Assembly: GCA_020060215.1 (NCBI GenBank)
Contig: JAGVAP010000088.1
Coordinates: 1-64,000, forward strand
From: Deltaproteobacteria bacterium
GTDB taxonomy: Bacteria > Desulfobacterota > DSM-4660 > Desulfatiglandales > HGW-15
Reading direction: 5' to 3'
Length of the DNA: 64,000 nucleotides
Shown: positions 1 to 64,000 of the stretch, one piece after another
Numbering within the stretch: position 1 is the stretch's first letter
How the letters are laid out: each line of letters opens with the position of its first letter
The notes under the pieces: generated by a model
The model's database searches: none
Told to the model about the DNA's origin: nothing
The model's input: the letters and a program-made list of their open reading frames with translations, nothing else
Position numbers and translations under genes: made by a program

Positions 1-767
<767 letters not shown>

Positions 768-830
768 ATATCGATTGGATCATAGATCCATACTTTCTTT
801 TGACTTGGGCCCACAACGGCATCACTATTT

Positions 831-843
831 AGTTTTCAAAGAA
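831..843 (-). promoter_or_regulatory. boxA-like antitermination element in the rrn leader
   Basis: The minus strand reads TTCTTTGAAAACT between the nearest promoter and the 16S 5' end. This resembles the rrn boxA consensus (TGCTCTTTAACA-like), which loads NusB/NusE antitermination factors in other bacteria. The assignment rests on position and partial match only. Confidence 0.5.
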
Positions 844-857
844 CAAACGGAATTCTT

Positions 858-885
858 AGTATAGCCCCTCCTGGACCGTTGTCAA
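858..885 (-). promoter_or_regulatory. rrn promoter proximal to 16S
   Basis: On the minus strand a perfect -35 TTGACA (885-880) is followed after 16 nt by TATACT (863-858). It is the closest of three stacked promoter-like sequences and would start transcription about 85-90 nt before the mature 16S end. Confidence 0.75.
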
Positions 886-924
886 CCTGCTTGACAAATT
901 TCTTGTGTCCAAGAGCGAACACCT

Positions 925-954
925 AATATAACCGCTCCCCAACTTGATGTCAAC
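925..954 (-). promoter_or_regulatory. rrn promoter, middle
   Basis: On the minus strand TTGACA (954-949) and TATATT (930-925) are separated by 18 nt. It lies about 70 bp upstream of the proximal promoter and points the same way, towards the 16S gene. Confidence 0.65.
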
Positions 955-1042
955 TCTTTTGTTGAATTTTTTTGAAGCCGGGAAACGATTTCAAAGAACT
1001 CCCCTCTCGGCACCAGAGTTCTTATCGCCAAGAGGAAAAACT

Positions 1043-1071
1043 AGAATAGAACAGCACGCACTACTTGTCAA
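1043..1071 (-). promoter_or_regulatory. rrn promoter, distal
   Basis: On the minus strand TTGACA (1071-1066) and TATTCT (1048-1043) are separated by 17 nt. It begins only about 12 bp beyond the stop codon of the aminotransferase gene, so the whole 316-bp gap between that gene and the 16S is rRNA promoter and leader. Confidence 0.65.
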
Positions 1072-1083
1072 CAAGTTTTTTGA

Positions 1084-2232
1084 TTAATTCTTCAGAAGGA
1101 ATTCAACAGTGGTATCAACTACATAACTCAGTTCTGATTCTGTCAGCTCGGGAAAAATGGGAAGGGCCAGGGTGTTCAGCGCGGCCTTTTCGCTGACGGG
1201 GAAATCCCCGTCCTTGTATCCCAGATCTCGAAAACATTTCTGAAGGTGGAGCGGCACCGGATAATAGATCTCGGTCCCTATTCCCCTCTCGCCCAGAAAG
1301 GCCCTGAGTGCATCCCTTCCGGCAACCTGTATGACGAATTGATTATAGACATGCCTGCCGTTCTTTTCAAGGGGCAGAGAGATCCCTTTCACCCCTTTTT
1401 CTGCAAATTTCTTTCGGTACAAGCCGGCGTTTCTTATCCTGTTTTCCGTCCATTCCTCCAGGTGCTTGAGTTTCACAACCAATATCGCCGCCTGGAATGC
1501 GTCGAGCCGGAAATTTCCCCCGATCATCTGGTGGTAGTACTTCGGCTCCGAGCCATGGACGCGCAGGATCCTGAGACGATGATGGAGGTCGCTGTCCTGA
1601 ACGGTCACGAGGCCTCCATCTCCGAATGCCCCCAGGTTCTTGGAGGGGAAAAAGGAAAAGCAGCCATAATCTCCAATCGAGCCGGCCCTGCTGACCTTTC
1701 CGTCCTTCCACCGGTACTCGGCCCCGATCGCCTGGGCCGCGTCCTCGATCACCGCCAGGTGGTTCTCCCGCGCCAAACGCATAATGGGCTCCATGTCCGC
1801 GCACTGCCCGTACAGATGGATGGGAATGATCGCCTTCAGCCGTGCCCTCTCCTGGTCCTTCAACCCGGCGATGGTCCTCGCGAGGGAACCCGGATCCATG
1901 TTGTATGTATCCGCATCGATGTCCACAAACACAGGCCTCGCACCCAGCCTGGTAATGGAGCCGGCGGTTGCAAAAAAGGTATAGGGCGTCGTGATCACCA
2001 GGTCTTCAGTTCCGACTCCGGCGCTCATTAAAGAGATCAGAAGGGCATCGGTACCGGAGGAGACTCCCACGGCATACGGACATTGGCAGTAAGCGGCAAC
2101 TTTTCGCTCCAGTTCCTCCACCTTTGGTCCCAGGATGAACTGCTGAGAGGCAAAGACTTCTTCGGCCGCAGCGGTGATCTCATCACGCATCGTCTGGTAC
2201 TGCTTCCTCAAATCGAGCAAAGGAACTTTCAC
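1084..2232 (-). CDS. DegT/DnrJ/EryC1/StrS-family PLP aminotransferase
   Basis: This 382-residue protein has the fold-type I layout of sugar aminotransferases. The segment around residue 60 ([11 protein letters not shown]) binds PLP phosphate, EDAAQ at 163-167 holds the aspartate contacting the pyridine, and the Schiff-base lysine is K198 in [10 protein letters not shown]. Family members transfer an amino group from glutamate to keto-sugars for O-antigen or glycan precursors; the actual substrate cannot be told here. The start is GTG at 2232 with AGGGGGT upstream. It is the last gene of the envelope block, 35 bp after the deacetylase gene. Confidence 0.93.
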
Positions 2233-2267
2233 GACAGTTACCCCCTTCTTCGAGTTTTGACTCTCAT

Positions 2268-3509
2268 TCAGTGAGTTTCGTCCCCCCGATCACGCGAAAC
2301 CTCATGGCGCGGGGGAACGGCACGCTGGATGTATTCCGATACGGGGACAATCTTGGCATCCTGCTTCAGTCTCTCCAGGGAGGCCTGGAGGCACTGCAGG
2401 GTTTCCCTGTGGGGGTGTGCTATGGCGATTGCCCCCCCGGAGCTCCTGGCCATCCCCATGAGACGCTCCATCTGGACCTTTAACGCGGTCTCCGAAAGTT
2501 GATGGTCCAGAAAAATCGACCTGGTGCCTACGGGGACGCCCATCTTTTTTCCCAGAGCCGACGCAACACTCCCCTCCGTGGTCCTGCTGTCCACATAGAA
2601 GAGCTTTCTCTTTTTCAGCTCCCGGAAGACCACCGACATCCCTTCTTCAAATTCCGTGAAGCGGGACCCCATGTGATTGTTTACCCCTCGAACACCGGGG
2701 ATTTTTTTCATGTGGCCTTCAATGGTGGAGACGATCTCCTCCTCCTTCATCCCCGCCAGAATCGCCCCCGGCCCCGGATTCACCTGAGGATAGTTCTTGG
2801 GCTCCATCGGGAGATGAAGGATCAGCTCGCACCCTCGTTCCCGAGCCATTTTGGAAACAGCAACCGCATGAGGGGCGGTGGGAATCACGGAGAGCGTCAA
2901 AGGGATCCCCATCTGAATGAAGGAACGCGCCATCCGAAGATCATAACCCAGGTCGTCGATGATGATCGCGACAACGGGCAACAAGCTTTCCCTCTTCGCG
3001 GGTCTCTCCCTCTCCTCCTCCGCAATCCTGATCCTGTGCGTGAAATGACCCAGTGCGAAGAGATCGATGAGCAGGTCGCCTCCCCCTGCCCTCACGTTTC
3101 TGTGCTGGATCTCATGACCCAGAGCGGACAGGCTGTTGGAGAGGACCTTCTCGAGGTCTGTCGCCCGTGCCGTTTCCGGAACCCTGACGAGCACCTCCGT
3201 GAACTCCCACGTTCTTCCCCTTTCCTGTCTCGGCTCCACGACGAGGAAGAGGATATTTTTCTCCGGTATGTTCTCGCGATAGAGGGAATCATAGACAGCC
3301 AGGTTGATGCGGGTCACCTGGTTGTTCAGTTCCGAAGGAGCGGGACGGGTTTCCTCGTAAACAGGGGGGTCGGAGTCGGTCAGAGACCAGATGAAATAGG
3401 CAATGACCACACCACCCGCGATCAACACCAGGGTGGAGGCGCAGAACAGGAGACGGCCTATAGAGGCTCGTCTCCTGGGTTTCGGACCCTTGCGTCTCCC
3501 GGGTGACAT
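2268..3509 (-). CDS. Divergent polysaccharide deacetylase family protein (YibQ-like)
   Basis: A basic N-terminus and one membrane anchor (residues about 18-43) are followed by a linker and, from about residue 178, a NodB-like domain. Visible motifs are IIIDDLGYD (paired aspartates), [16 protein letters not shown] and AHPHRET, the signatures of the divergent polysaccharide deacetylase family. It probably acts on the periplasmic face on a glycan, perhaps peptidoglycan, but a substrate is not established for the family. It follows the ctpA-like gene by 30 bp in the envC-ctpA-yibQ order common in Proteobacteria. Confidence 0.9.
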
Positions 3510-3539
3510 TGGCGATGGACCGGGTCGGCTTCGCGCAGA

Positions 3540-4910
3540 TCACTCTCTGATCTTCATTTGAGAGAAGATATGCCAGGTCTGGAGCAGTTGAAGCGCCTGC
3601 CGCACCTGATTATCCTTTTCAAGAAGGGTCTTGGCTTGCTTGTCGATGTCTTTCGTTTCGTTTTCCGGCCTTATCTGGCCCGTGTCTCCGGTGTCGTTTT
3701 CCATGTGCCCCTTCAAATCCTCTTCACGTATCTCCTTCCTCGGCTTTCCCTTGTCCTTCTCCTCCTCTTCAATTGGCGGTACGAACTTCACCTCGACATC
3801 CGGGATAATGCCGCTGACCTGAATGGACTTTCCACTCGGGGTGTAGTACCTGGCTGTGGTGAGCCGCAGTCCCGAACCGTCGGAAAGCGGCAGAATGGTC
3901 TGGACAGAGCCCTTTCCAAAAGTCTTCGTCCCCAACACGAGGGCCCTCTTGTTATCCTGCAGGGCACCGGCCACAATCTCCGAGGCGCTGGCGCTTCCAC
4001 CATTCACAAGGACGACGATCGGGTACTTCCGTTCCCGGCTGTTCTTGTGGGCCGATACCTCCATATCCTGGGATGGATCCCGCCCCTTGGTGCTCACGAT
4101 CACGCCGGATTCCAGGAATAGATCCGATACCTCGATGGCCTGAGAGAGCAGTCCGCCGGGGTTGTTTCTCAGGTCCAGGACCAACCCCTCGATCCTTTCC
4201 GCCTTCTCCAGCGCGTTCAGGGCGGCCGAAAGGTCTTCCGTGGTCTTGCTCTGGAAGTTGGACACCCGGATATACCCGATGGTGGGCGTAAGAAAATAGT
4301 GCCGGACGCTCCTGAGAGGGATCACGTTCCGGGTCACCACGAATTCCATGGTCTTGTCGCTGGACCCTCGTATGATGGTCAGCTTCACCTTCGTCCCTTT
4401 TTCGCCGCGGATGCTCTTCACGGCGTCCATGATGGTCATGTCGGTCGTGGATTTCTCGTCGATCTTGACGATCTTGTCGCCGGACTCGATCCCCGCCTCA
4501 TACGCAGGGGTCCCCTCGATCGCCGAAACCACCACGATGATATTGTCCTTGAGGGTGATTTCGATTCCGACCCCTGAGAAACTGCCCTTGGTCTCCATCA
4601 GGAGGTCCTGATGCTCTTCCTTGGACATGAATGAGGAATGAGGGTCCAGACTCTGGACCATGCCCTTGATTGCGCTCGAAATCAGCTTCTTGGCTTCCTG
4701 GGGATCCACATAATTCTTTTCGATCTGGCGCAGCACCTCGGCAAAGACTTCGAGGTTCCTGTAGGTATCGTCCGTCCCCGCTTTCACGAGACCTCTGTGC
4801 CCGTTGAAGAAAATCGCACCGACGATCACGAAAAGCGCGAGAATGGTTTTGAAGGATGTTTTTCCCTTTCCAGAATACATAGGCTTGCTCCTCATCCTCT
4901 TGTTCTTCAT
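3540..4910 (-). CDS. ctpA: S41-family C-terminal processing peptidase
   Basis: This is a 456-residue protease with one N-terminal membrane segment (about 21-36), a PDZ domain (about 110-195) and the S41 catalytic domain. The likely nucleophile is S308 in NGGSASASEI, and the general-base lysine is K333 in GTKTFGKGS, giving the 25-residue spacing typical of CtpA/CtpB. Family members trim C-termini of periplasmic proteins, often those acting on peptidoglycan. Its place directly downstream of the EnvC-like gene supports a role in cell-wall remodelling. The C-terminal 70 residues are charged and probably disordered. Confidence 0.94.
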   Translation of the reverse strand: MKNKRMRSKPMYSGKGKTSFKTILALFVIVGAIFFNGHRGLVKAGTDDTYRNLEVFAEVLRQIEKNYVDPQEAKKLISSAIKGMVQSLDPHSSFMSKEEHQDLLMETKGSFSGVGIEITLKDNIIVVVSAIEGTPAYEAGIESGDKIVKIDEKSTTDMTIMDAVKSIRGEKGTKVKLTIIRGSSDKTMEFVVTRNVIPLRSVRHYFLTPTIGYIRVSNFQSKTTEDLSAALNALEKAERIEGLVLDLRNNPGGLLSQAIEVSDLFLESGVIVSTKGRDPSQDMEVSAHKNSRERKYPIVVLVNGGSASASEIVAGALQDNKRALVLGTKTFGKGSVQTILPLSDGSGLRLTTARYYTPSGKSIQVSGIIPDVEVKFVPPIEEEEKDKGKPRKEIREEDLKGHMENDTGDTGQIRPENETKDIDKQAKTLLEKDNQVRQALQLLQTWHIFSQMKIRE

Positions 4911-4959
4911 TGTTTAGCCCGGAAGGCGGAGTTCAGTATAGTTCCGCGTCCCTTTAAAA

Positions 4960-6093
4960 TCAATGAGCTTTTAGCCACTCGATCGGATCGAGGTTTGTCC
5001 CGCCGCGCCTGATCTCGAAATACAACCTCCCGGATGCCGCATCATCCTTGCCCAGGGTGCCGATGACATCCCCGGCCTTTACCATCTTCCCTTCTTCCAC
5101 TCTTCGTCGATCGAGATAACCCGTGACCGTGAAGTATCTGGAGCCGTGGTTGATCACCACGATCTCGCCATAACCTTTCAGATTGCCTGAGAACTCAACC
5201 CTACCCGGGAATATCGCCCTCGCGTCGGCCCCGCTCGAGGCAACGACAAAGACGCCCTTCAATCCGTTTTCCAGCCCGGCGCCGGCCCTCTGAACCCTCC
5301 CCTCGCAGGGTAGCGGCAGCCTTCCCTTTGCGGCCGAGAAGCCGCCCGGAAGATCAGGCTGCGCCACCTCCGTCTTTTCCAGGGAGATCAGTTTCTCCCT
5401 CAGCGTCTTGGCCGCAAGCTCGAGCTCTTTGACGCCCGCTTCATACAACTCCCGTTCTTTGTGGATCTTCATCAGCACAAGCACCTTCTTGTCCAGGTCA
5501 TCCTTGATGCCGAGGAGTCGATCGTTCTCCTCCTTTTCCATGCGTTCTATCGTCCCGAGTTTCTCACGGACCTGCAGGATCTCCTCCTTATGCCTTTTCT
5601 GCAACTCCGCCGTCTCCTGAAATAGCCGCTGGTCTGCGCTCATGACAATCCTCAGGTACTTGGCCCTTTTCGCGAGATCTTCCAGGTCCCTGGATGCAAC
5701 CAACACCTGGACATGACCTCTCTTCGCATACTTGTAGAAGGCCAGCAGCCTTCTCGCGAGTCTTTCTTCGATTTCCCCGAGCCCCTTTTCGGTGGAGTTC
5801 AGGCTCTTTCGAAGCTTTTCGAGCTCTTCCTTGTGCTTGGAAATCCCCGCACTCAGCTCTCCGAGGCTCTTCTTCCTCGCCGCAATCTGCCCTTCAAGGT
5901 TCATGAGCTGATCGAGCAGCGCTTTCTCCCGCTCATGGAATTTCGACACGAGCTCCTTTTCCCTGCTGAGATCGGTCTCGATCTTCTCCATCTGGCTCCT
6001 GCCGCGCTCCGGGGACGGGGGAGCGGCGCCGAGTCTCCAGGGCATCAGGACGAGAGCGAGAAGGCAGCAGATGAAAGGGGGGCGAAAGATCAA
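4960..6093 (-). CDS. EnvC-like murein hydrolase activator (degenerate LytM/M23 domain)
   Basis: A signal peptide (residues 1-24) precedes a long coiled coil (about 35-230) and a C-terminal LytM-like domain (about 270-377). The positions that carry zinc-ligand histidines in active M23 peptidases appear replaced: the usual HLHFE block reads RLYFE, and YAHL reads TGYL. That is the pattern of EnvC, which does not cut peptidoglycan but activates amidases when driven by FtsEX. The gene lies 22 bp downstream of ftsX, which fits that partnership. Translation appears to start at TTG (6093). Confidence 0.9.
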   Translation of the reverse strand: MIFRPPFICCLLALVLMPWRLGAAPPSPERGRSQMEKIETDLSREKELVSKFHEREKALLDQLMNLEGQIAARKKSLGELSAGISKHKEELEKLRKSLNSTEKGLGEIEERLARRLLAFYKYAKRGHVQVLVASRDLEDLAKRAKYLRIVMSADQRLFQETAELQKRHKEEILQVREKLGTIERMEKEENDRLLGIKDDLDKKVLVLMKIHKERELYEAGVKELELAAKTLREKLISLEKTEVAQPDLPGGFSAAKGRLPLPCEGRVQRAGAGLENGLKGVFVVASSGADARAIFPGRVEFSGNLKGYGEIVVINHGSRYFTVTGYLDRRRVEEGKMVKAGDVIGTLGKDDAASGRLYFEIRRGGTNLDPIEWLKAH

Positions 6094-6115
6094 GGGCAGC
6101 CTCTCCGAGCGAAGA

Positions 6116-7015
6116 TCACCGGGACGTGAAAAACCGCCCGATGGCGATGAACCCCCCCGTGAGCCCGAGTATCAGGCCGAGAAAAACGAGGAGAAGGATG
6201 TAGCGGTACGGCAGGAAAACGATCCGGATCGAGGGGACACCCAGCAGATGGATCTTTTCCAGGGCGAACGCCAGGTGAAGGGAAAAGAGGACCAGGAGGG
6301 CCATCAACCCCCCGAGCAACCCCTGTGCAGCCCCCTCGATGAGGAGAGGGGCCCTCACGAACCAGTCGCTCGCACCTACCAGTTTATAGATTTCGATCTC
6401 TTCCCGGCGCGAGTAGATGGTCAGCTTGATGGTATTGGTCACGATCAGGAGGACAGCCATGCAGAGGAGGAACCCGGTCACCATCCCTGCAATCTTCAGG
6501 GCCCGGAGCACGCCGTCAAACCGCTCCTGGTACTGCTCGCTGTACTGGACCTCGGCGACCCCCTTCACCTTCTCCAGATCCGCCTTGGCCGCCTTCGGGT
6601 CGAACCGCTCCCTGTCCGTGTCCTTGAAGATGATCTCGTAAGAGGCGGGGAGGAGACTCTTGGACAATCCATCCAGCAGACCGGCCTGAGCGCCCAAGGC
6701 GGTCCTGAGGTCGGAGAAGGCCTGCTCCTTCGAGACATAATTCTCGATCTCCGCGCCCGGGATGGCTCTGAGGGCCTCTTCGATCCGCTTTCTTGCGGTC
6801 GGATCCACCCCGTCCTCCAGGTAGACCGACATGGAGACGGACTTGCCCCATTCCACCACCCACTGACTGACGTTCACGAAGAACAAGGCGAACGCTCCCA
6901 GGAAGAGGAGGGAAATGGTGATGGTTCCAATGCTGATCGCATGGATCAGCCTGTTCTGAAACATCCCCCAAAAGGCCTGGGTGAAATGGTATGCCCAGAT
7001 TCTCAGCGGCCGCAT
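6116..7015 (-). CDS. ftsX: Cell division protein FtsX (permease-like)
   Basis: The 299-residue product shows the FtsX layout: a cytoplasmic start, TM1 (about 22-47), a periplasmic loop of about 120 residues that in other species binds the amidase activator, then three TM segments (about 175-195, 222-245, 268-290). With FtsE it forms a type VII ABC transporter-like complex at the septum. It lies downstream of ftsE, separated by a 93-bp repeat-rich gap. Confidence 0.94.
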   Translation of the reverse strand: MRPLRIWAYHFTQAFWGMFQNRLIHAISIGTITISLLFLGAFALFFVNVSQWVVEWGKSVSMSVYLEDGVDPTARKRIEEALRAIPGAEIENYVSKEQAFSDLRTALGAQAGLLDGLSKSLLPASYEIIFKDTDRERFDPKAAKADLEKVKGVAEVQYSEQYQERFDGVLRALKIAGMVTGFLLCMAVLLIVTNTIKLTIYSRREEIEIYKLVGASDWFVRAPLLIEGAAQGLLGGLMALLVLFSLHLAFALEKIHLLGVPSIRIVFLPYRYILLLVFLGLILGLTGGFIAIGRFFTSR

Positions 7016-7020
7016 GTGTT

Positions 7021-7108
7021 TCTCAACTTCGGTTCCCCGTTCTCCGTTCCCCGTTCAGCGGTTGAGCCTCAACCCTTAAACCTCTGAACCTTGGAACCCC
7101 TGAACCCT
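7021..7108 (-). repeat. Dispersed heptamer-like repeat, copy 1 (ftsE-ftsX gap)
   Basis: Almost the whole ftsE-ftsX gap is built from short near-repeats: TTCTCCGTTCCCCGTTC followed by runs of the type AACCTCTGAACCTTGGAACC. The same two blocks occur inverted at 14819-14915 between selD and yedF. The arrangement suggests a mobile or slippage-generated intergenic element rather than a regulatory site of either operon. Confidence 0.7.
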
Positions 7109-7759
7109 CTACTCCACGATCCTGCCCCTGTTCAGGACCACGATCCTCTGGTCCGTGTTCCGCAAGAGCTCCTTGTTGTGCGTTGCAATGATGACGGTGG
7201 TCCCCTTCAGGTTGATGCTGCGGAAAAGAACCATGATCTCCCTGGTGATGTCGGGGTCAAGATTGCCGGTAGGCTCATCGGCCAGCAGGATCAATGGGTC
7301 ATTGACGATGGCGCGCGCTATGGCGACCCTCTGTTGTTCTCCTCCCGAGAGCTGCAGGGGGTAGGCCTGTTCCTTTGAGGCGAGTCCCACGGCCCTGAGG
7401 ACCTGATGGGTCTTTTTCCGGATCAGGGATCGTCGATCGCCTGCGACCTCCAGGGCAAGAGAGACGTTCTGAGAGGCGGTCCTGCTGTTGAGCAGCTTGA
7501 AATCCTGAAAGACAAACCCGATCTTTCTCCTGAGAAGGTCGAGCTTCGATCTCTTGATGCGACCCAGATTGATTCCGTTGATCAGGATCTGGCCTCGGGT
7601 AGGATCCTCGGCCCCGAAGATGAGGCGCAGGAGGGTGGTCTTCCCCGCACCGCTCGGACCCGTGATGAAGACGAACTCGCCCCTGCGTATTCTCAGGTTG
7701 AGCTCGCTGAGGGCCTCATTCGGACCAAAGCTCTTCGATACATGGTAGAGTTGAATCAC
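7109..7759 (-). CDS. ftsE: Cell division ATP-binding protein FtsE
   Basis: This is a 216-residue ABC ATPase of the expected length. The Walker A motif is GPSGAGKT (residues 34-41), the signature is LSGGEQQR, and Walker B is LLADEPTG, followed by the switch histidine in IIATHN. It pairs with FtsX to couple ATP hydrolysis to septal peptidoglycan splitting through the EnvC-like protein downstream. The start codon is GTG. It begins 22 bp after the TolC-family gene. Confidence 0.96.
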   Translation of the reverse strand: MIQLYHVSKSFGPNEALSELNLRIRRGEFVFITGPSGAGKTTLLRLIFGAEDPTRGQILINGINLGRIKRSKLDLLRRKIGFVFQDFKLLNSRTASQNVSLALEVAGDRRSLIRKKTHQVLRAVGLASKEQAYPLQLSGGEQQRVAIARAIVNDPLILLADEPTGNLDPDITREIMVLFRSINLKGTTVIIATHNKELLRNTDQRIVVLNRGRIVE

Positions 7760-7780
7760 GGTGCGGCTGCGCCTGGATCA

Positions 7781-9133
7781 TCAATTCTCGCCCATGGCTC
7801 TCTGCAGTCTCGCTTTTGCCACGTGGTGTTCAATGAGGGCGGAGTAGTAGTTGAGCCTTGCTCTCGTAAGGAGCGCCTGTGCATCCAGGACCTCGGTGGT
7901 GGTCGTGACCTGGGCCCTGTAGCGTTCCTGGGTGACCCTCAGGTTCTCTTCCGCCTGCTCCACCGCCTTCTTGGTGGTGGGGATGTTCTTTTCCGCCTGG
8001 TTCAGGTCCAGCCCGGCCTGGATGAGTTCGAGACGAATATTCTGCATGAGGTTTCCCTTGGTCTCCAGCAGCTGCATCTTTTCGCTCACCCTTTCCCTTA
8101 CCGCATTCCTTGTCTTGCCCCATTCCCAAAAGGTCCAGGTGAGCAGCGCACCGGCCTGCCACATCTCCTCATTGTGGAACTCGCTGCCGGATACGTCGAA
8201 CTGATCCCCCTCCTTGATATAATCGTAGGACACGCTCACTTCGGGATAATAACGGCTCTTGGCCAGTCGAATCTGCTGATCGGCCTGGAGCAGCGCTATG
8301 TTCACGAGTTTCATCTCCGGCCGATGCAGGAACGCCTTCTCCAATCCCTCTTCGAGCTGAAAGACGATAGGCTGGTAGGCGGAGATGTCTTCGACGTCGA
8401 CCGGCAGGTGCGTGGGTCTGGCGAGCACATTGTTGAAGGAGGCCCTGTTGCTCAAGGCCGCATTCTGCGCCCTCACGAGGTTCTGCTCGGCAATCCCGAG
8501 TTCGACTTCCGCCTTGAGCAGGTCGTTGATCGGGATGATCCCCACTTCATAGAAATTCCTGGCCACCTCCAGGTGGGCCCGGAGGGCCTCCATCTCCCGC
8601 CTGACCACGTCTATGGCGAAATCGGACCTGAGTATGCTGAAGTAACCCTCTTTGACCGCCAGGATCAGGTTCAGTTTCTCCTGCTCGAGTTCCCACTCCG
8701 ATCGGTCGATGCCCAGCTTGGCCAGTTCATAGGTGCTCAGGAGGGCAAAGCCCGTGAACACGGGCTGCCGCACGGTGGATCTCCACAGGTAATTGTCTTC
8801 CGTGTTCAACTGCCGAGAGGGGATCACCAGACCGCCCCCCAGCGGAACGGCGGCGCTCACGTTGGCGTCATCAAGCCTGGTGTAGGAATAGCTGGTGCTG
8901 AGCTTGGGGTAAAAATCGGCCTTGGCCTGCTCCTTGACAAACCGGGCCTCGTCGACCTGCTCCCGCTTGATCTTGAGCAGGTAGTTGTTTTCCAGCGCCT
9001 CCAGAATCGCCTTTTCGAGGGTGAAGAAGTTCTCCTCTTTCACCTCCTCTGCATGGGTGGCCATTCCTGGGGAAAAAACCAGCAAAAGCGCGACGATGAA
9101 TGCACATCGGCCCCTTCGCCAAGTGAACGTCAT
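7781..9133 (-). CDS. TolC-family outer membrane efflux protein
   Basis: The 450-residue protein has a signal peptide (about 1-28, ending near THAEE) and two long helical OEP repeats characteristic of TolC. Conserved features include the LxxAxxxALxxN-like opening of the first repeat (LEKAILEALENN) and the TTTEVLDAQALLTRARLNYYSAL end of the second. Such proteins trimerise into an outer membrane channel for RND or type I export. It is the first gene of the block, so it may be co-transcribed with ftsEX; no inner-membrane pump is adjacent. Confidence 0.93.
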   Translation of the reverse strand: MTFTWRRGRCAFIVALLLVFSPGMATHAEEVKEENFFTLEKAILEALENNYLLKIKREQVDEARFVKEQAKADFYPKLSTSYSYTRLDDANVSAAVPLGGGLVIPSRQLNTEDNYLWRSTVRQPVFTGFALLSTYELAKLGIDRSEWELEQEKLNLILAVKEGYFSILRSDFAIDVVRREMEALRAHLEVARNFYEVGIIPINDLLKAEVELGIAEQNLVRAQNAALSNRASFNNVLARPTHLPVDVEDISAYQPIVFQLEEGLEKAFLHRPEMKLVNIALLQADQQIRLAKSRYYPEVSVSYDYIKEGDQFDVSGSEFHNEEMWQAGALLTWTFWEWGKTRNAVRERVSEKMQLLETKGNLMQNIRLELIQAGLDLNQAEKNIPTTKKAVEQAEENLRVTQERYRAQVTTTTEVLDAQALLTRARLNYYSALIEHHVAKARLQRAMGEN

Positions 9134-9631
9134 AGATCATTCCTCCGCACGGTTCCGAACGCTCTAATCATTAAAATAGGGGCATGGATATGTCAAATAT
9201 CAAATGTGGCAACAAGACACCACCACATCACTGTCTCTCCATCCCTGTGCCCCGCTCACCCTCACGTTCCTCTCAATCGATTCCCATATTCCAGAGGCAT
9301 CCGCCAAATCCAGGTATGTCGGCAGACCCCCCCAATCCGGTCAGCCCAAATCCCTGTCGCTCCTCTTCGTACTTGAAAGGCAGCAAACCCTGTGCAATCA
9401 TGTTCTCTCACCTCGTTGATGATAGATCGTTTGTGGTGAACGCATTCTATCCGCTTGTCTCTACAAGCTCAACGAGGTGATTCTATTTCCTTGACGGTGA
9501 ATCCAGGTCCCCCGTTCGCTCTTGACTTTGGTGGCGGAGCTTGGCATTCATTTCAGGCCTACTTCCGCTTTTTCTCCAATCTGGTCCTCGGAGTCCCAGG
9601 ATTCCGAAAATGCTCCTCAGGGGGTTCGCCG
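9134..9631. other. 498-bp divergent intergenic region, tolC / degQ
   Basis: This region lies between the divergent tolC and degQ genes and contains no convincing gene. Its notable content is the perfectly paired element at 9408-9480. Short reading frames here do not resemble proteins and are partly in low-complexity sequence. Confidence 0.6.
9408..9480. other. Three-way-junction inverted-repeat element upstream of degQ
   Basis: An outer 12-bp perfect inverted repeat (TCACCTCGTTGA 9408-9419 with TCAACGAGGTGA 9469-9480) encloses two further stems. Stem 2 is GATAGA (9421-9426) with TCTATC (9446-9451), extended by CGTT (9428-9431) with AACG (9439-9442) around loop TGTGGTG. Stem 3 is GCTTGT (9453-9458) with ACAAGC (9463-9468) around loop CTCT. 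Junction linkers are only 1, 1 and 0 nt. It could be a structured RNA in the degQ 5' leader, a small RNA or a folded-DNA element; no known family was recognised. Confidence 0.7.
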
Positions 9632-10777
9632 ATGAACAGGGGCAAATGGTTTTACACGGTGCTCGTATTTCTCTTGGTCGTCCTTGTCCTCGAAAGGGAC
9701 AGGGTGATGGAGATCTTCCGTCCAAGGCCCACAGCCGAATCCCTCCAGTTTAACCAGGTCGACCGACAGGTAGAGACGAGGCCGATCATCATGTCCCCCG
9801 AGGAGAAGATCAACATGGAAGTCTTTGAGAGGAACCGGCCGGCGGTCGTCAATATCGCCGCAACCACCCTCGGTATCAACTTCTGGATGGAAGTTATCCC
9901 AAGGGAAGGACAGGGGACGGGATTCATCGTAGACAAGGCTGGGTACATCCTCACCAACAATCACGTCATCGGCAAGGCCCAGAAGATCACGGTGACCATG
10001 GCGGACGGGGCCAAACACCCTGCCACGCTGGTCGGGAGGGACCCCTCTTCGGATCTGGCGGTCATCAAGGTCGGTTCGGATGCGGTCGACGCAGTGGCGA
10101 CCCTCGGAGACTCGGATGGACTGAGGGTGGGACAGCGGGCCATTGCCATCGGGAATCCGTTCGGACTCTCCCACACCCTGACTACGGGGATCATCAGCGC
10201 ATTGAGGAGAGAGATCGGCGGCGAGGACGGAACCGCGATGTCGGACCTGATTCAGACGGATGCGGCGATCAATCCCGGAAACTCAGGGGGCCCGCTCCTG
10301 AACTCCAGCGGCGAGGTCATCGGTATCAACACCGCCATATTCAGTCTCTCGGGCGGCAATCAGGGCATCGGCTTCGCCATTCCCATCAACCATGCCAGAG
10401 AGATCGCCACCGGCCTGATCACGGCGGGCAAGGTGCGGCGGCCATGGCTGGGGATCACAGGCATTTCCATTACCCCGGACCTGGCCCGTGGACTCAACCT
10501 GCCGGTGGTGAGCGGGATCCTGGTCGTGGAGGTCCTGCCGGGGGGTCCATGCGACAGGGCCGGGCTCAGAGGAGGCAGCAGGGAGGCCGTCGTCGGAAGC
10601 CTCCGGCTCAGCACCGGAGGGGATATCATCACGGGGCTCGGCGGGAAAAGGATATCGGAGATGAAAGAGCTCCTGAACGCCATGCAGAGATTGAAGGTCG
10701 ATCAAACCATAACCCTCCAGGTCATCAGGAACCGCTCAGCACTGGACGTTCAGGTGGTCTTGGACGAGAGGGGCTAG
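9632..10777 (+). CDS. Trypsin-like serine protease, DegQ/HtrA family
   Basis: An N-terminal membrane anchor or signal (residues 5-20) is followed by a chymotrypsin-like domain with the full triad: H111 (TNNHVIG), D141 (SSDLAVIKV) and S218 (NPGNSGGPL). One PDZ domain occupies about residues 275-375. The family degrades misfolded envelope proteins. ATG 9632 is preferred over an upstream in-frame start because CAGGGGGT lies just before it and the hydrophobic segment then sits at the N-terminus. It is monocistronic and overlaps the 3' end of the next, convergent gene by 4 bp. Confidence 0.93.
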   Translation: MNRGKWFYTVLVFLLVVLVLERDRVMEIFRPRPTAESLQFNQVDRQVETRPIIMSPEEKINMEVFERNRPAVVNIAATTLGINFWMEVIPREGQGTGFIVDKAGYILTNNHVIGKAQKITVTMADGAKHPATLVGRDPSSDLAVIKVGSDAVDAVATLGDSDGLRVGQRAIAIGNPFGLSHTLTTGIISALRREIGGEDGTAMSDLIQTDAAINPGNSGGPLLNSSGEVIGINTAIFSLSGGNQGIGFAIPINHAREIATGLITAGKVRRPWLGITGISITPDLARGLNLPVVSGILVVEVLPGGPCDRAGLRGGSREAVVGSLRLSTGGDIITGLGGKRISEMKELLNAMQRLKVDQTITLQVIRNRSALDVQVVLDERG

Positions 10778-11067
10778 GGATCGGGCTCCTCGTGCCCAAG
10801 GAGCACCATTCTCCTTTTTGCCTCCGCCCTCCTTTTCGCTTCCCATTCGTTCCACTCCGCCTTGAGCCTTTCGATCTTTTCCATCAGATCGGCTCCCTCC
10901 GGGGAATCGATCTCCGTGCCTTTCAGCCGATCCTTCAATGCCCTAACCCTGGTCTTGATCTCCCTCATGACATTCAGTGCGGCCACCTCCTCTTCCGTGG
11001 GGACCTGAACCTGCCCGCAGCACTGCGGGGTCTTTCCGATCGTCTCCAATCCGTCGCTCTTCGCCAT
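10774..11067 (-). CDS. Conserved hypothetical coiled-coil protein (97 aa)
   Basis: No function is recognised. The product is charged and helical, with a vicinal cysteine pair near the start (PQCCGQ) and a predicted coiled coil over about residues 28-90 rich in K, R and E. The stop codon overlaps the end of degQ on the other strand. It diverges from the Rrf2 gene, with 165 bp between them. Codon usage and amphipathic periodicity support a real small gene. Confidence 0.65.
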   Translation of the reverse strand: MAKSDGLETIGKTPQCCGQVQVPTEEEVAALNVMREIKTRVRALKDRLKGTEIDSPEGADLMEKIERLKAEWNEWEAKRRAEAKRRMVLLGHEEPDP

Positions 11068-11175
11068 CGGTGCTCTCCTTCTTGATCTATGCCGTAGTCC
11101 TGGAATCTGACCGCACGCTCCCCACTCTCTCGACCCCGGGGCTCACATTCAAGGGCGCGGGGCTTTATCAAGTTG

Positions 11176-11204
11176 TTGACATTCTAACCACACCCCCATA
11201 GTAT
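11176..11204 (+). promoter_or_regulatory. Promoter of the Rrf2-MBL-LysR operon
   Basis: TTGACA (11176-11181) and TAGTAT (11199-11204) are separated by 17 nt. An upstream ATG at 11203 lies inside the -10 box, which argues that the Rrf2 protein starts at 11233 instead. Confidence 0.65.
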
Positions 11205-11232
11205 GAATATAGTCTTCTTTTTGGATTCATCC

Positions 11233-11682
11233 ATGAAACTCTCAACACGCGGACGATATGGGACCCGGCTGATGGTGGAGCTTGCCAGGAACTACGGTAA
11301 AGGCCCGACCAGTATAGCCGAGATTTCGAGAAAGCAGGACATCCCGATCAAGTACCTGGAGCAGTTGATCATCCCGCTCAAGAAGGCCGATCTGGTCAGG
11401 AGCGCTAGAGGCCCCAAGGGAGGCCACATGCTTGCGACTTCCCCGGACAAGATCAACCTGTGGGATATCCTGACCCTGCTGGAGTCCAAATCTTCCCTGG
11501 TGGACTGCCTGGTCGACGAGAGCGTGTGCCCCCACACAACCACCTGTCCGGTGCGCCCGGTGTGGGGGAGGGCCCTCGATGCCCTGGTGCAGATCTTCAG
11601 GACAACCACGCTGCGGGATGTGGCCGAATCTCCCAACGCCGACTACGCTTCTCTCCCTTCCTGCCATGAAGCTGTTCGATGA
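11233..11682 (+). CDS. Rrf2-family transcriptional regulator with cysteine cluster
   Basis: This 149-residue winged-helix protein begins MKLSTRGRYGTRLM, the standard Rrf2 opening, with the wing around RGPKGGHML. Three cysteines in a C-X6-C-X5-C arrangement (DCLVDESVC and CPHTTTC) match the region where IscR/NsrR-type members bind an Fe-S cluster, so a redox, iron or NO sensor is plausible but unproven. It overlaps the next gene by 17 bp. Its position at the head of a selenium-metabolism cluster suggests it may control that cluster. Confidence 0.9.
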   Translation: MKLSTRGRYGTRLMVELARNYGKGPTSIAEISRKQDIPIKYLEQLIIPLKKADLVRSARGPKGGHMLATSPDKINLWDILTLLESKSSLVDCLVDESVCPHTTTCPVRPVWGRALDALVQIFRTTTLRDVAESPNADYASLPSCHEAVR

Positions 11683-12322
11683 CCTGCATGCCTTTTTCTG
11701 GACGGATCCGACCACCAACAATGCAAACACCTATCTGGTCAACGGCCCGAACAAGGTCCTGATCGATCCCGGCCATGCCCATTTGTTCGGGGTCGTGAAA
11801 GCCCAACTGGAGCTGTTGGGCCTTTCCCCGCGGGACATCGACCTGGTCATCGCCACCCATGCCCACCCGGATCACATGGAAGCGCTTCATTTTTTTTCCG
11901 GCGCACCCGCACTGGTCGCGTTCCCAAAACCGGAGTTTGAGGCCATCGCCGGCGATCCGCTTTCCGGCGGGCTCATCGTACCCGAGCAGTTCGAGCCCGA
12001 CATCCTCCTGCAGGAAGGGACATTGAGCGTGGGGGAGACGACCATGGAGGTCTACTGGACGCCCGGACACTCCCCCGGCTCCATTTGCATCTATTGGCCC
12101 AGCCGTCGCGCCCTGTTCAGCGGGGACGTCGTCTTCAAGCAGGGTTTGGGACGGACCGACCTGCCGGGAGGCAGCGGGCAGGCGCTGAAGCAGAGCATCC
12201 GCGAACTCTCGTACCTGGATGTGGAACTCCTCCTTCCGGGCCATGGGGAACCCGTCCACGGCCGTGATGCCGTCAGGAGAAATTTTGACGACATTGAGAG
12301 AACCTGGTTCGGGTTTCTGTAA
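11666..12322 (+). CDS. MBL-fold metallo-hydrolase
   Basis: The 218-residue protein contains the metallo-beta-lactamase motif THAHPDH (HxHxDH), plus downstream metal-ligand segments near TPGHSPGS, FSGDVVF and LPGHGEPV, of the glyoxalase II-like type. The start is ATG 11666, which lies inside the end of the Rrf2 gene; the longer frame upstream has no family character. The stop overlaps the LysR start (TAATG). The substrate is unknown. Translational coupling to both regulators suggests it belongs to the same response. Confidence 0.9.
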   Translation: MKLFDDLHAFFWTDPTTNNANTYLVNGPNKVLIDPGHAHLFGVVKAQLELLGLSPRDIDLVIATHAHPDHMEALHFFSGAPALVAFPKPEFEAIAGDPLSGGLIVPEQFEPDILLQEGTLSVGETTMEVYWTPGHSPGSICIYWPSRRALFSGDVVFKQGLGRTDLPGGSGQALKQSIRELSYLDVELLLPGHGEPVHGRDAVRRNFDDIERTWFGFL

Positions 12323-13269
12323 TGAAGAAGAGCGCCGCACCCGGGACCATTGTCGACTTTGACCTGCGCCAGCTTGAAGTCTTCAGCAAGGTGGTGGAGC
12401 TTGGAAGCTTCTCCAAGGCCGCAGAGGCGGTCTTCCTTGCCCAGGCCTCGGTGAGTGAAAGGGTCGCTACGCTGGAGGGCATGGTCGGCACCAGGCTCCT
12501 GGACCGTCTCGGACGGCGGATCGTCCCCACCAGGGCCGGCGAGATGCTCTATCGACACGCCCGCAAGCTCCTGGAAATGAAGGCCGCGGCCAGGATGGAA
12601 TTGCAGGATTTCCTGGGGCTGAAGAGAGGCGAAATCCGGATGGGAGGGAGCACCATCCCCGGGGAGTACATCCTTCCCCGGGTCATCGGCCGATTTCTCC
12701 GCACCTATCCCCTGATCAACATCGTCGTCGACATAGCCGACTCCGAAGAGATCGAGACCAGGCTCCTCAAGGGACACATCGAGCTCGCGGTCATCGGTCG
12801 CAAGGGTTCAAACAGGAACCTCGAGAGCCGGAGGCTCTGGGGGGATGAGCTGGTCGTGGTGGTGCCTGCAGGACATCCGTGGGCACGATCGAAAGAGGTC
12901 ACCTTCGGGGAGTTGTCCGGAGCGCCGTTCCTCTCGAGGGGACCCGGTTCGGCCACCCTGAGGAGCCTGGAAGACCGGCTGAAGGCGGCGGGCGTGAGGG
13001 GTGTTGAATCGTTCAACGTGGTGGCGAGCATGGGAACGTCCACCGCAGTGAAGGAAGGCATAAAGGCCGGTATCGGCGTATCGGTCCTCTCATCCAGGGC
13101 CGTGGAAACGGAGGTGAAGACCGGTATTCTGAAGACCCTCAGGTTGAAAGGGGTTGCCATGGTCCGCCGTTTCTACCTCATCAGAGACAGGCGTATGACC
13201 CTTTCCCCTCCATGCAGGGAGCTTCACGATTTCCTCTTCCGGACGGCTGGAGAGAGTCAGGACCCGTAG
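12322..13269 (+). CDS. LysR-family transcriptional regulator, selenium-metabolism-associated type
   Basis: The 315-residue protein has an N-terminal helix-turn-helix (about residues 12-72, DLRQLEVFSKVVELGSFSKA) and a LysR effector-binding domain (about 100-300) beginning GEIRMGGSTIPGEYILPR. That segment resembles the LysR regulators found beside selD/yedF genes, and both lie just downstream here. It overlaps the MBL gene by one base (TAATG). The ligand is unknown. It may activate selD-yedF or its own operon. Confidence 0.9.
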   Translation: MKKSAAPGTIVDFDLRQLEVFSKVVELGSFSKAAEAVFLAQASVSERVATLEGMVGTRLLDRLGRRIVPTRAGEMLYRHARKLLEMKAAARMELQDFLGLKRGEIRMGGSTIPGEYILPRVIGRFLRTYPLINIVVDIADSEEIETRLLKGHIELAVIGRKGSNRNLESRRLWGDELVVVVPAGHPWARSKEVTFGELSGAPFLSRGPGSATLRSLEDRLKAAGVRGVESFNVVASMGTSTAVKEGIKAGIGVSVLSSRAVETEVKTGILKTLRLKGVAMVRRFYLIRDRRMTLSPPCRELHDFLFRTAGESQDP

Positions 13270-13768
13270 CCCATCGGAATTTCCCCCCGCAAGCCCCCCG
13301 GTACTATCGTTTTTTCCTGTTGGACATATCGTCTATTCCCGGCTTAAGATCCCTACTGACTACCCGGCCATGAGCAGTGGTGCAGGAGTAAGGCCGCGCA
13401 GTCATTTCCGGAGTGGACACCGGTCGGCCCCCATTGTCAGGTTCGTGCTGGGCGCGGTCGGCATGGTCGGCGCCCTCGTCTTCCCTCTTCTTGAAGGGGG
13501 CATAGAACCTGGGCCGTTCCGGGAAGACCTACAGGTCCGCAGGATGCTGATCATGCTCGGGTTTCTGGCGCTCATGATCCTGAACACGACTGGCTAATAA
13601 GCGATCCCGACTCCGGCAACCCCGGTGATGAAGATCATGGGGCATATCCCCCGGGCGAAGAGAGCGACGCTCACCCCTACACCTCCTTGAAATGGGAGAG
13701 ACACTGTTCTATTTTGGAGAAGGCGAGCTTTTTCGTGGTAGCGGCTATGCACTTGGCGGGGTGTGGGA
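13270..13768. other. Gap between LysR regulator and selD with possible gene remnants
   Basis: No intact gene is evident. A 75-codon plus-strand frame (13370-13597) encodes two hydrophobic stretches (APIVRFVLGAVGMVGALVFP and MLIMLGFLALMILNTTG) and then stops. A minus-strand stretch near 13605-13680 reads as hydrophobic membrane-protein-like sequence. Together these look like decayed transporter fragments, but the family cannot be named with confidence. Confidence 0.4.
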
Positions 13769-14818
13769 ATGGCTGAGAAAAGCGGTTATCGGCTGACGGA
13801 AAAGGTCAAGGGGGCCGGGTGAGCGTCAAAGCTCGGTCCAGGGGACCTGGACCAGGCTCTCTGCGGCCTGAAGCTGCCTACGGACCCCAATCTCCTTGTG
13901 GGATTGGAAAAGACCGACGATGCCGGCGTCTACCGGATCAATGACGAACTGGCGATCATCCAGACGGTCGATTTCTTCACACCCATCGTGGACGACCCTT
14001 ACTGGTTCGGACAGATTGCTGCTGCAAACGCCATCAGCGACGTTTATGCCATGGGCGGGGTCCCGAAAACCGCCATGAATTTGATCGGCTTCCCTTCCAA
14101 GGAGATGGAGCTTTCCGTCCTTCGCCGAATGATCGAAGGGGGCCTGGACAAGATCCGGGAAGCAGGGATGGTCCTCGTCGGAGGGCACACCATCGATGAT
14201 CCGGAGCTGAAGTACGGCCTTTCCGTGACGGGGTTCGTGCATCCCGATCGGGTCCTGGTCAAGAGGAATCTGAACCCGGGAGATCGTCTGATCCTGACTA
14301 AGCCCCTCGGGACCGGGATCATCTCCACGGCGATCAAGGGCGGCCTCGCCTCCGCGGATCTGGTGCAACTGGTGACTGGTGCCATGGCCACGCTCAACCG
14401 CACTGCCGCCGAAGTCATGGATCGCTTTCCCGTCCATGCCTGCACCGACGTCACGGGTTTCGGGTTGCTGGGCCACCTTGCGGAGATGGTGGTCGGATCC
14501 GGTCATGGAGTTGGAATCGAATCGGCGCGTATCCCCGTTTTTCCCGAAACCGACGGCCTTGCGACCATGGGGATCATCCCGGCAGGGGCTCACCGGAATC
14601 GACAATACCGGGAGGGGATGATCGAATTTTCCCCTTCGGTCAGCCGGTCGATGCAGGACATCCTCTTCGACCCCCAGACCTCCGGAGGGCTCCTGATCTC
14701 CGTGGCCGGTGAGAAGGCCGAGGAGTTGCGGGATGCACTCCTTGCCGGGGGTGTAAAGGATGCGGCCATCGTGGGGGAGGTAGTGTCCGAGCCTAAGGAG
14801 AGGATCGTCGTATATTGA
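13769..14818 (+). CDS. selD: Selenide, water dikinase SelD (predicted selenoprotein, Sec at TGA 13820-13822)
   Basis: SelD makes selenophosphate from selenide and ATP. A conventional reading would begin near 13898 and lack the catalytic N-terminus. Reading from ATG 13769 through the in-frame TGA gives 349 residues, close to the 347 of E. coli SelD, with AGUASKLGPGDLDQAL at the active site. U18 and K21 keep the C-x-x-K spacing of the E. coli catalytic Cys17/Lys20. The rest aligns with SelD: TDDAGVY, TVDFFTPIVDDP, VGGHTIDD and TDVTGFGLLGH. A hairpin suited to a bacterial SECIS follows the TGA. Sec-containing SelD is known in other bacteria. yedF follows. Confidence 0.92.
13820..13858 (+). promoter_or_regulatory. 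Sec codon and SECIS-like hairpin in selD
   Basis: After the TGA (13820-13822) the mRNA can form a 7-bp perfect stem, GGTCCAG (13835-13841) with CTGGACC (13847-13853), capped by the loop GGGAC. It is extended below by AGC (13830-13832) with GCT (13856-13858) across a 2x2 internal loop. The apical loop starts 19 nt after the TGA and begins with G, inside the distance and loop rules known for bacterial SECIS elements recognised by SelB. Confidence 0.75.
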
Positions 14819-14920
14819 AAGGTTCAGAGGTTCAAGGGTCCAAAGGTTCAGAGGTGGAAGGAGAAAGTGGAGCAACCGCCAACCTGTGAACGGAGAACCC
14901 TGAACGGGGAACGTGTGGAG
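14819..14920 (+). repeat. Dispersed heptamer-like repeat, copy 2 (selD-yedF gap)
   Basis: The gap consists of AGGTTCAGAGGTTCAAGG-type near-repeats followed by GAACGGAGAACCCTGAACGG. These are the inverse complement of the two blocks at 7021-7108, in mirrored order, so the two sites carry the same element in opposite orientation. Confidence 0.7.
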
Positions 14921-14927
14921 AGAAGAG

Positions 14928-15536
14928 ATGGGAAAAAGCTATTTGGACTGCCGGGGCCTTGCCTGTCCTGCCCCGGTGTTGAAGACAAAGAACCTCATAG
15001 ACAAAGAGCGTCCGGATGTCATCGAGATTGCCGTGGACAACGATGCGGCCAGGGAGAACGTCTCCCGGTTCTTGAACTCCCAGGGTTTCGAAGTCTCCGT
15101 CGAAGGTAGCGGTGCGCAGTTCCAGGTCACCGGCAAGAGGGCAGATGCGGCGCCATCCGCTGCCGTGCATGCCTCGCCCGAGAAATCCCCGGATCAGAAG
15201 AAGATCATGGTGATGACCGCGACCGATCGCATGGGAAAGGGCGATGAGGAGCTGGGTCTCAAGCTGATGGCGAGCTTTCTGAAAACGCTGCAGGAGATGG
15301 GTCCCGAACTCTGGAGACTCGTGCTTGTGAACAACGGGGTGAAGATGGCTGTCGAAGGTTCCGAGTTCCTGCCGGACATCAAGGAACTGGAGCGCCAGGG
15401 GGTGCATGTCCTGGTCTGCGGCACCTGCCTGAATCACTTTGGGCTGATGGGGCGCAAGCGGGCGGGGGAGACGACCAACATGCTGGATATCGTCACCTCC
15501 ATGCAGGTGGCGGATAAGGTCATCAACATCAGCTAA
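14928..15536 (+). CDS. yedF: Sulfurtransferase-like selenium metabolism protein YedF
   Basis: The 202-residue protein joins a TusA-like domain (about residues 1-72, DCRGLACPAPVL with the conserved CPxP cysteine) to a DsrE-like domain (about 85-202) containing VCGTCLNHFG. This two-domain form accompanies selD in many selenium-using bacteria and probably handles persulfide or selenide cargo. ATG 14928 is chosen because GGAGAG precedes it and the TusA motif starts at once; an upstream GTG at 14913 lies in the repeat. The gene is the last of the cluster and ends at a palindromic repeat. Confidence 0.92.
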   Translation: MGKSYLDCRGLACPAPVLKTKNLIDKERPDVIEIAVDNDAARENVSRFLNSQGFEVSVEGSGAQFQVTGKRADAAPSAAVHASPEKSPDQKKIMVMTATDRMGKGDEELGLKLMASFLKTLQEMGPELWRLVLVNNGVKMAVEGSEFLPDIKELERQGVHVLVCGTCLNHFGLMGRKRAGETTNMLDIVTSMQVADKVINIS

Positions 15537-15540
15537 GAAA

Positions 15541-15607
15541 AATCCGCCACCAAGTCACTAAGACACAAAGGCTCAAAATTACTTCTTCGTGTCTTAGTGG
15601 CCGGATT
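15541..15607. repeat. Palindromic TGTCTTAGTGG-family repeat between convergent genes
   Basis: CACTAAGACAC (15556-15566) pairs perfectly with GTGTCTTAGTG (15589-15599), and AATCCG (15541-15546) with CGGATT (15602-15607). It fills the gap between the convergent yedF and MCP genes and could act as a bidirectional transcription barrier. Related single arms occur at 39155-39182 and 56286-56312. Confidence 0.75.
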
Positions 15608-15617
15608 CTTCTCCTCA

Positions 15618-16919
15618 TCAGAAATCCTTGAAGTCCGCGTCGCTCAACGGAATCACCTGCTCCGGATGAACCTCCCTCGGCTTGGCCGGGACCACCGCCT
15701 TTTCCTTTGCGGTCTTTACCGGTGCGATGATCGCCGTCTTTTCACTCCTGGATCTTGATGGCTTGGCCTTTTCACTCCCTGCTGCATACTGCCCACTGCC
15801 TACCGATTTCCCACCGCCTCCCACCATGGCCACCAATTCGTTGACATAGGCCTTCATCTGCACGGCCTGCTGGTTCATCTCCTCCGAGGCGCTGGCGTTT
15901 TCTTCCGCACTGGACGCGTTCTGCTGGACCACCTTGTCCATCTCGGCGACGGCCTTGTTCACCTGCTCGATCCCCTGGGACTGCTCCTTGGACGCGGCGG
16001 CGATCTCCGCCACAAGCCCTGCCACCTTGGAGGCGGTATCGGCCACCTTCGTGAAGGCCTCGTTGGTCCTGGTGACCAGGCCCGATCCGTCCTTGACCTT
16101 TTTCACCGTCCCCTCGATCATGCCGGCCGTGTTCTTGGCCGCATCCGCCGCCCTCATGGCCAGATTCCGCACCTCGTCGGCCACCACCGCAAAACCCGCA
16201 CCCGCTTCTCCGGCCCTGGCGGCCTCGACCGCCGCGTTCAGGGCCAGGAGGTTCGTCTGGAAGGCGATCTCGTCGATGGTCTTGATGATCTTCGAGGTCT
16301 CCTCGCTCGCCTTGGTGATCTCTTCCATGGATTTGGTGAGTTCCTTCATGGAGCCGTTCGCATGCTCCGTCACCGCGCCGGCTTCTTTCATCAAGGCATC
16401 GGCCTGGTCCGCATGCTCCGAGTTCAACTTGGTCATGGAGGCCATCTCCTCGAGCGAAGAGGAGGTCTCCTCGATGGAAGCGGCCTGCTGGGAGGCGCCG
16501 CTGGAGAGGGCCTGGCTGGAAGAGGAGACCTGGCTCGATGCGGATGCCACCTGTTCGGCGCCTCTTTGAAGCCCCTGGATGATCCTCTTCAGCCCCCCGG
16601 TAACGCTCCCGGCGATGAGAAACGCGCAAACCACCCCGATGGCGACGGAGATCAGGGAGAGCACGGTGATGACAGCCCGGATGCCGCCTGTCCCTTCATC
16701 CAGATGCTTTCGGAAAGTCTCGGCCTGCCGGTCGATCTGACCCCTGTCGGCGGACCCCTTGGCGCCTTCCCCCAGCACGTCCCTGAATTCCTGAACCGCA
16801 GTTTTGGAAACTGAACTCAGACCCACTTGGGCAGTGACCGCAACCATGATCAACAGCAGCAGGACGACCCCGAAACCCAGACCCAGGAGTTTTTTCACAC
16901 CCATCTTCGACATACCCAT
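15618..16919 (-). CDS. Methyl-accepting chemotaxis protein (MCP-1)
   Basis: The 433-residue receptor has two TM segments (about 8-33 and 82-103 from this start) around a short periplasmic part of about 50 residues, so little ligand-binding domain is present. A long signalling hairpin follows, with tip sequence [20 protein letters not shown] and [13 protein letters not shown]. The C-terminal linker overlaps a dispersed repeat (15773-15806). The protein ends in the tail motif [15 protein letters not shown] shared with the two other MCPs nearby. ATG 16919 is preceded by AAAGGAG at good spacing. It lies 31 bp downstream of cheW. Confidence 0.92.
15773..15806 (-). repeat. GCAGTATGCAGT-type dispersed repeat inside MCP-1 linker
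   Basis: The plus strand reads ACTCCCTGCTGCATACTGCC-CACTGCCTACC. Close relatives lie at the matching linker position of MCP-2 (17889-17925) and MCP-3 (20780-20820) and outside MCPs at 61984-62018. In frame it encodes [10 protein letters not shown] between the signalling domain and the tail. Confidence 0.6.
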
Positions 16920-16949
16920 ATCTGATCTCCTTTCCTCCATGCCCTTTTT

Positions 16950-17444
16950 TCACATACCCGTACCATCCTGCAGGACCCGGTCGATATCGAGGAGAATCTT
17001 CACCCCCCCGGACATCTTGGCCATGCCCAGGATGTAGTTGGTATTCACCTGTGTCCCGAACCCCGGCGTCTCTTCGATGTCATCCGATTTGATGTTCAGC
17101 ACCTCGGAGACCGAGTCCACGATGAGCCCGACCATCAGGTTTCCGGAACCGGAGTCCACTTCGACGACCACGATGCAGGTCCTCTCGGTGTACTCGGCCG
17201 CATCCACGCCGAAGCGCATCCGCAGATCCATCACCGGGATGACCTTGCCCCGGAGGTTGATGACGCCCCTCACGAATTCAGGGCAGCGGGGGACCTTGGT
17301 GATCGGCATCATGCCGATGATCTCCTTGATCTTGAGGATCCCGATCCCGTAATCCTCCTTCGCGAGCGTGAAGGTCAGGTATTTTCCATCCTTCTCCGAC
17401 ATCCTGCCGATTGCCTGCGCCATGACTTGAGCTTCCGATCCCAT
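16950..17444 (-). CDS. CheW-family chemotaxis adaptor (copy 1)
   Basis: This 164-residue, single-domain CheW couples receptors to the CheA kinase. The signature runs are LTFTLAKEDYGIGILKIKEI, VPRCPEFVRGVINLRGKVIP and DSVSEVLNIKSDDIEETPGF. It is closely similar to the copies at 24107-24616 and 44504-45010. AGGAGGTGGATGA precedes ATG 17444. It sits upstream of MCP-1 in the same direction. No cheA is present in this window. Confidence 0.95.
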   Translation of the reverse strand: MGSEAQVMAQAIGRMSEKDGKYLTFTLAKEDYGIGILKIKEIIGMMPITKVPRCPEFVRGVINLRGKVIPVMDLRMRFGVDAAEYTERTCIVVVEVDSGSGNLMVGLIVDSVSEVLNIKSDDIEETPGFGTQVNTNYILGMAKMSGGVKILLDIDRVLQDGTGM

Positions 17445-17746
17445 TCATCCACCTCCTGACGCTTATTCCTCAGTAACCCCGGACGTGATCTACGGGGGTC
17501 TTCGCGTTCACCGATGATCCTTCTCAGGATTTCCGTCGGCGTATATCATGATATTCAATACCCGTGCCGATCCGCGCAATCCACATCAACCATGAGACAT
17601 CCTTGGCTTTTAAGGTATGCGGCTCTTCCTGCACCACTCGGTCCCCGGACCTGTGAGTCGGAATCCCCGCTTTGTTTCGTCAGCTTTCCGTCGCTCTGCG
17701 CAAAGGGATGGGGCTACCGCCACGAGGTCACAGCGGCCGGCTTTCA
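17445..17746. other. 302-bp gap between MCP-2 and cheW copy 1
   Basis: No gene or clear regulatory structure is recognised. GC-rich short inverted repeats occur (for example around 17620-17740), but they match no riboswitch that I can name. The promoter for cheW-MCP-1 probably lies here. Confidence 0.4.
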
Positions 17747-19498
17747 TCAAAAATCCTTGAAATCCCCTTCGTTCAGGGGAATCACCTGCTCCGGGGACAC
17801 CTCCCTCGGTTTGCCGGGGATCACCGCCTTTTCGACTGCCGCCTCTGCCGGTGCGATTACCTTTTCTTTTCGACTCTTTCTTGATCTTTCACTCCCTACT
17901 GCATTCTGCTTGCTCCTTACCGTCTTGCCACCGCCGCCTTCCACCATGGTCACGAGTTCACCGACATATCCCTTCATCTGCTCCGCCTGGGAATACATCT
18001 CGCTCGATTCGCTGGCGTTCTCCTCCGCATTGGCCGCATTCTGCTGTACGACCCTGTCCATTTCGGCGACCGCCTTGTTCACCTGCTCGATGCCCAGGGA
18101 CTGCTCCTTGGACGCCGCAGCGATCTCCGCCACCAGCCCTGCGACCTTCGATGCCGTATCGGCCACCTTTACGAAAGCCTCATTGGTCCTGGTGACCAGG
18201 CCGGAGCCGTCCTTGACCTTGTTCACCGTCCCCTCGATCATGGCGGCCGTGTTTTTGGCCGCATCCGCCGCCCTCATGGCAAGGTTCCGCACCTCGTCGG
18301 CCACCACCGCAAAACCCGCACCCGCTTCTCCGGCCCTTGCTGCCTCGACCGCCGCGTTCAGGGCCAGGAGATTGGTCTGGAAGGCGATCTCGTCGATGGT
18401 CTTGACGATCTTGGAGGTCTCCTCACTCGCCCTGGTGATCTCTTCCATGGAGTTCGTGAGTTCCTGCATGGAGCCGTTGGCATGTTCGACCACCTCTCCC
18501 GCCTCCTTCATCAGCGAGTCGGCCTGCTCTGCATGCTCCGCGTTCGACTTGGTCATGGAGGACATCTCCTCCAGCGAAGAGGAGGTCTCCTCGATGGCGG
18601 CCGCCTGCTGGAAAGCTCCTTCGGCAAGGGCCTGGCTCGAAGCGGAGATCTGGTCCGAGGCGGAACTCAACCTTTCGGAACTATCCCTCAGTCGTTCGAT
18701 CACCCGGTTCACCGGATCGATGACCGATTTCCTGGTCAGCGCCCACATCGTCAGACAGACGACCGCGAGGGCCGAGCCGATCAGGAGGGCGATCACCGTC
18801 GCGATCTTCCTCTCGGTCTTTTTCCCGGCCCCCTCCGCATTCTCTCTGGCCTTCTCCCTGGACTGAACACCCGAATTCTGAACCCATTCAGCCAGGCCGC
18901 GGTTCTTGTCGTTGACTCGGCTGAAGACGCCCTTCGTCTTGGAGACGAATTCCTTCATCGCCTTCAGGCTCACCTGCATTTCGATCTCCAGGTAGGCCGA
19001 CCCTTGTGGACTCTTCCATGAGAAGAGCTGATGATCGCCTCCCGCAGGCTGCCTCTGGCCGAAGAGGAATACGTCCGACTCCTTGGCGTTCTCGCTTGTC
19101 TTGACGGAAAGCCAACGAATGTCCTTTTCCGTTTCCAGGGTCTTGCCCACGATCCCTTTGGCCGAATCGTAATCGAAGAGTTCGATCAGCGGCAGGATCC
19201 GGTTCCCGAGGGACTGGAGGCTCTTTCTGCAGCCTTCTTCAAACTGGGCCTGTACGAGACCCTGGATTTCACTGTCCGCCGCGCCCAGATCCTTGGCCAC
19301 ATTCTGGAAACCTTCACGAAGGGTGTGCAGCGATTGTTCTCTTTCCTGCTGGAAGTCCGAGATGATGGTCTGGACGAGAGAACCGTTACTGGTGCGGATC
19401 ACGCTCAGCATGATCAGACCGAGGGCCAGGAATACCACCGCCATCGTGAATGCGGTAACGGACATGAACTTCAGCGAAAGGCTCCAGTTCACCTTCAT
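17747..19498 (-). CDS. Methyl-accepting chemotaxis protein (MCP-2)
   Basis: The 583-residue receptor has TM1 (about 12-34), a periplasmic sensor of about 200 residues rich in charged helices, TM2 (about 232-255) and a cytoplasmic signalling domain nearly identical to MCP-1 and MCP-3 around the tip ([20 protein letters not shown]). The sensor type is not recognised. The C-terminus carries a repeat-derived linker and the tail [16 protein letters not shown] strong RBS (GGTGGAGGAATGATCC) precedes ATG 19498. It is the downstream neighbour of the binding-protein gene at 19596, which might supply its ligand. Confidence 0.93.
17889..17925 (-). repeat. Dispersed repeat inside MCP-2 linker
   Basis: CACTCCCTACTGCATTCTGC-TTGCTCCTTACC on the plus strand is a close copy of the segments in the linkers of MCP-1 and MCP-3. 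In frame it encodes [12 protein letters not shown]. Confidence 0.6.
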
Positions 19499-19595
19499 GG
19501 ATCATTCCTCCACCTGCCCCAGGAGGGGCACAGACCTTCAAGACACGTCAAGAACGCGACCATGCCGTCGAATCCACTCCCGAGGGGGAATCCGC

Positions 19596-20408
19596 CTACC
19601 ACTTGTACTGCTTTGGGTCGATGTTCCCTTTCTTCATGAGCGCGAGACTCGGCTCCAGCAGCGAGGGGTTCATATCCTTGAATTCCCTCACCCCAAAGAG
19701 AGCCACATTGCCCAGGACGGCGCTCTTGATCTTGCCCGCCTGTTCCGGGGTAACGGCCTTGCTGGCGCTGATAATATGATCGGGGTTCAGGTAGCCGGAG
19801 ACCCCGGGGTAATCGAACCGGGCCATGTCCTCATATTTCTCTTTGTTCTCCTCCCACCACCAGTCCTTCACGAAGGCTCCTTTCGCCTTTCCCACCTTGA
19901 CGGCGTTCACCGCTGCCGCGTGGTTCTTGGCCGGGACCGCCGCCTTCCCCTCGGTGGCGGCCATGGCGGCGGATTCGCCGCTGCTGGCGCCCTTGGCAAA
20001 AGAAATGGCATCCGACGCTTCTTTGACGACCTTTACGGGATCAGACCCGGCCGTTCTGGGGATGATCAACACCCCCCTGTACATCTCCTTCCCGTCCACA
20101 CCCTGCAGCAGTGTGGATGAAATCCCCTGCTGATAGAGGGTCGCCTGGACGAAACTGCCCGCGTAGGTGAGGACAGGCTGTCCCTTTGCGAACGCATCGA
20201 TGATCTCCGGGTAGGTGTCTGCAATCCGCGGCCTGATCTCCAGTCCGCTCGATCGGGACAGGGACTCCGCGATCATCTTCGCCTTTGGCGCGTTCTCCTT
20301 CCATGTCGGGGTGAAGTAAAAGGTGATCTCCGATGCCCAGGTCACGGCCGGCAAGAACAGACCGGCAACCATGATTCCGATAACCCCTTTCAAACCCATT
20401 CTCCTCAT
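19596..20408 (-). CDS. PhnD-type phosphate/phosphite/phosphonate ABC substrate-binding protein (orphan)
   Basis: The 270-residue protein has a signal peptide (residues 1-25, cleavage after VTWA) and the type-2 periplasmic binding fold of the PhnD/SsuA-like family. Visible features are the opening EITFYFTPT, YAGSFVQATLY near residue 85 and KGAFVKDWWWEEN near 185. No permease or ATPase gene is adjacent; the neighbours are chemoreceptors. It may therefore present a ligand to MCP-2 or MCP-3 rather than feed a transporter, which is an inference from context. GGGAG lies 7 nt before ATG 20408. Confidence 0.85.
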   Translation of the reverse strand: MRRMGLKGVIGIMVAGLFLPAVTWASEITFYFTPTWKENAPKAKMIAESLSRSSGLEIRPRIADTYPEIIDAFAKGQPVLTYAGSFVQATLYQQGISSTLLQGVDGKEMYRGVLIIPRTAGSDPVKVVKEASDAISFAKGASSGESAAMAATEGKAAVPAKNHAAAVNAVKVGKAKGAFVKDWWWEENKEKYEDMARFDYPGVSGYLNPDHIISASKAVTPEQAGKIKSAVLGNVALFGVREFKDMNPSLLEPSLALMKKGNIDPKQYKW

Positions 20409-20638
20409 ATCATTCTCCCTTTATATCATTCTCCCTTTCTCTCAAGCTCATGTTCCAACCCGAGGTCCTCGGCCAAATGAAAGCCGTTCTCCTTCGACGC
20501 CCTGAACGGGAGCACCGTATCCAAGCGACTGATGCAAGCTCTATGCCTCTCTCAAGGACCGGCCCGGTAAACGACCCCAACCGGCCGGACCGGCCCCGCG
20601 GGCACGACATCGGTGTAAGACCGGAGTCCGTGCACTCG

Positions 20639-22795
20639 TCAGAAATCCCTGAAGTCCGCACCATTCAGGGGAATCACCTGCTCCGGAGACATCTCCCTCG
20701 GCTTCGCAGGCACCACCGCCTTTTCCACTGCCGCCTCCGCCGGCGCGACTACCGTTTCTTTTCGGCTCCTTCTTGATCTTTCACTCCCTACTGCATACTG
20801 CTTGCTCCTTGCTGCCTTCCCGCCGCCGCCTTCCACGATGGTTGCCAGTTCGTTGACATAATCCTTCATCTGCACGGCCTGGGAGTTCATCTCTTCCGAG
20901 GCGCTGGCATTCTCCTCGGCATTGGCCGCGTTCTGCTGGACCACCTTGTCCATCTCGGCCACGGCCTTGTTCACCTGCTCGATGCCCTGGGACTGCTCCT
21001 TGGACGCCGTCGCGATCTCCGCCACCAGCCCTGCGACCTTGGAGGCCGTGTCGGCCACCTTCACGAACGCCTCGTTGGTCCTGGTGACCAGGGCCGAGCC
21101 GTCCTTGACCTTCTTCACGGTCCCCTCGATCATGCCGGCCGTGTTCTTGGCCGCATCCGCCGCCCTCATGGCGAGGTTCCGCACCTCGTCGGCCACCACC
21201 GCAAACCCCGCACCCGCTTCTCCGGCCCTTGCAGCCTCGACCGCGGCGTTCAGGGCCAGGAGGTTGGTCTGGAAGGCGATCTCGTCGATGGTCTTGACGA
21301 TCTTCGAGGTCTCCTCGCTCGCCCTGGTGATCTCTTCCATGGATTTGGTGAGTTCTCTCATGGAGCCGTTGGCATGATCGACCACCTCTCCCGCCTCCTT
21401 CATCAAGGCATCGGCCTGGTCCGCATGTTCCGCGTTCAGCCTGGTCATGGAGGCCATCTCCTCAAGCGAGGAGGAGGTCTCCTCGAGGGAGGCCGCCTGC
21501 TCGGACGCCCCTTCGGCAAGGGTCTGGCTCGAGGCGGCTACCTGGGTGGCTCCGGAAGAGACCTGGTCGGCCCCTTCGTTGATCGCCTCGATCGATCTCT
21601 GGATCGGCCTGGCTATCCCTCTCGCCATGAGGATCCAGACGCCGGCCGCACCCAGCAGGGAAACACAGACGACAGCCAGAATGGCCATTCCACTGCGACT
21701 CCCAGTCTTTTCCATTTCCCTTGCACTCTCCAGAAACTCGTCCTCGTAGCTTCCGGCCCCGATCACCCAGTCCCAGTCCTTGAAGTACATGATCTTGGCC
21801 AGCTTCATCCTGGGTTTGGCCTCCCCTTCGTTCTGAAAAGGATAGCGATGCTCCGCCAGTTCTCCGGGCTTGAGCGCCACCGCCTTTTTGCAGATTTCCT
21901 GGATGAACAGGTTTCCGGTCGCATCCCTGGAATCGGAAATATCCTCCCCGTCGCGCTTTCCGTCCTTGGAAATGATGTATCGGCCTTTGCTGTCGAGAAC
22001 ATAGACATATCCGGTTCTTCCGACCCCTATGCTCATGATGCTTTTGGTCAGATCCTGCAAACTCTCCTGGGGGATCCCGACGTAGAGCATGCCGATCACC
22101 TGTCTTTCGCCGTTCATTATGGGGGAATATCCGGTGATGTACCATCCATTCACCACGAAGGCGCGGCCGCTGTACTCCTGTCCCTTCAGAACGGATGAGA
22201 CAACCGGGTTTGCCTGGCCGTCCTGGTTCACGGCAGGGATGTACGTTCCGATGGCGCGGTCCCCGTCCTTCCCTTTAACGGTGGTTGCGATACGCAGCAT
22301 ATCGCCCCCTTCATTCATACGCTGGAACACAGTGCAGGTCGCGCCGACCAGTTGCGTAACATAATCCACCAGAGGAACCTTCTCCCTGAAGTCCTTTGTC
22401 TGACCGAACTAGTCACCTCCTATGGTGACCTGAGGGAGCTCGACCTTTTGGACCGACTGGGTGAACTGGTTGACCGCACTCCACGTGACCTTTTCGTCGG
22501 GGTTGAGCAAGATGCCCCCCATGGATCCGGCCGTTTCACCTGCTACGTTCAGATAGTACTTCATGTTCTTCTGCGTGATCCCCTGAACCTTTTGGTGAGA
22601 TTCGGCCAGTGCATATACGTTTTTCGTGATTCGCTCCAATTCGGCTTTCGTCAGCCTCGTCGTTTCCGACACCGCGGTCTCCATCATCGAACCGTTCTGC
22701 TTATACACGATGGCTGAAACGATCAGTAAAGGCAGGGCCGTGATGATACACCCTGCCGTCAGCAGTCTGGTCTGCAGTTTCATCTTCTTGAACAT
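20639..22795 (-). pseudogene. Methyl-accepting chemotaxis protein (MCP-3) interrupted by an in-frame TAG
   Basis: Read through one amber codon (22409-22411, codon 129), this is a complete MCP of about 718 residues: TM1 (about 10-32), a Cache_3-Cache_2-type sensor (VTWSAVNQFTQSVQK, then [20 protein letters not shown] and [15 protein letters not shown]), TM2, and a signalling domain ending [15 protein letters not shown]. The frame is the same on both sides, with no indel. Related receptors, as I recall the family, have Trp at this place (GG-x-W-x-GQ), so a TGG to TAG change is likely. AAGGAGG precedes ATG 22795. Truncation at TAG would leave only TM1 and part of the sensor. Confidence 0.88.
20780..20820 (-). 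repeat. Dispersed repeat inside MCP-3 linker
   Basis: CACTCCCTACTGCATACTGC-TTGCTCCTTGCTGCC on the plus strand is nearly identical to the MCP-2 copy. It encodes [12 protein letters not shown], so the element is translated as a linker. Confidence 0.6.
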
Positions 22796-23171
22796 GCGGT
22801 CCTCCTTCTCAAGGCGCCGAAGCCCCGCTTGTGCATGTTTTCGCCCGGCGCCATTGATTGACGGCATGGTCCCGGACTTAGGAGTTCTTCTTGTGGCTTC
22901 TTATGCCTTCCATGACTCAAGGTTCTTGCGCTCCTACAATCAAGATACGTGCCAAACAGAAAGAAGAGGGACCGAAAGCTCATTTAGGTTGTGCCGTTCA
23001 TCACTTGCAGTCCAAAGGAACGCACATCCACGCTTCCCGCCGAGTGGAGGCGGCTGTCTTGTTGTTACAGGATGTCACTTTACATTGGTGTAACCACGGG
23101 GCCGAATCAAACGAGGAGGGATGGTTGAATCAGGCTGCGGAGCGGAATCGGTGGATGGTCATGAGGGAGAA
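22796..23171. other. 376-bp gap between response regulator and MCP-3 with transposon-end-like repeat
   Basis: No gene is supported. The region contains a 22-bp sequence at 23065-23086 repeated directly at 25579-25600. The promoter for MCP-3 is expected near 22800-22900 but no strong -35/-10 pair stands out. Confidence 0.4.
23065..23086. repeat. Direct repeat A (TTACAGGATGTCACTTTACATT core)
   Basis: It matches 21 of 22 bases of the copy at 25579-25600, in the same orientation. The two bracket a 2.5-kb segment with two response regulators and a CheW. The sequence resembles the multiple internal repeats of some insertion sequence ends; that assignment is from general memory and is not proven. 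Confidence 0.6.
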
Positions 23172-23627
23172 TCAATGGGCTCGGTCTTCATGATCAAGGA
23201 CCCTCCTGATGAGCCTGGCGAGGTCCTTCACGTCGTAGGGCTTGTTTACGTATTCCTTTGCACCGGCCTCGAGGAAGACCTCCGGGGGCTCCTCATCGGT
23301 GTATCCCGTGACGAGGATGACTTTCGCCTCCGGGTCGATCTTCAGGATTTCCTCCAGGCACTCTCTGCCCCCCATCCCGGGCATGATGAGGTCAAGCACA
23401 ATCAGGGAGATCTCCCCTCGCTTTTCCCTGTAGAGATCGACGGCGGTTTCTCCATCCGCCGCCAGGATGGGCCTGTACCCCAGCTTGCAGAGCACATACT
23501 CGGCTACGTCCCTGATGGACTGGGAATCGTCCGCGATCAGGATGCATTCCCCGCCCCGCAGATCGATCTCCTGCTTTTCATTTACAGGGGAGGACTTGGA
23601 TGACTTCGAATGTACCGCCGCCGTCAT
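23172..23627 (-). CDS. Stand-alone response regulator receiver protein
   Basis: The 151-residue protein is a single REC domain (about residues 27-148) after a charged N-terminal extension. Receiver hallmarks are the acidic pair in LIADDSQ, the phosphoacceptor Asp in LIVLDLIMPG, the switch Thr in LVTGYTD and the Lys in VNKPYD. With no output domain it probably works as a phospho-relay or by protein binding. It is transcribed in the same direction as the adjacent chemotaxis genes. Confidence 0.92.
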   Translation of the reverse strand: MTAAVHSKSSKSSPVNEKQEIDLRGGECILIADDSQSIRDVAEYVLCKLGYRPILAADGETAVDLYREKRGEISLIVLDLIMPGMGGRECLEEILKIDPEAKVILVTGYTDEEPPEVFLEAGAKEYVNKPYDVKDLARLIRRVLDHEDRAH

Positions 23628-23984
23628 GGAAGAATCTGCCCTCAGAAATCTTGAAATCAGATTCCACGAAAGGAGTCAACCGCCAAACCATTGACACAGA
23701 CCTTGGTCGGCCTGGGGGCCGAGGGACAGTCGCACGGCCCCCTCTGGCCCCGAGGCGGAGATCGTTCCCTTCCCTGCAAATCTCAACGATCCGGGAGGCC
23801 GCGCCATCTTTCCGATTCAGAGATTAGCAATTCGCATGCCAGGGGAGCAAACGACCATCGGAGATGGGGGTGAAAGGGGTGATCCGGGGGGGCATGAGGG
23901 CATGGAGTGTCATGGAAGGCAACGGGACCTCCTCACGACAGGACCGGCGAGAACCGGGATAGATCACGTGCCCCCCCCCCCGGG
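23628..23984. other. 357-bp gap with an 11-nt C homopolymer
   Basis: No gene is recognised. The region is GC-rich with self-complementary stretches (for example near 23700-23760). An uninterrupted run of 11 C lies at 23971-23981, directly beyond the stop codon of the small tail ORF at 23985. It is a likely site of length variation. Confidence 0.45.
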
Positions 23985-24110
23985 TCACGTAAGAAACCTC
24001 CCCCGCGCCGGTCCCGGATCAGGAGAAAGCACCTCCACGGGGGTCGATCCGAAGTCCTTGGGATCCTCATCGCTCAGGGGAGTCAGCTGCTCCGGATGCA
24101 CCTCGCTCAT
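23985..24110 (-). CDS. 41-aa ORF carrying an orphan copy of the MCP C-terminal tail motif
   Basis: The start ATG (24108-24110) overlaps the cheW stop as ATGA. The peptide begins MSEVHPEQLTPLSDEDPKDF, clearly the same tail as [15 protein letters not shown] of MCP-1, with HPEQ retained exactly. About 20 further residues follow without recognisable character. It is either a remnant of a deleted MCP or a small coupled peptide that offers the tail motif in trans or, by a -1 frameshift, as a CheW extension. Expression is unproven. Confidence 0.55.
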   Translation of the reverse strand: MSEVHPEQLTPLSDEDPKDFGSTPVEVLSPDPGPARGRFLT

Positions 24111-24616
24111 TGATCGATCACGATGTCCTGCGCGCTGAGCGCCTTGTCGATGTTGAGAAGGATCTTCACCTTTCCGGACATGTTGGCCATCCCCAGGATG
24201 TAGTCGGTGTCCACCTTTGCACCGAACGCAGGGGTGTCTTCGATCTCCTCGGACTTGATGTTGAGGACCTCCGAGACGGAGTCCACGATCAGTCCGACCG
24301 TGAGACTCCCCGATTCGGAGTCCACTTCCACCACTACGATGCACGTCCGCTCCGTATATTCCGCCGCCTCCACCCCGAAGCGCATCCTCAGATCCAGAAC
24401 CGGGATGACCTTGCCTCGGAGGTTGATCACGCCTCTTACGAACTCCGGGCATCTCGGCACCTTGGTGATGGGCATCATGCCGATGATCTCCTTGATCTTC
24501 AGGATGCCGATCCCAAAGTCCTCGTTCGCGAGGGTGAAGGTCAGGTACTTGCCTTCCCTGTCCCTGTTTTTCACCGGTTGTTCATTGATGCCTGCCGCCT
24601 GCGCTGCCGTTCCCAT
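24107..24616 (-). CDS. CheW-family chemotaxis adaptor (copy 2)
   Basis: This 169-residue single CheW domain is nearly identical in core motifs to copy 1 (LTFTLANEDFGIGILKIKEI, VPRCPEFVRGVINLRGKVIP). It differs mainly in the first 20 residues and the last few. AGGAGGACCTCAA-type RBS sequence lies just upstream of ATG 24616. The stop overlaps the start of the tail ORF (ATGA), implying translational coupling. It lies 40 bp downstream of the REC-PAS gene. Confidence 0.95.
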   Translation of the reverse strand: MGTAAQAAGINEQPVKNRDREGKYLTFTLANEDFGIGILKIKEIIGMMPITKVPRCPEFVRGVINLRGKVIPVLDLRMRFGVEAAEYTERTCIVVVEVDSESGSLTVGLIVDSVSEVLNIKSEEIEDTPAFGAKVDTDYILGMANMSGKVKILLNIDKALSAQDIVIDQ

Positions 24617-24655
24617 TTGAGGTCCTCCTATGCTTGACAGTCTGGTTTTTTTCTT

Positions 24656-25414
24656 TCAATCCCCAAGCGCCTTTTCCTGCAAGACCTTCATAATCAAGAT
24701 GATCCCCTTTGGATGTCTCTTCCCGTATTGGCAGATCGATGAATTGATGAGGACGTCGACAATGCTCCGCTCCTTCGTATACCTTTGGGTCTTCCTCTCC
24801 GGCACCGGCATCCCTGCAAGAAGGGCGGCCAGCTCCGTTTCGGTCTCCTCCAGATCCCAGGAGGGGACGAACGGCACGCGCATGCCCAGAACGTCCTCGA
24901 CCGTGAACCCGAAGACTTTCGTAAACGCTGGATTGATGAAGGTTGCATTCCCGAAGACATCGCAGATGACGGTGGGATCGGGGGAGAGATCGAACAGCGA
25001 TCGGAACAGGGTTTCGCAGTTTTTCCGCTCCGTCCGGGAGGCGCCGTGTTCCACCGCCTCCTGGACCGTCCGGCAGATCTGATCCTTTCGGAATGGCTTC
25101 GTCAGATACGCAAACGTCTCGCACCGCAACGCCTCTGCCGCCGATTCAAAAGAGGGGAAGGCGGACATCAGGATGCTTGCGCATTCAGGCTGTTTCCGTC
25201 TCAGGTACTTCACGAACTCCAGGCCGTCCTCCCCGTCCGGCAGGATCCTGTCCACGACCGCGGCCTGGAACTCCCTTTCAGAGAGAAGGGCCCTGGCTTC
25301 ACCGACATCGGAGGCCGTAGCGACTTCGTACCCGGCGTCTTTGAGGAATCGCTGCAGACTCCACCGGATGCTCTCCTCGTCATCCAGAACCAGTACGTTT
25401 CGCCGCTCGGACAT
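24656..25414 (-). CDS. Response regulator with REC and PAS domains
   Basis: The 252-residue protein has an N-terminal receiver (acidic pair in LVLDDEES, phosphoacceptor Asp in AVVDRILPDGEDG, Ser in ILMSAF, Lys in YLTKPF). A PAS domain at about residues 135-235 (LFDLSPDPTVICDVFGNATF, FTKVFGFTVEDVLGM) follows, and there is no kinase or DNA-binding part. It probably works in protein interaction downstream of a kinase. ATG 25414 follows GGGAGGAGG closely; an upstream GTG at 25432 is possible. Confidence 0.88.
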   Translation of the reverse strand: MSERRNVLVLDDEESIRWSLQRFLKDAGYEVATASDVGEARALLSEREFQAAVVDRILPDGEDGLEFVKYLRRKQPECASILMSAFPSFESAAEALRCETFAYLTKPFRKDQICRTVQEAVEHGASRTERKNCETLFRSLFDLSPDPTVICDVFGNATFINPAFTKVFGFTVEDVLGMRVPFVPSWDLEETETELAALLAGMPVPERKTQRYTKERSIVDVLINSSICQYGKRHPKGIILIMKVLQEKALGD

Positions 25415-25578
25415 GACCTCCTCCCATTTCACCGTGCAAGACTGCGCATCTGTAAATCAAGTCCTGTGCCAGTCAGTGGAAAGAGGGTCAGTCAAATTTT
25501 TTGAGTCTTATTTCAAAGGGTTGAAGGTGATGTATGGAGTGAGGCGAAGATCGGGATCAGCCGATGAACTGTCCCAAG

Positions 25579-25600
25579 TTACAGGTTGTCACTTTACATT
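25579..25600. repeat. Direct repeat B (TTACAGGTTGTCACTTTACATT core)
   Basis: This is the partner of 23065-23086. On the minus strand it supplies the last codon and stop (ATG TAA) of the sigma54 activator gene, so the present 3' end of that gene appears set by the repeat. Confidence 0.6.
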
Positions 25601-27345
25601 TCTGTCCCATGGGACTCCATGGAGTCCGGGAGCGGGATGTTGTGCTCCCTGAGTTTGCGATAGAGGGTCTGCCTGCTTACGCCCAGCATCCTTGCGGCCT
25701 TTGCCTTGTTCCACCCTGACCGCCTCAGGGCCACGGAGATCGCCTGGGCATCCCCTCCGGGCTCCTTCTGTACGGTCCCCTCGTTCCACATGGACCAGTT
25801 CACGATCTCCGCAGGAATGTGTCTCGGAAGGATGACCTCATCGTGGCAGAGGACGAAGGCATGCTCCAGCGCATGCTCCAGCTCCCTCACGTTTCCGGGC
25901 CAGGGGTATCTCAGAAGGAGTTCCATGGCATCGCTGTGGACCCCGTGAATGACCTTTTCGAACGCCCGGTTGAAGCGGGCGCAGAAATGATCGACCAGGA
26001 GCCGGATGTCTTCCGTCCTCTCCCTCAGAGGGGGAATGCGGATCTCGACGACCTTCAGCCTGTAATAGAGGTCTTCCCTGAAGGAGCCCCTGCTCACCTT
26101 CTCCTTCAAATCCTTGTTGGTCGCCGCGATGACCCTTACATCCGCCTTCAGGGTGGTGGCGTCGCCGACCCTCTCGAACTCCTTTTCCTGCAGGACCCGC
26201 AGGAGCTTCAACTGGATGAGAGGCGAGATCTCTCCTATTTCATCCAGAAAGATGGTCCCGCCCTCGGCCACTTGAAACCGCCCCTTCTTCGTGGCCACCG
26301 CGCCCGTAAAGGCCCCTTTCACATGGCCGAAAAGCTCGCTCTCCAGCAGGGTCTCGGCCAGGGCGGAGCAGTTCACGCTCACCATGGGCTTCAGGGCCCG
26401 CGGGCCGCTGTCGTGCAGGGCCCTCGCGACGACCTCTTTCCCGGTGCCGCTTTCTCCAGTGATGAGGACCGTGGTGTCGGTCTGGGCAAGATCCTCGATC
26501 AGGCCGAAGATCTCCTGCATTCGCTTGCTCTTGCCGATGATCTGATGAAACTGGTGTCGTACCTTCAGTTCTCTTTCCAACTGGTTCAGCCTGGTAACGT
26601 CCCGGATGGTGAGAACCGCGCCCGAAACCCGCTCCGAACCGTTCATGAGAGGAGAGCTGTTGAGCACCACCACCCCGCCCGACCTCATTTGGTACGTGCA
26701 GTTCACCCTATGCTCCCTGATCTCCTTCTTTTGGGTGATCGTCTCTTCCAGCACAGGAAGGCACGTGAGCAGGCACCGGGCCATGCCCTCTTTGTAGGGC
26801 TTCCCTATGATTTCCTCGGGGCTGACCCCGCAGATCTCCTTGGTCGCTTCGTTGGCCTCGATCACCCGCATGTCGTTGTCCACGGTGATGATGGCATCCT
26901 TGATGCTGCCGAAAATGGCCTTGAGGTTCTTTCGGTACTGCTCTTTCTCTTCTTCCACCCGGTCCTTCTCCTCGATCAGCCTCTTGTGTTCAAGGGCGAT
27001 CTTGGCAATCCGGAGGAGCGTCTCCTTCTGGACCGGTTTGGGCAGGTAGTCAAAAGCGCCTTGTCTGACGGACTCCGCGGCGCTCTCCACGTTCGGTTGC
27101 CCGGTAATCATGATCACGGGGCAATTGAGCTCCTTTTTCTTGACCTCTTTCAGAATCTCCGTGCCGTCGTTTCCCCTCAGGACGATATCGGCCATGATCA
27201 TGTCCACGTCCTTCGACGCCAGGACCTCCATGGCGGCTCCATAGCTGTCTCCCGTGAGCACTTCGTATCCGGCCTTGCTCAGGAAAGTGCTGAATGTGAA
27301 TCGGACGCCTTCTTCATCATCCACGACAAGGACTCTGGGTGTCAT
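25594..27345 (-). CDS. NtrC-family sigma54-dependent response regulator with PAS domain
   Basis: The 583-residue activator has a REC domain (about 1-118, phosphoacceptor D53), a coiled linker, a PAS domain (about 140-255), an AAA+ sigma54-interaction domain (about 280-515) with Walker A GESGTGKE, the GAFTGA loop and FLDEIGEISP, and a Fis-type helix-turn-helix at the C-terminus (KAARMLGVSRQTLYRKLREH). It should activate sigma54 promoters when phosphorylated, perhaps by the PAS kinase at 27653. Its last residues come from a repeat that also lies at 23065, so the C-terminus may be altered, but the HTH is intact. Confidence 0.95.
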   Translation of the reverse strand: MTPRVLVVDDEEGVRFTFSTFLSKAGYEVLTGDSYGAAMEVLASKDVDMIMADIVLRGNDGTEILKEVKKKELNCPVIMITGQPNVESAAESVRQGAFDYLPKPVQKETLLRIAKIALEHKRLIEEKDRVEEEKEQYRKNLKAIFGSIKDAIITVDNDMRVIEANEATKEICGVSPEEIIGKPYKEGMARCLLTCLPVLEETITQKKEIREHRVNCTYQMRSGGVVVLNSSPLMNGSERVSGAVLTIRDVTRLNQLERELKVRHQFHQIIGKSKRMQEIFGLIEDLAQTDTTVLITGESGTGKEVVARALHDSGPRALKPMVSVNCSALAETLLESELFGHVKGAFTGAVATKKGRFQVAEGGTIFLDEIGEISPLIQLKLLRVLQEKEFERVGDATTLKADVRVIAATNKDLKEKVSRGSFREDLYYRLKVVEIRIPPLRERTEDIRLLVDHFCARFNRAFEKVIHGVHSDAMELLLRYPWPGNVRELEHALEHAFVLCHDEVILPRHIPAEIVNWSMWNEGTVQKEPGGDAQAISVALRRSGWNKAKAARMLGVSRQTLYRKLREHNIPLPDSMESHGTEM

Positions 27346-27652
27346 GACTCCTCCCGTCTGGTCAGCCTGTGCCGGCCTATGAATGGGCCGGCCTTGGAAG
27401 ATCCTGAAAACGGATGATCCTCTTCACTGGTGCGGACCAAAGAAACGGAAATAAGGCGCCGAAATCCGTGCCACCCGGAAACGACCGGCTCCGTACCTGA
27501 GCCCCCGAAGAGGTCAACCGATTATCCTTTCGGTCGTTTGGGCCTGGAGCATTAGATTTATTTCCCTTTTCATAACACCTTGGCTCTTCGAAAGAGGCAC
27601 AGGGTGGGGATCCAGGATGCTGGACCCTGAATCTTGCATCCATTTTGAAGTT
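27346..27652. other. 307-bp gap between PAS kinase and sigma54 activator
   Basis: No gene is seen. The palindrome TCCAGCATCCTGGA lies near 27614-27627 close to the kinase stop and may serve as a weak terminator, although no U-tract follows. No confident sigma54 (-24/-12) site was found. Confidence 0.4.
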
Positions 27653-30004
27653 TTATACAAGCTTCGCGGCTGGAAACTCCAGGATCACCTTCGTGTATTC
27701 TCCTTCCTGGCTGTCGATGTCGATATTCCCCCGGTGATCCTTGATGATGCCGTAGGTTATGCTCAACCCGAGTCCCATCGCCTGGTCGGGCGGTTTCGTG
27801 GAGAAAAAGGGATCGAAGATCCGGCTGAGCACCTCAGGGGAGATCCCGATGCCGTTGTCGAGGAAGACCAGCCTCACCATCTCTTCCGGCGTCCTCTCCT
27901 CACCGGTGATCCTGATGAGTTTCTCCTTGTGGGACGACTTGTACTTCCTGTTGAGCGCATAGCGTGAGTTCGTGAGGATATTCAGAAAGACCTGCTGCAT
28001 ATCCTTGCGGTTTCCGACGACCATCGGCAGGCGGTCGGACAGTTCCACCTTGACCGAAATGCCTTCCTTCCTGAAGAGGGTCCCCATCAGTGCGATGGCG
28101 TCCTCCAGGGTCGGCAGGACCTGCAGGGGCTCTTTGTCCGTATTGCCCTCCCGTGCAAAGGAGAGGAGGTTCTTCACGATCCTCGCGATGCGCTCCCCCT
28201 CCTTGATGATTCTCAAGGGGATCTCCGCATCGGCTCCCTTCTCCGCCGCCTCATCCGCAAGGATCTGGGCATAGTTGATGATCCCCGTCACCGGGTTGTT
28301 GATCTCGTGCGCCACCCCCCCGGCCAGTTCGCCGATGGAAGAAAGATGCCTCACGCGGATGGCCTGCGCCTCCAGGGCCTTCCTCCGGGTGATGTCGCGA
28401 TCGATGCCGCGATAGCCGAGGAACTCGCCGTCCGAATCCAGGATGGGGATCCCGCAGGCTTCAAAGACCAACCGGCGGCCGTCCTTATGAAGATGGACCT
28501 TTTCCACGCCTGAAAAGGGCTTTTCCGCGTCTCTCGCCACCCTCAGAAGACGGCTGATTCGCTTCCCCTCTTCCGGGGGCATGAACTGGAAGGGTCTCCG
28601 GCCGATGATCTCCTGTGGTCCGTACCCCAGCAGCCCCTCGACGTTGGGGCTGACGAACGTGTACCTCCCCTCCGCATCCGTCTCCCATATCCAGTCGCTC
28701 GTGCTCTCCGCCAGGGACCTGAACCGTTCTTCACTCTTCCGCAACGCCTTCTCAGCCGTCTTCCGCTCGCTGATGTCGCGGTAGGTCCCGATCATCTTTG
28801 CGGGCAGCCCATCCGGACCATGGACCAGGATGCCCCGCGTCCAGATCCATCGCCATTCCTCTCCGACCCTGATCTGCAGCTCCACTTCGTAGTACTTCTT
28901 CCGGTTCTCGAAGTAGTCGCTGATCGCCTGCATGTAGGCCGGGATACTGGAGGGGTGGAGCAGACTGAACCAGAGATCCAGGCTAAGCTCCCTGTTCGGA
29001 GGATCATACCCCAGGCTCTTGATCGAATGGTCGTCGACGCGGAGCAGCCCGGTCTCGATCTCCCATTCCCAAAGTCCCTCGTCCGTGCCCTCGAGGGTGA
29101 GGTTGATATATCGCTGCTTCTCCAGGAGGGCTTCTTCGTAGTGTTTTCGCTCGGTGATGTTCCGGCTGCTGATGACGGCGCCGGTGATCTTCCCCTGCCC
29201 GTCGAAGAGGAAATTCCCGCTGGACTGGAGCCAAAGGTAGTATCCTTCGGCATGGCGGTAGCGAAGGACCGCGTTCACCGGCTTTCCGCTCTCCAGGGAG
29301 GCGCGAAACGCTTCCAGCACCGGTTCCACATCATCGGGATGAAACCTTGCAATAGGCGACTGCCCGATCAGATCCGCGGGTTCATATCCGAGCACCTGCC
29401 GGTAGGAAGGGCTTGCATAACAGATCCTCCCCATCTCATCCAATTCACAGACGACATCCCGCATGTTCTCGGTGATCCGGCGGAACTTTTCTTCCCGTTC
29501 CTTCAGCAGCGCTAGGGCCCTCTTCTGCTCCGTGATGTCCCTGGCGGTCCCCAGGATCGCGGGCCGGCCCTCGAATTCGATCAACGCAAGTGCGATTCTG
29601 ACGAATATCCTTGTCCGGCCGTCCCTGTGGAGCGCTTTCAACTCATAGTGGCTTTGAATCTGCTCTCCGGCCAGGAGGTCCCTGTAAAGCTCAAGCGCCC
29701 ACGCCCTGTCCTCCGGTGCAACGATCGTGAAGATGTTCAGCCCCCGCAGATCCTCGATCTCATACCCCAGGATATGGGCCATAAAGGGATTGGCATAGCG
29801 GATCATCTCATCCTGGATGACGAACACCCCGTCCACCATGGACTCCACGAGGGTGCGATATTTGCTCTCGGACTCATTGAGCCTGGCAATGAGACCGGAG
29901 ATCTCCGCATCCCCCGAGGGTGCGCCCTCCCGGGTCTCTTTGGACTTCCCTCTGTCGGCTCCTGGCTTGAAGGAGTCCGTTGGCAGTAGCGTACTTTCGG
30001 CCAT
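27653..30004 (-). CDS. Soluble histidine kinase with four PAS domains
   Basis: No membrane segment is seen, so the kinase is probably cytoplasmic. Four PAS/PAC units run from about residue 45 to 545, each followed by a D-IT/S-ER/QK connector. A HisKA domain then contains the phospho-accepting His in GGVAHEINNPVTG, and a HATPase domain has the N, G1 and G2 boxes (FLDNGIGISPE, GLGLSITYGI). ATG 30004 is chosen for GGGGAG 8 nt upstream; a TTG at 30058 would add 18 residues. The sigma54 activator downstream is a natural partner. Confidence 0.93.
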   Translation of the reverse strand: MAESTLLPTDSFKPGADRGKSKETREGAPSGDAEISGLIARLNESESKYRTLVESMVDGVFVIQDEMIRYANPFMAHILGYEIEDLRGLNIFTIVAPEDRAWALELYRDLLAGEQIQSHYELKALHRDGRTRIFVRIALALIEFEGRPAILGTARDITEQKRALALLKEREEKFRRITENMRDVVCELDEMGRICYASPSYRQVLGYEPADLIGQSPIARFHPDDVEPVLEAFRASLESGKPVNAVLRYRHAEGYYLWLQSSGNFLFDGQGKITGAVISSRNITERKHYEEALLEKQRYINLTLEGTDEGLWEWEIETGLLRVDDHSIKSLGYDPPNRELSLDLWFSLLHPSSIPAYMQAISDYFENRKKYYEVELQIRVGEEWRWIWTRGILVHGPDGLPAKMIGTYRDISERKTAEKALRKSEERFRSLAESTSDWIWETDAEGRYTFVSPNVEGLLGYGPQEIIGRRPFQFMPPEEGKRISRLLRVARDAEKPFSGVEKVHLHKDGRRLVFEACGIPILDSDGEFLGYRGIDRDITRRKALEAQAIRVRHLSSIGELAGGVAHEINNPVTGIINYAQILADEAAEKGADAEIPLRIIKEGERIARIVKNLLSFAREGNTDKEPLQVLPTLEDAIALMGTLFRKEGISVKVELSDRLPMVVGNRKDMQQVFLNILTNSRYALNRKYKSSHKEKLIRITGEERTPEEMVRLVFLDNGIGISPEVLSRIFDPFFSTKPPDQAMGLGLSITYGIIKDHRGNIDIDSQEGEYTKVILEFPAAKLV

Positions 30005-30434
30005 GATGATGCTCCCCGTCGAAATCCCGTCAGAACCGGGTCCATTTTGGATAGGCAAGCAACAACGATGCCAAAGGAGGGGAGGGGTCGGGGAATCCGA
30101 GAGGAAGGGGCAAGCCCCTGGGCCATAAGACCGCGGATGGAGTACAGACTGTTCCGGTCTCCCGGATTTCGCCGGCGATTTTCCTTTTCAGGCAGAATAC
30201 CACGGCCAACCGCTGCGCCGTTTACGAACAGCTAAACCCTCGCGTTGCAGAAATCCGGACAGTCTCGCGTCGTAGGATGGGTGAAGCGGAGCGAAACCCC
30301 ATCGATTCGAGCGATTGGTCGTATCCCGAACATCCGTCGACTGGGTTCGCTCCGCCCCATCCATCCTGCAGGAATCCGTTTGAATGGCGGCTGAGGCAAA
30401 GGGAGAATACCCGGCTCTAAACGGGCCCCTAGGG
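30005..30434. other. 430-bp gap with a GGATGGGT-type palindromic element
   Basis: This gap holds no gene. Its main content is the large inverted repeat at 30272-30369; the promoter of the PAS kinase should lie in 30005-30240. Confidence 0.5.
30272..30369. repeat. Large palindromic repeat (GTAGGATGGGTGAAGCGGAG arms)
   Basis: The left arm, 30272-30299, begins GTAGGATGGGTGAAGCGGAG and pairs with the right arm 30343-30369 (GGGTTCGCTCCGCCCCATCC and following). The spacer is 43 nt. Sequences of this kind recur across proteobacterial genomes as non-autonomous palindromic elements; only one copy is seen in this window. Confidence 0.7.
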
Positions 30435-30977
30435 CTACTCCTCTTCTGCAGTCGAAGCCTCTGCGCACCTCTTCAAGTCCGCTCTCAATGCCTGCTGACG
30501 TTCACGCATCGCTTCCTTGAATTCCGTATCCGCCCCCGGGTTCGCCGTCACGGCCGATCCTGCGATCCCCCTCTTCTCAAGCCTTTTCCTGAGGATTTCG
30601 CGGCGCTCCTCTCTCAGGGAGCGCGCTTCCTCTTCAGCCTTGCGGAGGATTGAATGGAGGGATTCCTTATCCGCCTTTATGGATCGGTTGAGCAGATTCA
30701 CAAGGGGCTCATGCTCCTGACCCAAATCGAACCGGCCGATCAACTCCTCCAGGAGGGTGCGCTTCAGCAGTGATTCGTTTCCGCTCTCCAGTCGGAGGTT
30801 CGATACCTCCTCCTCGAATCTTTCTTCGGTGATGAGCCCGTCCAGGGTGCGCTGGACAAGTGTTCTCACCTTTCCGGCAAGTTCCTTCTTTTTGAACGCC
30901 CTCTTTTCCTCGTCGCTCATGGTGAGGTTCTTGGTCTTCTCCATGATCAGATCGAGGGTGCTCTTAATCTCGGCCAT
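30435..30977 (-). CDS. Hypothetical coiled-coil protein (180 aa)
   Basis: No function is recognised. The product starts MAEIKSTLDLIMEKTKNLTM and is almost entirely helical, with charged coiled-coil segments (about residues 95-135 and 150-175) and no signal peptide or membrane segment. ATG 30977 is preferred to an upstream frame start because of GCGGAG before it. It is a single gene between two gaps holding repeats. Confidence 0.75.
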   Translation of the reverse strand: MAEIKSTLDLIMEKTKNLTMSDEEKRAFKKKELAGKVRTLVQRTLDGLITEERFEEEVSNLRLESGNESLLKRTLLEELIGRFDLGQEHEPLVNLLNRSIKADKESLHSILRKAEEEARSLREERREILRKRLEKRGIAGSAVTANPGADTEFKEAMRERQQALRADLKRCAEASTAEEE

Positions 30978-31142
30978 AGAGACTCCGCAAGGGATGGAGT
31001 GTTGGGGAAAAAAGGAATGACCCCCATACTCCATTCTTTCGTGGCGGCATTACCATCCCTGGAAACCAAATGGCCACGGTTCTTGTACTTTTTCGTGTCC
31101 ACCCCACATGTGAAACGTGGACTTCGATTTCCCGATACCCCG

Positions 31143-32312
31143 TCACTCCATCACTTCATTACTCCATTCTTTCATGATGGCATCGTGGATCCTCGGGCGG
31201 AACGCCTTGAACTGCTCCGTGTTGTCCCGCGTCGGGTGGACCCTGTTCGTGAGAAAGACGGCCGTCACATGTTGGACGAGATCCATCCAGATGGATGTGC
31301 CCGTGAAACCGGTGTGGCCCACGCTGTCTCTGGAAAAGAAGCGCCCGGCGCTGGACCCTTCGACCGCCCGCGTGTCCCATCCCAGGGCCCAGTCGCTGCC
31401 CTCGACCAGCTCCTGTCGTCTGAAGAACTCCTGCACCGTGACCGGTTTGAAGAAGTCGGATCGTTCCTCGAAAAAGTGGGCCCTGAGCATGTCAGCCAGG
31501 GTCCACACCTCCTCAGCCGTGCTGAACAGCCCGGCGTGTCCCGAATATCCACCCAATGCAAAGGCATTCTCGTCATCCACTTCACCGAGGAGCACCCTTT
31601 TCCTCCACCGGCAGTACTCCGTTGCGGCAAATTCCGGATCCGCGGAGCCGGAGCCCCTCTTCCCCTCGCCCCCTCCTTCCTGGTCCACACGGAAGAACGT
31701 GCTCTTCAGCCCAAGCGGCAGGTAGAACCCCTCCTCAACGAAACTCTTCAGCGACGTCCCCGCGACCTCCTCGACGACCCATTCCAGCAGCATGAACCCG
31801 AGATCGCTGTACACGGTTCCACTTCCGGTTTCGTAGGCAAAGGGCTCATGGACGATCCGCTCCCTCACCACCTGTTTTCGCCGACCGGGTTGGATTCCGA
31901 TCAGGTCCCTGTAAAAGGGTCTGTGGTCCGGAAGACCCGAGGAATGGGTCAGCAGCAGCCTGGGGGTGAGGTTCCCCTTGTCTCCCAACCGCCCGGACGG
32001 AATCAGCTCGGCCAGCCCCTGATCCAGTCCCAGCCTGCCGCTGTCCGCCAGCTTCATCATGGCAAGGACCGTCGCGAAGACCTTGGTGAGGGAGGCGAGA
32101 TCGAAGATCGTGTTCCTCGTCATCGGCGCGGGGTGGGGAATGAGCGTTCGGTTCCCGAAGGCTTCAAGGAAGACCACCCGCTCCTTGAACGCAACCAGGA
32201 GCACGGCCCCGGGAAAGATGCCCTCTTTGATTCCTCCCTGTATGACCTGTCTGATGCCGTTCATAAGAATGGGGTTCGGCCGCAGGCTCCGCTTTCCCGG
32301 GGCCGCGCTCAA
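31143..32312 (-). CDS. Serine hydrolase of the class C beta-lactamase / S12 family
   Basis: The 389-residue protein carries the three family motifs: SLTK (nucleophile Ser and Lys) in LASLTKVF, the tyrosine motif YSD in TVYSDLGF, and HTG in VGHTGFTG. There is no obvious export signal at the annotated N-terminus, so it may be cytoplasmic, as in esterase-type or EstB-like relatives. Substrate is unknown. It is likely transcribed alone. Confidence 0.9.
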   Translation of the reverse strand: MSAAPGKRSLRPNPILMNGIRQVIQGGIKEGIFPGAVLLVAFKERVVFLEAFGNRTLIPHPAPMTRNTIFDLASLTKVFATVLAMMKLADSGRLGLDQGLAELIPSGRLGDKGNLTPRLLLTHSSGLPDHRPFYRDLIGIQPGRRKQVVRERIVHEPFAYETGSGTVYSDLGFMLLEWVVEEVAGTSLKSFVEEGFYLPLGLKSTFFRVDQEGGGEGKRGSGSADPEFAATEYCRWRKRVLLGEVDDENAFALGGYSGHAGLFSTAEEVWTLADMLRAHFFEERSDFFKPVTVQEFFRRQELVEGSDWALGWDTRAVEGSSAGRFFSRDSVGHTGFTGTSIWMDLVQHVTAVFLTNRVHPTRDNTEQFKAFRPRIHDAIMKEWSNEVME

Positions 32313-32410
32313 TCGCGCCCCCCGGGGTGGACGGATGCCGTAGTTAGAAGGTCAGAATGCCAAATCGATGCCTCAAATCCAAGGTCAAAATTCAGCACAA
32401 CAGCTCCCGG

Positions 32411-32445
32411 TTGATGTTCCCGAAAGGAGCCTCTCCATGCTGTCA
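32411..32445 (+). repeat. Dispersed repeat TGATGTTCCCG..., copy 1
   Basis: TTGATGTTCCCGAAAGGAGC and the following CTCTCCATGCTGTC match 39091-39125 (CTGATGTTCCCGTAGGAAAT then CTCTGCATCCTGTC) at most positions. Both copies sit in gaps with AAATCCAAGGTC-like low-complexity sequence just upstream. Confidence 0.6.
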
Positions 32446-32515
32446 TTTCGAGTGGAGCGAGAAACCGTGGGGCCGGAAGATAACGGAAAGATTTCTCCCT
32501 TCGGTCGAAACGGCA
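32441..32515. repeat. Palindromic repeat TGTCATTTCGAGTGGAGCGA / TTTCTCCCTTCGGTCGAAA
   Basis: The left arm 32441-32464 and right arm 32491-32515 form an imperfect inverted repeat of about 24 bp (TTTCGA-GAGAAA against TTTCTC-TCGAAA). A shorter relative with arms AGATTTCTCA/TGAGAAATCT lies at 45364-45395. The element occupies much of the 299-bp gap between the DGC gene and the S12 hydrolase. Confidence 0.6.
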
Positions 32516-32611
32516 GGTGGGGCTCAACCGGACTTTCTGCAAGCGTCGTGAAACCATGGCCGCAACCTGGGCCCTGGCTGGCATTTGGGCTTGACTGGTC
32601 ATTCGAGGAGT

Positions 32612-34030
32612 TCAGCCGGTCCCCCCCGCTTCACACCACGTGCAGATCCGGTTCTTGCCTTCCGACTTGGCCCTGTAGAGTGCGACGTCCGCCTTCTTGA
32701 CGAGATCCTCGAGGTCTTTCCCCTCTCCCGGATAGGCTGCAATGCCTATGCTCACGGTCAACCTCTTCGGATGGGACGATCCGGCCGTCTTGAACGGATG
32801 ACCGCCGATGACCTGCACGAGCCTCTCCGCCGCGGTGAGTGCGCAGGAGGTGTCGGTATAGGGCAGGACAAGGGCGAACTCTTCCCCGCCATAGCGAAAA
32901 GGCACATCGATCTCCCTGGCATTCCCTGAAATGAGAGTGCCGAGCGCCTTCAGGATCTCGTCGCCGGCCAGGTGCCCCAGCGTGTCATTGACCTCCTTGA
33001 AGTCGTCGATATCGATCATCAGGAGCGCGACGCTCCTCCCGTGCCGGTGGGAGCGCTTCAGTTCGTTTTCAAGGAAGTGATAGAAATAGGCATGGTTGTA
33101 AAGCCCGGTGAGTCTATCCGTAATGGCTGAACGGACCGCGGACCTGTAACCGGACTGAAGTCCGTCCAGATAGGCCTTCTTCTTGATCAGGGCGCTGATC
33201 CGGGCCCTCAACTCGTAGGCGTTGACGGGTTTGGTCAGGTAGTCGTCCACCCCCAGTTCGATCCCCTTGATCTTGCTCTCCAGGTCCTGGAGGGAGGTGA
33301 GGGCTACGATCTGGATGTTTTTCGTCCCCTCGGATTCCTTTAGCGATCGAACGACCTCGAAGCCGTCCATGCCGGGCAGGAGGATGTCCAGAAGGATGAG
33401 GTCAATCCGCTCCTGTCTGGCGCAGAGAAGCGCCTGCTCCCCGGACGTGACCGTCTTCACCTCATAGGGCTGCCCGTAAAGCTGCATCTGCATGAGGCGG
33501 GAGTCCTTTTCCTCGTCCTCCACCAGCAGTACGCTGGGGAGTTCGATCCTTCCGCGCCCGGAGATCTCTTCGAGGGGCCCCGTGAACCGGCTTTCTGCCT
33601 GATGACGGCTCCTGAGCTGCTCCTGATAGCGTTTCAGCCGCAGCAGGGACTTGACCCTGGCCTGGAGCTCGGCGGCATGAACGGGTTTGTTCAGGAACTC
33701 ATCGGCGCCGGCCTCCAGACCCCGTACCTTGCTGTCGGTATCGTCGAGGGCCGTGATAAGGATGATCGGGATGTTCCTGGTCGCCGGGTCCTCCTTCACT
33801 CTGGCCGCGACCTGATATCCGTCCAGGCCGGGCATCATGATATCCAGGAGGATCAGATCCGGGGGTTGCTTTTCCACCTGCTCAAGCGCCTCCAGACCGT
33901 TGGATGCCGTAATGCACTCGTAAGGCCCAGGCAAGAGGCTTGCCACCATCAGCTTCAGGTTTAGGGAATCGTCATCCACGATCAGTATCCTGTCCTTTTC
34001 CCCCACCACCCTTCTCCTCCGTTTTCTCAT
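32612..34030 (-). CDS. Diguanylate cyclase response regulator (REC-REC-GGDEF)
   Basis: The 472-residue protein has a PleD-like order: REC1 (about 12-130, LILLDIMMPG), REC2 (about 163-285, LILLDILLPGMDG) and GGDEF (about 305-465). The active site is GGEEF, so cyclisation of two GTP to c-di-GMP is expected. The inhibitory-site RxxD (REID) lies five residues before it, so product inhibition is likely. ATGA overlap with the upstream kinase gene points to that kinase as phosphate donor. Confidence 0.95.
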   Translation of the reverse strand: MRKRRRRVVGEKDRILIVDDDSLNLKLMVASLLPGPYECITASNGLEALEQVEKQPPDLILLDIMMPGLDGYQVAARVKEDPATRNIPIILITALDDTDSKVRGLEAGADEFLNKPVHAAELQARVKSLLRLKRYQEQLRSRHQAESRFTGPLEEISGRGRIELPSVLLVEDEEKDSRLMQMQLYGQPYEVKTVTSGEQALLCARQERIDLILLDILLPGMDGFEVVRSLKESEGTKNIQIVALTSLQDLESKIKGIELGVDDYLTKPVNAYELRARISALIKKKAYLDGLQSGYRSAVRSAITDRLTGLYNHAYFYHFLENELKRSHRHGRSVALLMIDIDDFKEVNDTLGHLAGDEILKALGTLISGNAREIDVPFRYGGEEFALVLPYTDTSCALTAAERLVQVIGGHPFKTAGSSHPKRLTVSIGIAAYPGEGKDLEDLVKKADVALYRAKSEGKNRICTWCEAGGTG

Positions 34031-35979
34031 GATCTCTTCAAAGGCAGAATGAATCGAAACGTGCTGCCCTTCCCAACCCCTTCGCTCTCCACCCGTATCA
34101 CCCCTCCATGGAGCTCCACGAGTCGTCGGGTGAGGGAAAGACCCAGTCCCGTCCCCTGGTACTTCCTTCCGATGGAGTTGTCTCCCTGCTCAAAGGGCTC
34201 GAAGATCCTCTCGAGATCATCCCCCGCGATCCCGATGCCCGTGTCCCGCACGGAGACCTCCACCCACTCTCCGCGAGGAAGCCGGCGTTTGCTCCCATGT
34301 TGGACGCCCGTCTCGGGGCCGTTCTCCGGCCATCGATCGCCGGCCGCGAAGACCCGGCGCGCACTGATGGCCGCGGCGCCTCCATCGGGTGTAAATTTCA
34401 CCGCGTTGGACAGAAGGTTGTACATCACCTGCTTGAGCTTCCGCTCGTCCGCCGGAACCCTGTCGGGAATGGAATCTCCCTCGATGGTCAGCACGATGGC
34501 GTGCTTCATGGCCTTTTCCCGCACCATGACCAGGGAGCTTTCGAGAAGCCGACGGAGATTCACCTCCGAGATCTCGAGTTCCATCTTGCCCGCCTCCACC
34601 TTCGAGAGGTCCAGGACATCATTGACCAGCGAAAGCAGGTGGCGGCTGCTGTGGAGGACGTCGGTCAGGTACTCCTCCTGTGTGGAATTCAGACCTCCAA
34701 ACTTCTTGTCCACCACGAGCTCCGTGAAGCCCAAGATGTGATTGAGGGGGGTGCGGAACTCGTGGCTCATGTTTGCGAGGAAGTCGCTCTTCGCGCGATT
34801 GGCCGTCCTCAGGGCCGTGACCGCCTCCTCCAGTTCCGCAGTCCTTTCCCTGACCCTCACCTCCAGCTCGGAATGGGACCTTCGCAACTCCTCTTCGGCC
34901 CGCTTCTGAAGGGTTACATCCCTCCCGATCGAGATCATGCCCGTCACCTGTCCATTGCGGATCAACGGGGCGCCGCTGATCTCGGCAAATCGTCGGCTGC
35001 CGTCCTTGGCAATGACCGTGTAGGCCCTCATGGGAATGGACTGGCCTCCGAACACGATCTGGATGTCCCTGAAGGCGGATTCGATGCACTCTTCCGCGAG
35101 GATCCCCACCTCCTGGATCGATCGGCCGACCAATTCGTCGGGGCGATACCCCAGGGTCTTCTCCATGGAAGGAGACACATCCGTGAACCGCAGTTCGCGG
35201 TCGATGGAATAGATCACGTCGAAGGTGGCCTCAAAGATGAGACGGTATTTTTCTTCGCTCTCCGCGAGGGCCTGCTGGATCTGCTGGCGGCCCGCCATCT
35301 CTCTCCGGAGCCCCTCAAAGGCCTCTCGGTACCGGTTCTCCGAATCCCTCAGCTCCCTTCGTTGGCGTACAAACCTGAAGTAGGTGACTTCGAGTGCGTA
35401 CTCCATCGAGAAAGCGACCATGCACAGCGCGATCATCGACATGGAGTAGCGAAGCTTGAAATCACCCGCCGCCATCTCCGCATTCGAGAAGGCGGTCAGG
35501 GAAAGCACCACGATCAGGAAGGCCGCCGACCAGTAGAGACCTTCCTTTTTGCCGAGAAACAGAAAGGCCATGATGGGAAAAAGATAGGACCACTGAAGCC
35601 TGCTCAGCCTCCCCTCTACACCTATGTCATACATCAGGTAAAGGAGGAAGATGAAGAGCAGTCCTCTCATGACCGAGCGATAGAAGCCATATTCCTTTTC
35701 CTGAGGCAATCCCCTGCGGGTGCTGTAGAACGACCAGAAAAGGATGAGATCCATGCCGATGAGGAAGAGCGCGGGCATGTACCTTCCTCTTGCCGTGTTG
35801 AGCACCGCGAGGCACGTGAGGAGGGGGATCGTGACCACCACCATGGCCGAGAAGGCCGTCCGGAGATTGATCAGTTGCTCGCCCAGCCACTCCTTCTCGT
35901 CGACTTGGGTATCCTCTTCGACCGTTTGCACCAGGTCCGGAAACAGTGCTCCTTTCTTCAGAAAATCGAGCCTCCCCAT
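34027..35979 (-). CDS. Membrane histidine kinase with PAS domain
   Basis: The kinase has an N-terminal membrane sensor of about six TM segments (residues about 35-195), a coiled linker, one PAS domain (about 225-345), HisKA with the phospho-His in NMSHEFRTPLNHILGF, and HATPase (RDTGIGIAGDDLERI, GTGLGLSLTRRLV). ATG 35979 is chosen for AAAGGAG directly upstream. It overlaps the diguanylate cyclase by 4 bp and lies downstream of another kinase of closely similar catalytic core. Confidence 0.93.
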   Translation of the reverse strand: MGRLDFLKKGALFPDLVQTVEEDTQVDEKEWLGEQLINLRTAFSAMVVVTIPLLTCLAVLNTARGRYMPALFLIGMDLILFWSFYSTRRGLPQEKEYGFYRSVMRGLLFIFLLYLMYDIGVEGRLSRLQWSYLFPIMAFLFLGKKEGLYWSAAFLIVVLSLTAFSNAEMAAGDFKLRYSMSMIALCMVAFSMEYALEVTYFRFVRQRRELRDSENRYREAFEGLRREMAGRQQIQQALAESEEKYRLIFEATFDVIYSIDRELRFTDVSPSMEKTLGYRPDELVGRSIQEVGILAEECIESAFRDIQIVFGGQSIPMRAYTVIAKDGSRRFAEISGAPLIRNGQVTGMISIGRDVTLQKRAEEELRRSHSELEVRVRERTAELEEAVTALRTANRAKSDFLANMSHEFRTPLNHILGFTELVVDKKFGGLNSTQEEYLTDVLHSSRHLLSLVNDVLDLSKVEAGKMELEISEVNLRRLLESSLVMVREKAMKHAIVLTIEGDSIPDRVPADERKLKQVMYNLLSNAVKFTPDGGAAAISARRVFAAGDRWPENGPETGVQHGSKRRLPRGEWVEVSVRDTGIGIAGDDLERIFEPFEQGDNSIGRKYQGTGLGLSLTRRLVELHGGVIRVESEGVGKGSTFRFILPLKRS

Positions 35980-36093
35980 GGTCTCCTTTTGAGCGAAGCG
36001 AAATGAGTATTTCCGAAGTGTTTCCGGATGCATTCGCTTCTGCACGATCCATGCCAGCAGCGATGTGCCCCTCGGACCTGAAAGACCCTCGGC

Positions 36094-37581
36094 TCAGGGA
36101 GCCGTCTTGGGTCCCTCGGGCACGACCGGGGCCTCCGGCCCGCTCAGGGGAATTACGAACCGGAACCGGCTCCCTTTCCCTTCCCCTTCGCTCTCCGCCC
36201 AGATCTTACCTCCGTGCAGTTCTACGAGTCTGCGGGTGAGGGACAGCCCGAGTCCTGTCCCCTGGAATCTCCGGCTGGTCGTATTCTCCACCTGTTCAAA
36301 GGGCTCGAAGATCCTCTCGAGGTCGCCGGGGTTGACGCCGATGCCGTTGTCCGATACGCAGATCTCGACCAGCTCGGCCGGCGCCGGCGGCCATGAACTC
36401 CCACCGCGATCTCCCCCTGGCGGAAACCCCTCCCCGTTTCCGGAAGCGGAGAGGTGAACGATCTTCCCCGAAAGGGTAATGCGGCCGCCTTCAGGGGTGA
36501 ACTTCATTGCATTGGACAAGAGGTTGTACAACACCTGCCTGAGCTTTCGCTCGTCCCCAAAGATACGCTCCGGGGCCTGTCCCCAGTCCTTTTCCACCAG
36601 GATACGGCGCCCCACGGCCTTTTCCCGGATCATCCCCACGCTCTGCTCCAGAAGGTCCTTCAGGTTCACCTCCCCGAACTTGAGCTCCAGCTTCCCCGCC
36701 TCCACCTTGGAGAGGTCGAGGACGTCGTTGATGAGCGACAGGAGATGCCTGCCGCTGCCGAGGACATCGTTCAAGAACTCTCCCTGAGTCTCATTGAGGC
36801 TGCCGACCTTCTGGTCCGCCACCATCTCCGTGAACCCGATGATGTGATTGAGGGGAGTCCTGAACTCGTGGCTCATGTTCGCGATGAACTCACTCTTGGC
36901 CCGGCTGGCCTCCAGGGCCCTCTCTTTGGACTCGTCGAGCTCCCTGGTCTTGGCCTCCAATCTGGAAATGAGATCCCGAGCGAGTTGCATCGCCGCCCTG
37001 GTCTTCCTCCTGATGTTCTCCGCCGTCTTTGCGGTGAGCGAAATGTAAACGCCGGTCAGGTACAGCAAGGATATCTTGATCCCCTCGGCCGTCCAGGGGA
37101 TCGCCCTCCCTTCCACGGAGGCCAGGTACCACAGCATGAGCAGGTATCCCAGTGCCGGGATATGGGAGAAGAACAGGGCCCTTCGAAAGGTGGTGTTCGC
37201 CTGATCCGACACCCTGACGAGGAGGAGGAAGAAGAGGAGGCTCTTTTCCCCGCCCGTGAGATAGATGGCGGCGATCAGTACGGCCAGGTCCGTGGTCAGA
37301 AAAACGACTCCCAGATTGACCCTGGCCATCCTGTGGAAAAGGAGAGAAAGGGTGCCCCAGGAAAGCAGGCTGTATGTGAAGGTGAAGCAGAGAAAGAGGC
37401 TGATCTCCTTCCAGGAGACATATCCGAGGATGAATCGATTGTGAAGGTAGATGACGATGCTCAGCAGGCCGAACCCGATGAGACGGAGGTAGGGGATTTC
37501 CACCACGTGAAGCTGATAAGCCCTCTTTCTCTTGGCTGCTTCTGCCTTGACCGGATCCAGCTCCAGCTTCACAGGTCGCAC
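36094..37581 (-). CDS. Membrane histidine kinase without PAS
   Basis: The 495-residue kinase has about six TM segments (residues about 33-185), a coiled linker (190-230), HisKA (NMSHEFRTPLNHIIGF) and HATPase (NGIGVNPGDLERI, GTGLGLSLTRRLV). The catalytic part is a paralogue of the kinase just downstream, suggesting a duplication with sensor exchange. It starts at GTG (37581). Together the two kinases may feed the double-receiver cyclase at 32612. Confidence 0.92.
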   Translation of the reverse strand: MRPVKLELDPVKAEAAKRKRAYQLHVVEIPYLRLIGFGLLSIVIYLHNRFILGYVSWKEISLFLCFTFTYSLLSWGTLSLLFHRMARVNLGVVFLTTDLAVLIAAIYLTGGEKSLLFFLLLVRVSDQANTTFRRALFFSHIPALGYLLMLWYLASVEGRAIPWTAEGIKISLLYLTGVYISLTAKTAENIRRKTRAAMQLARDLISRLEAKTRELDESKERALEASRAKSEFIANMSHEFRTPLNHIIGFTEMVADQKVGSLNETQGEFLNDVLGSGRHLLSLINDVLDLSKVEAGKLELKFGEVNLKDLLEQSVGMIREKAVGRRILVEKDWGQAPERIFGDERKLRQVLYNLLSNAMKFTPEGGRITLSGKIVHLSASGNGEGFPPGGDRGGSSWPPAPAELVEICVSDNGIGVNPGDLERIFEPFEQVENTTSRRFQGTGLGLSLTRRLVELHGGKIWAESEGEGKGSRFRFVIPLSGPEAPVVPEGPKTAP

Positions 37582-37706
37582 CGTTGGTTCCCTTTCTGTA
37601 TGGGCATGCGGGAAGGCCTCTTACCTCCGTGTCTCAGCCCCTGGTGTCGGACGTTTTTACCGAAAGAAAGGACCCAGGTCAACTTCCCAATGCGGGAGGG
37701 TATCGG

Positions 37707-37734
37707 TTGCATTTTGTGCGGCGAAGAATATACT
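37707..37734 (+). promoter_or_regulatory. Promoter upstream of the 130-aa membrane protein
   Basis: TTGCAT (37707-37712) and TATACT (37729-37734) are separated by 16 nt, 110 bp before the start codon and pointing away from the divergent kinase gene. Confidence 0.55.
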
Positions 37735-37844
37735 CGGTGGGACATGAAGCGCCTGTGGCCGGAGTCGGGGCAGGTCGCCGCCTGGCCCCTCCCCGGCAGC
37801 GGCCAAGTTCTCCCATTCCTTTTTCTGAAAGGGCCGATGGACAA

Positions 37845-38237
37845 ATGAAACGACTCCTGATCTGTTTCGGGGCCGGTTGCCTCGGGGGACTGGTCAACAG
37901 CCTTGCGGTATGGGCTTGCGGAAAATATGGGATCACGGCCGCCCTCGGGGTCCGGATCGCCCCGGCCCTCGCACCGGAATGGCTTTACCCTCGCATCGTC
38001 TGGGGCGGGATCTGGGGATTTCTGTTTGTTTCGCCGCTGCTGAATGCGAGACCCGTGGTACGGGGCGTGCTCATGAGCATCTTCCCCACGTTGATCCAGC
38101 TGTTGGTCGTGTTTCCGCTTCAGGCCAAGAAGGGTTATCTGGGTCTGGACCTGGGGACCTGGACCCCCTTGTTCGTTTTCCTCTTCAATGTGGTCTGGGG
38201 GGTCGCTGCATCCCTGGCCGTCCGATGGTCCAAGTAG
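37845..38237 (+). CDS. Conserved small integral membrane protein (130 aa)
   Basis: About four TM segments are predicted (MKRLLICFGAGCLGGLVNSL opening, then IVWGGIWGFLFVSPLL, GVLMSIFPTLIQLLVVFPL and LFVFLFNVVWGVAASLAV). It resembles a conserved uncharacterised proteobacterial membrane family; no function is known to me. ATG 37845 starts at the first TM; the longer frame upstream has no membrane or conserved character. It ends 13 bp before the enoyl-CoA hydratase gene, so the two are probably one operon. Confidence 0.75.
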   Translation: MKRLLICFGAGCLGGLVNSLAVWACGKYGITAALGVRIAPALAPEWLYPRIVWGGIWGFLFVSPLLNARPVVRGVLMSIFPTLIQLLVVFPLQAKKGYLGLDLGTWTPLFVFLFNVVWGVAASLAVRWSK

Positions 38238-38250
38238 GGAGGTGGAAGAA

Positions 38251-38997
38251 ATGATTTCCGTAGAACGGAGCGACCGTATTGCGGTACTGAGGCTTTCTCG
38301 CGATGTCCCCAATGCCCTGAACCTCGAACTCGTGACCGAGCTGGCCGGGGCCTTGGAAGAGGTGAAGCGGGACCCCAGCCTCTGCGGCATGGTCCTGACC
38401 AGCGCCAATGAAAAGATCTTTTCTCTCGGCTTCGACATTCCATGGCTCTGTGAGGCCGGGCAGGAGCAGGTCGGCCGGTTCTTCCGCCTGTTCAACAGGA
38501 CGTGCCTCGAGCTCTACACGCTCCCCAAGCCCACCCTTGCGGCGATCAACGGCCATGCCGTGGCCGGCGGATGCATCCTCGCCCTCTGCTGCGATTACCG
38601 CTATGTCGCCGAGGGGCGGAAACTGATGGGCCTCAACGAGATCAGGCTTGGGGTGCCGGTTCCGTATCTCCCCGACTGTATCCTGAGACAGTTGGCGGGG
38701 GTGAGAAACGGCCGGGACATCATGGATACGGGAGAGTTCTATCCTCCGGAGAGATTGCTCCAGATGGGAGTGGTCGACGAGGTGCTTCCGCCGGAAGCGG
38801 TACTGCCCGGGGCGGTTGCAAAGGCGACCGAGCTGTCCAAGTCGCTGCAGGCCTTTGCGCTCATCAAGGAGAACCGGGTCGAGGAGATCCGGGCCCGGGT
38901 CCTGCAGCACGGCGAAGAGAAGGACCGGGCCTTTCTCGAGTGCTGGTTTTCGGAAGAGACCCAGGAGCGATTGCGGGAAGCGATCAAGAAATTCTAA
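38251..38997 (+). CDS. Enoyl-CoA hydratase/isomerase family protein
   Basis: The 248-residue crotonase-fold protein shows the oxyanion-hole segments KIFSLGFDI and INGHAVAGGCILAL. It lacks the usual catalytic glutamate pattern in an obvious form (LNEIRLGVPVP carries E at the second position), so hydratase against isomerase or another crotonase chemistry is open. RBS AGGGAGGTGG precedes ATG 38251. It is the second gene of a two-gene operon with the small membrane protein. Confidence 0.9.
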   Translation: MISVERSDRIAVLRLSRDVPNALNLELVTELAGALEEVKRDPSLCGMVLTSANEKIFSLGFDIPWLCEAGQEQVGRFFRLFNRTCLELYTLPKPTLAAINGHAVAGGCILALCCDYRYVAEGRKLMGLNEIRLGVPVPYLPDCILRQLAGVRNGRDIMDTGEFYPPERLLQMGVVDEVLPPEAVLPGAVAKATELSKSLQAFALIKENRVEEIRARVLQHGEEKDRAFLECWFSEETQERLREAIKKF

Positions 38998-39090
38998 GGA
39001 CAAAGCAAAAGCTTCAAATGCCAAGCCAAGGCCAAAGCCCCCAATGACAGAGGCAAACCGAATGAACATCGAACATGCCAATATCGAATG

Positions 39091-39125
39091 CTGATGTTCC
39101 CGTAGGAAATCTCTGCATCCTGTCC
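39091..39125 (+). repeat. Dispersed repeat TGATGTTCCCG..., copy 2
   Basis: Partner of 32411-32445. The preceding 90 bp (39000-39090) are AAGCCAAGGCCAAAGC-type low-complexity sequence plus AACATCGAACATGCCAATATC. Nothing in the 193-bp gap looks coding. Confidence 0.6.
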
Positions 39126-39154
39126 AAGCCGTAAAGAAAAACACAGTCTTGTTC

Positions 39155-39182
39155 TTGGTGTCTTTGTGTCTTAGTGGCGGGG
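39155..39182 (+). repeat. TGTCTTAGTGG-family repeat, single arm before the Mug gene
   Basis: TTGGTGTCTTTGTGTCTTAG-TGGCGGGG is one arm of the palindrome at 15541-15607. It ends 9 bp before the GTG start of the glycosylase gene, so the native upstream region of that gene has been replaced or invaded. Confidence 0.65.
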
Positions 39183-39190
39183 TTGCGCGA

Positions 39191-39766
39191 GTGGCAAGAT
39201 TCTACAGACCCACGAAAGAACAGATCGCCGCAGCGGTCGGCAAAAGGGTGCCCGACCTGATCGGGCCCGGGCTGAAGGTCCTCTTCTGCGGCATCAACCC
39301 GGGGCTCTACTCAGGCGCGGTCGGACACCATTTCGCCCGCCCCGGAAACCGTTTCTGGCCCGCCTTGCATGCTGCCGGATTTACGGATCGCATCCTCTCC
39401 CCCTTTGAAGAGCGGGAGCTTCTGGGGCTGGGGTATGGAATCACGAACCTGGTCAATCGGGCCACCGGATCGGCGGCCGAACTGCGGCCAGACGAGCTCC
39501 GGCGGGGCGGATTGCGCTTGCAGTCCAAGATCAGGAGATTTTGCCCGCGCATTGCCGCCGTGCTGGGCATCGATGCCTATCGCAAGGCGTTCGGCCGTCG
39601 GGAAGAAAAGGTAGGCCGGCAAAGCGGCAACATAGGCGAAACGCGACTCTGGGTCCTTCCCAACCCGAGCGGATTGAATGCCCACTATCAGATCGGGGAA
39701 CTGGTCCGGCTCTTTGAGCAGCTGCGTGCCGCATCCGAAGAGCCGGGCAGGAGATCGGAGGGGTAG
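39191..39766 (+). CDS. Mismatch-specific uracil-DNA glycosylase (Mug/TDG family)
   Basis: The 191-residue protein carries the family motifs GINPG (residues about 35-39, in LFCGINPGLYSG) and NPSGL near the C-terminus (VLPNPSGLNAHY). It excises U or T mispaired with G in DNA. GTG 39191 is the most likely start; the longer frame from 39149 reads through a dispersed repeat and has no family sequence. The RBS is weak (GCGGGG). Confidence 0.9.
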   Translation: MARFYRPTKEQIAAAVGKRVPDLIGPGLKVLFCGINPGLYSGAVGHHFARPGNRFWPALHAAGFTDRILSPFEERELLGLGYGITNLVNRATGSAAELRPDELRRGGLRLQSKIRRFCPRIAAVLGIDAYRKAFGRREEKVGRQSGNIGETRLWVLPNPSGLNAHYQIGELVRLFEQLRAASEEPGRRSEG

Positions 39767-39867
39767 GGATACCGGCCGTTCGCCTTTACAGGGAGGGAAT
39801 GCGCCTTATATTGATGCCGATCCCGCACCAGAGTTCCAAAATCAGTGAGAACTGCGGAGGTAAGGCC

Positions 39868-40341
39868 ATGAAAAAGGACCTGGAGGTGAAAAGGATACTG
39901 TGGCCCACGGATTTTTCTCGAACGGCCGAGGCCGCCCTGCCCTATGTGACCTCGCTCACTCGTAAGTATGGCGCTGAAATCCACGTGCTCTACGTCATCG
40001 AAGATCTTGCCCATCATGAAGCCTGGTATGGGGAATTCGGCCGCGAGAACGTCCGTAAGCTGATGGACCATTCGGAAAAATCCGCGCGAAAAAGACTGGA
40101 TCAGATCTGCGAGAAGTACCTGGAGGGGTGCCCCCTGTACATCAAGCATGTCGCTGTCGGAGACCCGGCCCGGGAGATCCTCAAGGTCGTCGAAGCGGAG
40201 GAGATCGACATGGTGGTGATGTCCAGTCGAGGTGAGAAAGGTCACTTCAGTTTCGGCAGCGTTTCGGAAAAGGTGGTCAGGAACTCGAAGGTGCCCGTGG
40301 TGATCGTGCCGCTGGAGGGGGGTATACCAAGAATCAGCTGA
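39868..40341 (+). CDS. Universal stress protein, UspA family
   Basis: The 157-residue single-domain USP opens with KRILWPTDFSRTAEAAL. Its nucleotide-loop region reads SSRGEKGHFSFGSVSEKV, where the loop between the glycine pair and GS looks shorter than in ATP-binding members, so nucleotide binding is uncertain. GCGGAGG precedes ATG 39868. It is followed by a leader-like region and terminator. Confidence 0.92.
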   Translation: MKKDLEVKRILWPTDFSRTAEAALPYVTSLTRKYGAEIHVLYVIEDLAHHEAWYGEFGRENVRKLMDHSEKSARKRLDQICEKYLEGCPLYIKHVAVGDPAREILKVVEAEEIDMVVMSSRGEKGHFSFGSVSEKVVRNSKVPVVIVPLEGGIPRIS

Positions 40342-40358
40342 GGGCGGCACGAAGTTGG

Positions 40359-40388
40359 TTGACACGGGGATGCGAATATTTGTAGTAC
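40359..40388 (+). promoter_or_regulatory. Candidate promoter of the 40.4-kb leader
   Basis: A perfect TTGACA (40359-40364) is followed after 18 nt by a weak -10 TAGTAC (40383-40388). It lies just after the stress-protein stop and would produce a leader of about 240 nt before the CoA-transferase. Confidence 0.45.
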
Positions 40389-40602
40389 TCTCCTGTTCGA
40401 GGAGAGGATATCGTGAAAAGCGCTGGTGGGCAGATCCGATTTGTAGGCTTTGGCTTTTTCGGCTTTAGCACCGGGTCTGCCCTCCTCGGCTTTGCAGTGT
40501 AAGATCGTGTAGGCAAGGGGGTTGGGCAGACCCGGAGCGGCTGCCCATGACGCCCCCGAAACCTCGAGGCCATGGGTCGAACCCACGGCCTCTTTGTTTT
40601 TC
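40388..40602 (+). ncRNA. Structured leader or small RNA ending in an intrinsic terminator
   Basis: The region can form a hairpin CTCTCCT/AGGAGAG (40388-40406) and two competing folds. CCGGGTCTGCCC (40471-40482) pairs perfectly with GGGCAGACCCGG (40524-40535). That second strand can instead use GGGCAG with CTGCCC (40541-40546) inside GGGGG (40517-40521)/CCCCC (40553-40557). GGGCAGA at 40428 can also pair with the first strand. The switch-like layout ends in a terminator 30 bp before the CoA-transferase start. No known riboswitch, 6S or SRP RNA signature was recognised. Confidence 0.5.
40566..40602 (+). terminator. Rho-independent terminator upstream of the CoA-transferase gene
   Basis: GAGGCC-A-TGGGT (40566-40577) pairs with ACCCA-C-GGCCTC (40581-40592) around a CGA loop. 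It is followed by a T-rich tract (TCTTTGTTTTT). It may end the stress-protein transcript, a small RNA, or act as an attenuator for the gene downstream. Confidence 0.8.
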
Positions 40603-40631
40603 TGTGATTACCGGGAAAGGAGGCACGAGAA

Positions 40632-41837
40632 ATGTCAGGACCGTTGGAAGGCGTGAAGGTTGTGGAGATCACCATGTTTCAGCAGGGGCCGGTCGCCGGG
40701 ATGAGACTCGGGGATCTCGGCGCGGACGTGATCAAGGTGGAGGCGAAGACCGGGGATCCGGCCAGGGGCTTCATGAAGATCATCGGCGCCATGGCGGGGC
40801 TCAAAGGGAACAACTACTATTTTGAGCACCACAATCGCAACAAGCGGGGGATTGTGCTGGACCTCAAGAGCAGGAAAGGCATGGAAGTATTCCTCAGACT
40901 GATCGACCAGGCGGACGTGTTCGTGAACAACATGAGCATCCGGGCCCCCGCCGGCATGGGAATCGGGCCCGACGTACTGCTTGCAAGGAATCCCCGTCTC
41001 ATCTATGCCCATGCGTCCGGCTGGGGACGCAAAGGCCCGGATGCCCACGACCTGTCGTTCGACTATACGGGGATCGCGCGCTCGGGACTCATGATGGCCT
41101 GCGGCGAAAGGGGTACCCCGCCCACCCAGATCCTTCCAGGGATCGGCGATGAGATCGGCGGGTTGATCTGTGCATGGGGGGTCACGGCCGCCTTGTATGC
41201 CCGCGAGAAGACCGGGAAGGGACAGGTGGTGGACACTTCTTTGATGGGGAGCGTGATCGCCGCGCTGGCGTTCATCCTGGATGCACCGGCCATCCTGGGC
41301 CAGGAATTCCCCAGGGAGCTGAGGGCCGAGGCGGGGAACCCGGTCTACAACCATTATCGCTGCTCCGACGGCAAATGGATCGCCATCGCCCACCTGGACC
41401 CGAACCGCTACTGGCCGATCCTCTGCAAGGCGATGGGGATGGAGGAGCTGATCGAGGATACGCGTTTCAACAGCATCGAGGCGCGGGGACGGAACGCAAA
41501 GGAACTGGTCGCCATCCTGGACGGGAAGTTCGCCACCAGGCCCAGGGACGAGTGGATGAAGATCCTTAGGGAGGCGGGATGCATCTTCACCCCCATCCAG
41601 TCCCTCACCGAGGTCACGCAGGACCCGCAGGCCTTCGCCAACCGGTACCTCATTGAGGTCGATCACCCCTGGGGCAGGCAGAGGATGGTGGGGTTCCCCT
41701 GGGACTTCAGCGAGACACCGGCCTCCTGGCGCCGCCCGGCGCCCGGATTCGGCGAGCATACGGACGAGGTGCTGCTGGAGGCCGGATACACCCGGGAGGA
41801 GATCGACGCCTTCAGAAAGGAAGGGGCGATCATCTGA
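40632..41837 (+). CDS. CaiB/BaiF-family CoA-transferase
   Basis: The 401-residue class III CoA-transferase begins LEGVKVVEITMFQQGPVAGM and contains LGADVIKVEAKTGDPARG, the usual family opening, and a central segment DLSFDYTGIARSGLM where the catalytic aspartate is expected. It moves CoA between organic acids; the acid cannot be told. GGAAAGGAGGCACGAGA precedes ATG 40632. The terminator 30 bp upstream suggests regulated read-through or a second promoter. Confidence 0.93.
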   Translation: MSGPLEGVKVVEITMFQQGPVAGMRLGDLGADVIKVEAKTGDPARGFMKIIGAMAGLKGNNYYFEHHNRNKRGIVLDLKSRKGMEVFLRLIDQADVFVNNMSIRAPAGMGIGPDVLLARNPRLIYAHASGWGRKGPDAHDLSFDYTGIARSGLMMACGERGTPPTQILPGIGDEIGGLICAWGVTAALYAREKTGKGQVVDTSLMGSVIAALAFILDAPAILGQEFPRELRAEAGNPVYNHYRCSDGKWIAIAHLDPNRYWPILCKAMGMEELIEDTRFNSIEARGRNAKELVAILDGKFATRPRDEWMKILREAGCIFTPIQSLTEVTQDPQAFANRYLIEVDHPWGRQRMVGFPWDFSETPASWRRPAPGFGEHTDEVLLEAGYTREEIDAFRKEGAII

Positions 41838-41930
41838 GGAGACCGTTTTGGGGTGCGTTTTCTCTACCTGCCTGGCGCAGGCAGCAGGATTCTTGTAAAC
41901 TTTAGAAGGCGCATGCCATGCGGTGAAGAA

Positions 41931-41972
41931 CACCGGAAAGCCGTGTGCGGGGAAACCGCACGCACGGTTACC
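41931..41972 (+). mobile_element. Group II intron domain V remnant
   Basis: AAGCCGTGTGCGGGGAAACC continues as GCACGCACGGTT (41938-41969). It forms the classic domain V hairpin: a lower stem carrying the catalytic AGC triad (41939-41941) opposite GTT, and an upper stem GTGCGG/CCGCAC capped by a GAAA-type loop. The preceding CGGTGAAGAACACCGG also recalls sequence next to bacterial domain V. The rest of the intron is missing or unrecognisable. Confidence 0.75.
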
Positions 41973-42053
41973 TTACCCCTGTTCCTCACTCAGGGAACAT
42001 GCGCTCAACCCCTTTTCCTCCAGGGCTTCAGTGTTGAAATGAAACTTAGGAAA

Positions 42054-42290
42054 GTGAGCGTAAGGGCCTGGAAGCCGCCCCACCAACATAGCATGGAAAA
42101 ATTAGCGGAGGGTTCGCATGGCGCAGCACTTCGCTGCGGATCAACGCGAGATACGGAAAGGCTTCAAGGACGCCCAGATCATAGCCTCGGGGGAAACGCG
42201 CTATTGATCGGCAGCCATCGGCTGATTCGGGGGGCCTTTGCAACCGGAAGCCGTTCGGGGCGAAGGGTATCAGAGTCTTTCAGATTTTTT
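42054..42290 (+). mobile_element. Possible group II intron 5' (domain I) remnant
   Basis: The segment opens GTGAGCGTAAGGGCCTGGAA, which resembles a group II 5' end (GTGYG-like). It contains CGAGATACGGAAAGGC and CGGGGGAAACG patches reminiscent of domain I. This is pattern memory only. Confidence 0.35.
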
Positions 42291-42522
42291 CGAGACGAAT
42301 GTCTGAGGTCAAGGTACCCTCTTTTATTCTAATATGGCTTACACCAAGAGGGGAACCCCACTGGTAATCTTCTAACAGAGCATGCGGGAGCTGTGGCCCG
42401 GGGCGGTCAACTCCAGGAGCGCAATCCCGGCGAAGAACAGAGCAGAAAACCCGCCCCTCTTTTGACCGGCGTTCCCCCCCCACCCTCTTGACCCCAGGGC
42501 ATGGATTGGTTAGATTCCGGCC

Positions 42523-43479
42523 ATGAAAAATCGAACCTTGTGGTACCTGTTCGGCATGGTCCTGGTCGGCTGCACCGTGGGCCTTCCCCATCGAGCCACG
42601 ACCGCGGAGACCACCCCCAGGCCCTTTATCGCGCCGTGTCCTCTGCCTGGATCCATGACCCTGTGCGGCGAGCCCGTGCCCCTGGACAACCCCCAAATGC
42701 TGGAGATCCTCGACAGGGCACTCCACATGACGGTCTGGGATGAAGCCGGCGTCATCCTGACCATCAAACGGGCCGCCCGCTATTTTCCCTTCATTGAGAA
42801 GAGGCTCAAGGAGCTTGGGATGCCGGATGATCTGAAGTATCTCGCCGTGGCCGAGAGCAATCTCCGAACGGAGGCGAGGTCGCCCGCCGGAGCGCTGGGA
42901 TCCTGGCAGTTCATAAAGGCCACGGGTGTGCGGAACGGCCTAAGGCACAACCCTTCCATGGATGAGCGGCTGGACTTCGAGCGCTCCACGGAGGCGGCTC
43001 TGACCTATCTGAAGCAGCTGCGGGAGACGTTCGGTTCCTGGGCTGCCGCCATGGCCGCTTATAACTGCGGGGAGAACAGGGTCCGCACCGAAATGAAGGA
43101 GCAGAGGGTCACGGATTTCTACCGTCTGAATCTTCCGCAGGAGACGGAGAACTACGTCTTCCGCATCGCGGCCGTCAAGCTCGTCATGGAAAATCCGGAG
43201 CGCTACGGATACAGGATCCCCAAGGAAACCCTGTATGCGGATATCCCGTGCGATAGAGTTCCCGTGGATATCGGGTCCAGTATCCACATCGCCGATCTGG
43301 CCGAGGCCCTCGGAACCGACTACAAGATCATCAAGGAACTCAACCCCTCGCTCCTGGGACGCCACCTGCCCCAGGGACAGTATACGCTCAAGGTCCCCCG
43401 CGGAACGGGATCCAGGCTGAACCGCTACCTCAGCAGCCTTGTCCCTCCTCCGGAGAGCGGGAAGAACCATCCCCGATGA
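42523..43479 (+). CDS. MltD-like lytic transglycosylase lipoprotein
   Basis: A lipoprotein signal with lipobox LVGC places the lipidated Cys at residue 17. An SLT domain (about 95-215) has the catalytic Glu in AVAESNLRTEARSPAGALG and the GSWQF and AAYNCGE motifs. A LysM-like segment follows near the C-terminus (IHIADLAEALGTDYKIIKE). The enzyme should cleave glycan strands of peptidoglycan from the membrane. Its stop overlaps the DUF72 start (ATGA). Confidence 0.92.
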   Translation: MKNRTLWYLFGMVLVGCTVGLPHRATTAETTPRPFIAPCPLPGSMTLCGEPVPLDNPQMLEILDRALHMTVWDEAGVILTIKRAARYFPFIEKRLKELGMPDDLKYLAVAESNLRTEARSPAGALGSWQFIKATGVRNGLRHNPSMDERLDFERSTEAALTYLKQLRETFGSWAAAMAAYNCGENRVRTEMKEQRVTDFYRLNLPQETENYVFRIAAVKLVMENPERYGYRIPKETLYADIPCDRVPVDIGSSIHIADLAEALGTDYKIIKELNPSLLGRHLPQGQYTLKVPRGTGSRLNRYLSSLVPPPESGKNHPR

Positions 43480-44498
43480 AAGAAGCCTTTGACCCTGATC
43501 GGTTCCTGTTCAGGGGCCTTCATCGGCTGATCCGCGTGGGGACCGCCAGCGATCGTTATGCGGGATGGATCGGGCAGATCTACTCCGCCGATCGTTTCGG
43601 AAGCAGGATATCCACCCGGACCAACCGGGTCGGCGGGAAGTCCTTCAAAGAACCGGTCCTTCCCGTGGAGAGCGTGGAGGAGTACTTCCGGCACTTCTCC
43701 GTGCTGGAGCTGGACTCCACCTTCTACAGCCTACTGCTGGACGAGGAGATGAGGCCGACCCCCACCTTCAGGCTCCTTCAGCGGTACAGGAATCATCTCC
43801 AGGAGAAGGATCGGCTCATCCTCAAGGTGCCGCAGGCGGTCTGCGCCCGCAGGCTGCTCCGGAAAGGCGCGTTCCTGGAGAACCCCGATTGCTTCAGGGC
43901 CGACCTCTTCATCCGCCGGTTCCTGGAGCCAGCCACGGAGCTCCTGGGGGAGAGCATCGCCGCCTTTGTGTTCGAGCAGGAATACGTGAGAAAGGATGAG
44001 GCAAGGGGGGAGGATCACGAATTTGCGGCCATGCTGGAGGGGTTTTTCAGCGAAGTCCCTCGGGATGCCCGCTATCACATGGAGCTAAGGACCGAAGCGC
44101 TGCTGCAGGAGGACTATTTCCAGGTCCTGGAGAAGTTCGGGGTAGGACAGGTCCTCAGCCACTGGACCTGGCTGCCCACCCTAAAGGCCCAGTTCAGAAG
44201 AGGGGGGAAGAGATTCCTCAACAGCGGCTCGAATGCATTGATCAGGCTCATGACGCCCCGGGGAGTCAGGTACGAGAAGGCCTATGCCATGGCGTTTCCG
44301 TTCGATCGCGAGGTGGATGGGATGATGACCCCGGGGATGATCGAGCAGACGGCCGACCTCATGCTTGCCGCCGTCGAGGAGGGCGTGACCATGAACGTGG
44401 TGATCAACAACCGGGCGGGGGGAAACGCGCCCCTTATCGCCAGGAGGATCTCGCGTCGATTTTCAGAGGCTTCGAGAAGCGGATCCGCTCAGGGGTGA
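43476..44498 (+). CDS. DUF72 domain-containing protein
   Basis: The 340-residue protein has the TIM-barrel-like DUF72 (YecE) family pattern. It opens LIRVGTASDRYAGWIGQIYS and has VLELDSTFYSLL at residues 70-81, a conserved early element. Family function is unknown. It is translationally coupled to the lytic transglycosylase upstream and converges on a cheW gene with 5 bp between the stops. Confidence 0.87.
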   Translation: MKEAFDPDRFLFRGLHRLIRVGTASDRYAGWIGQIYSADRFGSRISTRTNRVGGKSFKEPVLPVESVEEYFRHFSVLELDSTFYSLLLDEEMRPTPTFRLLQRYRNHLQEKDRLILKVPQAVCARRLLRKGAFLENPDCFRADLFIRRFLEPATELLGESIAAFVFEQEYVRKDEARGEDHEFAAMLEGFFSEVPRDARYHMELRTEALLQEDYFQVLEKFGVGQVLSHWTWLPTLKAQFRRGGKRFLNSGSNALIRLMTPRGVRYEKAYAMAFPFDREVDGMMTPGMIEQTADLMLAAVEEGVTMNVVINNRAGGNAPLIARRISRRFSEASRSGSAQG

Positions 44499-44503
44499 TC
44501 CCG

Positions 44504-45010
44504 TCATCTCATCTTTTCCAACTCGCTGACCTCTCCGGAACTGAGCACCCTGTCGATGTCGAGAAGGATCTTCACGCCCCCGTCCATCTTGGCCATTCCG
44601 AGGATGTAGTCGATGTCGACCTTGGTACCGAAGGTAGGGGTCTCTTCGATCTCTTCCCCCTTGATGTTGAGGACCTCCGACACCGAGTCCACCAGGATCC
44701 CCATCATCACGGTTCCGGACTGGCTTTCGATCTCCACCACAATGATACAGGTACGGTCGGTGGAATCCACCACCCCCATTGAGAACCTCTGCCTCAGGTC
44801 GATCACCGGGATCACCTTCCCCCTCAGGTTGATCACGCCTTTGACGTATTCAGGGGTGCGGGGAACAGGTGTGATAGGGATCATCCCGATGATCTCCTTG
44901 ATCTTGAGGATGCCGATCCCGTACTGCTCGTTGTCCAGGCTGAAGGTCAAGTACTTGCCTTCCTTGACTCCCGGTGCAGCCGACTCCACCTGCTTGACAG
45001 CTTCTCTCAT
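44504..45010 (-). CDS. CheW-family chemotaxis adaptor (copy 3)
   Basis: This 168-residue single CheW domain has core motifs matching the other two copies (LTFSLDNEQYGIGILKIKEI, VINLRGKVIPVIDLRQRF). It is more diverged, for example P-R-T-P-E-Y in place of P-R-C-P-E-F. ATG 45010 follows GGAGGAGG at about 10 nt. It stands alone here, 17 kb from the chemotaxis island. Confidence 0.94.
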   Translation of the reverse strand: MREAVKQVESAAPGVKEGKYLTFSLDNEQYGIGILKIKEIIGMIPITPVPRTPEYVKGVINLRGKVIPVIDLRQRFSMGVVDSTDRTCIIVVEIESQSGTVMMGILVDSVSEVLNIKGEEIEETPTFGTKVDIDYILGMAKMDGGVKILLDIDRVLSSGEVSELEKMR

Positions 45011-45421
45011 CAGTCCATGTCCTCCTCCAAAGATTGCACGCGCCTGCACAAGACCACGAAGTCCCTCGGCCGAGGCTGCGAAACCCCGCACGCAGAGCTG
45101 TTGATCGGCCCTTCTTGCGACTTCGAGCAAAGACCTATGCGATCTCCGTGCCAAATGGATGGACCCGGGAGAGAGAGGGGGAGAAAACCTCATCCGAATC
45201 AGTTGATTACCCGCAGATCGCCCCACTGCTTCCAGCGAACGGCGCGGCGAGCCTTCATTGCCTGCCAACGGGAACGCGGTGTCGGTTATTTGACGGAGGG
45301 GCTGGTGTGATGTAACACAGATAACCTGTATCTCGATCTTGGGGAGAGATCCTTTATCTAATAAGATTTCTCAATCCGTTCGAAGTGAGAAATCTGGCTG
45401 GGGAACTTCAGTCAGCCGACG
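45011..45421. other. 411-bp gap with a perfect inverted repeat
   Basis: No gene is supported. Apart from the inverted repeat at 45364-45395, I see only the likely cheW promoter region. A GTGT/ACAC mini-palindrome lies near 45307-45317. Confidence 0.45.
45364..45395. repeat. 10-bp perfect inverted repeat AGATTTCTCA / TGAGAAATCT
   Basis: The arms 45364-45373 and 45386-45395 are separated by 12 nt (ATCCGTTCGAAG). It follows the YihY gene stop on the other strand and may terminate it. It also resembles the TTTCTC-TTCG-GAGAAA element at 32441-32515. Confidence 0.6.
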
Positions 45422-46747
45422 TTAGATGTCCTTGAGCCGAAGGTTGGCGGGGGACCGCTCGATGAGCTCCGCGAGGGATCTGAGGCTGTTTCTGATCTCT
45501 TCCTGTTCCCTCGACGCACCACCGGGAAGCCATGAGCTGCCCTTTTCCTCCATGGCCTGGATCGCGTAACGGATCGTGAGGAGTTCGGGATCCCTGGAGG
45601 GCTGGAAGCCCGGTCCGTTCTCCCCTCTGATCCTGACTTCCGAGACGAGGCCGGATGCCACGAGCTCATCGAGGACCTGCCGGACCACCCGCAGTGGGAC
45701 CTCGGTGATCCGGGAAACCCGTCCGGCATTCGGCGGTGGGTGCTCCCCGAGGAATTCTTTGACGAGGACGTGGAGGATCCGAAGGGAGAGGAGTCTTCTG
45801 CCTGCACTGTTCATCGAGCGGTATTCCTCCTCGAACTCGAAGGCATCCGCGTTCTGATGGGCGAAGGCGATCTCGGCCCCGAAGAGGACGATGATCCAGC
45901 TGAACTGCAGCCAGACAAAGAAGAGCGGCAGGGCCGCAAAACTCCCGTAAATCGCATTGTACTTGGAGACCCCGATCTGGAATTCGATATAACCCCACTG
46001 AAAGACCTGGAATACGGTGCCCGCGATCACCCCCCCCAGCACCCCCGAGGAAAGGCGGACCCTGGCGTTCGGAATGAGGATGTAGAGGAAACTGAAGAAT
46101 ACCCACAGCACGACCACCTGCAGGAGCTGCAGGGAAGAAAGGATGAGGGGACCGACGGGAGCGAGAAAGCCGATCCCCCGGACCGCCAGCTCCGCCTCTC
46201 CCGAGACAAAGACCGTCAGACTGCTCGAGAAGAAAAAGATGATGGGGGAGAGGAGCATGAGGGAGAAGTAATCGCTGATCTTCCTTCCGATGGTCCTACC
46301 CCTTTCCACCTGCCAGATGGCATTGAACGCCTCCTCTATGCTGGATAGGATCTTCACGATGGTGTAGAGGAGAATCAGGAGGCCGATACCGGCGACCAGG
46401 CCGTCGGTGGCCGTATCCAGCAGCCTCTGCGAGAACTCCACGATCCTGCTGATGACCTCCCTTTGCCCGCCCACCTGCTCCAGGAGCAGGACCTCCAGTT
46501 TTTCCTGGAACCTGAAGCCTTTTGCGATCGCAAGCAGCATGGCAACGGTAGGCACGAGGGAAAGAAGGGAGAAGTAGGTGAGGGAGGATGCCCGGAGCAG
46601 GCATTGATCTTCGAAAAGCTTGCGAAAGGCAAGCAGCGGGACCCGGAGGACACCGATCAGGAGAGATCGGGATGGAGGAAGCCCCTTCCGGCGGACCCTC
46701 CAGATGTCTCTTCTGAGAAAACCCGAGATGGACGTCCCTGCTGCCAT
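45422..46747 (-). CDS. YihY/BrkB-family membrane protein with winged-helix C-terminus
   Basis: The 441-residue protein has the YihY (formerly called RNase BN) pattern: about six TM segments over residues 40-310, with ASSLTYFSLLSLVPTVAML early, YNAIYGSFAALPLFFVWLQ in the middle and FGAEIAFAH at the end. The C-terminal 120 residues look like a winged-helix domain (EVPLRVVRQVLDELVASGLV) and are cytoplasmic. Function is unsettled in the family. ATG 46747 follows AGGATGA; the frame upstream is not coding. Confidence 0.88.
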   Translation of the reverse strand: MAAGTSISGFLRRDIWRVRRKGLPPSRSLLIGVLRVPLLAFRKLFEDQCLLRASSLTYFSLLSLVPTVAMLLAIAKGFRFQEKLEVLLLEQVGGQREVISRIVEFSQRLLDTATDGLVAGIGLLILLYTIVKILSSIEEAFNAIWQVERGRTIGRKISDYFSLMLLSPIIFFFSSSLTVFVSGEAELAVRGIGFLAPVGPLILSSLQLLQVVVLWVFFSFLYILIPNARVRLSSGVLGGVIAGTVFQVFQWGYIEFQIGVSKYNAIYGSFAALPLFFVWLQFSWIIVLFGAEIAFAHQNADAFEFEEEYRSMNSAGRRLLSLRILHVLVKEFLGEHPPPNAGRVSRITEVPLRVVRQVLDELVASGLVSEVRIRGENGPGFQPSRDPELLTIRYAIQAMEEKGSSWLPGGASREQEEIRNSLRSLAELIERSPANLRLKDI

Positions 46748-46852
46748 GGACTCATCCTGAACGCGCGGCCTCTGCCTCGAGGGCGAATCACCCTGAGTCT
46801 CGCGCAAGTATAGGTGATCGAAGGGTGCCTGTAAAGCGGGGGGCATTAAGAA

Positions 46853-46888
46853 GATCAGAGGTTGAGAGGTCGAGAGGCTTAGAGGTCC
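46853..46888 (-). repeat. AGAGGTTGAGAGG heptamer-like repeat
   Basis: CAGAGGTTGAGAGGTCGAGA and GGCTTAGAGGTCC form near-tandem units in the same style as the AGGTTCAGAGG units at 14819 and 7060. It lies in the upstream region of the YihY gene. Confidence 0.55.
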
Positions 46889-47115
46889 AGCAGGTTGCTC
46901 ATGAGGTTCTCTTTCGTCACCCCGGTTGAATGAACGCTGTCCCGGCCGGGGACCGGGATCTGGAAGCACCCGATAGACCTGAATTCCGGCTCCGCCCCGA
47001 GCGACGACCTGGCGCGTCGAAAGCGGTTTTTCAGCGCCTTTTTGGAGGGCAAGTGTCTCCTTTCTCGTCCTCTCCTCTTCTAATCCCCTCATCTACACCT
47101 CTCATCTTCTCTTCT

Positions 47116-47143
47116 TTGCAAAGGACACGGAAGGGCGTATAAT
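47116..47143 (+). promoter_or_regulatory. Promoter of the helicase-like gene
   Basis: TTGCAA (47116-47121) and a perfect TATAAT (47138-47143) are separated by 16 nt, about 50 bp before ATG 47194. Confidence 0.7.
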
Positions 47144-47193
47144 GGTTTTCCGGAAACGGCACTCGAATCCTCTCGAAATCACGAGAACGATCT

Positions 47194-48711
47194 ATGTCCG
47201 AAGATGAAACCAAATCGTGTCCCGATACCGAACGGGCCCAGCAGCCGTCCCACTTCACCCGCATCTGGTTCGAGGAACTGGGACTTCCAAGGCACGTGCT
47301 CGCGGGGCTCAAGGATTGCGGCTTCACCCTGTGCACGCCCTTGCAGTCCCAGGTGATCCCGCTTGCCCTCTTGGGAAAAGATGTCGTGGCCAAGGCCGTG
47401 ACCGGCTCGGGAAAGGTTGCCGCCTATCTCCTTCCCCTGCTGGCCCGGCTGCCGGAACGCTCTGCCACGGCGGAGGGGAATACATCCGCGCTGATTGTCG
47501 TCCCCACCCCGGGGCTGGCCCGCCAGGTGGCCGAAGATGTCCGGCTCTTCAGCGGCACCTACACCGTCCTTTCTCATGCACTCGTCACCGAGGATCAGGA
47601 CCCCGCAGACCAGAGCGAGGTCTTCCGCCAGGGCCCCGATATCGTCATCGGCACTCCGCCGGCCCTGATCGATCGGATGAAGCAGGGTACATTCAGGGTC
47701 TCCGGCGTCAACGTGCTCGTGGTGGATGAGGCGGACCGTTATTTCGATCTGAACATGGTCAAGCACCTGCGCTATCTTCTCCGTAAGCTTCCGCACTTCG
47801 AGAAGCGCCGCTCGATGCTCTTCGCCGGATCCATTTCCTACCGCATCCTGGCGCTGGTCTACCATTACATGAACGGCCCCGAGTTCGTCTCCGGGGTGAC
47901 CGAGGAGTCCCAGCTCGTGGGAGTGGAGCAGTCGCTCTTTCACGTGGATTCCCATGAGAAGGCTTCTCTTCTGCTGGGCCTGTTGAAAAGGGAGGAGTGG
48001 AAGAGGATCGTGATCTTCGCAAACACCCCTTCCGCCGTCGAGGACATCGGCCGTATCCTGAAGGAGAATGGACTGCCGGTGGAGAGCGTCTCCGAGGAAC
48101 TCCCGCAGCGAAAGCGCTTCAGGCTCATCACGCGGCTGAACCGGGGGGGCGCGAAGATCCTTGTGACCACGGATTCCACCTGCGGCGAGGTCTACATGGA
48201 AGGGGTCTCCCACGTGGTCAATTACGACCTCCCCCTGGCGCCCCAGGCCTACCTCCAGAGGGCCGGCCGCGCCACGGCGAGCAACGGCTCCCGTCGGGTG
48301 ATCTCGTTTGCCTGTGAAGAGTACGTCTTCCACCTCGAGCCGATCGAAGAGGCCTTGGGGTATAAGATCCCGGCGGTATTTGCACCCGACGAATGGTTTG
48401 CCGAACGAAAGGATCGGCCTCTCCAACCCGAGCCGGCGGCTCCAAGGGAGTCCGTCCACAAGCAGCAGGAGGCCCACGAAGAGAAGAGGCCGCTCCAGTT
48501 GAAGGGCGGGGCCAGGATCGTGTTCAGCAGCGAACCGGGCGGGGTCTTCGGACTGGCCGTCGAGAGGACGAGCCCGCAGGAGAAAGGCTCCGATCAAGCT
48601 CCTGAGCCGAAAAAGAAGCCCCGGCGGCGCAGGCCCAAGCGGCGGGAACAGAAAAAGGAAGAGGGCAAGGCGGGGAATGATGACGGAATGACAGGCTCTA
48701 CTGAGCGCTGA
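47194..48711 (+). CDS. DEAD-box helicase-like protein with eroded catalytic motifs
   Basis: The 505-residue protein has two RecA-like domains and a basic tail (KKKPRRRRPKRREQKKE) as in RNA-binding DEAD proteins. The Q-motif region (CTPLQSQVIP) and DEAD (VVDEADRYF) remain. Motif I is TGSGKV (V75 for the Mg-binding Thr), motif III is AGS for SAT, and motif VI is QRAGRATA for HRxGRxxR; the ARGxD region reads DSTCGEV. ATP hydrolysis or unwinding is therefore doubtful. It may act as an RNA-binding scaffold or chaperone. The reading frame is long and open, so it is not a fresh pseudogene. Confidence 0.85.
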   Translation: MSEDETKSCPDTERAQQPSHFTRIWFEELGLPRHVLAGLKDCGFTLCTPLQSQVIPLALLGKDVVAKAVTGSGKVAAYLLPLLARLPERSATAEGNTSALIVVPTPGLARQVAEDVRLFSGTYTVLSHALVTEDQDPADQSEVFRQGPDIVIGTPPALIDRMKQGTFRVSGVNVLVVDEADRYFDLNMVKHLRYLLRKLPHFEKRRSMLFAGSISYRILALVYHYMNGPEFVSGVTEESQLVGVEQSLFHVDSHEKASLLLGLLKREEWKRIVIFANTPSAVEDIGRILKENGLPVESVSEELPQRKRFRLITRLNRGGAKILVTTDSTCGEVYMEGVSHVVNYDLPLAPQAYLQRAGRATASNGSRRVISFACEEYVFHLEPIEEALGYKIPAVFAPDEWFAERKDRPLQPEPAAPRESVHKQQEAHEEKRPLQLKGGARIVFSSEPGGVFGLAVERTSPQEKGSDQAPEPKKKPRRRRPKRREQKKEEGKAGNDDGMTGSTER

Positions 48712-48755
48712 ACACTCTACACTGAATCACTGCGCCGTCTCAGGAGCCCGGCCGC

Positions 48756-50312
48756 TCACTCCCACTCGATCGTGCTGGGCGGCTTTGAAGAGATATCCAG
48801 GACAACCCGGTTCACCCCCCGCACGTGGTTGATGATCCGGTTGGAGATCCTGGCGAGGATCTCATGGGGCACCCGCGTCCAGTCCGCGGTCATGGCATCC
48901 TGGCTGTCGACGATCCTCAGCGCGATGACATTCTCATAGGTCCTCTCGTCTCCCATCACGCCCACGGTCTTCACCGGCAGGAGCACGGCGAAGGATTGCC
49001 ACACCTTGTCGTAGAGGTCCGCCCTGCGAACCTCGTCCAGCAGGATGAGGTCCGCCGATCTCAGGACCTCCAGCCGCTCGAGGGTGACCTCTCCCAGGAT
49101 CCTCACGGCCAGCCCCGGCCCCGGAAAAGGCTGGCGCATGACGATCTCCTTCGGCAGCCCGAGCTCGAGTCCCACCTGGCGCGCCTCATCCTTGAAGAGC
49201 TCCCGGAGTGGCTCGATAAGGGCCAGTCGCATGACCTCGGGCAATCCTCCCACGTTGTGATGGCTCTTGATGGTGGCGGAAGGCCCCTTGAAGGAGACGC
49301 TTTCGATCACGTCCGGATAGAGGGTGCCCTGTGCGAGGTACTTGGCCTTCCCGAGCTCTCTCGCCTTGTTTTCGAAGACCGCAATGAACTCGTGGCCGAT
49401 GATCTTCCGTTTCTTTTCCGGGTCGGTCACCCCTTTCAGGCAGCGCAGGAAATGGTCTGCGGCATCCACGAGATGAATCTTCATCCGGTAATGATCGCGG
49501 AAGAGCTCCATCACCTCATCGCTTTCCCCCCTTCGGAGCAGCCCGTTGTCGACAAAGATGCAGGAGAGCTTCTCCCCGATCGCCTTGTGGAGGAGTACGG
49601 CCGTGACCGAAGAGTCCACGCCCCCGGAGATCCCGCAGATGACCCTTTCCTCCCCGACCTTCTCCTTCATATCGCTGATGGTCCTCTCCACGAAGGAGCT
49701 CATGCTCCAGAGCGGCTCGCAGCCGCAGACCCTGAAGAGGAAGTTCCGGAGGATCCTTGCCCCCTTCGGGGTGTGCACCACCTCCGGATGAAACTGGACC
49801 CCGAAGAGCCGCCGTGATTCGCTCCCCATGGCAGCCACCGGGCTGCTCCTGCTGCTCGCGAGGACCCTGAAGCCGTTCGGCAATCGGTCGATGCGATCGC
49901 CGTGGCTCATCCAGACGATCTCTTCCTGCCCCTTCACGAACCCGTGAAGAAGGTCCCCATCCTCCTGGATCGTCACGAGGGCGTTGCCGTACTCGCGGTC
50001 CTCGGCCCTGGAGACCTGCCCGCCCAGGATATGGGCGAGGTACTGCATCCCGTAGCATATCCCGAGGATCGGCACGTCCAGGTCCAGGATCCATTTGCCG
50101 ATGGCAGGGGCGCCCTTATCATAGATGCTCGCCGGGCCGCCCGAGAGGATGATCCCCCTCGGGTCGAAACTCCTGACCTTGTCCTCGCCCGTACTGAAGG
50201 GATGAATCTCGCAATAGACGTGGGATTCCCTTACCCTGCGGGCGATCAACTGGGTGTACTGGGAGCCGAAGTCCAGAACCAGGATCTTCGTGCCGTAGAT
50301 GTCCTTGCCCAT
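48756..50312 (-). CDS. guaA: GMP synthase (glutamine-hydrolysing)
   Basis: GuaA converts XMP to GMP. The amidotransferase domain has the catalytic Cys in GICYGMQYL and His/Glu in QFHPEVVH, and the synthetase domain has the PP-loop SGGVDSS. ATG 50312 gives 518 residues, the usual size, and starts [20 protein letters not shown]; the longer frame from 50372 adds non-family sequence. The start lies just upstream of the end of guaB on the same strand, so the two overlap slightly and form an operon. Confidence 0.97.
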
Positions 50313-50319
50313 CCTCGTT

Positions 50320-51786
50320 CTACTCCAGCCGATAGTTTGGTGCTTCCTTGATGATGATGACGTCATGGACATGACTCTCCCTGAGGCCCGCAGGGGTGAT
50401 CCGCATGAATCTCGGCTTCGTCTTCAGCTCCCGGATGTCTTTGCAGCCAAGGTATCCCATCCCTGCCCGCAGCCCGCCTACCAGCTGATAGACCGTGTCT
50501 GAAAGCGGACCCCGGTACGGCACCCTCCCCACGATGCCTTCCGGGACCAGTTTTTTCTCCGTCTCCACGTCGCCCTGGAAGTATCGATCCTTGCTCCCCT
50601 CCTTCATGGCCTCGATCGAGCCCATGCCGCGGTAGACCTTGTAGGTCCTGCCCTGGAACAGGATCGTCTCGCCCGGGCTTTCTTCGGTGCCCGCAAAGAG
50701 GCTTCCGATCATGACCGAGTCCGCCCCGCCTGCCACGGCCTTCGTGATGTCCCCCGAATACTTGATCCCCCCGTCGGCCACAATCGGGACGTCGTGTTTT
50801 GCGGCCTCCTCCGCGCAACTCATGATCGCCGTCATCTGCGGCACACCGATGCCGGCCACGATCCGGGTCGTGCATATGGATCCCGGGCCGACGCCGACCT
50901 TTACCCCGTCCACCCCGGCGTCGATGAGGCTTCTCGTCCCTTCTGCAGTGGCCACGTTTCCCGCGATGACCTGGAGGTTCGGGAACCTCTTCTTGACCAT
51001 CTCGGATGCCCGGATCACCCCTTCCGAGTGCCCGTGAGCGGTATCGATCACGACCACGTCCGCGCTCGCGGCGACCAGCCGGTGTACCCTCTCCATCAAC
51101 TCCGGGCCCGTGCCTACGGCCGCACCCACCCGCAGTCTGCCGCGCTCGTCCTTGCAGGACATGGGGTATTTCTTGATCTTCTCGATGTCTTTGATGGTGA
51201 TCAGCCCGATCAGCTTTCCCTCCTCATCCACGACCAGGAGCTTCTCGATCCTTCTCGCATGGAGGATCCGCTTGGATTCCTCCAGGGTGATGCCGGGCTT
51301 GGCGGTCGCCAGGTTTTCCTTGGTCATCACGTCTCCGACCGACTGCTCCAGGTTGGTCTCGAACCGCAGATCCCGGTTGGTGATGATCCCCACCAGACTG
51401 CCGTCCTTGACCACGGGCACACCCGAGATCCTGTACTTGCTCATGATCTCCAGGACGTCGGAGAGCTTTCGGTCGGGTTCAATGGAAATGGGATCCACGA
51501 TCATCCCGCTTTCCGACTTCTTCACCTTTTCCACCTCGAGCACCTGGCGATCGACGCTCATGTTGCGATGGATGATCCCGATGCCTCCCTGCCGGGCGAG
51601 GGTGATGGCCGTGGCCGACTCGGTCACCGTGTCCATGGCCGCACTGACAATCGGCACATTCATGGTGATCCCCCTGGTCAGCCTCGTCTTCACATCCACC
51701 TCGTTCGGAAGCACGGAAGAGCGGTCCGGCACCAGGACCAGGTCGTCAAAGGTATATCCGTCTTTCAATTCGAACCGGTTGTCCAT
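50320..51786 (-). CDS. guaB: IMP dehydrogenase
   Basis: The 488-residue enzyme is typical: a catalytic barrel split by two CBS domains (about residues 95-210), and the catalytic-cysteine loop [18 protein letters not shown]. It oxidises IMP to XMP, the step before GuaA, whose gene follows directly downstream. The N-terminus [20 protein letters not shown] matches the family exactly. Confidence 0.97.
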
Positions 51787-51908
51787 CCAGCGTACCTCAA
51801 TCGATAGATTAGGCGCATTTCATGCAGTTTGGCCTACGAAAGTAGCAAACGGGGGAACCCTTTTCAATCAAAAAAGGCTCGCAATCATTCAGGAATACCG
51901 TGGACGGC

Positions 51909-52400
51909 CTATTCCCAGTACCCGACCCGCTCCCAGAACTCCTTGTCCTGGAGCCTCCATTTCTTACCGAACTTTTCGTCGTAATAGGATGCAAACCTGC
52001 TGAGCCAGCGGGACCAGGGGTTCTTTCCTTTCTCCGCGGCTTCGAGCACATCCTCGAGGTAGGTATCGATCTCCTCCATCTTCTCCTTGGGGATGTAATA
52101 GGCCGCCCCTTCCCTGTAGGATCGGATCGTGTCCTCGGGACTCAGTGCATGGGCCGTCAGCATGACGGTGATCACGTTTCTCCGTTTGGCGGTCTCCAGC
52201 AGCCTGTAACCGTCCACCCCCATGATGTCCAGGATCGCGATATCGAAGTACTGGACCTTCAGCAGATCCCGGGCCTGTTCGAACGTGGCGGCCTTCACCA
52301 CATCGCAATGGGGCTCCAGAAGCGATTCCAGGGTATCCAGCACGTCCGGCTCATCATCCACGATGAGGATCCTCTTGTGTTCCAGCAGTCGCGTCGTCAT
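51909..52400 (-). CDS. Response regulator with an aromatic C-terminal extension
   Basis: The 163-residue protein has a REC domain (about 8-122; acidic pair in LIVDDEPD, phosphoacceptor Asp in AILDIMGVDGY, Thr in MLTAHA, Lys in YIPKEKM). A basic, Trp/Tyr-rich tail follows (NPWSRWLSRFASYYDEKFGK and KEFWERVGYWE) that is no known output domain. AAGGAGGTCCAATC precedes ATG 52400. No kinase is adjacent; the neighbours are guaB and murJ. Confidence 0.88.
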   Translation of the reverse strand: MTTRLLEHKRILIVDDEPDVLDTLESLLEPHCDVVKAATFEQARDLLKVQYFDIAILDIMGVDGYRLLETAKRRNVITVMLTAHALSPEDTIRSYREGAAYYIPKEKMEEIDTYLEDVLEAAEKGKNPWSRWLSRFASYYDEKFGKKWRLQDKEFWERVGYWE

Positions 52401-52476
52401 GATTGGACCTCCTTACAGTGTTTGATCCACAGACTACGTACATTTCCCGGATTCGATGCGCATCTGCCATTCGGCC

Positions 52477-54096
52477 TCAAAGATCTCCGACCTCCGGCCT
52501 CCGATCTCTGCCCTTCCGTCTCAACAGACCCATGACCGCACCCAGCTCTCGACACCGTACCAGGTGTGCCGCCAGAAAGTAGATCCCCTGCCCGATCACG
52601 ATCAATGCAACGAGGCGAAGCCCCAGCTGCACTGCGCTGCCGCCAAACATCTGCGCAGCCCAGGCCCTGTAGAGAAAATGCAGAGCAGCCCCCATGACGG
52701 CGGCCGCAAGACCGCTCTTGCCGAGAGACATCAGGATGGCCCGGGTATGCAGGACACCGACCCTCCTGGTCAGGATGAAGAAGAGCAAAAGGAAGTGGAG
52801 GCTGGAGGAGAGGGAAAGAGAGAGGGCCAGCCCCCCGTGGAGGAGCGGGCCCATCAGGAGCAGGCTGAATCCGAGGTTCGCCACCATGGCGCAGCCGGCC
52901 ATCAGCACGGGGGTCCTGGTGTCCTGCAGGGCGTAGAAGGCGGACACCAGCACCCGCACGCCCGAGAAGGCCCACAGCCCGACGGAATAGAAGAAAAGCG
53001 CCCGGTCGGTCATGATGGTGGAGTAGGCGTCGAAGGCCCCTCTCTGAAAGAAGATCTGAATGATGGGTTTTCCGAGAATCAGCAGACCGGCCATGGACGG
53101 TATGGTGATGAAAAAGGTGAGTCTCAGGGCATGGCTGAGGGTCTCCTTGAAATCCGCCATGTCCCTGCCGGCCGCCTGCCTGGAGAGGGACGGAAGCGCG
53201 GCGGTGCTGATGGCGATGGCAAACACCCCGAGGGGAAACTCCACCAGCCGGTCCGCATAGTAGAGCCAGGAAACGGACCCGTCGGGCAGAAAGGAGGCGA
53301 GCAGGGTCCCTACGAACTGGTTGAGCTGGTAGATGGCGGAGCCGAAGACCGCCGGCAGCATGAGCATGCCGATCCGCCGGACTGCAGGGTGGCCCGGCAT
53401 CCACATGGGGAGCAGCGAGATCCCCTGCCTGAAGACCCATGGGAGCTGCAGGAGGAGCTGCATCACACCACCCAGCAGCACCCCGACGGCCACGCCGACA
53501 ATCGGCTGCGCACAATGGGGGGAGATCAGAAGGGTGGCGCCGATGATCCCGACGTTGAGAAAAATGGGCGCTGCGGCCGGTGCTGCGAAGTGTCTGAGCG
53601 AGTTGAGGATCCCGCTCAGGAACGCGACCAGGCTCACCAGGAGAATATAGGGGAACGTGATCCTGGTGAGCAGGACCGTGAGATCATATTTCAGCCCGGA
53701 TCCCCCGAAACCGAAAGCCTGAATCCTGACGATCCATGGGGAGAAGAGGATGCCGAGAACGGTCACGGTCACCAGGATCAGGGACAGGAGGGTAAGGACC
53801 GCCCTTGCAACGCGCAAGGCATCTTCCCTGCTCTGCCGGGTCAGGTATTCCGAGAAGACGGGGATGAATGCGATGGTGAGGGACCCCTCGGCAAAGAGCC
53901 GCCTCAGGAGATTCGGGATACGAAAGGCGACGAAGAAGGCGTCCGCCGCCAGCCCAGCGCCGAAGTAGCGGGCGACCACCATATCCCGCACCAGCCCCAG
54001 GATGCGGCTGAGCAGGGTATAGAAGCCGACGACCCCGGCCGCCCGGCTTAGGCTGCCCTTCTCCGACTCCACTGCACTCTTTGAGACCACGGTCAT
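52477..54096 (-). CDS. murJ: Lipid II flippase MurJ
   Basis: This MOP-superfamily protein of about 539 residues has around 14 TM segments. It opens with VGFYTLLSRILGLVRDMVVA and FFVAFRIPNLLRRLFAEGSL, the strongly conserved MurJ start. It moves lipid II across the inner membrane for peptidoglycan synthesis. ATG 54096 is preferred to 54126 because AGAAGAG precedes it; the difference is 10 residues. Confidence 0.95.
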   Translation of the reverse strand: MTVVSKSAVESEKGSLSRAAGVVGFYTLLSRILGLVRDMVVARYFGAGLAADAFFVAFRIPNLLRRLFAEGSLTIAFIPVFSEYLTRQSREDALRVARAVLTLLSLILVTVTVLGILFSPWIVRIQAFGFGGSGLKYDLTVLLTRITFPYILLVSLVAFLSGILNSLRHFAAPAAAPIFLNVGIIGATLLISPHCAQPIVGVAVGVLLGGVMQLLLQLPWVFRQGISLLPMWMPGHPAVRRIGMLMLPAVFGSAIYQLNQFVGTLLASFLPDGSVSWLYYADRLVEFPLGVFAIAISTAALPSLSRQAAGRDMADFKETLSHALRLTFFITIPSMAGLLILGKPIIQIFFQRGAFDAYSTIMTDRALFFYSVGLWAFSGVRVLVSAFYALQDTRTPVLMAGCAMVANLGFSLLLMGPLLHGGLALSLSLSSSLHFLLLFFILTRRVGVLHTRAILMSLGKSGLAAAVMGAALHFLYRAWAAQMFGGSAVQLGLRLVALIVIGQGIYFLAAHLVRCRELGAVMGLLRRKGRDRRPEVGDL

Positions 54097-54285
54097 CTCT
54101 TCTACCGACTCACCAGGAGATCCCATTCATGAGCAGTCTGGTTACTATCAGTCCCCGGGAGAGATTGCCATCCAAAATTGAAATTGAACCTCCAGGCTCG
54201 ACCTCTTCTCCTTCACGCAAGCAGGGGGTAACCGGGCGGCTGAGCGGAGAATTTCATGGGTCGGGGCGAGGTCCCTCAATTTGCC

Positions 54286-54314
54286 TTGACAATCCTTCGC
54301 AATGCCCTTAAAGT
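54286..54314 (+). promoter_or_regulatory. Promoter of rpsT
   Basis: TTGACA (54286-54291) and TAAAGT (54309-54314) are separated by 17 nt, 69 bp before the rpsT start and divergent from murJ. Confidence 0.6.
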
Positions 54315-54382
54315 TTTGTGTTTCAGGTGTACTTTTCACGGGCGGATCGAGCCCGCCGCATCTATTCAAAGGAGATGAACTC

Positions 54383-54670
54383 TTGGCATATCATAAATCC
54401 GCCCTCAAGAGGGCACGGCAAAGCAAGGAAAGAAGGATGAGGAACATGGCCTCCAAGAGCAGGGCCAAAACCGCTGTCAAGGCCGTGAACACGGCGGTGG
54501 CGGAGAACCAGGGAGCCGGGGCCGTTGAGGCGCTCAGGAAGGCCGTGTCCGAACTGCAGAAGATCGCAGGCAAAGGCGTCATCCACAAGAAAAGGGCATC
54601 CAGAAAGATCTCCCGCCTGACCCGCAAGGTGAACAAGAGCGGTTCAACGCAGGCCTCCCTTCCTGCATAG
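54383..54670 (+). CDS. rpsT: 30S ribosomal protein S20 (TTG start)
   Basis: The 95-residue basic protein begins (M)AYHKSALKRARQSKERRMRN, the standard S20 opening, at TTG 54383 with AAAGGAG eight nt upstream. No ATG or GTG in the correct frame fits the family. S20 binds 16S rRNA early in 30S assembly; in some bacteria a non-ATG start allows autoregulation. Its 3' end overlaps the convergent holA by 27 bp. Confidence 0.96.
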   Translation: MAYHKSALKRARQSKERRMRNMASKSRAKTAVKAVNTAVAENQGAGAVEALRKAVSELQKIAGKGVIHKKRASRKISRLTRKVNKSGSTQASLPA

Positions 54671-55663
54671 CCTCAGGACCACATTCTCGAGAATGGCCCT
54701 GGCGGCGGAGCCTGCCTTGAGACGCCCGTCCGCCTCGTAGAGCAGCGAGAGCGCCCGCTTCAGTTCCTCGGAAGACCACCGCTTTGCCGCCGACCAATAC
54801 TCGTCGGCCGAGAGGCGGGCGCGGCCCAGCATCGTTTCCACATCCGTCTTCCCGCCACCCTTGTCCAGGATCTCTCTTGTGCGGACAAGAAGCCTGAGCT
54901 GCCTGTTCAGCATCCCGATGAACCGCAGGGCTCCGGATTTCTTGTCCTCCTCCTCCAGGTAGCGGTTCAGGGCCACGAGAGACGGACCACACTCCCTGTT
55001 CGAGATCCGCTTCATCAGCTCGAATATGGTGAAGGAGCGGGTGCGGGCCACGGTCTCCTTGACCTCCTCCAGGCAGATGTCTCTTTTCCCATAGCGGATG
55101 CGGATCTTCTCCAGCTCTCCGTACAGATCCCTCGGATCATTCCCGGTCACCTGCTGCAGATAGTGGCAGGACTCCAGTTCCATGCCGAGCCCCAGTTCGG
55201 CAGCCGTCCGCTTGACCCAGGGCGCCACCTGCTGCTCTCTCAGCTCCTCGAAGTAGACGGCGAGGCCCGCGGACCGGATGGCCTTGAACAAACCCTTTTT
55301 GAAATCCGCTTTGGAACAGACGTAGACGAGGCAGGTGCTGTCGGCGGGGTTCTGCAGGTAAGGGGTCAATTGTTCGATGGCTTCGGCGCCGAAGGCCTCG
55401 GTTCTCCTGACGATGATCAGCCTTCTGCTCGCCAGGAAGGGGATCGACCGGGCCTGGGCCATGATGTCCGAGGGCTGGGATTCCCCCCCGTAGAACACCT
55501 CCAGGTTGAAGGGTCTGGCCGACTCGGGGACAAGCGTTTCTTTGAGCCTGTCCAGCATCCTTTCGATCAGGAACTCATTGGGGCCATGGAAGAGGTAAAA
55601 AGGAGCTGTCTGCCCCTTCTTGACCGCTTGTTCAACCTGGGCTGGAGATAGATCCCGGGGCAT
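54644..55663 (-). CDS. holA: DNA polymerase III subunit delta
   Basis: The 339-residue protein has the HolA pattern: YLFHGPNEFLIERMLDRLKE at the N-terminus, an AAA-like fold without a working Walker A motif, and the helical collar domain at about 210-335. It opens the sliding clamp within the clamp loader. ATG 55663 overlaps the lptE stop (ATGA). It is the last gene of the long minus-strand block and overlaps rpsT from the other side. Confidence 0.93.
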   Translation of the reverse strand: MPRDLSPAQVEQAVKKGQTAPFYLFHGPNEFLIERMLDRLKETLVPESARPFNLEVFYGGESQPSDIMAQARSIPFLASRRLIIVRRTEAFGAEAIEQLTPYLQNPADSTCLVYVCSKADFKKGLFKAIRSAGLAVYFEELREQQVAPWVKRTAAELGLGMELESCHYLQQVTGNDPRDLYGELEKIRIRYGKRDICLEEVKETVARTRSFTIFELMKRISNRECGPSLVALNRYLEEEDKKSGALRFIGMLNRQLRLLVRTREILDKGGGKTDVETMLGRARLSADEYWSAAKRWSSEELKRALSLLYEADGRLKAGSAARAILENVVLRLCRKGGLR

Positions 55664-56274
55664 CAGAACCTTTCCATGGTCCTCATGTACATCCGCTGGG
55701 CCAACCGCATGGCGATCCTCTCCAGGGCCTCCATCTTGTTTCGCTGATTGACCAGAGGGTCGCCGCTGACCTCGTAACTGGCCCGGGTCTCCATGGCCTC
55801 TTCGCGCCAGACCACCCTGCCCGTGGCCCTTTCCACCAGGGAGACATCCACCCTGAGCCTCAGCCTCCTCCTGTTCGTTTCCTCATACGTCACAAGGTTG
55901 CCGTGGACGGGCTGTTCCAGGAAGCTGTAGCTCTGTGGATCGGTCCAGATGGTGTGGATATGGCCCACCAGGGTGTACTGCGCCTCTTCTGCAGGGAGGA
56001 GCGGGACCCTCGCATGGCTGATGAATTCGTCCCTGACGATCCTCGTGAAGGTCGCCTCGAAGCCGGGTTCTGAAGAGGTGCTGGTCATGAGCGGCACGGC
56101 CAGGCTATGGAGGGCGATGCCGACGGGTTCGCCGGTGGGTCGGAAGTGGTATCCGCAGGCCGATATTAAGGCGGACGTCACAAAAAGAACCAACCAAAGA
56201 GAAGCCCTGCCATGAGGACACCAGGTCACAAAGAAATGGTATCTATTTGACCTTGGGCCTCGGAGATCCTTCAT
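55663..56274 (-). CDS. lptE: LPS-assembly lipoprotein LptE
   Basis: The 203-residue lipoprotein has a signal with lipobox ISAC-GYHFRP, the typical LptE/RlpB start CGYHF. It supports LptD in LPS insertion at the outer membrane. The start is uncertain: ATG 56274 has AAGGGAAG at 7 nt, but the N-region would be unusually long. A GTG nearer the signal (VTWCPHG) would give a normal signal length. The region just upstream is a dispersed repeat (56286-56312), which may have changed the start. Confidence 0.85.
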   Translation of the reverse strand: MKDLRGPRSNRYHFFVTWCPHGRASLWLVLFVTSALISACGYHFRPTGEPVGIALHSLAVPLMTSTSSEPGFEATFTRIVRDEFISHARVPLLPAEEAQYTLVGHIHTIWTDPQSYSFLEQPVHGNLVTYEETNRRRLRLRVDVSLVERATGRVVWREEAMETRASYEVSGDPLVNQRNKMEALERIAMRLAQRMYMRTMERF

Positions 56275-56285
56275 CGGCATTCTTC

Positions 56286-56312
56286 CCTTTGTGCCTTCGT
56301 GTCCTAGTGGCT
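56286..56312 (-). repeat. TGTCTTAGTGG-family repeat before lptE
   Basis: CCTTTGTGCCTTCGTGTCCT followed by AGTGGC is a single arm of the repeat family at 15541 and 39155. It fills the gap between leuS and lptE. Confidence 0.6.
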
Positions 56313-56324
56313 GAATCGCCTTTC

Positions 56325-58901
56325 TCATATCACGATATTGACCAGCTTGTCCCGGACCACGATCACCCTCTTGATGGGCTGATCGCCGATGAAGCTCCTG
56401 ACGCGATCGTTCTTCAGCGCCTCCCCTTGGATCTCCTGGTCGCTCCAGGATGCAGGCACCTCGATCCGTCCCCTGACCTTCCCGTTGACCTGGATGACGA
56501 TGAGCCTGGTCTCCACCGCCAGGGCCTGCTCCTCGTACGAGGGCCACGGAACGGAGAGGAGGTTTCCTTTGCGGCCGAGCATGCTCCAGAGCTCGTCCGC
56601 AATGTGAGGGGCGACCGGTGAGAGCAGGATGATCACCGCCTCGACCGCCTCCCTGACGACCCTCCAGCCGAGATCGTCCTTGTGCTCCTCGCCTCCCATG
56701 GTCCGGGTCAGCTCGTTCACGAGCTCCATGATGGCGCTGATCGCCGTATTGAAATGGAACCGATCCTCTATGTCCGAGGTGACCTTCTTGATGGTCTGGT
56801 GGGTCCTGCGGTGCAGCTCCTTCAGTCCCGCCGGAAGCGGCTCGCCCCCCGCAAAGGGCTCCACCCGACGCAGGCATTCCGCATTCTCGTCCACCATTCG
56901 CCACACCCGGTTGAGGAACCGGAAGGAGCCCTCGACCCCCTGATCGCTCCACTCGAGGTCCCGCTCCGGGGGCGAGGCGAACAGGCAGAACATGCGGACC
57001 GTGTCGGCCCCGTAGCGCCGGATGAGGTCCTCGGGATCGACCACGTTCTTCTTGGACTTGGACATCTTCAGGATGTTCCCCGTGACCACATCCGCCCCGC
57101 ACCGGGTGCACTTGTTTTCGCTCACCTCTTTCGGGAAAAGGTAGCCGTGATTGGGGCACTCCTGGACCTCCTTGCAGACCATGCCCTGGGTAAGGAGGTT
57201 CGTGAACGGCTCGCTCACCTTCACCTGCCCGAGGTCCCGCAGCACCCGGGTGTAGAATCGGGAGTAGAGGAGGTGCAGGATGGCATGTTCGATCCCCCCG
57301 ATGTACTGGTCCACCGGCATCCAGTAGTCCACCCTCTTCGAATCCAGGGGTCCCTCGGTGTAGTCGGGACAGGCATACCGCTCGAAATACCAGGAGGACT
57401 CCACAAAGGTGTCCATGGTGTCCGTCTCCCGCCTGGCCTTGCCTCCGCACCTCGGGCAGGCCGTCTCGTGGAAAGAGGGCTCGAACGGGAGAGGCGAACC
57501 GCCGTTCGGCCTCAATTCGAGGTCGAGAGGAAGCACCACCGGGAGGTCCTCTTCCGGGACCGGGACCGTGCCGCACCTTTCGCAGTAGATGATGGGGATC
57601 GGGGCGCCCCAGTACCGCTGCCTTGAGATGTTCCAGTCCCTCAGCCGGTAATTGACCGTCTTGTGCCCCTTGCCCTCCGTTTCCAGGAAGGTCGCGATCC
57701 CCTCCAGGGCCTCCAGGTTCCGCATGCCGTTGAACGGCCCGGAGTTGACGAGGATCCCTTCCCCCTCGTATGCGCGGGTCATGGTCTCTTCGCGGAGATC
57801 CTCGCCGGGGGGCTGGATCACCACTCGCAGGGGCAGACCGTATTTCCGCGCAAACTCGAAGTCCCGCTGATCATGGGTGGGAACCGCCATGATCGCGCCC
57901 GTTCCATAGTCGAAGAGGACGAAGTTGGCCACAAAGATGGGGATCTTCTCCCCCGTGACCGGATTGATGCAGGATCGACCGGTGAAAAGCCCCACCTTCT
58001 CGGTGAATTCGGAGGTCCGGAGATAGCCGGCCACCTTCATCGTGCTCTCAATGAAGGAGAGCACCTCCTTTTCCTGAGGCATGCCTTTGACGAGATCTCT
58101 GAGCATGGGATGCTCGGGGGCAAAGCAGAGGAAGGTCGCCCCGAAGACGGTGTCCTGCCGGGTGGTGTACACCTCGATCTCTTCCGTGCTGTCGACGAGG
58201 GGGAACCGGATGATGGCCCCGTAGCTCTTGCCGATCCAGTTCCTCTGCATGGTCAGCACCCGCTCCGGCCATCCGGGAAGCTTTTCGCAGAAATCCAGGA
58301 TCTCCTCCGCGTAGTCGGTGATCTTGAAGAACCAGCTGTCCATCTCCTTGATGATCACCTCGCGGTCCGTGTGGCGCCAGCAGCGGCCGTCCTCGACCTG
58401 CTCCTTGGCCAGGACCGTCTGGCAGCTGTCGCACCAGTTCACGAACGTCCTCTTCTTGTACGCAAGCCCCTTCTCGTACATCCGGATGAAGATGAGCTGC
58501 TCCCAACGGTAATATTCGGGGTCGCAGGTGGCGAACTCCCGATCCCAGTCATAGCTGAACCCCATCCTCTTGAGCTGGGACTTCATGTATTCGATGTTTT
58601 CATAGGTCCACCGGGCCGGATGGGTCCTGTTCTCGATGGCGGCGTTCTCGGCCGGCAGCCCGAAGGCATCCCACCCCATGGGATGCAGGACATTCCTGCC
58701 CTTCATGCGCATGGTCCTCGCCACCACGTCGCCGATCGTGTAGTTGCGCACATGGCCCATGTGGATCCTGCCCGAGGGGTAGGGAAACATCTCGAGGAGA
58801 TAGTATTTCTCTTTCAGGGGGTCTTCGGAGACCTTGAACAGGCCCTCCTTCTCCCATTGCTCCTGCCATTTCTTCTCGACGCTCTGCGGATCGTATTTCA
58901 T
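56325..58901 (-). CDS. leuS: Leucine-tRNA ligase
   Basis: The 858-residue class Ia synthetase has the HIGH motif as HMGH (in [16 protein letters not shown]), the KMSKS motif as KMSKSKKN, a CP1 editing domain with [11 protein letters not shown] and the C-terminal anticodon-binding part. A four-cysteine zinc site is visible (CPNHGYLF, then CTRCGA). Length and all landmarks are normal. Confidence 0.97.
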
Positions 58902-58983
58902 GTCACTCGGTCGTTATCCGTGGCTCGTGGTTCAAGTATGTTCGTGCTCTTGGTGGCCGGCTCAAACACACGAAGGGGTGTAA

Positions 58984-59397
58984 TTACTCCTTCTCGGCCG
59001 TCGCGTGATAGACGGAGTCGAGGACCCCGTTGATGAAACCGCCCGACTCCTCGGTGCCGTATTTCTTTCCCAGCTCCACGGCCTCGTCGATCGAGACCTT
59101 GGGCGGGATGTCCTTCAGGTGCATGACCTCGTACAGGGCTATCCTCAGGACGTTTCGATCCACCAGGGGCATCCTCTCCAGACGCCAGTGCTTGGAGGCC
59201 TTTCGGATCAGGCCGTCCAGTTCCTCCCTCCGCTCCCAGACTCCGAGCACCAGTTGCCTCGCAAAGGATAGACTGCCCTTGGAAGAGCGGAAACTGCCGC
59301 TGATGAGATCCAGGCACTCGCCGGGGTCCCCCTGGTTGAACTCCATATGAAAAAGAACCTGAAGGGCCAGTTCCCTGGCCTGATGTCTTCTCCCCAT
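58984..59397 (-). CDS. nusB: Transcription antitermination factor NusB
   Basis: The 137-residue protein opens MGRRHQARELALQVLFHMEF and ends in the conserved FINGVLD segment. NusB binds boxA RNA with S10 and promotes rrn antitermination; a boxA-like site lies in this window at 831-843. ATG 59397 replaces a longer frame that starts without family sequence. It follows ribH, the classical order. Confidence 0.95.
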   Translation of the reverse strand: MGRRHQARELALQVLFHMEFNQGDPGECLDLISGSFRSSKGSLSFARQLVLGVWERREELDGLIRKASKHWRLERMPLVDRNVLRIALYEVMHLKDIPPKVSIDEAVELGKKYGTEESGGFINGVLDSVYHATAEKE

Positions 59398-59467
59398 GAT
59401 CCTCTTGTCGCCCGGCCGGGCGCGACCGTATCCTCGAAATGGCCGATAAGGGGGCAGTACGGAGGAA

Positions 59468-59932
59468 TCAGATTTGCTTGAAGAGGTTGACCATCTCCAT
59501 GGCAGCCACGGCAGCGTCCCAGCCCTTGTTCCCCGATTTGGAGCCCGCCCTCTCGATGGCCTGCTCCAGGTTGTCCGTAGTGAGAACCCCGAAGGTGACG
59601 GGGATCTTGGTGTCCAGGGCAACCGCCGCAATCCCCTTGGAGACCTCGGCGGCCACATAATCGAAATGGGGGGTAGCCCCTCGTATGACGGCCCCGAGGC
59701 AGATCACGGCGTCAAACCGCCCACTCTCGGCCAGCCTCTTGGCCGCGAGCGGGATCTCGAACGCCCCCGGCACCTTGACCATGCTGATCTGGTCGTCTGC
59801 GGCGCCGTGCCGCTTCAGCGCATCGATCGCGCCCTCCGTCAATCGTGCGCTGATGAAGTCGTTGAACCGGCTCACGATAATGGCAAATCGAAACCCCTCC
59901 GCACTCAGTTTCCCTTCCAGCACTTCCGCCAT
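59468..59932 (-). CDS. ribH: 6,7-dimethyl-8-ribityllumazine synthase
   Basis: This enzyme of about 154 residues joins the RibBA and pyrimidine branches of riboflavin synthesis and normally forms a large icosahedral shell. The motifs are VSRFN at the start, [23 protein letters not shown] and FGVLTTDN. The ATG at 59932 (MAEVLEG) follows GAGGAAATGG; TTG 59953 is an alternative. Confidence 0.96.
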
Positions 59933-60034
59933 AACCATTTCCTCTTTCTTCAAGTCGTTTTCCGGTCGCGTCTACCTGCCCTCGTAGGCGGCGCCCGGGT
60001 CATGCCCGTCCCGGGAGACCCATTCCGCGGCAGT

Positions 60035-61270
60035 CTACTTCCTGTTCTTCAATGTCGCCTCAGACCAGTTCTGGATCTGGAGCAGGTGCCCCAGCTTCTG
60101 GCACTTGGTGACGAGATATTTGAGGTTCTCGGCCGTCGGCTCCGTCTCGATCGGAATGCGACCGGTGACCTGGATCCCATATCCTTCGAGGCCGATAATC
60201 TTCTTGGGATTGTTCGTCATCAGCCTGATCTTCCGGACGCCGAGGCTGGCCAGGATCTGGGCGCCGACTCCGTAATCCCGCAGATCCGGCTCAAAACCGA
60301 GCTCCCTGTTCGCCTCGACCGTGTCCCTCCCCTTGTCCTGCAGCGCATAGGCCCGGATCTTGTTGGCAAGGCCGATGCCCCTGCCCTCCTGCTGCATGTA
60401 GAGGATCACCCCCAGCCCTTCCTTGTTGACCATCTCCATGGCCGCCTGCAGCTGCGTCCCGCAGTCGCAGCGAAAAGACCCGAAGACGTCGCCCGTGGTG
60501 CACTGGGAATGGACCCTGACCATGATCTCCTTTTCAGGGTCGATCTCCCCCTGGATCAGGGCAAGGTGTTCGTGGTTGTCCAGGTCGTTGACGAAGGCGA
60601 TCGCCTTGAATTCCCCGAAGGGGGTGGGAAGCACCGTTTCCGCGGCCGCGTGGACAAAGCTCTCGTTCCTCATCCGGTACGCGATGATGTCCCTGACCGT
60701 CGCGATCTTCAACCCGTGTCGCTCGGCGAACCGCTCGAGATCCGGCATCCTGGCCATGGATCCGTCGTCGTTCATGACCTCGCAGATGACCCCGGCCGGC
60801 TTCAATCCCGCCAGCCTTGCGAGATCCACAGATCCTTCGGTCTGTCCGGTCCTGAACAGGACCCCTCCTCGCCGCGCCCTCAGGGGGAACACATGGCCCG
60901 GCTGCACCAGATCTTCCGGCCTGCTGTCGTCCGCCACGGCCGTCAGGACGGTTCGCGCCCGGTCGGCGGCGGAGATCCCGGTAGTCACCCCGGTGCGCGC
61001 CTCGATGGAGACCGTGAACGCGGTCTGAAAGGGGGATCGGTTGTTGGTCACCATGAGGGGGAGCTTCAGCCTGTCCACGATCTCCGGTGCGAGGGAGAGA
61101 CAGATGAGCCCTCGCCCGTATCTGGCCATGAAGTTGATCGCCTCCGGCGTGATCTTTTCTGCGGCCATGGTCAGGTCCCCTTCGTTCTCCCTGGACTCGT
61201 CGTCCACCAGGATGATCATCCTGCCCTGCCGCAGATCCTCCAGTACGCTTTCTATAGATGAAACCGGCAT
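60035..61270 (-). CDS. ribBA: Bifunctional 3,4-DHBP synthase / GTP cyclohydrolase II
   Basis: The N-terminal RibB domain (about 1-205) has [11 protein letters not shown] and the [13 protein letters not shown] loop. The C-terminal RibA domain has the zinc cysteines ([15 protein letters not shown]), [13 protein letters not shown] and [11 protein letters not shown]. Together they make the two precursors for lumazine. The start ATG 61270 overlaps the end of ribE on the same strand. Confidence 0.97.
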
Positions 61271-61274
61271 GTCT

Positions 61275-61943
61275 TTAATCACCAAATCCGTGTTTGTTCA
61301 AAAAATCCCTGTCCAGCGGAGAGGTCCCGGCTTCCCGCCCGGCCCCTCTGCTCCCGGGCTCCCTCAGGAACTTCTCGACGTACTTTCCAATCAGGTCCGT
61401 CTCGATATTCACGAGATCTCCAACCCGTTTGTTCAGGATCGTGGTCTCGCCCCACGTCTGAGGAATGATATTAACCTCAAATCCCTTCTCATGGCAACGG
61501 TTGATCGTCAGGCTGATGCCGTCGACCGCCACAGATCCCTTTTCAATGGTGTAGCGCGCAACCGACGGCTCGATCCCGATCTCCAGCCGCCACGAGCCGC
61601 CGACCTGCTCCTTCCGTACAATCCTTCCGATCCCGTCCACATGCCCGGCCACGAGATGTCCTCCAAGCCGATCCGACATGCGAAGGGCCCTCTCGAGATT
61701 GACCTCTTCGTCGGGTTTCAGTCCGGAGAGGGTGCTGCGGGACAGGGTCTCCCCGGAGACGTCCGTCCTAAAGGCCCCCTGCTTCAGGCCCGCGACCGTG
61801 AGGCAGACGCCGTTCACGCTGATGCTCTCCCCGATGCGGCAATCGATCATCTCGAACAGGGGAAGGATGGTCAGCCGCATCTCCCCCCGGACCCTCACGA
61901 TCTCCCTGACCCGGCCCTTGCCCTCAACCAATCCTGTGAACAT
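61275..61943 (-). CDS. ribE: Riboflavin synthase, alpha chain
   Basis: The protein of about 222 residues has two lumazine-binding repeats, MFTGLVEGKG and GHVDGIGRI. SISVNGVCLTV in the first and SVAVDGISLTI in the second match the paired folds. It dismutates dimethylribityllumazine to riboflavin. The 3' end overlaps ribBA. Confidence 0.96.
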   Translation of the reverse strand: MFTGLVEGKGRVREIVRVRGEMRLTILPLFEMIDCRIGESISVNGVCLTVAGLKQGAFRTDVSGETLSRSTLSGLKPDEEVNLERALRMSDRLGGHLVAGHVDGIGRIVRKEQVGGSWRLEIGIEPSVARYTIEKGSVAVDGISLTINRCHEKGFEVNIIPQTWGETTILNKRVGDLVNIETDLIGKYVEKFLREPGSRGAGREAGTSPLDRDFLNKHGFGD

Positions 61944-61983
61944 CATCGGTCCTTTGTATTGAAGAATCCTTGCTGCCGCCTTT

Positions 61984-62018
61984 TCTGCCTGCTGCTTACT
62001 GCCTACTGCCTACCTCCC
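61984..62018 (-). repeat. GCAGTAGGCAGTAAGCAG dispersed repeat at the ribD 3' end
   Basis: TTCTGCCTGCTGCTTACTGC followed by CTACTGCCTACC on the plus strand matches the family found in the linkers of the three MCPs. It crosses the ribD stop codon and provides the last residues GSRQ. Confidence 0.65.
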
Positions 62019-63096
62019 CATACTCCGGGTACCCTTCGATCAGCACGTCCTCTCCGAACCTCCTGAGCCGGACTCCCTTCAGTCGAATACAGTCGTCGAT
62101 CCTTGCCGGCCCGGGTCCGCAGGCCATCGGGACCCCGTCCCCTCCTCCGAGGAGCTTGGGGGCCTTGAAGATATAGAACTTGTCTATGAGCCTCCTCCTG
62201 ATCATGGCGCCCATCAGGGTGGATCCACCCTCCAGCAGCACCGAGGTCACTTCCATCTTCCCCAGTCGGGCCATCATGGCCGAAGGATCCACCCTTCCAT
62301 CCTTTTCCGGACAGACGAGAAAGGTCGCCCCCTGGTCCTCGAACACCTTGAACTCCCGTCCGGATACGCTCTCCCCCACGACGATCAGCGTCGGGGCCGA
62401 CCCGGTCCTGAACAACTTCGCCTCAGGGGGAGTGCGAAGGTGGGTATCGACGATGACCCTCAGGGGGTTTTTCCCCTGTTTTTTTTCGAGCCGTGCCGTC
62501 AGCGAGGGATCGTCCGCCAGGACGGTTCCCACTCCGACCATGACCGCATCACTCCTTTGTCTCAGGCGATGAACGAACCGCCGGGAGCTTTCCCCCGTGA
62601 TCCATTTCGAGCTGCCGGATGAGGTGGCGGTCCAGCCGTCTAGGGTCAGCGCCGATTTCGCGGCCACGAAGGGCAGTCCCGTACGGATGAACTTGCTGAA
62701 CCCTTCGATGAGCCGTCGGCATTCGGATTCCAAGACTCCGGTGACGACCTCGACTCCACCTTCCGCAAGGACGGCGCATCCCCCTCCGGGCACCCTGGGA
62801 TTCGGGTCAGCCGCGCCGACCACAACCCGGCCGATGCCGCTTTCCAGAATGGCCTGGGTGCAGGGAGGGGTCCTGCCAAAGTGGTTGCAGGGTTCCAGGG
62901 TGACATAAAGGGTGTCCCCCCGTCGGGCCTTTCCGCCAAGGTTCTGCAGGCAGACGATCTCCGCATGAGGCCCCCCTGCCCTCTGGTGCCAGCCCTTTGC
63001 AACGATCCTTTCTCCGCGTCGGATCACGCATCCCACGGAGGGATTGGGGGAGGTGAGCCCCAGCCCTTTTCTGGCCTGGCGGATCGCCTCTCGCAT
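61996..63096 (-). CDS. ribD: Bifunctional riboflavin deaminase/reductase RibD
   Basis: The N-terminal deaminase domain (about 1-135) has the zinc motif HAE (GGPHAEI) and PC-x8-C (EPCNHFGRTPPC). The C-terminal reductase domain (about 140-360) includes SALTLDGWTAT and LLEGGSTL. The annotated start ATG 63096 gives MREAIRQARKGLG, but the nine codons before it read ITTATDERC, like the usual N-terminal extension, and begin with ATT (63121-63123). A non-canonical start is therefore possible. No FMN riboswitch is present in the 105-bp gap upstream. Confidence 0.95.
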   Translation of the reverse strand: MREAIRQARKGLGLTSPNPSVGCVIRRGERIVAKGWHQRAGGPHAEIVCLQNLGGKARRGDTLYVTLEPCNHFGRTPPCTQAILESGIGRVVVGAADPNPRVPGGGCAVLAEGGVEVVTGVLESECRRLIEGFSKFIRTGLPFVAAKSALTLDGWTATSSGSSKWITGESSRRFVHRLRQRSDAVMVGVGTVLADDPSLTARLEKKQGKNPLRVIVDTHLRTPPEAKLFRTGSAPTLIVVGESVSGREFKVFEDQGATFLVCPEKDGRVDPSAMMARLGKMEVTSVLLEGGSTLMGAMIRRRLIDKFYIFKAPKLLGGGDGVPMACGPGPARIDDCIRLKGVRLRRFGEDVLIEGYPEYGEVGSRQ

Positions 63097-63201
63097 GCAT
63101 CTTTCGTCGGTCGCAGTCGTAATGAACCCTGAGCCCTTAATGGATTATACTCCGCCGGGGTCGAATCGGAACCACCAAAGGACGGCTTGGGGGGTCTTCT
63201 C

Positions 63202-63675
63202 TTAAGGCTGGTCTTTTTCCCTCTTGGCCCTGAGGATGCCTTCGAGCTCGGCCATGAACTCGTTGATGTCCTTGAACTGCCGGTAGACCGAGGCGAACCG
63301 GACGTAGGCCACCTCGTCCCACTCCTTGAGGCTGTTGATCACCTTCTCCCCGATCTCCTTGCTGTCGATCTCCTTCTTTCCCAGTTCCTGAAAGAAGGAT
63401 TCCAGCGCGTCCACGAACTCCTCGATCTTGGTGACGCTGATCGGCCTCTTCTGGCAGGCCTTCTTCATTCCTTCGATGATCTTTTCCCTGACGAATGCCT
63501 CTCTCCGGCCGTCCTTCTTGACCACCATCGGCAACACTTCTTCAAGCTTCTCATAGGTGGTGAAACGCCTCCCGCAGAGGATGCACTCCCGTCTCCTTCG
63601 AATGGTCCTTCCATCCTTGCTCAGCCTGGAGTCGATCACCTTGTTTTCAAGCTCATTGCAGTAAGGGCACTTCAT
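63202..63675 (-). CDS. nrdR: Transcriptional repressor NrdR
   Basis: The 157-residue protein has the zinc ribbon [13 protein letters not shown] (residues 3-36) and an ATP-cone domain (about 49-140), as in the regulator that senses dATP/ATP and represses ribonucleotide reductase genes. It overlaps the end of the deaminase gene upstream and leads into ribD, the common arrangement. Confidence 0.97.
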
Positions 63676-64000
63676 AGGTCCAACCTCTTGACGTTCACTC
63701 CAGCCTCGGCCAGCATCTGATCCGAGAGCTCATCCTCATATCCGGCCAGGTAGTAGATCTCCTTGATCCCCGCATTGATCAGCATCTTGGAGCATATGAC
63801 GCAAGGCTTGTTGGTGCAGAACAGGACCGCCCCGTTGATCGAGATCCCGTGGTACGCCGCCTGGATGATCACGTTCTGCTCCGCGTGCAGTCCCCTGCAG
63901 AGCTCGTGCCTTGTCCCCGATGGGATGGCGGAGTCTTCACGGAGGCAGCCCGCCTCCACACAGTGCCTCAAGCCGGCCGGCGCGCCGTTGTATCCGGTGG
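63672..64000 (-). CDS. dCMP deaminase (cut by window edge)
   Basis: Only the C-terminal 108 or so residues are present; the frame remains open to the window end, where it reads TGYNGAPAG before LRHCVEAGC. The zinc-binding motifs HAEQ and PCVIC ([17 protein letters not shown]) mark a ComEB-type deoxycytidylate deaminase, which feeds dTMP synthesis. It overlaps nrdR by 4 bp. Confidence 0.93.

Follow-up and report, generated by a model that had tools for sequence, protein, structure and literature searches.

A selD gene with a conserved in-frame UGA and a SECIS-like hairpin: a probable selenoprotein form of SelD in a deltaproteobacterial contig

The window, i.e. the whole stretch of 64,000 nucleotides of deltaproteobacterial DNA analysed here, carries a selD frame with a TGA at its 18th codon. 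This raises the question of whether the codon marks an error, lies outside the functional protein, or is read as a residue, and which one. An earlier note, made from the letters alone, had proposed that it encodes selenocysteine (Sec). The features are collected in Table 1.

Table 1. Features of the window and of three loci in relatives (L123 to L125)
Feature	Position	Strand	Basis and remarks
16S rRNA gene, partial	1-768	-	714.3 bits, cut by the window edge; used to judge kinship
Selenium metabolism-associated LysR regulator	12322-13269	+	NF040786, 263.1 bits (cut-off 250); upstream of selD
selD, selenide, water dikinase	13769-14818	+	349 aa with predicted Sec18; stop TGA 14816-14818; read-through translation, TIGR00476, start-codon count
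In-frame TGA, probably read as Sec	13820-13822	+	codon 18; TGA in 81/81 genes; aligned with the conserved Cys of 3u0o and 2yye
Putative bacterial SECIS hairpin	13835-13853	+	stem 13835-13842/13846-13853, apical loop GGA 13843-13845; energy, core fold, codon lock, PMC13188914 model
YedF, sulfurtransferase-like selenium metabolism protein	14913-15536	+	TIGR03527, 216.5 bits (cut-off 110); downstream of selD
tRNA-Sec-like gene	L125, 5245-5332	-	with SelB 2155-4125
tRNA-Sec-like gene	L124, 4034-4125		
tRNA-Sec-like genes	L123, 3430-3517 and 5756-5843		

The selD frame and its TGA codon

When the TGA is taken as a residue, the frame yields a protein with U18 in a GAG-U-ASK context, and an N-terminal sequence that reads MAEKSGYRLTEKVKGAG-U-ASKLGPGDLDQALCG. 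This read-through protein scores 393.8 bits against the SelD profile TIGR00476 (cut-off 125), over profile positions 1 to 310 of 311. Such a score, far above the cut-off, supports the prediction that the gene encodes a member of the SelD family. Mechanical ORF detection gives 13898-14818, a frame of 306 aa with a GTG start; from this GTG alone the score is 357.2 bits over positions 41-310, so that the profile match begins at position 1 with read-through and at position 41 without it. The reading of the earlier note, a frame running through the TGA to a matching N-terminus, is therefore borne out. Its remark that gene callers would shorten the gene to about 13898 and lose the active site also holds, since the catalogue entry for the window SelD (P0002) has 304 aa and begins past the active site, and a further entry (P0003) begins four residues past the UGA equivalent.

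The mechanical ORF and the 304-aa entry are what one would expect if the functional protein began past the TGA, at GTG 13898, and lacked the N-terminal loop. Against this, the codons on either side of the TGA have coding scores (0.28 per codon before it, 0.12 just after it), the residues N-terminal to position 18 are conserved among relatives, and the profile match reaches its first position. Moreover, a SelD without Cys or Sec would have no nucleophile to handle selenide. We consider such a late start extremely improbable. Of the 81 genes made up of the window selD and the relatives described below, 63 have a start codon 51 bases 5′ of the TGA (ATG in 58, GTG in 3, TTG in 2).

The residues U18 and K21 align with a Cys and a Lys in two PDB entries annotated as selenide, water dikinase, the chains 3u0o and 2yye, presumably from E. 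coli and Aquifex. The aligned Cys, which is the established catalytic residue, belongs to a G-x-G-C-x-x-K stretch in these solved chains. The U-x-x-K spacing of the active site is thus present, as had been claimed. The alignment with these Cys-type proteins spans query positions 5-340 and 9-341, respectively, with a predicted Sec here and a Cys there.

Relatives were obtained by scanning a one-genome-per-species collection once, and the best 80 of 335 were kept. The query had Cys at position 18, meaning that the search was, if anything, biased toward Cys genes. TGA was found at codon 18 in all 81 genes (the window and the best 80 of 335 relatives). It was placed by motif in the window and 78 relatives, and by coordinate in L024 and L080, whose motif differs and which also have TGA. 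The N-terminal alignment suggested in the earlier note thus gives TGA in the 80 kept relatives and Cys in the PDB chains at the same place, which argues for Sec at the catalytic position of the window SelD.

Similar counts came from two other samples, which overlap with the first in several genomes, the nearest relative found (G001) being in all three. In the order of this nearest relative (85 genomes), all 70 SelD matches scoring 300 bits or more hold exactly one TGA; 69 of them, in 63 genomes, cover residue 18, and the match in G044 starts at residue 75. This count leaves out matches below 300 bits, which are pieces (G016 and G018 without N-terminus, G059 with four other stops), as well as weak matches of at most 60 bits and ∼24-34% identity, taken to be related proteins, e.g. 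ThiL and HypE, and one short piece in G092 (37.7 bits, 51%, one TGA). All 30 order loci that were opened have TGA at the motif, 29 by a first expression and L134 by a looser one. In a phylum sample of 297 genomes, searched with a Cys-type SelD query, 149 of the 150 matches listed hold one TGA, and the match in G221 holds none. Among 30 loci opened in this sample, 28 have TGA at the motif, one has TGC (L163), and one (L187) was unmatched by the expression.

Six genomes of the order (G045, G080, G072, G032, G091 and G084) have two Sec-type SelD matches each, both of at least 300 bits, the second being 46-62% identical to the window SelD. They may be paralogues, or the result of mixed bins.

A hairpin and a codon lock after the TGA

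The earlier note had described a 7-bp stem with a G-starting loop, 19 nt past the TGA. The hairpin is there, and can be read either as 7 bp with a GGGAC loop, at 19 nt from the TGA, or as 8 bp with a GGA loop, at 20 nt. Its energy is -15 kcal/mol (25-nt stretch 13832-13856). The bacterial SECIS model quoted in PMC13188914 has a loop of 3-9 nt with a G within its first two bases, a stem of 4-16 bp, a UGA-to-loop distance of 16-37 nt and an energy of at most -7.5 kcal/mol. The window hairpin agrees with this model on every point: 3-nt loop, early loop G, 8-bp stem, 19-20 nt and -15 kcal/mol.

Pairing was followed across the 81 genes, counting the first base of the TGA as 0. Core pairs 18-30, 19-29, 20-28 and 21-27 can form in all of them and 22-26 in 79, and the outer pairs 17-31, 16-32 and 15-33 in 66, 22 and 15 genes, respectively. 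Given these counts, and a consensus fold which is likewise a 5-bp stem with a GGA loop, we regard the latter as the shared putative SECIS; compared to the 5-bp core of the 80 kept relatives, the window adds three pairs. When all genes are cut as the window (nt 12-36), 79 of the 81 have the core hairpin as their minimum-energy fold, 75 reach -7.5 kcal/mol or lower, and 73 show both; the core hairpin of L014 reaches -6.7 kcal/mol only. With nt 3-45, 74 of the 81 genes retain the core in their best fold, and longer or shifted cuts fold otherwise in some genes.

Two other indicators were set aside. Compared to shuffled sequences, the energy is weakly distinguished in the window (z of -1.54 for a 61-nt stretch, -2.34 for 25 nt) and in three relatives (z of -0.39 to -0.89, for cuts placed three bases further on than in the window); these scores were judged weak evidence, codon usage being the better test. 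Comparison of 13700-14000 with Rfam yielded no SECIS at E values up to 10, and Rfam was dropped as a SECIS detector after one weak chance match.

Synonymous codon usage was scored in columns whose main residue has synonymous codons and occurs in 50 genes or more (241 columns, 81 genes). The mean normalised synonymous entropy per codon is 0.82 (sd 0.17) over the whole gene. Codons 6 to 9 after the TGA are the four lowest columns, with 0.27, 0, 0.10 and 0 (mean 0.09), and among 132 runs of four codons none is as extreme as the one that starts at codon 6. Gly is GGG in 81/81 genes, Leu is CTG in 81/81, and Asp is GAC in 77/78. Pro is CCA in 71 of the 81 genes and CCG in 10, never CCC or CCT, so that its third-base purine always pairs with U, by A-U or G-U. 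Such a lock over the hairpin is what a SECIS element would require. Together with the agreement with the PMC13188914 model, it upholds the description of the hairpin as SECIS-like.

Single differences in the lock codons were seen by eye in Sec-type loci of the phylum and order samples (L159, L169, L170, L185, L186, L190 and L192). The five pairs are kept in all of these loci except L192, via G-U pairs or loop changes.

These data bear on the possibility that the TGA stems from a sequencing error, or has recently mutated from a TGT or TGC Cys codon, in which case the enzyme would be Cys-type or a pseudogene. Cys-type SelD does exist: P0021 and P0023, among the close database proteins, have GAGC at the Sec site, and the phylum sample holds one Cys gene (G221). 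The redox-active position, UGA in all 81 genes, is Cys in these two proteins and in L163. In L163 the residues PGDL are kept, the codons GGC and GAT are off the lock, and four pairs could still form; this control is one gene, with no statistic attached. In contrast, the window has its SECIS codons intact, and the frame 3′ of the TGA is open and conserved. The TGA is moreover found in 80 of 80 kept relatives, despite the Cys of the query. An error at this codon, which the earlier note had named among the findings that would overturn its reading, is thus excluded as far as sequence allows, and we give this explanation almost no weight.

Selenocysteine machinery in relatives and selenium-related neighbours

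The window holds no tRNA gene, and the machinery for Sec was sought in relatives. The nearest one found, the MAG HGW-Deltaproteobacteria-15 (G001, locus L001), has a SelD 79% identical to that of the window, 96% identity to the 768 bases of 16S sequence in the window, and DNA matching in blocks of the same order across 4453-15529 of the window; we conclude that the window organism is related to it. More generally, the records of the relatives mostly bear Deltaproteobacteria or Desulfobacter-type names.

SelA, selB and tRNA-Sec were searched for in 14 relatives picked from the 80 loci, alongside 14 named control genomes. SelA and selB were above cut-off in 13 of the 14 relatives each, G003 having a selA fragment and only weaker selB matches, and tRNA-Sec was above cut-off in 11. 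Control genomes passed the cut-offs in 1, 2 and 5 cases out of 14, respectively. The tRNA-Sec cut-off being thus not clean, we counted only the 11 genomes in which ARAGORN called the best match a tRNA-Sec, with anticodon TCA in all; it called tRNA-Trp or tRNA-Ser in the other three. Second tRNA matches above cut-off were tRNA-Ser or tRNA-Trp where opened. No tRNA-Sec was found above cut-off in G007, G009 and G013, which have selA and selB, and the G001 tRNA probe was negative as well. For 13 of the 14 genomes, including each of these three, a first look had covered only 150 candidates, so that the gene may well have been missed. A search by anticodon-arm pattern in three genomes was uninformative.

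In G001 itself, selA scores 618.8 bits, selB 391 bits and tRNA-Sec 73.6 bits, the latter with anticodon TCA. By analogy with these relatives, it is strongly implied that the window organism decodes UGA as Sec, and we regard this as very probable. Exact partial 3′ copies of the tRNA-Sec gene of G001 lie about 30 and 40 kb away from it (L131, G001:C37:33139-33205, 67 bases; L132, 23011-23034, 24 bases). This is presumably the pattern that elements integrating at selC would leave.

In three relatives a second SelB lies close to a tRNA-Sec-like gene, whose anticodon is GCA in G011, and TCA in G005 and G006. One of the extra SelB copies of G006 (L123, 1521-3400) is spread over two overlapping ORFs (175 and 451 aa), and is perhaps frameshifted or decaying. 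According to the review PMC7609411, selC*/selB* pairs occur in Syntrophobacterales and Desulfobacterales, selC* being a tRNA-Cys in Desulfobacterales. The pairs seen here fit this type and look like a known kind, and the idea of a new code variant was dropped.

The pairs with anticodon TCA in G005 and G006, and the tRNA-Cys nature of selC* in Desulfobacterales stated in PMC7609411, leave room for another reading of the selD codon: the UGA might yield Cys, through a tRNA-Cys of the selC* type that has a UCA anticodon, or another residue, through near-cognate read-through. However, G001 has the same codon and hairpin with one SelB above cut-off and one ordinary tRNA-Sec (by ARAGORN, loci opened), and Sec-containing SelD is an accepted selenoprotein family. 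Insertion of a residue other than Sec appears to us very unlikely.

The neighbours of selD also relate to selenium. A LysR homologue lies upstream of selD in L001 too, and within 2.5 kb upstream in 3 of the 62 relatives with enough upstream sequence. Among the 66 relatives for which 1.5 kb or more is available downstream, 32 have a YedF homologue after selD in the same orientation. The gap between LysR and selD (13270-13768) contains no ORF that reaches 80 aa, nor does its DNA match L001; it was left as non-coding.

A scan of the window for UGA inside coding sequence, which is a crude test, found no second selenoprotein. Its seven TGAs are that of selD, four on the plus strand opposite minus-strand genes, and two gene ends. 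The latter (24658 and 16952) were rejected as Sec codons, as the next gene is in frame by chance. One ends a response regulator-PAS gene (24656-25432, minus strand), in frame with the following CheW gene (24107-24616); the other ends a 164-aa gene (16950-17444, minus strand), in frame with 15618-16940. Both look like ordinary operon junctions. The minus strand carries a chemotaxis-type cluster (15618-22369 and 24107-24616), with repeated receptor-like and CheW-like genes, and a phosphonate-type binding protein at 19596-20408 within it. One stretch of L001 matches both CheW-like genes, at 83% and 80%, and the same stretch that matches the CheW gene at 24107-24616 also matches the 164-aa gene.

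A probable selenoprotein SelD and its possible control

Taken as a whole, the sequence evidence makes it nearly certain, in our judgement, that the window gene encodes the selenoprotein form of SelD, with Sec18 specified by the UGA through the SECIS hairpin. This reading is based on the frame, the TGA shared by 81 of 81 genes, the hairpin, the codon lock, and an N-terminus that is matched only via read-through. The selA, selB and tRNA-Sec genes of G001 and the selenium-metabolism neighbours LysR and YedF also point to it.

By analogy with the relatives and the known pathway, SelB carrying Sec-tRNA(Sec) would bind the hairpin, the ribosome would not stop at the UGA, and Sec18 would be inserted there. 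With Lys21 beside it, Sec18 would be the nucleophile of a flexible N-terminal loop that handles selenide. The enzyme would then make selenophosphate from selenide and ATP, and so supply SelA, and perhaps tRNA selenouridine. SelA, SelB, tRNA(Sec), Sec insertion and catalysis are all presumed in the window organism on these grounds.

Selenium-dependent control of SelD, proposed in the earlier note as feedback on selenophosphate synthesis, would be plausible, since its synthesis would depend on its own product. The abstract of PMC4513850 states that sufficient selenium is required for UGA to be recoded efficiently; wording on feedback or autoregulat- is absent from the main text of PMC4561486. 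A bolder proposal starts from the same dependence of SelD on Sec, hence on its own product: the UGA and SECIS would form a selenium-gated, self-amplifying switch, tuned by LysR and YedF, and cells that start again without any SelD would depend on a bootstrap, e.g. Cys inserted at the UGA. We hold this to be conceivable, and rather improbable.

In 2006, Zhang et al. (PMC1794560) listed SelD among the selenoproteins of many Deltaproteobacteria, e.g. Syntrophobacter, Desulfovibrio and Geobacter in their Table 3. Compared to these proteins, the window SelD is alike in family, in its predicted UGA-coded Sec at the N-terminal catalytic site and in its broad group, and differs, as far as tested, only in organism. 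It is therefore a further case of an established form, which is common in this bacterial group and has been known for some twenty years, and existing knowledge of SelD and Sec is unchanged by it. What the locus brings is a corrected gene model, the truncated version losing the active site, and a clear case, over 81 genes, of synonymous sites locked on a probable SECIS element. It also marks the window organism as one that very probably decodes UGA as Sec.
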